The position numbers and the translations under genes are program-made. From NCBI GenBank assembly GCA_014879875.1, contig JACSRF010000387.1:1-33568 (forward strand): a stretch of 33,568 bases of DNA, given 5' to 3'. The notes beneath the pieces were generated by a model. That model saw nothing but the letters and a program-made list of their open reading frames with translations, ran no database searches and was not told where the DNA came from. This stretch comes from Anaerolinea sp. GTDB lineage: Bacteria; Chloroflexota; Anaerolineae; Promineifilales; Promineifilaceae. Positions 1 through 33,568 of the stretch are shown here, piece by piece (within the stretch, counting starts at the first letter, position 1; the number at the start of each line of letters is the position of its first letter).

Positions 1-66
1 GAACAAGGATGTTCGGACTACAGATTTTCATTCATTCGTGGTGCGCTGTAGGCGCGTGTTGTCTCC
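1..66. repeat. Dispersed intergenic repeat, copy 1
   Basis: This stretch matches 24898-24963 with about four mismatches (positions 17, 25, 47 and 49 of the repeat). It starts with GAACAAGGATGTTC and ends near TGTTGTCTCC. Copy 2 has an upstream partner arm that makes a hairpin; here the window edge cuts off that side. It contains no gene. Confidence 0.8.
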
Positions 67-300
67 TATAAAACGGTCCGTTCTTGCCCCCTCTACTGTA
101 TTTTTCAGGTGTAGGGCGGCTAACGGCTTGCGTTAACCGCAAGTGGGCGGAACGTGAGCAATGCTTGGGAGTAGGATTCTATTCGGGTTTGGAAAATGCC
201 CGAAAAATGTCGCAGAATCCCGCCAGTCAGGTACATGCTTTGTAGTGCAGCGTTTGAATTGCAGACCATGTTGTTTGCTCGAACACTTGTGATTTATAAA
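67..300. other. Gene-free stretch with small hairpins
   Basis: I see no convincing gene here. There is a short hairpin (CTTGCG / CGCAAG around 127-143) just after a GGCTAAC heptamer at 118-124, which could be a degenerate attC end. A second nested hairpin pairs GGATTCT near 173 with AGAATCC near 214, with CGGG/CCCG inside. The base composition is like the AT-richer cassette-like region that follows. Confidence 0.4.
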
Positions 301-894
301 TCATGCTTTTTTGCGAAGGATTTGAGTAAATTTGAATATGCCAAATAACCCAATCCCAGTAATCGCAATCATAAGAATGAAAGGGAATATGTCTTCCCAG
401 AAATTTCCTGTCCAACGTGTGCCAACAGTTATAGACGAGATTATCGCCATTAATAAAGCGCCACCACCGGTTATCGTTACACAGCTCAGAATGACAATAC
501 CAAAGATAATAAGCAATCTCACGCCATAACTACTTGTCTTTTGCTCAGAAGGTGTTGCAACTGATTGGAAACTGTCAATTTCCTGCTTTTCTGGATGCCT
601 TGTTTTTCTTGCTATGATAATTGAAAAAATCATTACCGCGAAAATATAAATATAGTCAAAGATGACGGCGTATCCAACACCCTTTGAACCTAACAAAGCA
701 GCAAGAAGAAATGAAACTAAGAAGGATGCTGGAAGCGGGGACAAAAGAAGCAAACCAAATAATCGTGCTTTATTTGATGGTAGCTCATACTCTCCTTTAC
801 CAAACAAGAATTTAAAGAGGCCTGAGGGGATTTTTCCAGAAATAATCGCCCAAAGTCCCGCAACGAAAAAGAGCAATTCAATGATTAATAGCAT
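301..894 (-). CDS. Hypothetical multi-spanning membrane protein
   Basis: This 197-residue protein has about five hydrophobic segments (roughly residues 1-20, 45-68, 75-95, 122-152 and 168-190), with polar loops containing KGEYELPSNKAR and a charged stretch near 97-120. It has no recognisable catalytic motif, so I do not assign a function. It is likely an inner-membrane protein. The gene is AT-rich compared with the rest of the window, points the same way as the next gene, and is separated from it by an attC-like hairpin at 958-1070, so it may be an integron-type gene cassette. The start at 894 gives an N-terminus that is immediately hydrophobic, as expected for a membrane protein. Confidence 0.7.
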   Translation of the reverse strand: MLLIIELLFFVAGLWAIISGKIPSGLFKFLFGKGEYELPSNKARLFGLLLLSPLPASFLVSFLLAALLGSKGVGYAVIFDYIYIFAVMIFSIIIARKTRHPEKQEIDSFQSVATPSEQKTSSYGVRLLIIFGIVILSCVTITGGGALLMAIISSITVGTRWTGNFWEDIFPFILMIAITGIGLFGIFKFTQILRKKA

Positions 895-957
895 GAAATT
901 TTCCTTACTTGACTACTTTTTGATAGGCTGGCCGTCTACGCAACTTTGCATAAGTCG

Positions 958-1070
958 TCCTAACGCCACCGTAAGCTGCACTGGCACGGCCGTTCCAACA
1001 CCTTTGCCAATCACCCAATAACAAGCCGTCCGAGGCATTGCGCCAGCGTTAGCTTGACGGAATGTTAGAC
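958..1070 (-). mobile_element. attC-like recombination site (candidate)
   Basis: On the minus strand this reads GTCTAAC (1070-1064, fits R'' RYYYAAC), then CCGTCAAGCT (1060-1051), and ends with AGCTTACGG (977-969) and GTTAGGA (964-958, close to R' GTTRRRY). The two inner boxes pair except for one extra C, like the extrahelical base of attC sites, and the R and L stems are separated by short unpaired spacers. A further CTGGC/GCCAG pair (981-985 with 1042-1046) extends the stem. The 113-bp length is within the range known for attC. No integrase is visible in the window. Confidence 0.55.
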
Positions 1071-1230
1071 GGGCTGCCGGCCTGACGCTGGCCTTTCTGC
1101 CAGAAAAGAAACTGTTAACACTATTATGTCAAAAGTGACCACCTTGTTTTTGCTGGCTTGTGGTCTTCACAAAGAGCATGAGGTCGAAAATCCACATTCA
1201 TTGAGAGCGTAACCTGGCTAATTCGTTCAA

Positions 1231-1824
1231 TTAGTTTGAATATTGAAGAGCAAATAATTCTTTTACCAACTGGCTTCGCTTTGGCCCGACCGGCTCAGAT
1301 TTTAGAAGCCTAAGTATTTCAATACTCCGCTCTCGCGCTTCCCGAAAACTATCGCTTTGGTATAATTCTCTAGCCCATTGTAGGGCCTGCTCATCCCATA
1401 TTTGTAATAATTCAGAAGGCCCATGCTCAATATAATCTTTTTCTTCCCAGTTTGAGCTATGCTGTATATCCAGGTCAGGCTGTTCAATGTTCAGTAGAAA
1501 TGGCAAAAGGTACAAATTGGATAACATTGCCTGACATAACTTTTTTGTGGCTTTTACCTTATCATTCGACTGGTATAACGATAAAGCCCAGCATAGCAAA
1601 TGAAAAGGCTCTCCTCCATCATCGGAAAATTCTTTCTCGAACCACGCAAAAGACTTAGTTGCTCCAGTAATATCACCTATCAGCAAATACATTGGTCCGA
1701 TCAAATAACGTTTTCCAGAATCGTCGCTAATGTAGCGAAACTTCTTGTATTCCTTTCGCAAATCGCTTTCGTATTGCTTAATCCGTTCTTGTATCTTGCG
1801 AGGATCATTGGGAAATTGAAACAT
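1231..1824 (-). CDS. Hypothetical helical protein (possibly TPR-like)
   Basis: This 197-residue soluble protein is predicted mostly helical. It has a charged N-terminus with a lysine-rich stretch (about residues 10-30), then repeated amphipathic helices (IGDITGATKSFAWFEKEF, LCWALSLYQSNDKVKATKK) that look like tetratricopeptide-type pairs, and a C-terminal helix rich in R/E. No enzyme motif is seen. It is AT-rich, lies on the same strand as the gene at 301-894, and is bracketed by attC-like sites (958-1070 and 1856-1983), which fits a cassette of about 0.9 kb. The ATG at 1824 gives a clean start. The function is unknown. Confidence 0.7.
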   Translation of the reverse strand: MFQFPNDPRKIQERIKQYESDLRKEYKKFRYISDDSGKRYLIGPMYLLIGDITGATKSFAWFEKEFSDDGGEPFHLLCWALSLYQSNDKVKATKKLCQAMLSNLYLLPFLLNIEQPDLDIQHSSNWEEKDYIEHGPSELLQIWDEQALQWARELYQSDSFREARERSIEILRLLKSEPVGPKRSQLVKELFALQYSN

Positions 1825-1855
1825 AGCACTCCATACAAACTAACACACTCGTACC

Positions 1856-1983
1856 GCCTAACGAAGTAAGGATTCATGCGGCGGCTCCGCAGACTCCGCG
1901 CCGCATAATGGCATTCTGCGAAAGTGGCATTCTGCGAAAGTGGCATTCTACGAATGCGGCATTCATTGAATGCCCGGTTGAAC
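1856..1983 (-). mobile_element. Second attC-like site (weaker candidate)
   Basis: On the minus strand the ends are GTTCAAC (1983-1977, fits R'') and GTTAGGC (1862-1856, a classical R' core). The interior can fold, including ATGCGGCG at 1876-1883 with CGCCGCAT at 1899-1906, but the L boxes pair less clearly than in the site at 958-1070. It lies about 900 bp from that site, which is the size of one cassette with the gene at 1231-1824. Confidence 0.4.
1909..1972. repeat. Four tandem 16-bp units
   Basis: The unit TGGCATTCTGCGAAAG occurs exactly at 1909-1924 and 1925-1940, then with changes at 1941-1956 and 1957-1972. It sits inside the attC-like site 1856-1983. Confidence 0.85.
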
Positions 1984-2108
1984 AAAGTCGCACCTGGCGG
2001 TAACTTTTCTCTTTGAAATTTAAGCCTGGGGATACCTGATAACCGTTACCGCTCACCCCCACGACCAGAGTCATTGTAACAGGTCCGACTGGAAAAGATC
2101 AATAACCT

Positions 2109-2330
2109 ATGCCCGATTTCCCGCCTCAATTTCGCGCCGCTGACGCCACCGCCGACCGCCAAACGACAACCAGGCAGCATCAAATAAACAGCCTGTCTTT
2201 GGTAACGGCCGTGCAAAAATACATCTACACCCGCACCGATTTCTACCGCGATTTTACCAATCAGCCAGAGGTGAAAAGTTTTCTGGTGAATGAGTTGTTT
2301 CGCTATGATTATGATGGGCTGGGAACGTGA
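2109..2330 (+). CDS. Short hypothetical protein or gene remnant
   Basis: This would encode 73 residues. The second half (from about residue 38) has a protein-like composition with aromatic and acidic residues (YIYTRTDFYRDF, FLVNELFRYDYDG), which suggests a genuine or formerly genuine coding sequence. The N-terminal half is low-complexity. I recognise no domain, and the length suggests a C-terminal remnant of a longer gene cut off where the AT-rich accessory DNA joins the core. It contains one ACGGCCGT motif (2205). It converges on the response regulator gene, 17 bp away. Confidence 0.35.
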   Translation: MPDFPPQFRAADATADRQTTTRQHQINSLSLVTAVQKYIYTRTDFYRDFTNQPEVKSFLVNELFRYDYDGLGT

Positions 2331-2347
2331 TGGGGTTGAGGCCTATG

Positions 2348-3001
2348 TTACTCCAGCAACCCTTTCGCCAACGCAAAGCGCACCAATGCCGCCCGGCTGC
2401 GCAGTTCCAGTTTTTCCATGCCCCGCGCCCGGTAGGTGTCTACCGTTTTGGCGCTGACAGAAAGCCGGTCGGCAATCTCTTTGCTGGTGTGCCCCAAGGC
2501 AACTAACTGCAACACTTCCTGCTCGCGCTCGCTCAAAGTATCCCAAAGTTCTTCTTCGGCCGCCGGCCTTTCATTGTTCGGCGTTACATCGTCTAACAGC
2601 GCCCGGGTCAGGGAGGGATGGACATACATATCGCCGCGCATGACGGCTTGAATGGCGGCGATCAGTTCCACATCGGCCGCTTTTTTCAGCACATAGCCAG
2701 ACGCCCCACTTTTGAATGCCCGGCGCAAATAGCCCTCGTCGTGGTGCATGGTGAGGATGAGGATGCGGGCGTCGGGTACGCGCTGGCGCAGCAGCGGCAG
2801 CGTTTCCAACCCGCCCAGCCGGGGCATGGTCAAATCGAGCAAGATGATGTCTGGCCGGGTTGTTTCGACCAGGGTTAGCAGTTCAACGCCGTCGGCGGCT
2901 TCGCCGATAACGGTCATGTCACTGCGGGCATCAAGGAGAGCGGCCAGGCCGGTACGCAGCACGGCATGGTCATCGGCTAATACAATGCGGATAGGCGTCA
3001 T
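2348..3001 (-). CDS. LuxR/NarL-family response regulator
   Basis: This 217-residue protein is a two-component transcription regulator. The receiver domain (about residues 1-120) has the acidic pair D10/D11, the phospho-acceptor D56 in LLDLTMP, and a conserved K near residue 106. The C-terminal part (about 150-212) is a LuxR-type helix-turn-helix, with LSEREQEVLQLVALGHTSKE followed by the recognition-helix region AKTVDTYRARGMEKL. It overlaps the upstream kinase gene by four bases (ATGA at 2998-3001), so the two are translationally coupled and form a cognate pair. The target is not shown by the sequence; the nearby respiratory operons are good candidates because TtrR, the regulator of tetrathionate reductase, is in the same family. 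Confidence 0.92.
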   Translation of the reverse strand: MTPIRIVLADDHAVLRTGLAALLDARSDMTVIGEAADGVELLTLVETTRPDIILLDLTMPRLGGLETLPLLRQRVPDARILILTMHHDEGYLRRAFKSGASGYVLKKAADVELIAAIQAVMRGDMYVHPSLTRALLDDVTPNNERPAAEEELWDTLSEREQEVLQLVALGHTSKEIADRLSVSAKTVDTYRARGMEKLELRSRAALVRFALAKGLLE

Positions 3002-4413
3002 AGGGGCACCTCGATAAAAATGCTGGTTCCTTGCCCTGGCGTTGATTCGATGGTGAGAGAGCCGTTGAGCAGTTCGGCCCGTTCTCTCATGCCGTAGAGT
3101 CCAAGACGGCCGTTTCTCCCCGCCACTTCCTCAACAAAGCCAACCCCATCATCTTCGATAATGGCCCGGATACGGCCGTGACCACGTTCCACCAACACGC
3201 TGACTGTTTGCGCCTGGGCGTGGCGGGCAATGTTGGTCAGGCTTTCTTGAACAATGCGGTAAACGGCCGTTTCCACCGCCGGCGGCAGCCGTTCTTCCAG
3301 CCCCATCACCACCAGGTCTACCTCAACGGGATAACGCGCCTGGTAATCTTGCACATAGCGCCGCAGCGCCGCCGCCAATCCCAAATCATCCAGCACACTG
3401 GGGCGCAGTTCCACCGCCAGGTTATGCACGCCCTCCAATGTCTGCGCGACCAACGCGCGCACCCCGTCCAACTGTTCCTGAATATCCGGCAGCGGACACT
3501 GCTGGTTGACCATTTGCAGGCGCACCATCAGCGAGGTGAGCGACTGCCCCGTCTCGTCGTGCAGTTCGCGGGCGATGCGGCGGCGTTCATCTTCCTGGGC
3601 AGTGATCACCTTTTCCAGCAGTTGGCTGCGCAGTTGGTCTCGTTCAACCCGCTCCTGTTCCGCCTGGGCCAGGTCGGCCGTCATGACGTTAAATGCTTCG
3701 GCCAGTTCACCAATTTCATCCCCGGCCCAGGGGGTGACATGCTGCTGAAAATCGCCCTGACCGACCGCTTCGGCGGCCTGTTTTAGCTCAATAATCGGCC
3801 GGGTGACGACCCAGGTAAGCAGCGTGGCGGCGGCGATGCCGACGGCCGAAACCATGACGGTGGTCAACAGCATTTGCCCGGTGAGGGCAGCAACGGTGGC
3901 CTGCATACTGGCTTCGGACAGGCCAACCCGCGCCACGCCGGCCTGCCCGTCGAAAATGGGAACGGCCGTGTCCCACACCGGCCCTTCATCGGTTTGGAGC
4001 AGCATGGTTTGGTGATGGTCGCTGGCCGTCACCGGGTTAACTGCCAGCAAATCGCGGGGGAAGCCGGCGCCGAAGGTGTGGACCAATACCGCGCCGTCTT
4101 GGGACGTGACGAAAGCGTAACGTACATCGGGGTTGTTCAATTGGGTTTCAATGAGTAATTGGTGCAGGGAAAAGAGGTCGTTGATCAGGATCATATCGGT
4201 GGCGCGGGCGGCCACGTCGCGGGCGACAGAGATGCTTTGCTCTTGCAGCCGCTGCTCTAGCGCCTGGGTCAGCACGCCGCGTACCTGCACGGTGATGCCC
4301 ACGCCCAGCAGCAGCACCAGCGCCAGCACAATGCCCATAATTTTGGTGCGCACGCTAAATGCCCCGGCAAAGCGCCAAAGACGGACGAAGAATGGTGAAT
4401 GGTAAATGGACAT
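2998..4413 (-). CDS. HAMP-domain histidine kinase (NarX/DegS-like, HisKA_3)
   Basis: This 471-residue membrane sensor kinase has TM1 at about residues 24-43, an extracytoplasmic sensing domain at about 44-180, TM2 at about 182-203, and a HAMP linker at about 203-255. The HisKA_3 dimerisation domain carries the phospho-acceptor H285 in ARELHDETGQ. It ends with a HATPase domain with an N-box (ESLTNIARHA), DDGVGF and GLYGMRERA. It follows the PhnD-like lipoprotein gene by about 20 bp and overlaps the response regulator by 4 bp. Its own extracytoplasmic domain is small, so it may need the lipoprotein to recognise a ligand. The start codon lies inside an in-register 7-bp repeat array (4390-4452), and a good ribosome binding site is not obvious, so an internal start near M26 cannot be excluded. 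Confidence 0.92.
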   Translation of the reverse strand: MSIYHSPFFVRLWRFAGAFSVRTKIMGIVLALVLLLGVGITVQVRGVLTQALEQRLQEQSISVARDVAARATDMILINDLFSLHQLLIETQLNNPDVRYAFVTSQDGAVLVHTFGAGFPRDLLAVNPVTASDHHQTMLLQTDEGPVWDTAVPIFDGQAGVARVGLSEASMQATVAALTGQMLLTTVMVSAVGIAAATLLTWVVTRPIIELKQAAEAVGQGDFQQHVTPWAGDEIGELAEAFNVMTADLAQAEQERVERDQLRSQLLEKVITAQEDERRRIARELHDETGQSLTSLMVRLQMVNQQCPLPDIQEQLDGVRALVAQTLEGVHNLAVELRPSVLDDLGLAAALRRYVQDYQARYPVEVDLVVMGLEERLPPAVETAVYRIVQESLTNIARHAQAQTVSVLVERGHGRIRAIIEDDGVGFVEEVAGRNGRLGLYGMRERAELLNGSLTIESTPGQGTSIFIEVPL

Positions 4414-4452
4414 CGGAATAATACGGATTACGGTTAACGGTTAACGGCCGTT
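4390..4452. repeat. In-register heptamer array between phnD-like and kinase genes
   Basis: Nine consecutive 7-bp blocks can be read: GAATGGT, GAATGGT, AAATGGA, CATCGGA, ATAATAC, GGATTAC, GGTTAAC, GGTTAAC, GGCCGTT. The kinase start codon (4411-4413) and the stop codon of the lipoprotein gene (4434-4436) both lie inside the array, and the last block is part of an ACGGCCGT motif. Confidence 0.75.
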
Positions 4453-5333
4453 TCCAATTCCCGCACCGACTCATAAGCCGCGTCTTCGATTAACACAAAA
4501 CCATCCATTCCCGCCGTTTGTAAAGCAGCCTGCCCCGCTGCTGTCTCATTCATTTGCAGCAAGGCCGCTTGCAAATCGGCCACCAACTGCGGCCGCGCCT
4601 CCGGGCTGACGACGACAGGCGGGATGCCAAAAGCGGGCGATTGGTGAATGACGCGCGTTTTCTGGGCCAGATCTGGCTCTCGCTCCAAGGCAAACGCATA
4701 AACCAGGCTGTCTACGGCCGCGCCATCAGCCACATGGTTGGCGACGGCGCGAATGGCGTCGTCATGGCTGTAGGTGTAGAACGTGCGGCTGAAAAAGCTC
4801 GCCACCGTTTCGCCCATCTGCTGCACCAGCCAGATGGGGTAGTTGCGCCCGCTGGTGGAAATGGGGTCGGTGAAGGCAAAAACGCCGCCGCGTAAATCGG
4901 CCATGCCTTGCGCCGGGCTGTCGGCAGGCACAATCAGCAGGGAATGGTAGACCGTGCCCCCCATCACCTGCGGCGCGGCCAGGAGCTGCATCTCAAACTC
5001 GCGTTCGCCCACAATATAGGCGCTGGTGCAGACAAAGGCGACGTCTACTTCACCGCTTTGCACCAGGTCGTTCACCTCGCCGTAGGTGCGGCGCTGCACC
5101 AGTTCCACCGGCCGATCCAGCGCTGCGCCCAGGTAATCCAGCAGCGGGCCATAGCTGTCAACGGTGCCTTTGGGGGAGATAATGGCGGCAACGGCGACAC
5201 GCAGGGGTTTAACAGCCGTTGCCGACACCCCTGGCAATGGCTGCAAATCAGACAAATTCACAGAGGCCGTCGCCGGGGGCGCAGCGCAGCCCACAAGGAG
5301 GAAAAATGCGCTCAGGAGGAGAAGGTAACGCAT
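4434..5333 (-). CDS. PhnD-like substrate-binding lipoprotein, orphan
   Basis: This 299-residue protein has a lipoprotein signal (LVGC, lipidated Cys at residue 16) followed by a phosphate/phosphite/phosphonate-type periplasmic binding fold. Family features include the early LRVAVAA strand, the segment SGEVDVAFVCTSAYIVG, and FTDPISTSGRNYP, which is the ligand-contact loop region. It should sit outside the cytoplasmic membrane. No permease or ATPase gene is nearby, so an uptake role is doubtful. It is instead placed directly before a histidine kinase and its regulator. In TtrS, the tetrathionate sensor, a PhnD-like domain is fused to the kinase, so I infer a ligand-sensing role here. The ligand itself cannot be read from the sequence. 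Its last codons and stop fall in a 7-bp repeat array. Confidence 0.85.
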   Translation of the reverse strand: MRYLLLLSAFFLLVGCAAPPATASVNLSDLQPLPGVSATAVKPLRVAVAAIISPKGTVDSYGPLLDYLGAALDRPVELVQRRTYGEVNDLVQSGEVDVAFVCTSAYIVGEREFEMQLLAAPQVMGGTVYHSLLIVPADSPAQGMADLRGGVFAFTDPISTSGRNYPIWLVQQMGETVASFFSRTFYTYSHDDAIRAVANHVADGAAVDSLVYAFALEREPDLAQKTRVIHQSPAFGIPPVVVSPEARPQLVADLQAALLQMNETAAGQAALQTAGMDGFVLIEDAAYESVRELETAVNR

Positions 5334-5349
5334 GAAATGACTATTAATG

Positions 5350-5400
5350 AATAATCAATTGGGAACGCTGTTAACAATTCCCAATCCATTATTGATTATT
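5350..5400. repeat. Inverted repeat upstream of the lipoprotein gene
   Basis: AATAATCAAT (5350-5359) pairs with ATTGATTATT (5391-5400), and TGGGAA (5360-5365) pairs with TTCCCA (5378-5383). It fills most of the 65-bp gap between the CMD-family gene and the lipoprotein gene. It could terminate the first transcript or set the ratio of expression; there is no T-tract to prove a terminator. Confidence 0.6.
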
Positions 5401-5710
5401 AACTATTCAACAGGTCATTCACCCAGGTATAGGCCGCCACCGTATTGGGCATACCCAGCGTGGTGACGGCTAGGGTGACGATGTGTTTGATTTCGTCGGG
5501 GCTGATGCCGCTTTCTAAAGCACGGCGAGTGTGGGCGTGGACGGCGCCCTCGTGACCCAGGCCAATCGCCAGGGCCAGTTTGACCAGTTGGCGGGTTTTG
5601 TCGTCTAGCGGGCCATTGTCATGGCTGGCGGCGGCTAACTGTTCGTAGGCGGCGGCAACGGCCGGAAATTCGGTCATAAATTGGTGATGAGCTTTCGGTT
5701 TGTCAGACAT
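5399..5710 (-). CDS. Carboxymuconolactone decarboxylase-family protein
   Basis: This 103-residue protein has the whole helical CMD/AhpD-like core: KLALAIGLGHEGAVHAHTRR followed by AxxxGxSPDEIKHIVTLAVTTLGMPN. The CxxC redox pair found in AhpD-type members is replaced by EGAV before HAH, so peroxidase or disulfide chemistry of the AhpD kind is unlikely. This cysteine-free variant is common in bacteria and has no assigned reaction. It lies 65 bp upstream of the sensor lipoprotein gene on the same strand, so it may be cotranscribed with the signalling genes; whether it has any functional link to them is not shown. Confidence 0.85.
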   Translation of the reverse strand: MSDKPKAHHQFMTEFPAVAAAYEQLAAASHDNGPLDDKTRQLVKLALAIGLGHEGAVHAHTRRALESGISPDEIKHIVTLAVTTLGMPNTVAAYTWVNDLLNS

Positions 5711-5790
5711 GGTTTCATTCCTTGTTGTTTATTTTTTGAGACGATAATTTGTCTAAAGATTCTAACGGGTCGTGAAAAAGATCGCCTTGA

Positions 5791-6012
5791 TTAGTTTGAG
5801 ACATACTGCACTCTTAATCTGGCCCATAACAGAAAAAGTTCCATTTCCCCATCGTCGTCGTTGCGTGTAATACCCAAGCGGGATGCACGATACCTGATGG
5901 CGTTCAACGGCCGCCAATTTTCAGTCACAGACGTTGGTTTGCCTTCTTTCTGTTCAACTTCTGCGACGGCCGTCCACCGCTGAACATATGCCTTTGCCTC
6001 TGCTGCGTTCAT
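5791..6012 (-). CDS. Small conserved-looking hypothetical protein
   Basis: This encodes 73 residues starting MNAAEAKAYVQRW. I chose this ATG rather than the one 60 bases upstream because the extra residues (rich in H, C and T) do not look like protein. The product is soluble and helical, with charged segments AEVEQKEGKP and an RYRASRLGI motif, and has no cysteine pair or membrane segment. It lies between the CMD-family gene and the FmdE-like gene on the same strand, with 52 bp to the latter's stop codon. Function unknown. Confidence 0.6.
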   Translation of the reverse strand: MNAAEAKAYVQRWTAVAEVEQKEGKPTSVTENWRPLNAIRYRASRLGITRNDDDGEMELFLLWARLRVQYVSN

Positions 6013-6064
6013 GCGCCAAGTATAGCATAAGGTATGATAAGCTCGACAATGTGTAGTACGGCCG

Positions 6065-6691
6065 TTACCCACCCTTCTCTCGTTCTGCTAACACACCATC
6101 TACCACAAACAGCAGTTCCTCTGGCGCATAATAAGCCGGTCCGGCGCAGGCAGCACAGTACGGCCGTTCCCCCACCATCACCTCCCGCTCATTGATAATC
6201 TCTTCCCCACAGCCGGCGCAGTTCGCTCGCACCCCGTTTCGGCTCACAATTTGGCTTATCGGCGTACTCAGGCGTACCGTCTGAATGGTCAGCAGTTCGT
6301 CATCGGGCATCTGCTGGTAGCCGATGAGTTGGGCATAGTAATGCTTTTTCTCATCAGGGGCGTATTGACAAGCTCTTTGGCGGATGTCGAGTTGAGGGAT
6401 GATGCGAACGGCCGTTTCCGTTTTCACATCTACAAAAGTTGCCCCAATCTTACCGTAATCGGCCAATCGCAGGGTGCGATGGCCCATCGTGCAGCCCGTC
6501 GCCGCCGCCACGCCATCGGCAAAACAGCCGTCCGTTTCCACAATAACCACCAGCCGCTTATCGGTACGCGGCACAGTCAGCCCCAAAGCGGCCGTGCCCG
6601 CCAGCCCAATCCGCGCGCCCAATACTTGGCGCGGGCACAAATGTTTATGCCAAGAAGCAGAAAGTTCCAGAATAGTTTGCAATGGCTGCAT
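6065..6691 (-). CDS. FmdE-family protein with C-terminal zinc ribbon
   Basis: This 208-residue protein has an FmdE domain (about 10-140). H17 and C19 lie in HLCPRQVLGARIG, followed by TDGC (C56) and C67, the usual metal-site pattern of the family. After this a treble-clef/zinc-ribbon module has C158/C161 and C179/C182. FmdE was first found beside molybdenum formylmethanofuran dehydrogenase genes, and its exact role is not settled. No other formylmethanofuran dehydrogenase gene is present here, but the gene lies within 1.3 kb of two molybdoenzyme operons on the same strand. A role in molybdenum cofactor handling is a guess only. The upstream region holds the long inverted repeat 6716-6852. Confidence 0.85.
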   Translation of the reverse strand: MQPLQTILELSASWHKHLCPRQVLGARIGLAGTAALGLTVPRTDKRLVVIVETDGCFADGVAAATGCTMGHRTLRLADYGKIGATFVDVKTETAVRIIPQLDIRQRACQYAPDEKKHYYAQLIGYQQMPDDELLTIQTVRLSTPISQIVSRNGVRANCAGCGEEIINEREVMVGERPYCAACAGPAYYAPEELLFVVDGVLAEREKGG

Positions 6692-6715
6692 AAGTAAAAC
6701 CTCCGTATCTATTCA

Positions 6716-6852
6716 GAGTGACACGGAGTTTCACGGAGAAGGCACGGAGTTACCCGGAGAAAATCAGGAGAATCTATCGTTCGTCAGGCTAAAACGCTCC
6801 GATTACTTCTCTGTGGCTCTCCGTGCCTACTCCGCCTTTCTCCGTGTAACTC
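6716..6852. repeat. Long imperfect inverted repeat built from CACGGAG units
   Basis: The left arm (6716-6762) repeats CACGGAG-like units (GACACGGAG, CACGGAGAAGGCACGGAG, CCCGGAGAA). The right arm (6807-6852) is its imperfect reverse complement (CTCTCCGTGCC, TTTCTCCGTGTAACTC). It can fold into a stem of about 45 bp with a loop of about 44. There is no transposase, so it may be a MITE-like or REP-like element. A related but diverged element lies at 33433-33568. It occupies much of the 351-bp gap 6692-7042, which otherwise holds only the TAGACATTATA pair. Confidence 0.75.
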
Positions 6853-6896
6853 TTTTGACCTGTATAGATACAAACCTCCACAATGGTCAGAGTATT

Positions 6897-6996
6897 GTAT
6901 AATAGACATTATACCGATTAGTTTGGCCTTGTCTGGTAGCAGGGAAAGTAACGGTGTCATTACCAGAGTGAAAAATTAAACCGATATAATGTCTAA
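6897..6996. promoter_or_regulatory. Paired TAGACATTATAYCG motifs, possible operator
   Basis: A perfect palindrome GTATAAT-AGAC-ATTATAC lies at 6897-6914. Its right part (TAGACATTATACCGA) reappears inverted at 6981-6996 as CCGATATAATGTCTAA, so the two copies face each other across about 65 bp. A third copy (TAGACATTGTCGG) lies at 33412-33424. The pair sits between the FmdE-like gene (minus) and the gene at 7043 (plus). Each copy contains TATAAT, so it could also be a promoter. Confidence 0.5.
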
Positions 6997-7042
6997 TGTT
7001 GCCACATAGTAAGTCTGTTTCACCCAAAATCAGCGAGGCTAA

Positions 7043-7432
7043 ATGATGAGTATGCAAGTGACGATCAGTTTACCAGAGAAAACTTACCGGAGGGCAAAAA
7101 GGTTAGCCCACCTGACCCGGCGGGATGTCAACTCCGTCATGGCGGACACGCTATCCTTGTCCTTGCCCCCGCTTGGTGTCATGGTAACGGAAACGGCCGT
7201 TGCCGATCTCTCAAACGAAGAAGTTCTGGCATTAGCCGATTTGCAAGTGGATGCGGCTGATGACAGGAAGTTGAGTCAACTACTCGATAAACAACAAGCC
7301 GGTACACTGACAGAACCAAAGCGCGTAGAACTGATTCGCCTCATGCAACTTTATCAGTCATCCCTGCTGCAAAAAGCGGAAGGGCTGGCCGAGGCTGTGC
7401 ATCGCGGCCTGCGTGAACCAATGACCTCATGA
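7043..7432 (+). CDS. Hypothetical protein with possible ribbon-helix-helix N-terminus
   Basis: This 129-residue protein begins MQVTISLPEKTYRRAKRLAH, a strand followed by a helix of the sort found in ribbon-helix-helix proteins and antitoxins. The remainder is helical and acidic, with SNEEVLALADLQV and a segment LTEPKRVELIRLMQLYQ. No toxin gene follows; the next gene is on the other strand. The start is uncertain within the cluster ATG-ATG-AGT-ATG at 7043, and only a weak GAGG lies upstream. The paired palindromes at 6897-6996 lie upstream and could be bound by such a protein. Confidence 0.6.
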   Translation: MMSMQVTISLPEKTYRRAKRLAHLTRRDVNSVMADTLSLSLPPLGVMVTETAVADLSNEEVLALADLQVDAADDRKLSQLLDKQQAGTLTEPKRVELIRLMQLYQSSLLQKAEGLAEAVHRGLREPMTS

Positions 7433-7454
7433 GTTCGCTCAACAAACAGTTACG

Positions 7455-7871
7455 TTACTTATCTGCCAGGCTCTCCAAATAAGCCACAACTGCTTCAACC
7501 TCGCTGTCCGACAAATGGAAATTGGGCATGGCCGTGTTGCCCTTTATGGCGCGTGGGTTGCGCAGCCACAGCCGCAGCGAAACATGGTCCAATCGCGCGG
7601 CGGCGTCATCCAACGCCGGCCCTTTCAGCGCACCCTGCCCGGCAATACGGTGACAAGAACGGCAGTCGTACCGCGCTACCACATGCTCCCCGGCCGTTAC
7701 CGGGTCGCTCAAATCCACCGCTTTGGTCAGGTTTAGCCAGAAGCGTGGTGGTGAAAGGGTGAACCAGACCACCAAAACCAGAATAACTGCCAGGCCAATC
7801 AGGCCATACTGTTTCGCCATTGAACAAGAGGGCGGCGTATGGCGCACATTCCTGCGCCATACGCCAGCCAT
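7455..7871 (-). CDS. Membrane-anchored class I cytochrome c
   Basis: This 138-residue monohaem cytochrome c has a membrane anchor at about residues 20-38. The haem-binding motif CRSCH lies at residues 70-74, with H74 as one axial ligand, and M115 in AMPNF is the probable second. The start is placed one base after the stop of the molybdoenzyme gene, with GGAG a suitable distance upstream, so it is the last gene of the downstream operon. It probably carries electrons between the membrane and the exported molybdoenzyme or a soluble partner. The upstream operon has no equivalent gene, which is the clearest difference between the two copies. Confidence 0.88.
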
Positions 7872-7872
7872 T

Positions 7873-10800
7873 TTATATTTTCTCCACTTTCACCTTACTG
7901 TCATAAAAGACAGCACTCCCCCCGGCCAGGTCGCTCAAGGTAACGTTACCGATCACCGGGTCTACGCGCATGGCGGCGTTGGCATGAACGCCCGTCGCCC
8001 GGCGCGGATCGCCCTGGATGACCTGGTTGTCTATGGTAATGTCCCGCGATCCGCTGGCGTAATGTCCCCACCCCAAGGGGAAGGAGATAACGCCGGGGCG
8101 GATGCCTTCCACCACTCGCACCTTGCCAATCATCGGCTTTTTGCTGCCGTCTTGCAAATCCCACACCCCATCCGGGTTGCTGGCGGAAGAAATTTTGACC
8201 TGATCGTCCGTTTCCAGCCCTAATCGGGCGGCGTCAACGGTATTCATCAGCACAAAGTTTTCCGGCAAGACGGCCAGCAGCCAGTAGTCGGCGATGCCCC
8301 GCGCTTTGGCCATGGTGATTTCTTTGTAGGTGAGCAGGGTAAAGTCGTAGCCCTCATCGCGGATGGGTTGGCCGTCGGCGGCCAGGCCGGGCGGCACGTA
8401 GACCGGGTAGCCAATGTACGGTTTGCCGGTGATGGTGTTGATGCTGGTGGCCGTCTTTTCCTGGTAGATGTTGATGAGACGGCCGTATGCATTCGCCACC
8501 TTCTCCCCCTTGAACGCCTGGGCGCGGCTCTGGTAACGGCCGCCGCGATTCATCACGTAAATCACCCGCCGCCACAGACGCTCGTCGCCCGACTGTCCCC
8601 AGTCGCCCGACTGTCCCCAGTCGCCGCCGACTGCCTGCTGCCAGCGATCATAATCAAACACCGCTTTGGGCAGGAAGCGGCGCGCCTGGCGGAACAGGTC
8701 CACTTCCGTGTCATCCGCTTCCGGCACGGCATCGGAGCCATCTTCCTTTTCGCCAAACGCAATGTTTGCCACCTGTTTCAGGTAAAAATCTTCCGGGCGG
8801 GTGTAGGGGATGCCCTTGCCAAAACCGTCTGGCCCAAACGCGGGCAGGTTCAACTTTTCGGCAATCGCCAGGAAAACGGCCTCAAAACAGAGTGGGATTT
8901 CCTCGCCAAAGACCTTTGTCGTCGGCCAGCCGGGTAAAGCAATGGCCGGGTTACGCACATTTTCCACCTTATACGCCACCGAAGGATGCGAGCCGTGAAA
9001 CTCCCATCGCTCTAAATAAGTCTGATCCGGGAAAATGTAGTCGGCAAAGGTAGACGTTTCGCCCACCAGGATGTCGCTGCTGATGATCAGGGGAATCTTT
9101 TTGGGATCGGCCAGAATCTCGATGACCTTGTGCGCCGCCGGCAAGGCGTAGGCCAGGGCGCTCATGTAGGTCATCAAAATCTTGATCGGGTACGGATAGG
9201 CGTCGCCAAAGGAGGGTACATCTTCCTGATAAACGTCGGTTGCCAGGGGGAACCACGGCCGTTTCGTCGGGTAGCCGTCAAAAATGGTCGTTTTTTCGTA
9301 GGCCACTTTGGTGCGAATGGCGTCCAACCCAAAGGCCAGATTTTCGCCATTCATCATGTGCCCCACGTCAAAGGGCTGTCCCTTTTTCGCGCCCATGCGG
9401 TCATAGGTGGTCAGTTTCACCGTGCCGCCGGCGTAGTCGAAGTTGCCGATGAGCAGGTTGAGGGTGTACCAGGCCAGGATGGTGTAGAAGCCATTGGTGT
9501 GCTGCGACGCACCCCGGTGCAGGTCGGCGACCGCTTTACGGCCGTGCGCCGTAAACTCTTGCGCCAGCACCAGAATGTCCGCTTCTCGCGCCCCGGCTAT
9601 CTCCGCCCACTCCGCAATGGTGTGCGCCTCGGCCGATTCTTTGACCAGTTGCAAACCGCTCTTGACGGCAATGCCTTCAATGGTCTGGTCTACAAACAGG
9701 TCGCCGCGCACCGGCGCGGCGTCGGCGGCTGCCGGGTCAAAGGGGGTCGGTTTGCCGTCTACCAGCGCCACCGGTACATCCGAAGTAAAGCGCGTACCGT
9801 CGGCCGTGTCGTAGACGGTGATTTCTTTGCCCTCGGCGTCAGTGGTGGGAACGGCCGTTACCAGCCCAACCTCACTGGCGCGCAGCAGTTTACCGGGTAC
9901 GCCATCCTTGATCTTCACCAGCCAGGTCACATTACTGTAATTCGGTTCGCCCGCTGCATTCGCCGCCGCCTTGTTGGCAATGGACAGATAGTTGGCGTTG
10001 TACCGCTCATGCTCCAGCATCCAGCGAATCATGCCCATGGCAAACGCGCCATCTTCACCCGGTTTTACCGGCACCCACTTCCATGCCTTCGCCGCCGCTT
10101 TGGAGAGGCGTGGATCGAGCACGGCATACTTCATGCCCCGGTTAACCACCCCCTGCGTAATTTGCGGCACGCGCAAGGGCGGCCCATAGTTGGCCTCGAA
10201 CATATTCGCGCCGACAAAGATGACAAATTCGCTGTTGGCTACGTCCCCCTGCCAGTAGAACTTGTCACCACTGTCAAACGCGCCGGTTGCCGGGTTCCAT
10301 TTGGCGCTCATCGCCCGCCCGGTGAAGTAGAGCGACCCCTGGCAGATGGTGGTGTGGCCGTTCATGTTGATAGAGCCAAACGACTCCTGCATAAAGCGAT
10401 GCACCAAATCTTCGCGCCCTTTCTTCATGCGCCCCCAGACAAAGGCAAACTGGTTGTTTTTCGGCCCAAAATCAGGATGATCGGGGTCAATCATGGCGTC
10501 CAGGTGGTCGGCAAATTCATGTTTGAATTCTTCAACCAGTTCTTTCTTTTTGGCGGGGTCTTTTTCAGCCCAGATGGCTTTAACGGCGGCCCCCATCTCC
10601 TCAAAAACTGCACCATCGCGCAGGGCATACACGTCCTTAAAGCCGTCCACCTGCCCCTCACCAAACAGATCGCCGCCGTCCACCACTTCCTCAATCGCCT
10701 GCTCAAAGGAAATGGTTTCCCACTGCCCCGCGCCCCGCTTTGTGCCCCGCTTGCGTTTCAACACGCGCATAATGCGGTACGGGTCATACGCCGTTTGCAG

Positions 10801-11172
10801 GCCGGCCTGGCCCTTGGGACAGAGCGCCCCTTCCACTTTGGCCGTCTGCGTAATGGGCAGGTTGTAATCCAGATGCGGCGCCAATGTCCACGGGCTGTAC
10901 GGGTTGCCATCAATTTTGGCGGCCACGCCATCCAGCATTTTCACCTTGATGCCGCAGCCGGTGTTGCATTGCAGACAAACGGTGTTGATCTGGTTGGTTG
11001 GGTCCGCCAGCACGTAAGCCGGGGCTTCTTCCGACGCGGCCAACAGCCGGTGGGCTATTGGCATCCCACCCAATACAGCCACGCTGCCGGCTGTCGCCGC
11101 CGACATCTTCAGAAAGTCGCGGCGCGACAGACCGCATTGTTCCGGTTGTTCGGAAAGCAGTTTCTTGCTCAT
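7873..11172 (-). CDS. Tat-exported molybdopterin oxidoreductase, catalytic subunit (copy 1)
   Basis: This is a 1099-residue DMSO-reductase-superfamily enzyme. The Tat signal is LSRRDFLK (about 15-22). A [4Fe-4S] site is formed by C66, C69, C73 and C118. A large molybdopterin guanine dinucleotide-binding body follows, with C277 in HTTICQGS as the probable molybdenum ligand. The size, the B-C-A gene order and the partners fit the tetrathionate, selenate or polysulfide/thiosulfate reductase group (TtrA, SrdA, PsrA). The sequence alone does not fix the substrate or direction. Its start overlaps the NrfD gene by four bases (ATGA). Compared with copy 2 it has an inserted (DWGQSG)x2 stretch. Enzyme assembly needs molybdenum cofactor genes, which are not in the window. 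Confidence 0.9.
8584..8625. repeat. 18-bp tandem repeat inside the copy 1 catalytic gene
   Basis: The 18-bp unit GTCGCCCGACTGTCCCCA occurs at 8584-8601 and 8602-8619, then partly again. On the coding strand it gives (DWGQSG) twice, just before the conserved [10 protein letters not shown] block. Copy 2 has only a short loop there, so this is an in-frame expansion. Confidence 0.85.
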
Positions 11173-12308
11173 TGCGTCACCTCCTGGGGCTGGCTGCTAA
11201 AAATCGGCAGGCGATCTAAACCCAGTAAAAAGACAATCGTCGCGCCTCCGGTAATGCCTATTGTCACGGCCCATTCCATCAGGCTGGGGAAATAATCAAA
11301 GGTCAGGTGCGGGCCGCTGAAGGCCCAGCGCAGTTCTTCCAGCTCCGGCACGGTGAGGGCGGGAAAGACGATATTGGCGCGCGCGGCCGTAAAGCCAAAC
11401 AAGACCAACAACCCCATCCATCCGGCGACCATGCTGTGGCGCGAATATTTGGGATGGAGCAGAAGAATAATCGGCAAAATCGTGCCTAGCCCAATCTGGA
11501 TAATCCAGAACGCCCACCAGTAACGGCCAAACAACACCTGGTTCACCGCATCCACGTTATGCGGAATCTGACCGTATAAGGATTGTGAAAAGTCCGTCCA
11601 CAAGAAGTACAGCTTCACAACAGCCAGACTCACGGTTAACAAACCCAACACCCTGATCTGTTGCGGACGGCGTGCATCTGGCGGCGCAAACCAGCCCATG
11701 ATCAGCAGCATCATCGCCGCCCCCGAAGCCAGTGAAAACACGGGAAATTGTGCCGGCAATAAACCGACATGCCAATAAGCACGGCTGGCGTTTACCCCCA
11801 GCAGCGCCCCCACGCCGCCGCTAAGAAAAACAGAAAAGAGCAAACCAAAAGCCATTAACGGTTTGAGCCAATTTTTCCGCTCCGGGAAGCGAATGGCCAC
11901 AACCAGGCTGGTCAGAATAATGCCGCCAAAAAGGGTATACCCCCACACCATCTGCGCCATCACCGACAAGAAGTTAGGCCGCATATAAACTTTGTAAATT
12001 CGCTCCATGTGTCCCAAATCCAGGCCAATGGAAGTCAATGCGGCCGGCAGCGTAATCAGAGCCGCCCACAACATAGCCCGCCCCGTCCCCTTAAACAGCG
12101 GAATTTCAAACAGATAGTCGAGCGTCGCCAGCATGTACGAACCGGCGGCGACGCCGGCAAAAAAGAGATACATGGCTACCCACAGTCCCCAGACCACGTA
12201 AGAGCCATAGTTGGCGTTGGCGTGGCCGGAGACAAAGCGATCAAAAAAGCCCCACGCACCGAAGACCAACGCCACCCCGCCTAGAGCATAGAGTATTTTC
12301 TTCGTCAT
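11169..12308 (-). CDS. NrfD/PsrC-like membrane subunit (copy 1)
   Basis: This 379-residue integral membrane protein has about eight to nine transmembrane helices and the NrfD/PsrC/TtrC layout. It would dock the exported Fe-S and catalytic subunits and exchange electrons with quinone. The segment GSYMLATLDYLFEIPLFKG after the second helix and the middle helix LGVNASRAYWHVGLLP are typical of the family. It has a GGAGGA ribosome binding site before the ATG at 12308, begins 12 bp after the Fe-S gene, and overlaps the catalytic gene start by 4 bp. No haem or Fe-S motif is present, so the subunit is cofactor-free, as in PsrC. Confidence 0.9.
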   Translation of the reverse strand: MTKKILYALGGVALVFGAWGFFDRFVSGHANANYGSYVVWGLWVAMYLFFAGVAAGSYMLATLDYLFEIPLFKGTGRAMLWAALITLPAALTSIGLDLGHMERIYKVYMRPNFLSVMAQMVWGYTLFGGIILTSLVVAIRFPERKNWLKPLMAFGLLFSVFLSGGVGALLGVNASRAYWHVGLLPAQFPVFSLASGAAMMLLIMGWFAPPDARRPQQIRVLGLLTVSLAVVKLYFLWTDFSQSLYGQIPHNVDAVNQVLFGRYWWAFWIIQIGLGTILPIILLLHPKYSRHSMVAGWMGLLVLFGFTAARANIVFPALTVPELEELRWAFSGPHLTFDYFPSLMEWAVTIGITGGATIVFLLGLDRLPIFSSQPQEVTQ

Positions 12309-12320
12309 TTTCAGTTCCTC

Positions 12321-13268
12321 CTATACCAGGTAGTAGACACGCGGTTCTGTGCCTAGTTCTTCTTTTAAGCGCATCACGTTGGGGCTGGCGATCATTTCCG
12401 CTACCAGGCTGTACGGGTCGTTGGCGTCGCCAAACAGGGTGGCCCGGCCAATGCAGGTGAGCGTACAAGCGGGCAGCATCCCTTCCTTGACGCGGTGCAG
12501 GCAAAAATGGCATTTACGCACGTTGCCAATGGGGGAGTGGTGCGGCTCGCGTTCGCGGGATCGTCCATACTCAAAAACGGGCAGCAGTTCCATCTGCGCC
12601 GCCCCAGTTTGCCCTAACAGCAGTCCGTTCCCTTGCGGCGTGTTGTCTATGTATTGGTCGCCAAAGTCGAAGGTGCGCGAAGCGTAGGGGCAGGCAGTCA
12701 TGCAGGCGCGACAGCCGATGCACTGATCATAATCCACTACCACCACGCCTTCTTCATTGGTGTAGGTGGCCGTGACCGGGCAAACGGGCACGCAGGGCGG
12801 ATTTTCGCACTGCATACATGGCTTGGGCAGGAAGGTACGGGTGACATTGGGAAATGTCCCCACTTCTTGCTCCAGTACCGGCCGGTAGACGATGCCGGGC
12901 GGCAGTTTGTTTTCGGCGATGCAGGCGATGGTGCAGGCGTGGCAGCCCACGCACTTGCGCAGGTCTATGACCATGACCCAACGCCGTTCCTCCGGACGTT
13001 TTTGCAGGGCGCGATGCAGTTCGATTTGCATACGCAGCAACACGTCAGGGGGATCGGTGGGGTCTATCTCGAAGGGGAAATCGGCAACGGCCGTTGCCTG
13101 GCCATTGGCAGCGCGATTCACAGCCGCCATAACCGCTTCTGGGTTCGCCATCAACTTATCCATAGCAACCAAAGCGGCGGCCGCGCCACCCGCACCCAAC
13201 AGGGCACGGAGAAAATCGCGGCGGGTACTATTTTGTGTATTTTCTTCTTGCTTTTCAAGCGGGGTCAT
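12321..13268 (-). CDS. Fe-S electron-transfer subunit, Tat-exported (copy 1)
   Basis: The start is the ATG at 13268, preceded by AAGGAGG; the extra six residues upstream from a TTG lack such support. The 315-residue product has a twin-arginine signal ([15 protein letters not shown]). Ferredoxin-type cysteine groups follow in order: [38 protein letters not shown] and [11 protein letters not shown] with a later CTLTC, enough for four [4Fe-4S] clusters as in PsrB/TtrB. It passes electrons between the NrfD membrane subunit and the molybdopterin enzyme. It is the first gene of the downstream operon, behind the promoter elements at 13333-13407. Confidence 0.9.
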
Positions 13269-13332
13269 AGAGGCCTCCTTACTCAAGTTAGGAATAAGGG
13301 AAGGGGGGATGCGCCTCTTCTCTTAACTGGGG

Positions 13333-13407
13333 ATTGTAGAGATGTTGAGTGTCTCTTAACAGGGGGAAAATCTTGACGATTTTACTGTTTGTTGTAGGGA
13401 AAATCCC
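13333..13407 (-). promoter_or_regulatory. Promoter module of the downstream molybdoenzyme operon
   Basis: On the minus strand a -10-like TACAAT (13338-13333) lies 25 bp downstream of the complement of GGGAAAATCTTGA (13364-13376). Further upstream is TTGTAGGGAAAATCCC (13392-13407). The same set occurs with nearly the same spacing before the other operon (19057-19135). If TACAAT is the -10, the first motif is centred near -44, the place for a class II activator. There is no good -35 hexamer, which also suggests activation. Confidence 0.55.
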
Positions 13408-13422
13408 CACACACGCCAAATA

Positions 13423-13460
13423 GCAATGCCGTGTCATAAAAGTTTGTGACACAGCATTGC
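13423..13460 (-). terminator. Stem-loop after the upstream operon, probable terminator
   Basis: GCAATGCCGTGTCA (13423-13436) pairs with TGACACAGCATTGC (13447-13460) with one mismatch and a 10-base loop. It lies between the stop of the copy 2 catalytic gene and the promoter of the downstream operon. No clear U-tract follows on the minus strand, so termination is likely but not certain. Confidence 0.6.
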
Positions 13461-13519
13461 CTGATATAAATTGTAAACTGGCCCAACCTGGAGAGATTGA
13501 ACCAGTCCTATCCTATAGA

Positions 13520-16500
13520 TTACGCTTTTACCACTTTCACTTTCGTGTCATAGAACACGGCGCTGCCCCCGGCCAGGTCTTGCAGCGTCACGTTGCCCAG
13601 ATGCGGGTCTACCCGCATCGCCGCATTGCCATGGACGCCGGTCGCCCGGCGCGGGTCGGCCTTGATGGTGGTATTGTTGATCACAATGTCTCGCGCCCCG
13701 CTGGCCCAATGCCCAAACCCCAGGGCAAAGGAGACGACGCCTGGTCGCATCCCCTGAATCACCTTCAGCTTGCTCACCATCGGCTTCCGCGTGCCATCCT
13801 GCAAATCCCAGACGCCGTCCGGATTGCTGGCAGAGACGATTTTCACCAGTTCGCCATCTTCCAGCCCCAGGCGGGCGGCGTCGCTGGCGTTCATTAGCAC
13901 CGGGTTTTCCGGCAGCAGGGAGAGCAGCCAGTAGTTGCTGACGGTGCGCGCCTTGGTCATCATGATCTCTTTGTGGGTGATCAGATGCAGGTCATAGCCT
14001 TCGTCCTCGATTTTCTCGCCAACGGAGGAAAGTCCGGGCTGCAAGTAAACGGCATACCCGGCAAACGGCTTACCGGTCATCGTGTTGATGCTGGTGGCCG
14101 TTTTCTCCTGGTATAGGTTCAACTGCTTGGCGTAGGCGTTGCTCACCAGCACATTCATTGCGCCGGTAGAAGGATCGCTTTTGTACGCTTTGGCATGGGC
14201 CTGGTAACGGCCGCCGCGATTCATCACATACACCACTTTGCGCCACAGGCTGTCATCGTTGCCTACTGCTTCTTTCCAGGTGGCTTCGTCATAGACCGAT
14301 TTGGGCAGATGCCGCCGCGCTTCACGGAAGATGCGCAGTTCTTCATCGTCGGCTTCGGGCACGTTGTCGCTGGCGTCTTCTTTTTCGCCAAAAGCGATGT
14401 TCGCCACCTGCTTCAGGTAAAGATGTTCTGGGCGGGTAAAAGGTACGCCCTCGCCCAACCCATCGGGGCCAAAACCGGGCAGGTCCAGCTTTTCGGCAAT
14501 CGCCATCATCATCGCCTCGGCGCTCAGCGGGATTTCTTCGCCGTAGACGGTGACGGTGGGCCAACCGGGAATGCTGATGGCCGGGTTACGCACATTTTCC
14601 ACTTTCCAGGGTACGGAGGGGTGCGTGCCGTGCAGTTCCCACCGCTCCAGGTAGGAGAGGTCGGGGAAAATGTAGTCGGCGTAGGTAGAAGTTTCGCCCA
14701 CCAGAATGTCGCTGGTGATGATCAGCGGGATTTTCTTCGGGTCCGCCAGGGTTTCGCTGACTTTGTGGGCGGCGGGCAGCGCGTAGTTGATGGCGCTCAT
14801 GTAAAACATGGCGATCTTCACCGGGTAGGGGTACATGCTGTCCATGGAAGCCACGTCTTCCTGGTAGAGGTCGGTGGACAGGGGGAACCATGGCCGTTGC
14901 GCCGGATAGCCCGCGAACAAAGTGGATTTCTCGTAGGTGGTCGTCGTGCGCAGGATATCTGTGCCAAACTTGACGTTTTTACCGTTGATCATTTTACCGA
15001 GCACAAATGGCCCTTGCGCCTTGTCGCCTGTGTATTGGTAGGTCGTGCCTTTGATCATGCCGCCGACGTGGTCTACATTGCCGATGAGGCAGTTGAGGGT
15101 GTACCAGGCCATGACGTTGTAGAAGCCGTTGGTATGCTGGCTGACGCCGCGATGCAGGTCGGCGCAGGCGCGCGTGCCGTGGCTGGTAAACTCATAGGCC
15201 AGTTCTATGATGTCGCGCGTGCGAATGCCAGCAATCTCTGCCCATTCGGCAATGGTGTGGGCTTTGGCTTCTTCGTAGATGATTTGCAGGCCACTCTTAA
15301 CGGCGACGCCGTTGAGCGTAGTGTCTACGAATGGCTCGCCGTAGGCGGGCGCTTCTGTGCTGTTGGGATCAAAGAGAACAGGTTCGCCATCGGCCAAAGC
15401 GACGAAAGGGTCGAAGGCGTAGTCTGTGCCGGCGGGGTCTGTGTAAATAGTGACTTCTTTGCCGTCGGCGTCCGTTTCAACGCGGCTCGTGGTCAGTTCC
15501 AGGTCGGCGCCGCGCAGGAATTTGCCGGGCTGGCCGTCTTTGATCTTGACCAGCCAGGAGCCAGTGGTCCAGGTGGCTTCGCCCTGGGCGTTGGCGGCGG
15601 CTTTGTTGGCGTTGCTGATGAATTGGGCGTTGTAACGGCCGTTGTCAATCACCCACTGAATCATTGCCAGAGCCATCGCTGCATCCTCACCCGGCTTAAT
15701 GGGTACCCACTTCCAGGCGTGCGACCCCGCTTTGTTTAAACGCGGATCTACGATGGCGTACTTTTTGCCCTGTATTGTGCCCTCAGTAATCTTCGGTACG
15801 CGCTGTGGCGGTCCATAGTTCGCTTCGAAAACATTTGCGCCTACGTAAATGACAAAATCGCTGTTGGCGGCGTCTGTTTGCCAGTAGAACTTGGAACCGC
15901 CGGTGAATTTACTGCCGTCCCACTGCTCGCTCATTGCCTTGCCGGTGAAGTAGAGCGAACCCTGGCAAACGGTAGTATGACCGTTGGCGTTGATCGAGCC
16001 GAAGCTGTCGCCAACGAAACGCTTGAAGAGATCGCCACGGCCGTTCTTCAACCGCCCCCAAATAAAGGCAAACTGATTGTTCTTCGGCCCCAAATCGGGA
16101 TGATCCGGGTCTATCATCACATCCAGGTGGTCGGCAAAAGTCGTCTTAAACTCGGCCACCAGGTCTTGTTTTTTGGCAGCGTCTTTCTCACCCCAAATCT
16201 TAGCCACCGCGTCGGCCATTTGCTTGGCGACAGCCGAATCGCTGAGGGCATAGAGGTCTTTGAACCCATCTACCCGCCCTTCGCCAAACAGGTCGCCGCC
16301 GTTGACCACTTCCTCAATCGCTTTGTCAAAAGCAATGGTCTCCCACTGCCCTGCGCCGCGCTTCGTGCCCGGTTTACGCTTGAGAACACTAACGATGCGG
16401 TAAGGATCGTAGGTTGATTGCAGCCCCGATTGCCCTTTGGGGCACAGCGCGCCTTCTACCTCGCCCATCTCGCTGACCGGCGTCTCATAGGGCAGGTGCG

Positions 16501-16798
16501 GCCACAGTGTCCAGGGGCTGTACGGGTTGCCGTCAATTTTGGCGGCCACGCCATCCAGGAGCTTAACCTTGATACCGCAGCCGGTGTTGCATTGCAGGCA
16601 AACAGAGTAAATCTGGTTGGTAGGGTCGGTCAGCGGATAATTGCCAGCGGTTGCGCTTTGCTGGGCCATGGCCTCCTTAAACAGAGGCAGCCCACCCAGG
16701 AAGGCGACGGCGCCACTACCGGCGACCGCGGACACTTTGAGAAAATCGCGTCGAGAGAGACGGTCGTTACGCTCTTGTATCTTAGTTTGCTCACTCAT
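13520..16798 (-). CDS. Tat-exported molybdopterin oxidoreductase, catalytic subunit (copy 2)
   Basis: The start is ATG 16798 (MSEQTKIQER), with GGAGG just upstream and 1 bp after the NrfD stop; an open extension upstream lies within the NrfD gene and is not used. The 1092-residue product is a close paralogue of copy 1, sharing long identical stretches such as [10 protein letters not shown] and NGGDLFGEG. It has a Tat signal (LSRRDFLK), a [4Fe-4S] site C67/C70/C74/C119, and C278 in HTTVCQGS as the probable molybdenum ligand. Substrate group as for copy 1. It lacks the DWGQSG expansion, and its operon has no cytochrome c gene. The pair probably arose by tandem duplication and may have split in substrate or conditions of use. 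Confidence 0.9.
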   Translation of the reverse strand: MSEQTKIQERNDRLSRRDFLKVSAVAGSGAVAFLGGLPLFKEAMAQQSATAGNYPLTDPTNQIYSVCLQCNTGCGIKVKLLDGVAAKIDGNPYSPWTLWPHLPYETPVSEMGEVEGALCPKGQSGLQSTYDPYRIVSVLKRKPGTKRGAGQWETIAFDKAIEEVVNGGDLFGEGRVDGFKDLYALSDSAVAKQMADAVAKIWGEKDAAKKQDLVAEFKTTFADHLDVMIDPDHPDLGPKNNQFAFIWGRLKNGRGDLFKRFVGDSFGSINANGHTTVCQGSLYFTGKAMSEQWDGSKFTGGSKFYWQTDAANSDFVIYVGANVFEANYGPPQRVPKITEGTIQGKKYAIVDPRLNKAGSHAWKWVPIKPGEDAAMALAMIQWVIDNGRYNAQFISNANKAAANAQGEATWTTGSWLVKIKDGQPGKFLRGADLELTTSRVETDADGKEVTIYTDPAGTDYAFDPFVALADGEPVLFDPNSTEAPAYGEPFVDTTLNGVAVKSGLQIIYEEAKAHTIAEWAEIAGIRTRDIIELAYEFTSHGTRACADLHRGVSQHTNGFYNVMAWYTLNCLIGNVDHVGGMIKGTTYQYTGDKAQGPFVLGKMINGKNVKFGTDILRTTTTYEKSTLFAGYPAQRPWFPLSTDLYQEDVASMDSMYPYPVKIAMFYMSAINYALPAAHKVSETLADPKKIPLIITSDILVGETSTYADYIFPDLSYLERWELHGTHPSVPWKVENVRNPAISIPGWPTVTVYGEEIPLSAEAMMMAIAEKLDLPGFGPDGLGEGVPFTRPEHLYLKQVANIAFGEKEDASDNVPEADDEELRIFREARRHLPKSVYDEATWKEAVGNDDSLWRKVVYVMNRGGRYQAHAKAYKSDPSTGAMNVLVSNAYAKQLNLYQEKTATSINTMTGKPFAGYAVYLQPGLSSVGEKIEDEGYDLHLITHKEIMMTKARTVSNYWLLSLLPENPVLMNASDAARLGLEDGELVKIVSASNPDGVWDLQDGTRKPMVSKLKVIQGMRPGVVSFALGFGHWASGARDIVINNTTIKADPRRATGVHGNAAMRVDPHLGNVTLQDLAGGSAVFYDTKVKVVKA

Positions 16799-16799
16799 C

Positions 16800-18011
16800 T
16801 TACTTTTCCTCCACCGTTTGATCGGCATGTGGCCGCAGCCAGAGCACGTTATAGCCATATAAAAAGACCAGGAAACCGAAGGATAGGGCAAAAAGGGTCA
16901 CAAGCCACTCGGAAATTGTGGGGAAATAGCTCGTGTGCAGCCCTGGCCCTTGGTAGGCTATCACCAATCCCTTTTCAACAACTTCGATCACCAACTGCGG
17001 CGGAATGACGATATTCAGCGGCACGGCGATGAAGGTGATGACAAACAACGCCGCGGCAAGGCCGACCCGGCGCGCCGTTTGCGTTTGCGTCAACAACAAA
17101 ATTGTCGGAACAACAACGCCGATGCCGATGTGGAAAATCCAGTAAACCCACCAATACGGCCCAAACAGAGTCAATTGCAGGGCAGTTGCCTGTGCCGGTA
17201 CACCTGGATACAGGATGACCAGGCCGCCTAACGCCGAGGCGATCAGACCGATGATCAGCAGTCCGAGGAAAAGCTGCCCCAGCCGTTTGGCCGTCATCAG
17301 ATACGCCTCGCCCCGTTCACCAGGCCAAAAAGCGACAAATTGCAGGGTAAGCAGGGCGGTTCCGGCGACCAACGATGAAAGTAAAAAGTAAAGAGGCAGC
17401 GCGCTGCCCTGCCAGGTCGGCCGGCCAATGACCACGCCAAAGACGCTGCCAGCCACAACCACCAGGCCGATGCCCAACGGCAGGCTGATATAGGAGAGCC
17501 AGACGCCAACCCGTTTTAATTGGGGCGTTGGTCGCAGCTCAATAAACAGCTTGGTCAATAGCACACCCATGTAAATGACGTGCATCCAGATCATCCAGGT
17601 CATCAGCGATCCCCACTGCGGGTAAATCAACACGTGCCAGGCACGGAAGGGGTGTCCCAGGTCTAGCCCGATGAGGATGAGCGCCATACCGAGAATGGCA
17701 ACGGCCGTCAGGTATAAGGTGCGCGCCATACCCGGCAACGCAGATTTCCATTTGAAGACGTAAACCAGCACGGTAAACACAAACAAGGAGCCAACTTCCA
17801 GCCAGACCAGGTACTCATACGCCGCTACCCACAAACCCCAGGGCACAAAGGATCCCAGGTCCGTAGGGCGCAGCCCACCCACAAAACGTTGCACCAGGCC
17901 TATGCCGCCGATCAACAAACCGACAAAACCAAGTAACCAAAGTGTTTTGTCCGGCGTCCAACGCAGCTTCGATGGCGTTTTTGTCTCTTTTACGATAGTT
18001 TCTGTAGCCAT
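16800..18011 (-). CDS. NrfD/PsrC-like membrane subunit (copy 2)
   Basis: I placed the start at ATG 18011 (MATETIVKET) because GGAGGG lies five bases before it; an ATG four codons earlier overlaps the Fe-S gene stop but has no such site. The 403-residue product has about nine transmembrane helices with the NrfD layout, including GSLFVFTVLVYVFKWKS after an early helix, and a polar N-terminus. It is more diverged from copy 1 than the other two subunits are. It should anchor the exported subunits and react with quinone. It is followed after one base by the catalytic gene. Confidence 0.9.
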   Translation of the reverse strand: MATETIVKETKTPSKLRWTPDKTLWLLGFVGLLIGGIGLVQRFVGGLRPTDLGSFVPWGLWVAAYEYLVWLEVGSLFVFTVLVYVFKWKSALPGMARTLYLTAVAILGMALILIGLDLGHPFRAWHVLIYPQWGSLMTWMIWMHVIYMGVLLTKLFIELRPTPQLKRVGVWLSYISLPLGIGLVVVAGSVFGVVIGRPTWQGSALPLYFLLSSLVAGTALLTLQFVAFWPGERGEAYLMTAKRLGQLFLGLLIIGLIASALGGLVILYPGVPAQATALQLTLFGPYWWVYWIFHIGIGVVVPTILLLTQTQTARRVGLAAALFVITFIAVPLNIVIPPQLVIEVVEKGLVIAYQGPGLHTSYFPTISEWLVTLFALSFGFLVFLYGYNVLWLRPHADQTVEEK

Positions 18012-18022
18012 TTTTCCCTCCA

Positions 18023-18973
18023 TCAGGTCAGATAGTACACTTTGGGTTGTGTACCTAATTCTGCACGCAAGCGCATGACGTTCGGGCTGGCGATCAGCTC
18101 CGAAACCAGGCTGTTTGGATCATTCGCATCGCCAAAATAGGTGGCGCGACCAATGCAGGTGGTGGTGCAGGCCGGTAGTTCGCCCACTTCAATACGGTGC
18201 ATACAAAAATGACATTTGCGCACGTTGCCGATAGGCGAGCGTTCCCGCTTCCGCGTCCGCGCCTCGCCATATTCAAAGGCTGGCAAAAGTTCAAGGACGG
18301 TTCCGCCTTCACCCAAGACGACCTCATTTTCTTTGGGTGTGTCGTCGTATTTGCTGAAACCAAAGTCAAAGTAGCGTGAATTATAAGGGCAGGCGTTCAT
18401 GCAGTAGCGGCAGCCGATGCAGCGGTCATAATCCATCACCACGATGCCGTCAGCCCGTTTATAGGTGGCGTTGACTGGGCAAACATCGGTGCAGGGCGGT
18501 TCGTCGCAATGCAGGCAGGGGCGGGGCATGAAGCGGCGGGTGACGTTGGGGTAAACGCCAATTTCCTCTTCGACGACCTGGCGGTAAACGACGCCTGGCG
18601 GCAGCTTGTTTTCGGCGACGCAGGCGATGGTGCAGGCGTGGCAGCCGACGCATTTACGCAGGTCAATGACCATGACCCAACGCCGTTCTTGCATCGGTTT
18701 TTGCAGGGCGCGGCGCAGTTCCTCTTGCATGCGTACCAAGACGTCAACCGGTTTGGTGGGGTCATAATCGTCGAGTTGGGGGACGGCGCCGACCTGTTGG
18801 GGGATGGTGAATACGCCGATGTCTTCATCCTCAGTCAGCATTTTGCCGACGGGAGTAGCGGCGATGGCCGCCAATCCGGCCGCGCCAAACAGCGTGCGCA
18901 GGAAGTTGCGCCGGCTGCTGTCGGCTGCGTCCACCGTCCCGGTTGTGGTGGTTTTCTCTTCAACTTGGGACAT
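18023..18973 (-). CDS. Fe-S electron-transfer subunit, Tat-exported (copy 2)
   Basis: This 316-residue first gene of the upstream operon has a twin-arginine-type signal ([16 protein letters not shown] in place of RRDF). Cysteine groups for four [4Fe-4S] clusters follow: [38 protein letters not shown] and [11 protein letters not shown] with CTTTC. It matches copy 1 block by block. AAGGAG lies upstream of the ATG at 18973. The stop overlaps the upstream alternative start of the NrfD gene by one base, so the operon is tightly coupled. Its promoter region is shared with the divergent STAND ATPase gene. Confidence 0.9.
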
Positions 18974-19056
18974 AGGGAGATCTCCTTCTCGGTCTTTGCG
19001 GATAAGCGAGGGAACGGCCGTTTCCGTTCCGCACGAATCAGGACAATACAGAAGGA

Positions 19057-19135
19057 GTGTAGAAGATATGGGTGATTGATAGTAGCGGGAAAATCTTGAT
19101 AGCGGTCTTGGCCAGCGTCGGGTTTTTCCCTACAA
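19057..19135 (-). promoter_or_regulatory. Promoter module of the upstream molybdoenzyme operon
   Basis: On the minus strand TACACT (19062-19057) is a -10 candidate, 24 bp downstream of the complement of GGGAAAATCTTGA (19087-19099), identical over 13 bp to the element at 13364. TTGTAGGGAAAAACCC lies beyond it on the minus strand (19135-19120), matching the 13392 element but in opposite orientation. The area is also the 5' side of the divergent gene starting at 19227. Confidence 0.55.
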
Positions 19136-19226
19136 GAAAAAAGTTGTTTACATGTCATCAGTGAATCTGTACAATTTTGTCCAGGTTTTTAGAGTTTTTA
19201 GATTTTCAGATACACCAGGAGGCGTC

Positions 19227-21305
19227 ATGATCACTCGACTGGAGAACCGCCTAACGACAGCTCGCCGCAAACGTTTTGTCGGCCGTCATGCTGAGTTGGA
19301 ATTATTCCGCGCGGCACTCAGTCGGGATATACCTGATTTTGCCGTGCTGCACCTGCACGGCCCTGGCGGCATGGGCAAAACCACGCTGCTGCGCGAATTT
19401 GCTCGCATTGCTGAGGAAGCGGGACGGCCGTATGTGTCCCTAGACGGCCGTCACCTCGACGCCTCACCGCCCGGCTTCCTCACCGCCCTGCAGCAAGCCC
19501 TCAACCTGCCCCCCGAAACCACCCCTCTGGATGCCCTCGCCAACACCCCAGACCTCATCCTCCTACTGGACACCTACGAACTACTATCTCCGTTGGATGG
19601 CTGGCTGCGTGAACAATTCCTGCCCGACTTGCCGGAGCGGGCCATTGTGATCATCGCCGGCCGCCAACCACCGCCCGCCGCCTGGCGCGCCGGAGGTTGG
19701 GCAGAGCTGACGCGCATCATCTCGCTGCGCAACCTGCGCCCCGACGAAAGCGCCGCCTATCTGCACGGCCAGGGCGTACCGGAAGACGAAGCAGACCATG
19801 TCCTCAGTATGACCTACGGCCATCCTTTGGCCCTCTCCCTGGCCGCCGACCTCTTCCAACAGAACAAAGCTGCCAGCGCCTTCGATCTGAAACAAGACCC
19901 CGACGTGGTACACCTCTTGCTGGAGCGCTTCGTCGCCGATGTGCCCGACCCTGTTTTGCGCCAGGCGCTAGAGGTCTGCGCCCACGCCTTCACCACCGAC
20001 GAAGCGCTGCTGGCGCACTGCCTGGGCGCCGACCATGCCCATGCCGCCTTCCAATGGCTGCGCGATCTTTCCTTTATTGAGCAGGGGCCGTTTGGCCTCT
20101 TTCCCCATGACCTGGTGCGGGAACTGCTGGAAGCGGAGCTGCGCTGGCGCAACCTGCCCCGCTTTCGCGAGCTTCATTTTCAGGTACGCAGCTACATCAT
20201 CGGGCAAATTCAGCAGCGCAGCGGGCTGGCGCAGCAGTTCGCCGTCTTTGCCCTGCTCTTCCTGCATCGCAACAACCCGTTTATGCGCTCTTTCTATGAA
20301 TGGCAATCTCTGGGCCAGCTTTACCTGGATGAAGCCCGACCAGCGGATATGCCGGCCATTGAGGCGATGATTCTCAAGTATCAGGGCGAAGAATCCCTGG
20401 CGCTCACTCGTTATTGGCACGGCCGTTCCCAGGCCGCCTTCTACGTAGCCCGCGCCGCCGGGCAGTCCATTGCCGGTTTTTTTCATGTGATCGAGATGAG
20501 TCAGGCCGTGGCCGCCGATCTGGCGGCCGATCCGGCTTTACAAAGCGCCTTCCATCACCTGCAAACCCATGCTCCCCTGCGCCAGGGTGATGTTGTTTTC
20601 TATTTCCGCAACTGGATGAGCGCCGACAATTACCAGATGTCGCCCGCCATCTTCAATATGGGGGCGATGCTCTGCCTGCGTTATTACTTTAATACGCCGC
20701 GCCTGGCTTACGCCTTCGTTGCCCAGACCAACAGCAATTATTACGCCACCATGTTCGATTATTTGCGCACGCCCCTGGCCCCCGACGCCGGTTTTGTCAT
20801 GGATGGGCAGGCGTTCGGCGTCTTTGCCCACGATTGGCGGGTCGAGCCGGTTCTGGAATGGATGAACATCATGGGGGAGCGGGAACTGCTGGATGAAATT
20901 GTAGCCCTGGAGAATCTGCCCCACACGCCGCAGCCGGTGGCGCTGTCCGAGCCGGAATTTGCCGAAGCGGTGCGCCAGGCGCTGAAAGATGTGCGCCGCC
21001 CCGACCTGTTAGCGCAAAACCCGCTGCTGCGCTCCCGCTGTCTGCGCGACCGGGGCGAGGCTGAGCTAACCCCGGCTCACCTGCAAGCCCTGCTGCGTGA
21101 AGGGGCAGAGACCCTCACCGCCAGCCCCAAAACGCAAAAGCTGCACCGCGTTCTCTGGCACACCTACTTTGAACCAGCTCCCACCCAAGAAGCGACCGCC
21201 GAACTACTCGATCTCCCCTTCAGCACCTATCGCTACCAGTTGGGCAAAGCGGTGGGGCAGCTTATTGGCTGGCTCTGGCAGCGGGAACTGTACGGCGTGG
21301 AATAA
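19227..21305 (+). CDS. STAND-type ATPase, possible transcription regulator
   Basis: The start at ATG 19227 is supported by AGGAGG at 19217-19222; an ATG 75 bases upstream lacks this. The 692-residue product has an AAA/STAND nucleotide-binding domain: GPGGMGKTT at residues 45-53 (K51), Walker B ILLLD at 111-115, and a GRQPP sensor-like segment, followed by a winged-helix-like region. The middle is helical. The last ~60 residues (TQEATAELLDLPFSTYRYQL) look like a helix-turn-helix, which would suit DNA binding. It is divergent from the upstream molybdoenzyme operon with a shared 253-bp gap, so it is a candidate regulator of that operon; a defence or signalling role is also possible. No repeat sensor domain is obvious. 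Confidence 0.8.
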   Translation: MITRLENRLTTARRKRFVGRHAELELFRAALSRDIPDFAVLHLHGPGGMGKTTLLREFARIAEEAGRPYVSLDGRHLDASPPGFLTALQQALNLPPETTPLDALANTPDLILLLDTYELLSPLDGWLREQFLPDLPERAIVIIAGRQPPPAAWRAGGWAELTRIISLRNLRPDESAAYLHGQGVPEDEADHVLSMTYGHPLALSLAADLFQQNKAASAFDLKQDPDVVHLLLERFVADVPDPVLRQALEVCAHAFTTDEALLAHCLGADHAHAAFQWLRDLSFIEQGPFGLFPHDLVRELLEAELRWRNLPRFRELHFQVRSYIIGQIQQRSGLAQQFAVFALLFLHRNNPFMRSFYEWQSLGQLYLDEARPADMPAIEAMILKYQGEESLALTRYWHGRSQAAFYVARAAGQSIAGFFHVIEMSQAVAADLAADPALQSAFHHLQTHAPLRQGDVVFYFRNWMSADNYQMSPAIFNMGAMLCLRYYFNTPRLAYAFVAQTNSNYYATMFDYLRTPLAPDAGFVMDGQAFGVFAHDWRVEPVLEWMNIMGERELLDEIVALENLPHTPQPVALSEPEFAEAVRQALKDVRRPDLLAQNPLLRSRCLRDRGEAELTPAHLQALLREGAETLTASPKTQKLHRVLWHTYFEPAPTQEATAELLDLPFSTYRYQLGKAVGQLIGWLWQRELYGVE

Positions 21306-21310
21306 TCAAA

Positions 21311-21343
21311 AGATTGGTTCAATCTTTGAGATTGGACCAATCT
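21311..21343. terminator. Near-perfect inverted repeat after the STAND gene
   Basis: AGATTGGTTCAATCT (21311-21325) and AGATTGGACCAATCT (21329-21343) are reverse complements except for one G/T pair, with a TTG loop. Each arm is itself nearly palindromic. It begins 6 bp after the stop codon, so it can act as a terminator, but it could equally be a REP-like repeat. Confidence 0.65.
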
Positions 21344-21487
21344 GCACCCAATTCCCCCCAAAATTAGCAACAATTTAGCAAAAAGTTGGCTGGAAAGTTA
21401 GCAACGGCTGGCTTTACACTCCATTGCACAGCGTCAGACAGGCTGGCGCAGGCAAATAACCCAATTCAGGTATGGAGGTAAAGCAAC

Positions 21488-21811
21488 ATGTTCACGATAA
21501 CCGATCAGATGGAAACGGCCGTTCTCCCCCACATTCAAATCAATCAGCCGGTAGAAACAGACGACACCGTGGCCGCCTTGTGGGTATGCGATCACTGCCA
21601 GGTATGGTGGGGCAGCCAGAATGGACCGCAACCGGAAGCCCGCTATTTGCTGAAATTGGCCGAGCCAAACACCCAATTATTCAAATGGGAAGATTATCGA
21701 GGCTGGCATGAAAAAGGTGGATCAGAGCATGTCTGCTTAGAGTGTGGTCAGTCCGCCTCTGTCCCCCGGTTTTCGCTGCTGCCTGGCCGGGTAAACGGCC
21801 GTGAAGCGTAA
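21488..21811 (+). CDS. Hypothetical zinc-ribbon protein
   Basis: This 107-residue protein has two CxxC pairs, C34/C37 in WVCDHC and C83/C86 in VCLECG, that should bind one zinc. A W-rich linker (WWGSQNG, KWEDYRGW) lies between them. The N-terminal ~30 residues are polar. There is an AUG start with GGAGG upstream (ATGGAGGTAAAGCAAC). It overlaps the next microprotein gene by 11 bases. I recognise no named family. The long leader (21344-21487) has no gene. Confidence 0.65.
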   Translation: MFTITDQMETAVLPHIQINQPVETDDTVAALWVCDHCQVWWGSQNGPQPEARYLLKLAEPNTQLFKWEDYRGWHEKGGSEHVCLECGQSASVPRFSLLPGRVNGREA

Positions 21812-21959
21812 AGCGAAAAAAGATCAGCCAACCGTCCCACTGGTACGGCTGCTGCCCAACATTTGGTATGCCTTGTTCACGGATGGAACGTCCCGGTTCA
21901 TGCTGTTGTTACAGGCAAGCTACATGGTCTGGGTCTGGATGAAGGGCAACGGCCGTTGA
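21801..21959 (+). CDS. Candidate 52-residue microprotein, GTG start
   Basis: This reads from GTG at 21801 to TGA at 21957-21959. The product is basic at its start (KRKAKKD) and then hydrophobic and aromatic (LLPNIWYALF, FMLLLQASYMVWVWM), so it could be a small membrane or membrane-associated protein. The GTG overlaps the end of the zinc-ribbon gene by 11 bp, which suggests translational coupling. Both ends lie in ACGGCCGT motifs (21795 and 21949), and the protein ends NGR. Evidence is compositional only. Confidence 0.45.
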   Translation: MKRKAKKDQPTVPLVRLLPNIWYALFTDGTSRFMLLLQASYMVWVWMKGNGR

Positions 21960-21988
21960 GCAATAGATACCCCCGTATTAGGGTTCAT

Positions 21989-22009
21989 AGTAACCGCTTT
22001 AGCGGTACT
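21989..22009. repeat. Short hairpin before the FAD monooxygenase gene
   Basis: ACCGCT (21993-21998) and AGCGGT (22001-22006) form a tight hairpin, extended by AGT/ACT at the edges. It lies 40 bp before the ATG at 22051, which has AAAGGAG upstream. Confidence 0.5.
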
Positions 22010-22050
22010 TCGGGCAGGGTATTAAAGTAATACATAAAGGAGAGTTTGAA

Positions 22051-23442
22051 ATGGCACAATCAAAAACGTTTACCGGCAAGCAGGCAGTGGTCATCGGGGC
22101 CAGCATGGGTGGGCTTTTGGCCGCCCGCGTGTTGTCCAACCATTTTGAGCAGGTGACATTGCTGGAACGGGACACCTTCCCGGCAGCGGGAGAGAACCGC
22201 AAAGGTGTGCCACAGGGCCGCCACGCCCACGCCATCCTGGCGCAGGGGCTGCAAATCATGGAAGGGTATTTTCCCGGCCTGACGGATCGGCTGATCAGCC
22301 TGGGCGCGGATTATGAGGACGTGAGCAATTTTGCCCGCTGGTTTCACGAAGGCGACTGCCATCAGCCAACGGTGAGCGGGGTGAATGCTATCAACGTCAG
22401 TCGTCCCCGGCTGGAGGCTGAGGTGCGGGCACGGACGCTGGCCTTGCCCAACGTGCAGGCGGTGGAAGGGTGCGACGTGTTGGGATTGTTGGCCGCGCCG
22501 GACAACGGCCGTATCATCGGCGTGCGCATCATCCGGCGCAAGGCAGGCAGCGCAGAGGAGGGCCTGACGGCCAATCTGGTCGTAGACGCCAGCGGGCGCG
22601 GCTCACGCAGCCCGGCCTGGCTGGAAGGGCTGGGGTACGAACGCCCGGCAGAAGAAGCGGTAAAGATTGGCATTACCTACACCTCCTGCCAATACCGGCG
22701 CAAACCGGGGCACATGCCCGGCGTCAATGCCCTCATCGTGGCCCCATCGCCGAAGAACCCGCGCGGCGGCGTGCTGCTCAGCCAGGAAGGAAATCGCTGG
22801 ATGTTGACGGTAGCAGCTTATCTGGGCGAGCAGATCCCCCAGGACCACGTAGGATTGCTGGCTTTTGTGCGCAGCATGGACACCCCGGCGCTGTACGATG
22901 TGGTGACCAACGCCGAGCCAATTGGCGATCCGGTTCCGCATAAGATTCCCTCGAACCTGCGGCGGCGGTATGAGCGGTTGAACCGTTTCCCGCAAGGGTA
23001 TCTGGTGCTGGGAGATGCGCTGTGCAGTTTTAACCCGATTTATGGGCAAGGGATGTCGGTGGCGGCGCTGGCGGCGGCGGCGCTGGACGGCTGCCTGGCA
23101 CTAGGGGAGGAGCGACTGGCGCAGCGGTTCTTCAAGCAGGCGAGCAAAATCATTGATATTCCATGGGGAACGGCCGTTGGCAATGACCTGCGCTTCCCGG
23201 AAGTGGAAGGGCCGCGCAGCCCCATGACGCGCTTCATCAACTGGTACCTGGAAAAGCTGCACCATGCAGCGCACCACGACCCGGTCGTCTCCATCGCTTT
23301 TCTGAAGGTGGTGAATCTGATGGCGCCACCGCCCAGCATGATGCAGCCGGGTATCATGTGGCGGGTGCTGCGGGGCAATCTGCGGACACGCAGACAGCAG
23401 ACGACGACGCAGGGGTATGGCATGACTGAGGCGGCGGCTTGA
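22051..23442 (+). CDS. FAD-dependent monooxygenase / geranylgeranyl-reductase-like flavoprotein
   Basis: This 463-residue protein has an N-terminal Rossmann FAD-binding motif (VVIGASMGG, residues 13-21) followed by LLERD, the acidic residue that binds ribose. The middle segment LVVDASGRGSRSP and the C-terminal GDALCSFNPIYGQGMSVA are the second and third FAD motifs of the p-hydroxybenzoate hydroxylase/geranylgeranyl-reductase/halogenase superfamily. The substrate cannot be read from the sequence. The N-terminus lacks a signal peptide, so it is cytoplasmic. It stands alone, with a bidirectional stem-loop at its 3' end. Confidence 0.85.
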   Translation: MAQSKTFTGKQAVVIGASMGGLLAARVLSNHFEQVTLLERDTFPAAGENRKGVPQGRHAHAILAQGLQIMEGYFPGLTDRLISLGADYEDVSNFARWFHEGDCHQPTVSGVNAINVSRPRLEAEVRARTLALPNVQAVEGCDVLGLLAAPDNGRIIGVRIIRRKAGSAEEGLTANLVVDASGRGSRSPAWLEGLGYERPAEEAVKIGITYTSCQYRRKPGHMPGVNALIVAPSPKNPRGGVLLSQEGNRWMLTVAAYLGEQIPQDHVGLLAFVRSMDTPALYDVVTNAEPIGDPVPHKIPSNLRRRYERLNRFPQGYLVLGDALCSFNPIYGQGMSVAALAAAALDGCLALGEERLAQRFFKQASKIIDIPWGTAVGNDLRFPEVEGPRSPMTRFINWYLEKLHHAAHHDPVVSIAFLKVVNLMAPPPSMMQPGIMWRVLRGNLRTRRQQTTTQGYGMTEAAA

Positions 23443-23454
23443 AACGTCATTATC

Positions 23455-23490
23455 AGGCGCCGGGCGCTTTGTTTTAAGCGCCTGGCGCCT
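23455..23490. terminator. Bidirectional stem-loop between convergent genes
   Basis: AGGCGCCGGGCGCTT (23455-23469) pairs with AAGCGCCTGGCGCCT (23476-23490), 14 of 15 positions, with a TGTTTT loop. It lies between the stop codons of the flavoprotein gene (+) and the ATP-grasp gene (-), so it can terminate both. Confidence 0.8.
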
Positions 23491-23497
23491 CCGGGGC

Positions 23498-24853
23498 TTA
23501 TCTCGCTTCAACAACGAAAGTCGGCACAGTCGAACCCCCGCCGGCCGAGACGTTGAGCAAGGGGTCGGTAGACAGGCGCGTCAGGCAGCCATCCACGTAA
23601 TCGCCATAGAAAATGAAGGGGGCGGTGTCTAACATGCGTTCATAGATTTGGAGACGGCCGTCTACAATGCTCGGATATGGCTCCGTGGGAATGGGCACGC
23701 GCTCTTGCACAATATACGGGCTGTCGCTGTGCAGCGCTTCCTCTACCGCTTTCTCCCAGCCGCTGGTGTTGGTTTGCCAGCCGAGCACAATGCCGCGCCC
23801 GCCATAATCGTCGTTAGGCTTCAGCACCAGTTGCTCGCGGTATTTGAGGATGAAGGGCAGCAGGTCAATGGGAGCATTGCCATAAATCGAATGCCGCTCG
23901 GCTACCACGCGCGTCCAGGGGATGTGCGCCCGAATGGCGCGCAGTTCCTCTTCGTCAAACATCTCCATGTTTTGCTCGTCGTTGAGCACGGCCAGGCTGG
24001 CTTTTTTGTACAGCAGCTTACATTGGAAGGGATTGACCAGGCAGACGGCGTGGTCGCGCACGGCTTGCACCACCGGGCTGTTGATCCCGGTTCGTTCGAT
24101 CAATTCGGTGATGAGGACGCGCTTATAGATGACGTTGATGTGGAAATCATTGTGCAGGAGACGGCCGTTTTCATACGTCACCTCGCGCGGGTCAATGATG
24201 CGGCAGACCAATCCCTGCGATTGGAAATATTGGGTGAACAGTTCAAACTCACTGTGCGTGGGCACTTCACGCCAGTCCAAAATAGCGATGTTCGGCTTTG
24301 CCACACCGCCCCATTCACGGTAGGCGTCCAGCAGTACGTGCATGACGCTGTGCCGGGTGGGCAACGGCCGTACCACATATTTGCGCATAAAGTCGCCCAT
24401 CACCGGCAGCCCATAAAAGACATCATTGAGCACATCGTTATACGCCGACGCGGCCGGCACTTCCGCGTTGTACTCAGTAAACTTCAGTTCCATATTTGAC
24501 GTGACAAAGAAAGCGTCCAGCCTGGTCAAAGGGGTGTGCATGGTATAGCCGGGGTCAATGTGGACGAGCTGCTCTTCCCAGTCAAACAGGCCAAACTGCT
24601 GGCGGAAGGGGGTGTCCACCACTGCCCGCCGTGAAATTTTATCGAAGGCGCGCAGCAACGGCCGTATCTCCCGCCGTAAAAATTTGTACTGCTCCAATGT
24701 CAGGAAACGAGGGCGCAGGACGGTGCATAACGGCCGTTCCCCAAAATACAACCCGCGCCGCATCATCTGATCTTGAAGCTGCTCCCAGGACTCCTCCGCC
24801 CGCGCCTCCGTCAGCAAATCATGGTAGGTGTCAACTGCCTCTTTTAACGCCAT
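23498..24853 (-). CDS. ATP-grasp-like ligase (circularly permuted type, glutathionylspermidine-synthase-like)
   Basis: This 451-residue cytoplasmic protein has a glycine-rich phosphate loop LKPNDDYGGRGIVLG (344-358) followed by an SPYIVQERVP segment, as in ATP-grasp enzymes. The C-terminal GGGSTVPTFVVEAR holds further conserved glycines. The long N-terminal half contains EYNAE and an LDWRE segment. The layout suggests a carboxylate-amine or carboxylate-thiol ligase with a permuted fold, but the substrate is unknown. It is the last of a minus-strand set with another ATP-grasp gene and an esterase. The 147-bp gap upstream contains two inverted repeats, so it may be transcribed partly on its own. 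Confidence 0.75.
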   Translation of the reverse strand: MALKEAVDTYHDLLTEARAEESWEQLQDQMMRRGLYFGERPLCTVLRPRFLTLEQYKFLRREIRPLLRAFDKISRRAVVDTPFRQQFGLFDWEEQLVHIDPGYTMHTPLTRLDAFFVTSNMELKFTEYNAEVPAASAYNDVLNDVFYGLPVMGDFMRKYVVRPLPTRHSVMHVLLDAYREWGGVAKPNIAILDWREVPTHSEFELFTQYFQSQGLVCRIIDPREVTYENGRLLHNDFHINVIYKRVLITELIERTGINSPVVQAVRDHAVCLVNPFQCKLLYKKASLAVLNDEQNMEMFDEEELRAIRAHIPWTRVVAERHSIYGNAPIDLLPFILKYREQLVLKPNDDYGGRGIVLGWQTNTSGWEKAVEEALHSDSPYIVQERVPIPTEPYPSIVDGRLQIYERMLDTAPFIFYGDYVDGCLTRLSTDPLLNVSAGGGSTVPTFVVEAR

Positions 24854-24876
24854 CTCGCCTCATTCCTTTGTAAATC

Positions 24877-24964
24877 GAACATCCCTGTTCGATGTCCGAA
24901 CAAGGATGTTCGGGCTACAGAGTTTCATTCATTCGTGGTGCGCCGCAGGCGCGTGTTGTCTCCT
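24877..24964. repeat. Dispersed repeat copy 2 with partner arm
   Basis: GAACATCCCTGTTC (24877-24890) pairs with GAACAAGGATGTTC (24898-24911) with one mismatch. From 24898 the sequence repeats the start of the window (1-66) with four changes. It separates the two ATP-grasp genes. Confidence 0.8.
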
Positions 24965-24976
24965 CTGCAAATGTAA

Positions 24977-24996
24977 GGCGAACTTTCCAGTTCGCC
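24977..24996. terminator. Perfect 8-bp stem-loop after the ATP-grasp gene
   Basis: GGCGAACT (24977-24984) and AGTTCGCC (24989-24996) are exact reverse complements with a TTCC loop, five bases past the stop codon at 25001. It is a probable terminator or REP-type element. Confidence 0.65.
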
Positions 24997-25000
24997 CGCA

Positions 25001-25921
25001 TCAAAACAACCCTGCCCATTTCAACTCTGTTAACTGCGGACGTGGATTTTGCGCCAGGTCAATGACCATATCCGCCATATGCTTCACCACCCAATCGAAG
25101 TAAAACGGGGTCAGCGAATTCACGTCCATATCTGGGGCCGGGTTCATGAAATCAATGGCATACGGCACGCCATCACGCACGGCAAATTCGGCCGTATTCA
25201 TGTCATATCCCAACGCACGATTCAGCTTGAGCGCATCTTCTACAATGCGCTGTCCCAATTCTGGCGACAGGTGCGCGTGCTCTATGTAATATTTACGCTC
25301 GCCAGGGGAATACTTCATCGGCAGCACCTCTTTTTGCCCCAGGCACATACAGCGCACGTAATGATCCCACTCAATGAACTCCTGCAAAATCATCGTCAGC
25401 AGCCCCGATTCATCATACGCCCGCCACACATCCTCTTTGGTGTAGCAAATGTACACGTCGCGCCAGCCGCCGCCATGCGCATCTTTCAACACACAGGGCA
25501 GGCCGATGTAGTCGAGAATGCCTTCCCAATCCAACGGATAAACCAGATTACGCAGGCTTTCGTTGTGAATAATACCTGGCACATAATCCTTGTTGGGCAG
25601 CGCTATCGTTTTGGGGCTGGCAACGCCCAATTTTGTCGCCAGTGACGCCTCGAAAAATTTGTCATCGGCCGTCCACATGAATGGGTTATTGACCACCGCA
25701 ACCCCTTGCAGCGCCGCATTTTTCAAATAGGAACGGTAATACGGTACTTCGTGGGAAATACGGTCAACGATGACGGCATACGGATTGGGTTCATCCATGC
25801 GCGTGCCACCCAATTTGACGTATTCAGCCGTCACCCCTGCTTTGCGCCGATTCACTTCCTCAATAAACGCCGGCGGAAACGACCATTCCCGCCCTACCAA
25901 CAAACCAACCTTGAGCGTCAT
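25001..25921 (-). CDS. ATP-grasp ligase (RimK/D-Ala-D-Ala ligase-like)
   Basis: I chose ATG 25921 as the start because GGAGG lies four bases upstream; the ATG just before it is too close to that site. The 306-residue product has an N-terminal domain, then the ATP-grasp loop LKDAHGGGWRD (about 145-155), QEFIEWDHYV (the ATP-adenine contact region), and the metal-binding end with E in MNTAEF (near 245) and the DFMNP motif (near 257-261). It probably joins a carboxylate to an amine or similar group, with ATP. It lies directly downstream of the esterase gene on the same strand, and a second ATP-grasp gene follows, which suggests two-step synthesis of a small amide compound. Confidence 0.85.
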   Translation of the reverse strand: MTLKVGLLVGREWSFPPAFIEEVNRRKAGVTAEYVKLGGTRMDEPNPYAVIVDRISHEVPYYRSYLKNAALQGVAVVNNPFMWTADDKFFEASLATKLGVASPKTIALPNKDYVPGIIHNESLRNLVYPLDWEGILDYIGLPCVLKDAHGGGWRDVYICYTKEDVWRAYDESGLLTMILQEFIEWDHYVRCMCLGQKEVLPMKYSPGERKYYIEHAHLSPELGQRIVEDALKLNRALGYDMNTAEFAVRDGVPYAIDFMNPAPDMDVNSLTPFYFDWVVKHMADMVIDLAQNPRPQLTELKWAGLF

Positions 25922-25938
25922 CATACCTCCTTTGTACG

Positions 25939-26008
25939 GGATTGACGGTTGACGATTTTGGATTTACGATTCACTCGTCACTCGTCACTCGTCACTCGTC
26001 ACTCACCC
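25939..26008. repeat. In-register heptamer array (10 units)
   Basis: Consecutive blocks are GGATTGA, CGGTTGA, CGATTTT, GGATTTA, CGATTCA, four CTCGTCA, and CTCACCC. It fills the gap between the esterase stop codon (26003) and the ATP-grasp ribosome binding site, and overlaps the end of the esterase gene. Confidence 0.85.
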
Positions 26009-26722
26009 ATGTCCGCCAATATACAACGGCAGCATCTGCTGCCACCACGGCCAATCATGCGCCCAGCCATCCCAGAGGCGCAGCGCATTGCCGATGCCCT
26101 TTTGCCAGAGCAGCGCCGACAACTGTTCGCTGCTGCCACGCAGGGGATCATCTTTGCCTACGGCCAAAATGATGTCCAACTTTTGCAGCGCCGCAATCCG
26201 CTGCGAATCGTGCTCGTGAGAGATGAAGGCCACCGGGTTGTTGCTGTGAACATTTTGGTCTGTGTGGCCGTTTGTCCACCGACCGATGTCATAAATACCG
26301 CTCATGCCAATGGCGCGCCCGACCACGTGGGGATGACGCAGGGCAAAATTCACGGCATGATAAGCGCCAAAACTGGCGCCGACGGTGATCAGAAACGGGT
26401 TAGGGTTTTTTTGCCACGACAGCGGCAAGACTTCATTAAGGAGGTAATATTCATATTGAATCTGTCGCCAGGCGCGATCTCCTGGATGCTTCCAATGCGC
26501 ATACCAGCTCTCTGCATCCACACTGTCCACGCAAATCAGTTGCACCCAGCCATTATCCAGGTGTCCCCGAATGGCGTTTGTCATTTGCCGGTCTTCCCAT
26601 TCGTAGAACTTGCCTTTAGAGGTGGGAAACACCAGGACGCGCGCTCCTGCATGTCCAAAAATCAACAATTCCATATCGCGGCCTAGCGCGGGGCTGTGCC
26701 AACGGTGGTATTCACGATTCAT
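26003..26722 (-). CDS. Esterase of the COG4947 / enterochelin-esterase-like type
   Basis: This 239-residue alpha/beta hydrolase has nucleophile S117 in GASFGA, an acidic residue in GKDDP (D191 or D192), and H222 in WAHDW, in the order expected for a Ser-Asp-His triad. The N-terminus (HSPALGRDMELLIFGHAG) resembles the putative esterase family that includes Fes and S-formylglutathione hydrolases. No signal peptide is seen, so it is cytoplasmic. It begins the minus-strand set with two ATP-grasp genes. It may hydrolyse an ester or thioester linked to the product of those ligases; this is inference. GGAAGG lies upstream of the start. Confidence 0.8.
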   Translation of the reverse strand: MNREYHRWHSPALGRDMELLIFGHAGARVLVFPTSKGKFYEWEDRQMTNAIRGHLDNGWVQLICVDSVDAESWYAHWKHPGDRAWRQIQYEYYLLNEVLPLSWQKNPNPFLITVGASFGAYHAVNFALRHPHVVGRAIGMSGIYDIGRWTNGHTDQNVHSNNPVAFISHEHDSQRIAALQKLDIILAVGKDDPLRGSSEQLSALLWQKGIGNALRLWDGWAHDWPWWQQMLPLYIGGHG

Positions 26723-26793
26723 GCCTGCTTTGCCTTCCTTCGTTCGGTTTTTTTGCCTGGAACTATCTGCCAGTGGGCAGTCATCCTGATTGC

Positions 26794-26849
26794 CGTTTAC
26801 GGATTACCGCTCACGGATTACCGCTCACGGATTACCGCTCACGGATATT
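26794..26849. repeat. In-register heptamer array (8 units)
   Basis: Blocks are CGTTTAC, then GGATTAC and CGCTCAC alternating three times, then GGATATT. It lies in the 291-bp gap between the divergent esterase and hisS genes, which also holds a hisS promoter and a leader hairpin. The remaining bases show no gene. Confidence 0.85.
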
Positions 26850-26917
26850 GGCTGGTTCGTTGGCGTATTGTATCATCAAACAGGTAAAGCAAAGAAATTG
26901 TCCTGGCAGCATAGAAA

Positions 26918-26947
26918 TTACAGCAAACGGCCGTATCCCGCTATAAT
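26918..26947 (+). promoter_or_regulatory. Probable hisS promoter
   Basis: A perfect -10 TATAAT lies at 26942-26947, with a weak -35 candidate TTACAG at 26918-26923, giving an 18-bp spacer that contains one ACGGCCGT motif (26927). Transcription would start near 26954. Confidence 0.5.
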
Positions 26948-26963
26948 ACACGCCATGACTAAA

Positions 26964-26996
26964 AAACCTGGCAGGTCGCGGAGACCTGCCAGGTTT
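26964..26996 (+). promoter_or_regulatory. Perfect 14-bp hairpin in the hisS leader
   Basis: AAACCTGGCAGGTC (26964-26977) and GACCTGCCAGGTTT (26983-26996) are exact reverse complements with a GCGGA loop. It lies between the promoter and the ribosome binding site (GGAGGT at 27004-27009), so it could affect translation or stability, or it is a REP-like repeat that landed there. Confidence 0.7.
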
Positions 26997-27013
26997 GGAA
27001 TGTGGAGGTAATC

Positions 27014-28294
27014 TTGACCGCAATACAACGCGCCAAAGGGATGCAAGACGTTTTGCCCGATGATCGCCATTATTGGGATTGGGTGCTGGCAACGGCCGTC
27101 GCCATCGCCCAGCAGTACGGCTTCCAACGCATAGACGTGCCGATTATCGAATACACCCCCCTCTTTGCACGGGGCATGGGCGAAGCGTCCGATGTGTTCG
27201 TGCAAAAAGAGATGTACACCATCGAAGAGCCAGATGGCGAGAGCGTCACCCTGCGCCCAGAGTTCACTGCCGGGTTAGTCCGCGCCTACATTGAAAATGG
27301 GTTGAGCAGTTGGCCGCAGCCGGTGAAGCTGTTTACCATCGGCCCCATCTTCCGCCGCGAACGGCCGCAAGCCGGCCGCTACCGCCAACACAGCCAGTTC
27401 GACGTCGAAATTTTGGGCGAAACCGACCCCGCCGCCGACCTGGAAGTGATGATGTTGGCGATGAACCTGTACCGCCAGTTAGGCTACACAGGGCTGACTT
27501 TTCAGCTCAACAGCACTGGCTGCCCCATGTGCAAGCCAGCTTACATCGCCGAACTGACCCGCTATTTAGCCGACCACCAGCACAAGCTGGCCCCCATTGA
27601 TCAGGAGCGGCTGGCGAAAAACCCGCTGCGCGTGCTGGACAGTAAAGAGCCGGGCATGGATGCGCTGCTGGCGGCTGCGCCACACATCATCAACCATCTC
27701 TGCGATGATTGCGCGGCGCATTTCGCCGACCTGCGCGGCATGTTGGATGCGTTAGGGCAATCTTATACCATCAATTTCCGCCTGGTGCGCGGCATTGATT
27801 ACTATACCAAGACGGTGTTTGAGGTGTGGGCGGAAGGGATTGGGGCGCAGGCGGCCGTTTGCGGTGGCGGCCGTTACGATGGGTTGGCGGAAGCAATTGG
27901 CGGCCCCTCTACGCCTGGCGTCGGCTTTGGCAGCGGCGTCGAGCGCATTGTGCTGGCGCTCAAAGAACAGGGTATCGCCGCCCCGGCCGCGCCGCAGCCA
28001 CAGGTCATGGTCGCTCATTTTGGCGGCGTGACGAAAACGGCCGCTGTCAAACTCACCTATCTGCTGCGCGACGCCGGCATTGGCGCGCGGCTGGCCTTCG
28101 CCCGCGAACGGCGCAGCATGAAAAGCCAGATGCGCGAAGCCAATAAATTTGGCGTCCGCTACGTACTCATCTTGGGCGAGGCGGAAGTGGAGCAGGGGGA
28201 GGTGGCGATACGGCCGTTGGATGGCGGCGCACAGGCACAAATCCCCCAAACCGACCTGGTAAACTGGCTGCAAGCGGTAATCGGTAATCGGTGA
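27014..28294 (+). CDS. hisS: Histidine--tRNA ligase
   Basis: This class II aminoacyl-tRNA synthetase charges tRNA-His. I placed the start at TTG 27014 (TAIQRAKGMQDVLPDD) because GGAGGT lies five bases upstream and family members begin right at this point; the in-frame GTG at 27002 overlaps that site. The 426-residue product has motif 2 FRRERPQAGRYRQHSQFDVE, the HisA segment LVRGIDYYTKTVFE, the HisB segment CGGGRYDGL, and motif 3 GVGFGSGVERIVLAL. The C-terminal anticodon-binding domain runs from about residue 325. Its last codons and stop are made from 7-bp repeats (CGGTAAT). Confidence 0.95.
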   Translation: MTAIQRAKGMQDVLPDDRHYWDWVLATAVAIAQQYGFQRIDVPIIEYTPLFARGMGEASDVFVQKEMYTIEEPDGESVTLRPEFTAGLVRAYIENGLSSWPQPVKLFTIGPIFRRERPQAGRYRQHSQFDVEILGETDPAADLEVMMLAMNLYRQLGYTGLTFQLNSTGCPMCKPAYIAELTRYLADHQHKLAPIDQERLAKNPLRVLDSKEPGMDALLAAAPHIINHLCDDCAAHFADLRGMLDALGQSYTINFRLVRGIDYYTKTVFEVWAEGIGAQAAVCGGGRYDGLAEAIGGPSTPGVGFGSGVERIVLALKEQGIAAPAAPQPQVMVAHFGGVTKTAAVKLTYLLRDAGIGARLAFARERRSMKSQMREANKFGVRYVLILGEAEVEQGEVAIRPLDGGAQAQIPQTDLVNWLQAVIGNR

Positions 28295-28330
28295 GCAGCG
28301 AAACTATCGCACTATCACACTATCACACTA
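28275..28330. repeat. Short tandem repeats between hisS and nadK
   Basis: Three 7-bp units (CGGTAAT, CGGTAAT, CGGTGAG) at 28275-28295 contain the hisS stop codon. They are followed by ACTATCGC, ACTATCAC, ACTATCAC (8-bp units, 28303-28326), which run up to the nadK start region, where I see no ribosome binding site. Confidence 0.75.
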
Positions 28331-28337
28331 ACGACTC

Positions 28338-29180
28338 ATGACTCTCATCGGCATTCTCCACCAGCCACGCATCCCGGCGACTGAACAAATGGCCGCGGAT
28401 ATTGCCGCATGGCTGGCAGCGCAGGGGCATACAGCCTGGACTGGCTCCACCTGGGATGAGGATGACGTGAACGGCCGTATGCCCCGTTTCGCCTTTTTGA
28501 TTGTGTTGGGCGGGGATGGCTCCACCTTACGCGCCGCGCGTCTCACCGTGCCACACAACGTCCCCATTTTTGGCATCAACATGGGGCGCGTTGGCTTTCT
28601 CAGTGAGGCACAGGTGGGCAACTGGCAGGAAAAGTTAAGCAAAGTGCTGCAAGGCGACTTCTGGTTAGAACGGCGCTTGATGCTACAGGCAGAGTTGGAG
28701 CGCGACGGCCGTGTCATCGCCAGCCACACCGCCCTCAACGACGTTGTGGTCGGGCGCGGCCGTCAGGCGCGCGTGCTGCGGCTGCTGCTCAGCGTAGATG
28801 GCGATTATGTCACCCAATACACGGCCGACGCTCTGATCATCGCCACCCCCACCGGCTCTACCGCTTATTCCATGGCGGCCGGCGGGCCGCTGCTGCCGCC
28901 CCAATTACAAAACTTCATCGTCGTCCCCGTCGCCGCCCATCTCAGCCTGGATCGCGCCCTGGTGCTGCACGAGGACACCATCATCACCATTGACGTCAAC
29001 ATGGACCACGAAGCGGTATTAATGGCCGATGGACAAGATAGCCTCTCCCTGCAAAATGGTGATAAAGTAGTTGTGCAAAAACATGAGCACACCTGCTCTT
29101 TTATTCGCGTCGAAAGCGCGGGCTACTTCTACCGCCGCCTGATGCGGCGCTTGGGGCACGCCCGGCAGCAGAATGAGTGA
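28338..29180 (+). CDS. nadK: NAD kinase
   Basis: This makes NADP from NAD and a phosphate donor in the cytoplasm. The 280-residue product has the conserved GGDGS (residues 58-62, catalytic D60), NMGRVGFL for NAD binding, and TPTGSTAYSMAAGGP, the family signature. Length is typical. It follows hisS by 43 bp and probably shares its transcript. No ribosome binding site is seen before the ATG at 28338; the leader is a short tandem repeat, so initiation may be by coupling or without a leader site. Confidence 0.93.
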   Translation: MTLIGILHQPRIPATEQMAADIAAWLAAQGHTAWTGSTWDEDDVNGRMPRFAFLIVLGGDGSTLRAARLTVPHNVPIFGINMGRVGFLSEAQVGNWQEKLSKVLQGDFWLERRLMLQAELERDGRVIASHTALNDVVVGRGRQARVLRLLLSVDGDYVTQYTADALIIATPTGSTAYSMAAGGPLLPPQLQNFIVVPVAAHLSLDRALVLHEDTIITIDVNMDHEAVLMADGQDSLSLQNGDKVVVQKHEHTCSFIRVESAGYFYRRLMRRLGHARQQNE

Positions 29181-29183
29181 AGA

Positions 29184-29281
29184 CCGTGAACCGTGAACCG
29201 TGAACCGTGAACCGTAAACCGTAAACCGTGAACCGTGAACGGATAACGGATTACGGCTTACGGATTACGGCTTACGGATTA
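29184..29281. repeat. In-register heptamer array (14 units)
   Basis: Fourteen consecutive 7-bp blocks: CCGTGAA x4, CCGTAAA x2, CCGTGAA x2, CGGATAA, CGGATTA, CGGCTTA, CGGATTA, CGGCTTA, CGGATTA. It starts four bases after the nadK stop codon and ends just before the ribosome binding site of the next gene. An ATG inside it gives a spurious N-terminal extension to that gene. Confidence 0.95.
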
Positions 29282-29296
29282 CGCAAAAGGATGATC

Positions 29297-30259
29297 ATGA
29301 CCATAAGTGGACCCCGGCTGCGCACGTTGTTGCAACAGGCAGAAAGCGTTGCCGCCAATGGTAAACGGGCAGCTGCCCTGACTCTCTATCAACAAATTAT
29401 CACCGAAGCGCCCGACGCTGTTGAAGCGTGGTTGGGCGTTGCTGAATTGGCGCCAGACCTGGCGGAACGGGAAGCGGCGTACCAGCAGGCGCTCAGCCTG
29501 GACCCGGAAAATGACCAGGCAAAAATTGGTTTGGCACAATTACGGGGTGAAGAGGTGGCAACGGCCGTTGCCCCAGGAACGGCCGTGCTCCAACCGGAAA
29601 CAGACGACCCCTTCCAACAAACACGCGCCTGGCTTGAGGAGGCGACCCGGCCCGCGCAAACACGCCAGCCAACCCCGCCAGGCCAGCCGGAACCAGAGCC
29701 AGAACCAGAGCCGACGTCACAGGTGGAGGAAACGGCCGATACCCATGACGACTATGACCTCGTCTGTTACCGGCACGCCAACCGCGCCACCGCCCTGCGC
29801 TGCTATAGCTGCCACAAACCCATTTGCAGCCAATGCGCCGTTAAAACGCCCGTTGGCTACCGCTGCCCTGACTGCATCCGCGAAGCTGAGGCCGTTTTCT
29901 TCAATGCCAGGCTGGTTGATTACGTCATCGCCCCCCTCGTTTCACTGCCCCTCAGCCTGCTTGCCGGGCTGCTCATGTTGCAGCTTTCCGGCAGTTTCTT
30001 CTTCATTTTGCTCACCTTTTTCATTGGCGGGTTAATTGGGGGGTTTATTGGGCGTATGGCAAAAGCGGCCGTTGGGCGGCGGCGCGGCCGTTATTTGCCA
30101 CACGTCGTCACCGCCACCGTCATCATTGGCGGCATGGTCGCCGCCCTGCCGTCCATTTTGGCGCTGCTCTTCGGCAGCTTCGGCGGCATTATTGGGCTGC
30201 TCATACCCGGCATTTACACTTTCGTCGCCTCCAGCGCCGCCTTTTATCAAATGAAATAA
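29297..30259 (+). CDS. TPR/B-box zinc-finger membrane protein
   Basis: The start is ATG 29297, five bases after AAAGGA; upstream in-frame ATGs lie in the repeat array or on that site. The 320-residue protein has helical TPR-like repeats (about residues 5-85), a proline/glutamate-rich linker with PEPEPEPEP (131-139), then a B-box-like zinc finger (C157, H160, C169, C172, C177, C180, C190, C193). At the C-terminus there are about three to four transmembrane helices (from about 210). Such a mix suggests a membrane protein with cytoplasmic protein-binding domains, but I know no function. It contains two ACGGCCGT motifs close together (29561 and 29579). Confidence 0.8.
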   Translation: MTISGPRLRTLLQQAESVAANGKRAAALTLYQQIITEAPDAVEAWLGVAELAPDLAEREAAYQQALSLDPENDQAKIGLAQLRGEEVATAVAPGTAVLQPETDDPFQQTRAWLEEATRPAQTRQPTPPGQPEPEPEPEPTSQVEETADTHDDYDLVCYRHANRATALRCYSCHKPICSQCAVKTPVGYRCPDCIREAEAVFFNARLVDYVIAPLVSLPLSLLAGLLMLQLSGSFFFILLTFFIGGLIGGFIGRMAKAAVGRRRGRYLPHVVTATVIIGGMVAALPSILALLFGSFGGIIGLLIPGIYTFVASSAAFYQMK

Positions 30260-30280
30260 TTACGGAATGCGCAAGACACT

Positions 30281-32041
30281 ATGTTATCGGAACTACACAT
30301 CCGCAATTTTGCCATTATTGATGACCTGCGTCTCCGGTTTGATGCGGGCTTTAACGTTCTCACGGGGGAAACCGGGGCCGGGAAGTCCATTATTTTAGAT
30401 GCGGTGATGCTCGTTTTGGGCGGGCGCGGCGACACGGCGATGATCCGCGCTGGCTGTGAGCAGGCATTTGTGGAGGCGACTTTTCGCCTGGATGAACGGC
30501 TGCGCGCCCAAATTTGGCCGCTGCTGCAAGCGGAGGGGCTGGACGATGAGGATGAGTTTGGGGATGAGCTGATGTTAGCCAGGGAACTGCGCGCCAACGG
30601 CCGTAACATCACCCGCGTCAACGGCCGTTCCATTAACCTCACCCTCCTGCGCGACATCGCCGAACCCCTCATTGACATTCACGGCCAGGGCGACCACCTT
30701 TCCCTGCTCAAGCCCCGCTCCCATTTGCCCCTGCTCGACGCTTACGCCGGGCTGGAAAAAGCGCGCAAAGCATTCGCCCACGAAGTCGGTAAACTGCATC
30801 AGCTACAGCGCGAACTACAAGGACTGCGCCAGGATGAACGTCTGCTGGCGCAGCGGATGGACATGCTCCAATTCCAAATTCAGGAAATTGACGCCGCCAA
30901 ATTGAAAGTAGGTGAGGAAGAAGATCTGCGCATTGAGCGGGAACGGCTGGCAAATGCGGAACACCTGACCTTAGCCGCCACCGAAGCCGTGACCGCCATG
31001 ACCGGCATAGATGACGAGGGGCAAAATGTCGTTGACCTGCTCGGCCAGGCAGAACGGGCATTAACCCAACTGGCGCGCTTCGACGAGTCGCAGAATGCCC
31101 GCCTGGAAACGATACAAGGTCTGGCTTTCCAGATTAGCGAATTGGCCGGGGAACTGCAAACGTATCTGGAAGAACTGGAGTTTAACCCGGAACGGCTGAA
31201 CCAGGTGGAAGAGCGGCTGGAACTGCTCAACACGTTGAAGCGCAAATATGGGGCAGACATCGCGGCGGTGTTGGCTTTGCGTGACAAAGCGGCCGTTGAA
31301 CTCGACCAGATTACGCACAGCGAAGAGCGGATCGAACAGCTTGTCAAAGAACAGACCGCCATGTTGCGTCACCTGGGCAAGTTGGCGCAAGTTTTGTCAA
31401 ATAAACGGCAGGAAGCGGCCGTGCGCCTGGCGCGTTCTGTCGAAGAGCATATGGCTGAATTGAGCATGGCCGGGGCGCGTTTCTCCGTCTCTTTCACGCA
31501 GGAAGCAGACGCCAACGGCCTTTATTTGGGTGAAGAGCGGCTCGCCTTCGATCAGACCGGGTATGATGTGGTGGAATTCCTCATTTCCACCAATCCGGGC
31601 GAACCGTTGAAGCCAATGGCCAAAGTTGCCAGCGGTGGCGAAACGGCGCGGTTGATGTTGGGCCTAAAAACGGCGCTGGCCGAGGTGGACGCCACGCCCA
31701 CGCTTATTTTTGACGAAATTGACCAGGGCATTGGCGGTCGTGTGGGCAGTGTTGTCGGGCAAAAGTTGTGGGGGTTAACGGCCGTCGCCCACCATCAGGT
31801 CATCGTCGTCACCCATTTGCCACAGTTGGCCGGGTTTAGCGATGCCCATTTCCACGTCAGCAAGCAGACGCATAACGAACGGACGACGACGGCCGTTACC
31901 AACCTGGACAGAGATGGCCGCATCACCGAACTGGCCGCCATGCTCGGCACGCAGGCGCAGCACGCCCGCGACGGCGCCGCCGCCCTTTTGGATATGGCGT
32001 ACACGGCGAAGCAGAGGGGAAACGTGAGGCGTGAAACGTGA
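30281..32041 (+). CDS. recN: DNA repair protein RecN
   Basis: This SMC-like ATPase acts in double-strand break repair. The 586-residue product has Walker A GETGAGKS (29-36), a long coiled-coil middle (about 150-370), and at the C-terminus the ABC signature ASGGETARLMLGLK with Walker B LIFDEIDQGIGG and a later VVTHLPQLA switch segment. The size is usual for RecN. It begins 21 bp after the TPR/B-box gene, likely in one transcript. The last codons and stop are built from CGTGAGG/CGTGAAA heptamers, giving the tail NVRRET, which is not conserved in the family as far as I know. Confidence 0.95.
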   Translation: MLSELHIRNFAIIDDLRLRFDAGFNVLTGETGAGKSIILDAVMLVLGGRGDTAMIRAGCEQAFVEATFRLDERLRAQIWPLLQAEGLDDEDEFGDELMLARELRANGRNITRVNGRSINLTLLRDIAEPLIDIHGQGDHLSLLKPRSHLPLLDAYAGLEKARKAFAHEVGKLHQLQRELQGLRQDERLLAQRMDMLQFQIQEIDAAKLKVGEEEDLRIERERLANAEHLTLAATEAVTAMTGIDDEGQNVVDLLGQAERALTQLARFDESQNARLETIQGLAFQISELAGELQTYLEELEFNPERLNQVEERLELLNTLKRKYGADIAAVLALRDKAAVELDQITHSEERIEQLVKEQTAMLRHLGKLAQVLSNKRQEAAVRLARSVEEHMAELSMAGARFSVSFTQEADANGLYLGEERLAFDQTGYDVVEFLISTNPGEPLKPMAKVASGGETARLMLGLKTALAEVDATPTLIFDEIDQGIGGRVGSVVGQKLWGLTAVAHHQVIVVTHLPQLAGFSDAHFHVSKQTHNERTTTAVTNLDRDGRITELAAMLGTQAQHARDGAAALLDMAYTAKQRGNVRRET

Positions 32042-32050
32042 GGCGTTAGC
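32023..32050. repeat. Heptamer array at the recN 3' end
   Basis: Four units CGTGAGG, CGTGAAA, CGTGAGG, CGTTAGC. The recN stop codon (32039-32041) lies inside. Confidence 0.8.
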
Positions 32051-32052
32051 CA

Positions 32053-32086
32053 AGAAGTTCAACTTCTCCAAAGAAGTTGAACTTCT
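32053..32086. terminator. Bidirectional stem-loop between recN and the S41 protease gene
   Basis: AGAAGTTCAACTTCT (32053-32067) and AGAAGTTGAACTTCT (32072-32086) are exact reverse complements with a 4-base loop (CCAA). Each arm is nearly self-complementary. The genes on both sides converge on it, so it can stop both transcripts. Confidence 0.75.
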
Positions 32087-32102
32087 AAACGACTACGGGG
32101 CG

Positions 32103-32151
32103 CCGACCACCGATTACCGATTACCGACCACCGATTACCGATTACCGACAC
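32103..32151. repeat. In-register heptamer array (7 units)
   Basis: CCGACCA, CCGATTA, CCGATTA, CCGACCA, CCGATTA, CCGATTA, CCGACAC. It lies just before the stop codon of the protease gene (minus strand). Confidence 0.9.
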
Positions 32152-32158
32152 CTCCGCA

Positions 32159-33367
32159 TCACTCCTCCACTGGCGGCGTGCTGATCACCGGTTTACCTAA
32201 CAAATAAGCGACGGCCGCCTGCAACTGCGTATCCGCAAATTCTTCCCCATTGGCCGTATCTGGCAGCGGGACGTAAAAATCTGGCTCCACGCCCGTCTCA
32301 TGTACCCAGTTTTCATTGGGCGTTAACCAGCGGGCGATGGTGATGCGCACCCCACCGCCATTGCTCAGCGCGTGCCACGTTTGCACCGTGCCCTTGCCAA
32401 ACGACGTGACGCCAATCAACACGCCCCGCTCCCGATCCTGAATCGCCCCGGCCAGCACCTCAGAGGCGCTGGCGCTGCCCTCGTCAATCAGCGCCACCAG
32501 TGGTATCTCCTCGGCAATACCTTTGTCTGTAGACGTAAACAGCTTATCTGCGCCGGTACCAAACCGTTCCGCCAGGATGGTTCCGGCGGGTAAGAATTGG
32601 TCGGCAATGGCAACGGCCGTATCCAACCCCCCACCTGGATTTCGCCGCAAATCCAAAATCAGCCCCACCGGATTCTGCGCCAGCAAATCTGTTAACTGCG
32701 CTTCCAGTTCTTGCGCCGACTGATCCCCAAACTGGCTCAGGCGCACGTAGGCAATGTTGTCGTCCAGCATTTCGCTGCGCACACTGGACAGTTTAATCAC
32801 GTCGCGCACAATATCTACGGTAAACGTTTCCTCATTGCGTTCAATGAGCAACTGCACCGTTGTTCCGGCCGGGCCGCGCACCAGCGCGGCCGCTTCGCTG
32901 ACATCCATCCCTGTCAGTTCGACGCCATTGGCCTGACGCAAAATGTCACCGGGGCGCAGCCCGGCCGCCTGCGCCGGCGAGCCATCAATCGGCGAGACAA
33001 TGGTAATATCTCCGTTGCTGCTCTCCACTTCTGCGCCAATCCCTTGGAATTCACCCGACATCCGTTCGCGCGCCACCGACTCATCTTCTGGCGACAGATA
33101 GCGGGTGTGCGCATCACCCAGCGCCGCCAGCATTCCTTCAATGGCGCCCTGCGTCAGGAGCACATCATCTACTGGCTGCTCATAGTAGCGCGCGTGTACC
33201 AGGTCCCATACTTCCCAAAATGGGGCAAAGGTTTCTGAGCGCGCGGCCGTTGTCGAATCAAAGATATGATAAGGGGCCAACGGAGATTGCCCCAAAATGT
33301 AACCGGCGTTAAATCCAATAAACGTCAGAACGATAACGGCAGTAATAGAAAAAAGGCGTGATTTCAT
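32159..33367 (-). CDS. S41 carboxyl-terminal processing protease
   Basis: This 402-residue exported or membrane-tethered serine protease has an N-terminal signal/anchor helix (about 6-26) and an N-terminal helical region. A PDZ domain (about 105-190) contains GIGAEVE and GSPAQAAGLRPGD. The S41 protease core has catalytic S300 in DEGSASASE and K325 in SFGKGTVQ, the Ser-Lys dyad of CtpA/Prc. It would cut the C-terminal ends of extracytoplasmic proteins or act in signalling. It converges with recN. Its upstream region holds a copy of the TAGACATT motif (33412) and a second CACAGAG-type repeat. Confidence 0.93.
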   Translation of the reverse strand: MKSRLFSITAVIVLTFIGFNAGYILGQSPLAPYHIFDSTTAARSETFAPFWEVWDLVHARYYEQPVDDVLLTQGAIEGMLAALGDAHTRYLSPEDESVARERMSGEFQGIGAEVESSNGDITIVSPIDGSPAQAAGLRPGDILRQANGVELTGMDVSEAAALVRGPAGTTVQLLIERNEETFTVDIVRDVIKLSSVRSEMLDDNIAYVRLSQFGDQSAQELEAQLTDLLAQNPVGLILDLRRNPGGGLDTAVAIADQFLPAGTILAERFGTGADKLFTSTDKGIAEEIPLVALIDEGSASASEVLAGAIQDRERGVLIGVTSFGKGTVQTWHALSNGGGVRITIARWLTPNENWVHETGVEPDFYVPLPDTANGEEFADTQLQAAVAYLLGKPVISTPPVEE

Positions 33368-33407
33368 GGTAATACCCTATGTTAGACCTATCTATGAACC
33401 ATATTGC

Positions 33408-33424
33408 ATAATAGACATTGTCGG
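33408..33424. promoter_or_regulatory. Third TAGACATT-type motif
   Basis: ATAATAGACATTGTCGG matches the elements at 6901-6918 and 6981-6996 (inverted) in ATAGACATT and a nearby CGG. Like those it is upstream of a minus-strand gene and next to a CACRGAG-type repeat. Confidence 0.45.
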
Positions 33425-33432
33425 AAATAAGC

Positions 33433-33568
33433 AAAACAGGAACACAGAGATTCACAGAGTTAAAGATGGAGATTCACAGAGAGGTAAAGAGATGTTTTGG
33501 TTCACATAAGTATCTTTCTTTTACCAAAAACAAGCAGATTGACAATCAATTTCTCTGTTTTCTCTCTG
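33433..33568. repeat. CACAGAG-type inverted repeat, cut by the window end
   Basis: Units ACACAGAGATTCACAGAG and GGAGATTCACAGAGAGG (33441-33484) face TTTCTCTGTTTTCTCTCTG at the very end (33550-33568). This resembles the CACGGAG element at 6716-6852. No gene is seen from 33368 to the end. Confidence 0.6.

Follow-up and report, generated by a model that had tools for sequence, protein, structure and literature searches.

The integrase-less cassette array at the left edge of this contig (a CALIN comprising cassettes 1 and 2) probably has as its starting point the right end, now decayed, of an IS91-like transposable element; it belongs to a set of about a dozen arrays in the genome that start in this way. 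Comparison of sequences, within the genome and with relatives, shows that the attC family is genuine, that no intact intI is present, what the element is and that it recurs at the border between chromosome and cassettes.

The window, the whole 33,568-nucleotide stretch of Anaerolinea sp. DNA that was analyzed, corresponds to contig C27 of an assembly of 6.9 Mb in 680 contigs, with a completeness of 94% and an estimated contamination of 5.2%. It begins at the first base of the contig and the array is therefore truncated there, at a dispersed repeat that has a second copy in the window at 24898-24964 (Table 1). Cassette 1 comprises the gene at 1824-1231 and the attC at 1070-958; cassette 2 comprises the gene at 894-301, its end being lost at the contig edge. 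Both genes and the attC are on the minus strand. The preliminary description had pictured AT-richer genes on one strand, and GC content is indeed 42-44% at the cassette end versus 52-62% across the remaining window. No Rfam family is matched at the gathering threshold anywhere in the window. Between genes at 25971-32149 there are several tandem-repeat arrays, with units of 7 bp and 14 bp.

Table 1. Features of the cassette end of the window and of the adjoining chromosomal flank
Feature	Position	Strand	Basis or remarks
Dispersed repeat	1..67	+	More than 20 genome copies, 90-98% identity, often at contig ends; array cut here
8-bp hairpin GGTTAACG/CGTTAGCC	118..138	.	attC model, each strand: 8.4 bits, E 0.83
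Cassette gene 2	301..894	-	Predicted membrane protein of 197 aa without a Pfam family
attC of cassette 1	958..1070	-	R'' 1070-1064, L'' 1060-1051, extrahelical C at 1056, L' 977-969, R' 964-958
Cassette gene 1	1231..1824	-	197-aa protein, no Pfam family
GTTAGGC core (R') box, start of first cassette, right flank of IS91-like end	1856..1862	-	Sequence
Right-end remnant of IS91-like (Y2) element	1856..2199	-	Homology to ends following Y2 transposase genes
Terminal hairpin ATGCGGCG/CGCCGCAT of IS91-like end	1876..1906	-	Alignment, fold
16-bp tandem repeat between GTTCAAC and hairpin	1909..1964	-	Seen in other own copies too
Internal GTTCAAC (R''-like), partner of core box	1977..1983	-	Copy comparison
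Outward promoter-like TTGATC-18-TACAAT, toward cassettes	2073..2102	-	Spacing kept in most own copies and seven relatives
Truncated hsdR-like gene tail, last 43 codons	2199..2329	+	Cut where remnant starts
LuxR-type response regulator, chromosomal flank	2348..3001	-	Orthologs in relatives
Sensor histidine kinase, chromosomal flank	2998..4413	-	Annotation

The site at 958-1070 has the architecture of an attC. Along the minus strand it runs GTCTAAC-ATT-CCGT(C)AAGCT ... AGCTTACGG-TGGC-GTTAGGA, in which GTCTAAC is R'', CCGT-C-AAGCT is L'' with one extra C, AGCTTACGG is L' and GTTAGGA is R'. All of the features first noted by inspection are present, namely the R'' box, the paired L boxes with their single extrahelical base, and the near-consensus R'. 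The layout equals that of the aadA attC (GTCTAACAATTCGTTCAAGCC...GGCTTAA...GTTAGAT), including the extra base. A covariance-model search for attC, which the preliminary description had proposed, returned 958-1070 as the top match in window 1-6000, with exact ends, at 14.7 bits and E 0.032, using a model built exclusively from class 1 integron attC sites, 15 in number. This is modest evidence for the site taken singly, and its fold is no better than that of shuffled sequences (z -0.79).

The identification of 958-1070 as an attC is settled by family-level sequence evidence. The site is accepted because about 20 homologs are present in its own genome and because many homologs in relatives score 20-32 bits (E 6e-5 to 0.02) against the class 1 model, the top ones being L127 at 32.5 bits (E 6e-5), L130 at 30.4, L133 at 30.0 and L135 at 28.4. 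The copies in the genome lie 0.8-1.4 kb apart on one strand on contigs C127, C56, C381, C458 and others, and form arrays of 2-5 or more sites on these four and on C424. Further attC sites in own-genome arrays score 27.2 (C424), 24.4 (C381), 30.2 (C458) and 40.6 bits (C643). A search of 59 genomes located the same element in 11, namely the own genome and ten of its relatives, all of one family. Records with the family come nearly all from Anaerolineae, Caldilineaceae or other Chloroflexota MAGs, which, taken together with the shared family, puts the host in this phylum; the few carrying other phylum labels may be binning errors or transfers. On contig C106 of relative G022, a family attC lies 1.6 kb from a full-length intI in divergent arrangement, and this homolog folds well beyond shuffled sequences (z -5.4). 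The low score of 958-1070 alone would suit a reading of chance hairpins and repeats with no integron; the family-wide attC scores, the spacing, the strand agreement and the linkage to intI refute that reading and leave it scarcely credible. The third, degenerate site once suspected at 118-124 gains no support as an attC; what lies there is the low-scoring hairpin at 118-138 in Table 1, at most a possible degenerate site.

No integron integrase is encoded in the window, and none was found above the cut-off across the whole assembly. One match to the IntI model, on C377, was rejected as IntI, as it is a 296-aa XerC/D-like protein. A deleted intI remnant is present at C415:103-304 (L028); it retains residues 23-65, with 58-74% identity to relatives, then lacks about 190 codons and resumes at about residues 257-277. 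Among the 59 genomes searched, 24 have an IntI above the curated cut-off, one of them from the same genus. Loss of the integrase from this genome is probable, and the arrays are therefore likely frozen. With 680 contigs and 94% completeness, an intact intI could be absent from the assembly, and with 5.2% contamination, another organism could be the source of some arrays.

An integron array without integrase, as originally suspected, is borne out by the family-level attC evidence, the cassette genes on one strand and the finding of the C415 remnant but no intact intI in the genome. The search past the window for more sites and an intI found many cassettes on other contigs and, again, no intact intI. 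These arrays resemble the CALINs of IntegronFinder (PMC9024848) in that their attC sites share a strand with the cassette genes and no intI is close by. At least two attC sites stand close together in the family arrays; the window itself has one standard attC, with R''/R' and L''/L' pairing, an extrahelical base and a model match whose significance comes from its homologs, and the left side of its array ends at the contig start. As for the intI and attI that would stand beside the array in a complete integron, the C415 remnant is all that was found. The arrays differ from other CALINs in beginning, at about a dozen places, at an IS91-derived promoter and attachment end. Chloroflexota (Chloroflexi) are not mentioned in the IntegronFinder 2.0 paper (PMC9024848).

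The second site proposed as attC-like, 1856-1983, proved to be of a different kind. The GTTCAAC and GTTAGGC ends described for it are there, but it is not an ordinary attC: it has no L''/L' match, contains an internal 16-bp repeat and gives no match with the attC model. Homology indicates that it is the promoter-bearing right end of a decayed element with a Y2 transposase of the IS91 type. The promoter assignment comes from conservation between copies; a promoter scan of the window sequence alone is no better than chance.

On its chromosomal side, the remnant cuts into an hsdR-like gene. With 95-98% identity, the surviving 43-codon tail matches a large protein encoded in both G034 and G064, as well as a fragment in G062; the large protein looks, by sequence, like a type I restriction HsdR. 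The remaining part of the gene is absent from the assembly, in which only the 43-codon tail was found. At the response regulator/histidine kinase locus of G027, G025 and G002, a metallophosphoesterase-like gene (named by eye) follows the response regulator, and no empty site was seen. The hsdR-like tail (2199-2329) occupies the place that this gene has in other genera of the family.

About 14 copies of the 1854-2110 repeat family are present in the genome. They are mostly gene-less and about 200-350 nt long, and the aligned copies have in common TTGA(C/T)C-18-TACAAT, then roughly 100 nt of leader, GTTCAAC, the hairpin and CTTCGTT. Where both sides are visible, most copies have chromosomal genes on one side and cassettes on the other. 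The genes before the end are ordinary (response regulator/histidine kinase, alpha-2-macroglobulin, FtsX, URO-D, UDPGP and M32 peptidase), and those after it are cassette-like (HicB, FGE-sulfatase, a NucS-like nuclease, HINT, NB-ARC/HEPN and DUF2785), followed in several cases by an attC. The clearest example is C643, in which chromosomal genes, the end, a single glycosyltransferase cassette, the 40.6-bit attC and chromosomal genes follow one another. Both flanks can be seen at this locus (L142), with SBP_bac_5 and DAHP synthase genes on either side of the cassette. Exceptions are a copy at C424:12336 within an array and a partial copy on C78 within another. The right flank of every readable copy is GTT followed by two purines, for which the expectation is about 1/4 per copy; the flank sequences vary between copies, but the copies are related, so the count carries no formal probability. 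One cassette gene, at L018 7544-10309, is unusually long for a cassette; its 921-aa product has Swt1-like HEPN, NB-ARC, TPR and cold-shock domains and is possibly a defence protein.

Two explanations of these ends dispense with a transposon. One holds that 1856-1983 is a true attI with its Pc platform, copied round the genome after loss of intI. This would account for the position at the border of chromosome and cassettes, the conserved cassette-facing promoter and the terminal core box, as well as for an antisense IntI-like fragment of 15 aa located about 60 nt upstream of the promoter in two copies. Yet attI sites of the same family beside intact intI genes have no hairpin and read ...AATAATAGTTRGRY, no homology links 1856-2199 to them, and in relatives this hairpin end is found after Y2 transposase genes. 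On these grounds, 1856-2110 was rejected as a Pc-attI platform minus its intI, and the idea is largely refuted and very improbable. The antisense fragment (AAHLLEAGxDIRTVQ) lies at L014 10548-10592 and L018 7245-7201. The native attI regions at L056, L059, L064 and other family intI loci, a describable set of Chloroflexota attI sites, have in common a Pc-like promoter and the core ...AATAATAGTTRGRY.

The other explanation takes the end as a gene-less promoter cassette of the Vibrio superintegron type, causally unrelated to IS91. The short and mostly gene-less copies, their promoter-like sequence and cassette-type end fit such a cassette, and cassettes of this kind have promoter activity in Vibrio (PMC11014356). 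The borders argue otherwise: to the left of the own-genome copies lie chromosomal genes rather than attC, so that cassette borders are not present on both sides, and the window copy starts in the hsdR-like tail. Moreover, longer copies in relatives include the transposase, and the copies on C207 and in G012 seem to extend left into element sequence. A plain promoter cassette was therefore set aside as unlikely.

Intact elements in relatives reveal what the remnants derive from. In G008, an IS91-type Y2 transposase with a zinc-binding domain and a tyrosine recombinase directly precede the end, and this transposase served as the query for finding further copies. The same hairpin end lies directly downstream of a Y2 transposase gene or fragment in six relatives (G008, G009, G012, G016, G032 and G060); in the own genome, no transposase match was found at E 1e-20. 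The borders of the element are cassette-like, with N|TTGAACTAAGC on the left and GTTCAAC-hairpin-N|TT on the right, and the left end TTGAACTAAGC can pair with the internal GTTCAA as its complement. The G008 copy is joined on its left to an attI-like sequence that ends in AATAACTAG|TT, and AATAACTAG| is the crossover sequence of the attI beside the G008 intI. G015 has a complete integron in which the first gene after the attI is a more distant Y2 gene, with an attC-like sequence (by eye) behind it.

Comparison of the readable copies separates two kinds. Among readable copies with GTTCAAC and a full upstream region, a promoter-like TTG(A)-18-TA(C)AAT is present, nearly always with 18-nt spacing, and the right flank of GTTCAAC copies is GTTRRRY or near it. 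Paralogs in G031 and G005 have GTTCAAA, GTTCAAT, GTTCAAG or GTCCAAA instead, with flanks TTTATAC, TTTATCG, CTTAGAT and GTTTTCG, and show neither a GTTRRRY box nor such a promoter. The sequences thus show the GTTRRRY flank, internal GTTCAAC and promoter-like sequence to be linked traits. In the transposase tree, copies tied to integrons alternate with the others, and therefore the association has changed more than once. Since the same end layout is found at non-integron paralogs, the ends may belong to the transposon itself, and their likeness to attC may be partly convergent. In L161, L162, L171 and L174, compared with integron-linked copies, the last base of the internal GTTCAAN agrees with the first base of the target in most copies; the agreement fails in G005 and in one G031 copy. 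It resembles the guide-target pairing of IS200/IS605 elements.

A competing explanation is that the Y2 transposase itself places the end at GTTRRRY boxes of arrays, the internal AAC pairing with GTT, so that IntI is uninvolved and the promoter is a by-product. It draws on the shared end layout at non-integron sites in G031 and G005, on base agreement in two of four paralogs (AAA/TTT and AAG/CTT) as well as in integron-linked copies (AAC/GTT), on the mixing of both kinds in the transposase tree and on the published association of attC with ISCR28 (PMC12772301). However, it predicts integron sequence to the left of the end, where own-genome copies have chromosomal genes, and the G008 copy has an attI-like left flank, joined at precisely the G|TT position expected for a first cassette. 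Placement by the transposase is possible but doubtful. Also tentative, and less likely than not, is the proposal that the IS91-like element of this Chloroflexota family has itself become an integron cassette, with ends serving at once as attC-type ends. Copies that acquired the matching internal GTTCAAC and the promoter would then be mobile, integrase-less sites for landing and expression of cassettes, from which IntI supplied in trans would have seeded many expressed arrays over one chromosome.

The history favored here, in which arrays start at decayed right ends, would run as follows. IntI acting in trans, from a former resident gene or an outside source, would have joined cassettes successively at the G|TT box by the transposon end. 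The outward promoter at 2102-2073 may drive the minus-strand cassettes, substituting for Pc. Loss of intI would then have fixed the arrays.

Several known systems share parts of this arrangement. As in sedentary chromosomal integrons and superintegrons with VCR-like attC sites, there is one highly conserved attC family and there are many cassettes without assigned function; here, in contrast, several separate arrays exist and no intI platform was found. IS91/ISCR elements, such as ISCR28 in sul4 modules (PMC12772301), likewise have a Y2 transposase, a zinc-binding domain, a right-end hairpin and an association with attC, whereas the present termini fit cassette borders at GTTRRRY boxes, a tyrosine recombinase is present and the own-genome copies are right-end remnants. 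The gene-less promoter cassettes of Vibrionaceae (Blanco 2024, PMC11014356) also put promoter-like sequence before silent cassettes; an IS91-like origin and a position at the array start beside chromosomal genes distinguish the ends described here. The attG sites (Loot 2024, Nat Microbiol), in the citing account in PMC12444791, similarly allow cassettes to enter outside attI and attC, but are scattered, loose genomic sites as opposed to a specific conserved end. CALINs, conserved chromosomal attC families, the closeness of ISCR to attC (PMC12772301) and promoter cassettes (PMC11014356) are thus already known. Judged against the open-access literature, in which a single paper brings IS91, attC and oriIS together, a recurrent, promoter-bearing, IS91-derived start of integrase-less arrays appears to be new.

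Integrons are thought to require one intI/attI/Pc platform per array. In the genome studied, by contrast, remains of transposon ends, each with a promoter-like sequence and a joining site of cassette type, appear to form the start of about a dozen arrays. The split between copies with GTTCAAC, GTTRRRY and the promoter and copies without them renders the idea directly testable. IS91-like ends of this kind would put on a concrete footing the proximity of ISCR and attC, which has been reported without explanation (PMC12772301), and, if functional, would provide a route to expressed cassette arrays at many loci without a local integrase.

Follow-up and report, generated by a model that had tools for sequence, protein, structure and literature searches.

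The window analysed here is a stretch of 33,568 nucleotides from Anaerolinea sp. (Chloroflexota), in which positions 23498-26722 are filled exactly by three minus-strand open reading frames in a row, referred to in the following as EST, GRASP and CPG (Table 1). Three neighbouring genes on one strand had also been recognised in an earlier interpretation of this DNA (the sequence-only reading), and this holds, with catalytic residues conserved in the encoded proteins. The gap between CPG and GRASP contains a dispersed repeat with at least 45 further matches besides the locus itself (40 of 297 candidates scored), which nearly always start at or beyond about position 24861. In comparison with a genome of the same genus (G001), dN/dS is 0.06 for GRASP and 0.11 for CPG, while for EST dS is saturated and pN is 0.14. 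Judged from these substitution patterns, all three behave as real genes.

Table 1. Features of the EST-GRASP-CPG locus (positions refer to the window).
Feature	Description	Position	Strand	Remarks
EST	putative alpha/beta-hydrolase esterase, first gene of the trio	26003..26722	-	239 aa; PF00756
GRASP	predicted canonical ATP-grasp carboxylate-amine ligase, RimK/LysX/ArgX/Ddl fold	25001..25924	-	307 aa; model m5f8ad7a77c19
CPG	predicted circularly permuted ATP-grasp ligase, YjfC/YgiC/glutathionylspermidine-synthetase/glutathione-synthetase fold	23498..24853	-	451 aa; model m3240e93c148a
Repeat	dispersed repeat in the CPG-GRASP gap	24864..25000		genome-wide repeat, outside the system

Residue conservation was assessed in alignments of GRASP, CPG and EST from 42, 45 and 44 of 53 complete trios, respectively, each together with the window. 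On its own, GRASP has no Pfam match at E <= 0.01, and it scores far below the NCBIfam models for D-Ala-D-Ala ligase (19.6 bits, cut-off 404) and rimK_fam (TIGR00768; 28.6 bits, cut-off 143.4); RimK is matched at E <= 0.01 by 10 of the 43 aligned sequences. The two AlphaFold models, of GRASP and CPG, have a mean pLDDT of 85.6 and 92.7, and that of GRASP finds its best match in RimK (5zct; Z 22.8, rmsd 2.7, 260 aligned residues). Likeness in fold extends to LysX, ArgX and D-Ala-D-Ala ligase (Z 19 to 22.8 over the group), despite an identity of only 11-18%, and the predicted structure of GRASP is thus that of a canonical ATP-grasp enzyme. Lys147, Glu246, Asp258 and Asn261, which we take to be the ATP/Mg residues, are invariant in the alignment.

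CPG remains below the cut-off of PF14403 (CP_ATPgrasp_2; 28.6 bits, cut-off 32), a family matched at E <= 0.01 by 39 of the 46 members of its alignment. Its best fold match is YjfC (7uk6; Z 31.4, rmsd 3.3, 374 aligned residues), homoglutathione synthetase (3kal) is matched with Z 29.2, and YjfC, GspS and GSS match residues 1-449, so that the permuted ATP-grasp fold predicted by the model extends along the entire chain. The E. coli proteins YjfC/YgiC and glutathionylspermidine synthetase, which are acid-amine ligases, have this fold in common with CPG (Z 27.6 to 31.4), but are only 12-16% identical to it. A stretch E-x-N-A-x-(T/V)-P aligns with YjfC/YgiC, where it reads E-x-N-A-x-T-P, and Arg111, Asp113, Glu127, Asn129, Lys345, Asp348, Gly351 and Gly352 are invariant in all 46 sequences. 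Because the fold matches of the two models differ (RimK/ArgX/LysX/Ddl in GRASP, YjfC/YgiC/glutathione synthetase in CPG), we agree with the sequence-only reading that the two ligases are of different ATP-grasp types. EST passes the cut-off of PF00756 (Esterase; 35.3 bits, cut-off 22), and its profile matches solved esterases including a ferulic acid esterase and 6vh9 (FphF). Ser117 (in the motif GASFG) and His222 are invariant among 45 sequences, with Asp192 kept in at least 90% of them, suggesting by motif a Ser-Asp-His triad.

The linkage of these genes was surveyed in the best 80 of 178 GRASP relatives, which belong to Chloroflexota, Gemmatimonadota, Planctomycetota and, in one case, Acidobacteriota. 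The order EST-GRASP-CPG is kept in 64 of these GRASP-anchored loci and EST accompanies GRASP in 74; five of the 53 complete trios show a 4-base overlap between GRASP and CPG. Among 33 CPG-anchored loci of Gemmatimonadota (tblastn, 90 bits or more), GRASP was found in 33, a GCS2 carboxylate-amine ligase in 31, Peptidase C26 in 30 and EST in 19 (17 at 48% identity or more, two at 33%). EST was not found in the other 14 stretches, two of which end at GRASP, nor in any of eight Planctomycetota loci of the glycogen type described below. In 150 genomes of the class, counted by eye, GRASP adjoins CPG in 26 of the 32 that carry CPG, and all three genes occur together in 24 (in one of these they are spread over contigs, and in three the EST is no more than 36-39% identical). 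The genes are therefore neighbours elsewhere too, so that the sequence-only reading passes the check by which it would have been refuted, and chance neighbours were rejected on the gene order recurring across GRASP- and CPG-anchored loci. The gene trees (L098, whose esterase frame is cut, was omitted) have 19 to 24 of 49 splits in common, compared with a mean of about 0.2 after shuffling. We considered mixing of phyla as a sign of transfer, but phylum largely determines the grouping in the trees (3 to 4 changes), and we therefore make no claim of transfer.

The gene set is larger than the trio. GCS2 lies near CPG in 31 of the 80 GRASP-anchored loci, when open reading frames of at least 90 aa are ranked by their matches to other loci (confirmed by tblastn), and in 31 of the 33 CPG-anchored Gemmatimonadota loci; neighbour clustering with the longest frame first undercounted it (20 loci), as antisense frames win in GC-rich loci. 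Gamma-glutamyl hydrolases (Peptidase C26), a second esterase and a subtilase are further recurrent neighbours, but the core that is most constant over lineages consists of the three ligases GRASP, CPG and GCS2. Within the class, GCS2 is present in 28 of 32 genomes with CPG (counted at more than 300 bits; weaker matches, 3 of 35 genomes, were excluded) and in 17 of 118 without it (Fisher p 1e-14, kinship ignored), and it adjoins CPG in 17 of the 32 (counted by eye). Where GRASP-anchored loci have no local GCS2 (49 loci), it was found elsewhere in 33 of the 35 genomes tested; in two genomes of one genus (G030, G099) all four genes are present on four different contigs. By contrast, no GCS2 match was found in one trio-bearing family (four genomes: G046, G081, G109, G170). 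The window's genome has its GCS2 away from the trio. That this copy is a fourth gene of the same lineage is not supported, since it falls in a clade shared with trio-less genomes and separate from the one that holds most of cluster GCS2. The cluster GCS2 as a whole does not form one clade, and since EcYbdK and L140 sit on long branches, the root of the tree is unsure.

The sole GCS2 representative tested, from locus L087, matches PF04107 (170 bits) and PRK13515 (505 bits, cut-off 371), also lies above the cut-off of the YbdK-family model, and matches the YbdK structure at E 1e-43; it scores below every glutamate-cysteine ligase cut-off listed. The recurrent fourth gene thus resembles YbdK-type ligases (PRK13515); it is not found beside the window's trio. 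These scores bear on a pathway to a glutathione-like thiol, in which GCS2 would form gamma-Glu-Cys, CPG would act as a eukaryotic-type glutathione synthetase, GRASP would add a residue and EST would hydrolyse S-acyl conjugates. Such a pathway would agree with the membership of GCS2 in the gamma-glutamylcysteine ligase family and with the fold of CPG, which matches glutathione and homoglutathione synthetases with Z up to 29.2, but not with the tested GCS2, which passes PRK13515 and none of the glutamate-cysteine ligase cut-offs. Moreover, none of the named neighbours was recognised as a thiol enzyme (Pfam naming covered some, not every, recurrent neighbour), and the glycogen context would be left unexplained. 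We consider a thiol product distinctly improbable. The conjugated thiol suggested by the sequence-only reading likewise finds little to sustain it, as nothing named in the neighbourhood points to thiols except the glutathione-synthetase fold and the name of the GCS2 family.

A glycogen context is seen in Planctomycetota for a diverged CPG-GCS2(-GRASP) set, whose CPG (CPGp) is 33-37% identical to that of the window and in which GRASP was found in only four of eight loci. Its neighbourhood is the GlgC-GlgA glycogen pathway: GlgA and a GH57 enzyme are present at all seven loci that can be judged (the eighth, L234, is a contig of 3.3 kb) and GlgC at six. None of 13 other divergent CPG loci (one of them, L186, only 3.7 kb long) has the GlgA/GH57 context. 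In Gemmatimonadota, alpha-glucan genes occur within 25 kb of the set in 6 of 10 genomes, chosen for long contigs rather than at random, against 0 of 20 control stretches, and relatives of GlgA and GlgP are found near it. In the family of the window, 14 of 15 loci have a GRASP paralogue next to alpha-glucan phosphorylase, although all these pairs come from one family and are thus non-independent (L032, at 28% identity, was not counted as a paralogue). No fragment of the paralogue was found beside GlgP in the window's genome (L274) or in G001 (L275), where the contigs end close upstream of GlgP. Finally, the subtilase carries a CBM48/AMPK1_CBM domain in six of eight cases tested. The position of these relatives beside glycogen genes hints that the set serves sugar storage.

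None of the glycogen gene families sought is represented in the window itself, and a direct role in glycogen could not be read off it; for the same reason the link was missed by the sequence-only reading. Glycogen genes lie in the surrounding stretch analysed at only 5 of the 80 GRASP-anchored loci, and within about 6 kb of GRASP at only two, so that for the window's locus a role in glycogen rests on its relatives. That most GRASP-anchored loci have no glycogen link would suit a secreted or stored secondary metabolite, for instance a pseudopeptide like E-64 or the dapdiamides, with the proximity to glycogen genes reflecting history and not function. Stand-alone ATP-grasp ligases do make such products: according to PMC12568646, E-64 is a pseudopeptide built by the stand-alone ligases Cp1B and Cp1D without an NRPS, and Cp1B has the fold of CPG (Z 26.2). 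In contrast to the E-64 and dapdiamide pathways, however, the named neighbours here include no recognised oxygenase for making a warhead and no recognised adenylating amide synthetase, and the sole cluster of transporter-like neighbours, which by eye is of ABC type, accompanies the trio in 2 of 80 loci. Identity to the window's GRASP is 67-88% among aligned relatives from three phyla, which is unusual for such a gene, and glycogen neighbours recur in three phyla in differing arrangements. We therefore regard a secondary metabolite as improbable.

Alternatively, the ligases could tag proteins, e.g. enzymes of the glycogen granule, with amino acids or short peptides, with the C26 hydrolase and the subtilase removing or processing these tags. 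The nearest folds of GRASP are indeed RimK, LysX and ArgX, enzymes that attach amino acids to carboxylates of proteins; proteases recur at these loci, and a glycogen-binding domain is present on six of the eight subtilases tested. A possible acceptor is a protein of 141-166 aa without a Pfam match above cut-off, which follows GCS2 in five Planctomycetota loci. Relatives of GCS2 and CPG, on the other hand, mostly join small molecules, and no small acceptor recurs across phyla among neighbours of at least 90 aa. Predicted amidoligase operons, in which ATP-grasp ligases lie beside peptidases or hydrolases and for which peptide synthesis or tagging was proposed, were reportedly described by Iyer et al. 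in 2009 (Mol BioSyst 5:1636). A precedent is the Anbu operon, where a glutathione-synthetase-like ATP-grasp protein and a protease relative are combined and protein tagging or peptide synthesis has been proposed (PMC6376114); its Anbu, alphaE and transglutaminase-like genes were not seen among the neighbour families named here by Pfam, which cover part of the recurrent neighbours. On balance, protein tagging appears unlikely.

We favour, at slightly less than an even chance, the view that EST-GRASP-CPG is part of a multi-step amide-ligase pathway to a small, probably gamma-glutamyl, pseudopeptide that serves alpha-glucan storage. Starting from what is seen directly (gene identity, folds, conserved catalytic residues, linkage, GCS2 co-occurrence and, for relatives in three phyla, glycogen proximity), we infer the order of reactions, the gamma-glutamyl nature of the product and its role in glycogen. 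The core would consist of three ATP-using carboxylate-amine ligases, GCS2 (YbdK/PRK13515), GRASP (RimK/LysX/Ddl) and CPG (YjfC/glutathionylspermidine-synthetase/glutathione-synthetase), each of which would activate a carboxylate as an acyl phosphate and then link it to an amine. Two or three successive amide bonds would yield a pseudopeptide or peptide-amine that is small and probably gamma-glutamyl in nature, and hydrolases that vary with lineage (EST, the second esterase, Peptidase C26, the subtilase) may release, trim or recycle it. The product may serve intracellular alpha-glucan (glycogen) as a regulator, a co-stored nitrogen compound or a glycogen-associated molecule. The proposal of the sequence-only reading that a small peptide or amide is made and trimmed is supported in that ligases and hydrolases stay together across phyla, but the trio on which it was built is incomplete, the core being GRASP, CPG and GCS2.

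A bolder version, which we hold to be very doubtful, is that the gamma-glutamyl pseudopeptide is made nonribosomally by the three ligases and attached to glycogen or primes it, as a tag or small-molecule counterpart of glycogenin, the eukaryotic primer; an ester link to the glucan would then be the target of the esterases, and removal of the peptide would fall to the C26 hydrolase and the CBM48-subtilase. This would differ from the bacterial scheme, in which GlgA primes itself, as described in a 2024 review of prokaryotic alpha-glucan enzymes (PMC11046441); 'amide' does not occur in the part of it searched (300,000 of 445,374 characters), nor 'ATP-grasp' among the matches listed. Among the best matches in the open-licence PMC literature we likewise recognised nothing on this gene set or on ATP-grasp ligases with glycogen genes, which is weak evidence of novelty.

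The strong conservation of this apparently uncharacterised set of ligases, with loci in at least four phyla, implies a novel small molecule. With it, three orphan ligase families and one esterase family gain a common biological context. If the tie to glycogen is functional, these groups would possess a peptide-like partner of glycogen that is absent from the standard GlgC-GlgA-GlgB scheme.

Three neighbouring genes of the window encode an esterase (EST), a RimK/Ddl-like ATP-grasp ligase (GRASP) and a circularly permuted ATP-grasp ligase (CPG), and lie on one strand in the order EST, GRASP, CPG exactly where the sequence-only reading had placed them. Its claim of two different ATP-grasp types beside an esterase was likewise borne out by the folds and the family match listed in the table. 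Scans with each window protein alone gave weak matches; profiles of relatives and AlphaFold models led to clear fold assignments for GRASP (model against RimK: Z 22.8, 2.7 A, 260 residues) and CPG (model against YjfC: Z 31.4, 3.3 A, 374 residues; against homoglutathione synthetase: Z 29.2). The catalytic residues expected in the trio proteins are invariant, or almost so, in alignments of relatives, and purifying selection acts on GRASP and CPG.

The draft genome of the window (G000) comprises 6.9 Mb in 680 contigs. A dispersed repeat between CPG and GRASP has at least 45 further matches in it, with one copy at the window start and several at contig ends, and one short tandem array falls between EST and GRASP. 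The FAD-dependent oxidoreductase and the ATPase beside the trio were not found in the other loci scanned. Elsewhere in the window, two alike-looking three-gene blocks stand in tandem, with RRxF-type, Tat-like N-termini on the largest and smallest proteins; judged from these reading frames, they are possibly a duplicated molybdoenzyme complex.

Coordinates of features in the window, elsewhere in its genome (G000) and at loci fetched from relatives (L numbers)
Feature	Position	Strand	Remarks
EST	26003-26722	minus	PF00756 esterase
GRASP	25001-25924	minus	canonical RimK/LysX/ArgX/Ddl fold
CPG	23498-24853	minus	circularly permuted fold: YjfC/YgiC, glutathionylspermidine synthetase, glutathione synthetase
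Dispersed repeat	24864-25000; copy at 1-67
Short tandem arrays	25971-26004, 26788-26846, 29183-29283		7- and 14-base units: TCACTCG, GATTACCGCTCACG, ACCGTGA, ACGGATT
FAD-dependent oxidoreductase	22051-23442	opposite trio	weak QhpG/FAD_binding_3
AAA_16/NB-ARC-like ATPase	19152-21305	opposite trio	weak similarity to FxSxx-COOH system proteins
Two three-gene blocks	7873-18973		ORFs alone: ~1100-aa, 380-410-aa, 320-aa proteins
Alpha-glucan phosphorylase match	G000:C217:470-2599		reported with one internal stop (TAA); ORF 479-2608 listed there too
f22 GRASP tandem	L120 6218-9789; also L123, L173		28-32% identity to window GRASP
141-166-aa protein	L100 9470-9901; also L080, L085, L098, L109		downstream of Planctomycetota GCS2
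113-aa CxxC-motif protein	L181 5099-5440; L187 9888-10229		adjoins GlgC

The neighbourhood survey that the sequence-only reading had proposed found the trio to be conserved. When genome contigs were scanned with GRASP, 64 loci among the best 80 of 178 relatives had GRASP flanked, all on one strand, by EST upstream and CPG downstream, ten had only EST, four only CPG and two neither; in 8 of these 16 incomplete loci the contig breaks off within ~225 bases on the flank that lacks its gene. In 53 complete trios, with gene starts assigned by script, EST and GRASP are 9 to 1043 bases apart, and five of the trios show a 4-base overlap between GRASP and CPG. So as not to anchor on GRASP, CPG served as the query on 150 Gemmatimonadota genomes, 34 of which gave a match above 450 bits. 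The 33 loci fetched (the centre genome's own was left out; genes called at >= 90 bits) contained GRASP (33/33), the carboxylate-amine ligase GCS2 (31), the gamma-glutamyl hydrolase Peptidase C26 (30), EST (19), a second esterase (15) and a third ATP-grasp (6), and a subtilase in none. The Gemmatimonadota EST is 48-62% identical to that of the window in 17 of the 19 and only 33% in two; of the 14 stretches without EST, two (L200, L222) stop at GRASP. A close CPG is rare in Planctomycetota: of 199 genomes, only the centre genome has a match over 300 bits. The trees of the three genes mostly track phylum and have 19 to 24 of 49 splits in common, against a shuffled mean of ~0.2.

GCS2 recurs as a fourth gene. 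Of the best 80 of 178 GRASP-anchored loci, 31 contain it; 22 have Peptidase C26 (nearby in 21), 16 a second esterase (nearby in 15), 13 a third ATP-grasp (nearby in 12) and 9 a subtilase (same strand as EST and upstream of it in 7, opposite strand and downstream in 2). These family names were taken from representative sequences; that of GCS2 (L087) scores above the cut-off of the carboxylate-amine ligase model PRK13515 and matches the known structure of E. coli YbdK. Across 150 genomes of the window's class, matches at E <= 0.001 were found for GRASP in 37, CPG in 35, EST in 38 and GCS2 in 45, and GCS2 is present in 28 of the 32 with CPG above 300 bits versus 17 of the 118 without (Fisher p 1e-14, kinship ignored). 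GCS2 also occurs somewhere in the genome in 33 of 35 tested cases whose locus shows none. G030 and G099, which belong to one genus, have retained all four genes, spread over four contigs in each genome, which argues for a shared function and not merely a shared position. Against a simple four-gene system count the placement of GCS2 in the window's genome, where it sits elsewhere (G000:C440, L119) and falls in a clade of 11 that it shares with trio-less genomes, outside the main clade of cluster GCS2, and one trio-bearing family in which no GCS2 match was found (G046, G081, G109, G170). Nor does cluster GCS2 as a whole form a single clade. In G081 and G109 of that family the genes for C26, subtilase, EST and GRASP follow one another (L161, where CPG is present too; L164, cut by a contig end). 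In five Planctomycetota loci GCS2 is followed by a small protein that matches no Pfam family above cut-off, and in family f22 of the class a diverged EST precedes a tandem pair of longer, likewise diverged GRASP genes, apart from the family's CPG.

Glycogen genes accompany several relatives of the set. A diverged Planctomycetota CPG (query from L187) exceeded 400 bits in 8 of 294 genomes of that phylum; GlgA and a GH57 enzyme occur at all seven judgeable loci among these eight, with GlgC additionally at six and a GH15 enzyme at four of the seven. GCS2 is present in 7/8 and GRASP in 4/8 of these loci, and EST, C26 and subtilase in 0/8; 13 other divergent CPG loci fetched alongside (one only 3.7 kb) had none of those glycogen genes. 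Names rest on one representative each: GlgA on TIGR02095 (521.6 bits, cut-off 328.45), GlgC on TIGR02091 (469.2 bits, cut-off 424.9), the GH57 branching enzyme on PF03065 and PF09210, and alpha-glucan phosphorylase on TIGR02094 (859 bits). A CxxC-motif protein with no Pfam match adjoins GlgC in two of the clusters. In ten Gemmatimonadota genomes chosen for long contigs (19 flanks of 20 kb), alpha-glucan genes were found in the flanks of six, five with GlgP and GlgA together and one with a GH57/DUF3536 protein only, versus 0 of 20 same-contig control stretches (p 0.011 per genome, 0.008 per stretch); 4 of the 33 Gemmatimonadota core stretches, mostly 12 kb, also hold such a gene (L204, L206, L215, L216). 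Within the window's family a GRASP paralogue (42-50% identity), with neither EST nor CPG alongside, directly adjoins alpha-glucan phosphorylase in 14 of 15 loci, and a CBM48 or AMPK1_CBM glycogen-binding domain forms the end of the subtilase encoded upstream of EST in 6 of the 8 Chloroflexota cases tested. It counts against a glycogen link that, among the best 80 of 178 GRASP-anchored stretches, only five hold a glycogen gene at >= 80 bits (two within ~6 kb), and that none of those sought was found in the window. The window's genome has a possibly interrupted alpha-glucan phosphorylase match elsewhere. ATP-grasp/GCS2 operons with peptidases are already known, reportedly from Iyer et al. 2009; the glycogen context of this set is unexpected. 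That paper is cited by both PMC6376114 and PMC4431377. Among the papers listed by our literature searches, none was recognised as dealing with this gene set or with its link to glycogen.

Ligases of the ATP-grasp and GCS2 families convert a carboxylate to an acyl phosphate, which they then couple to an amine; in GCS2 enzymes this carboxylate is commonly the gamma one of glutamate, and gamma-glutamyl bonds are cleaved by Peptidase C26 enzymes. From this family chemistry follows the simplest scheme, in which GCS2 would form gamma-Glu-X, GRASP and CPG would add an amino acid or amine to lengthen or cap it, and the product would be freed or recycled by the hydrolases. This product may be unbound, attached to protein or attached to glucan, and the glucan-bound form would be the most novel of the three. 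The sole transporter-like neighbour cluster lies near the trio in only two loci (best 80 of 178), and GRASP keeps 67-88% identity across three phyla (69% in an Acidobacteriota locus), which together suggest that the product is internal and primary-metabolic; the glycogen neighbourhoods suggest where it may act.
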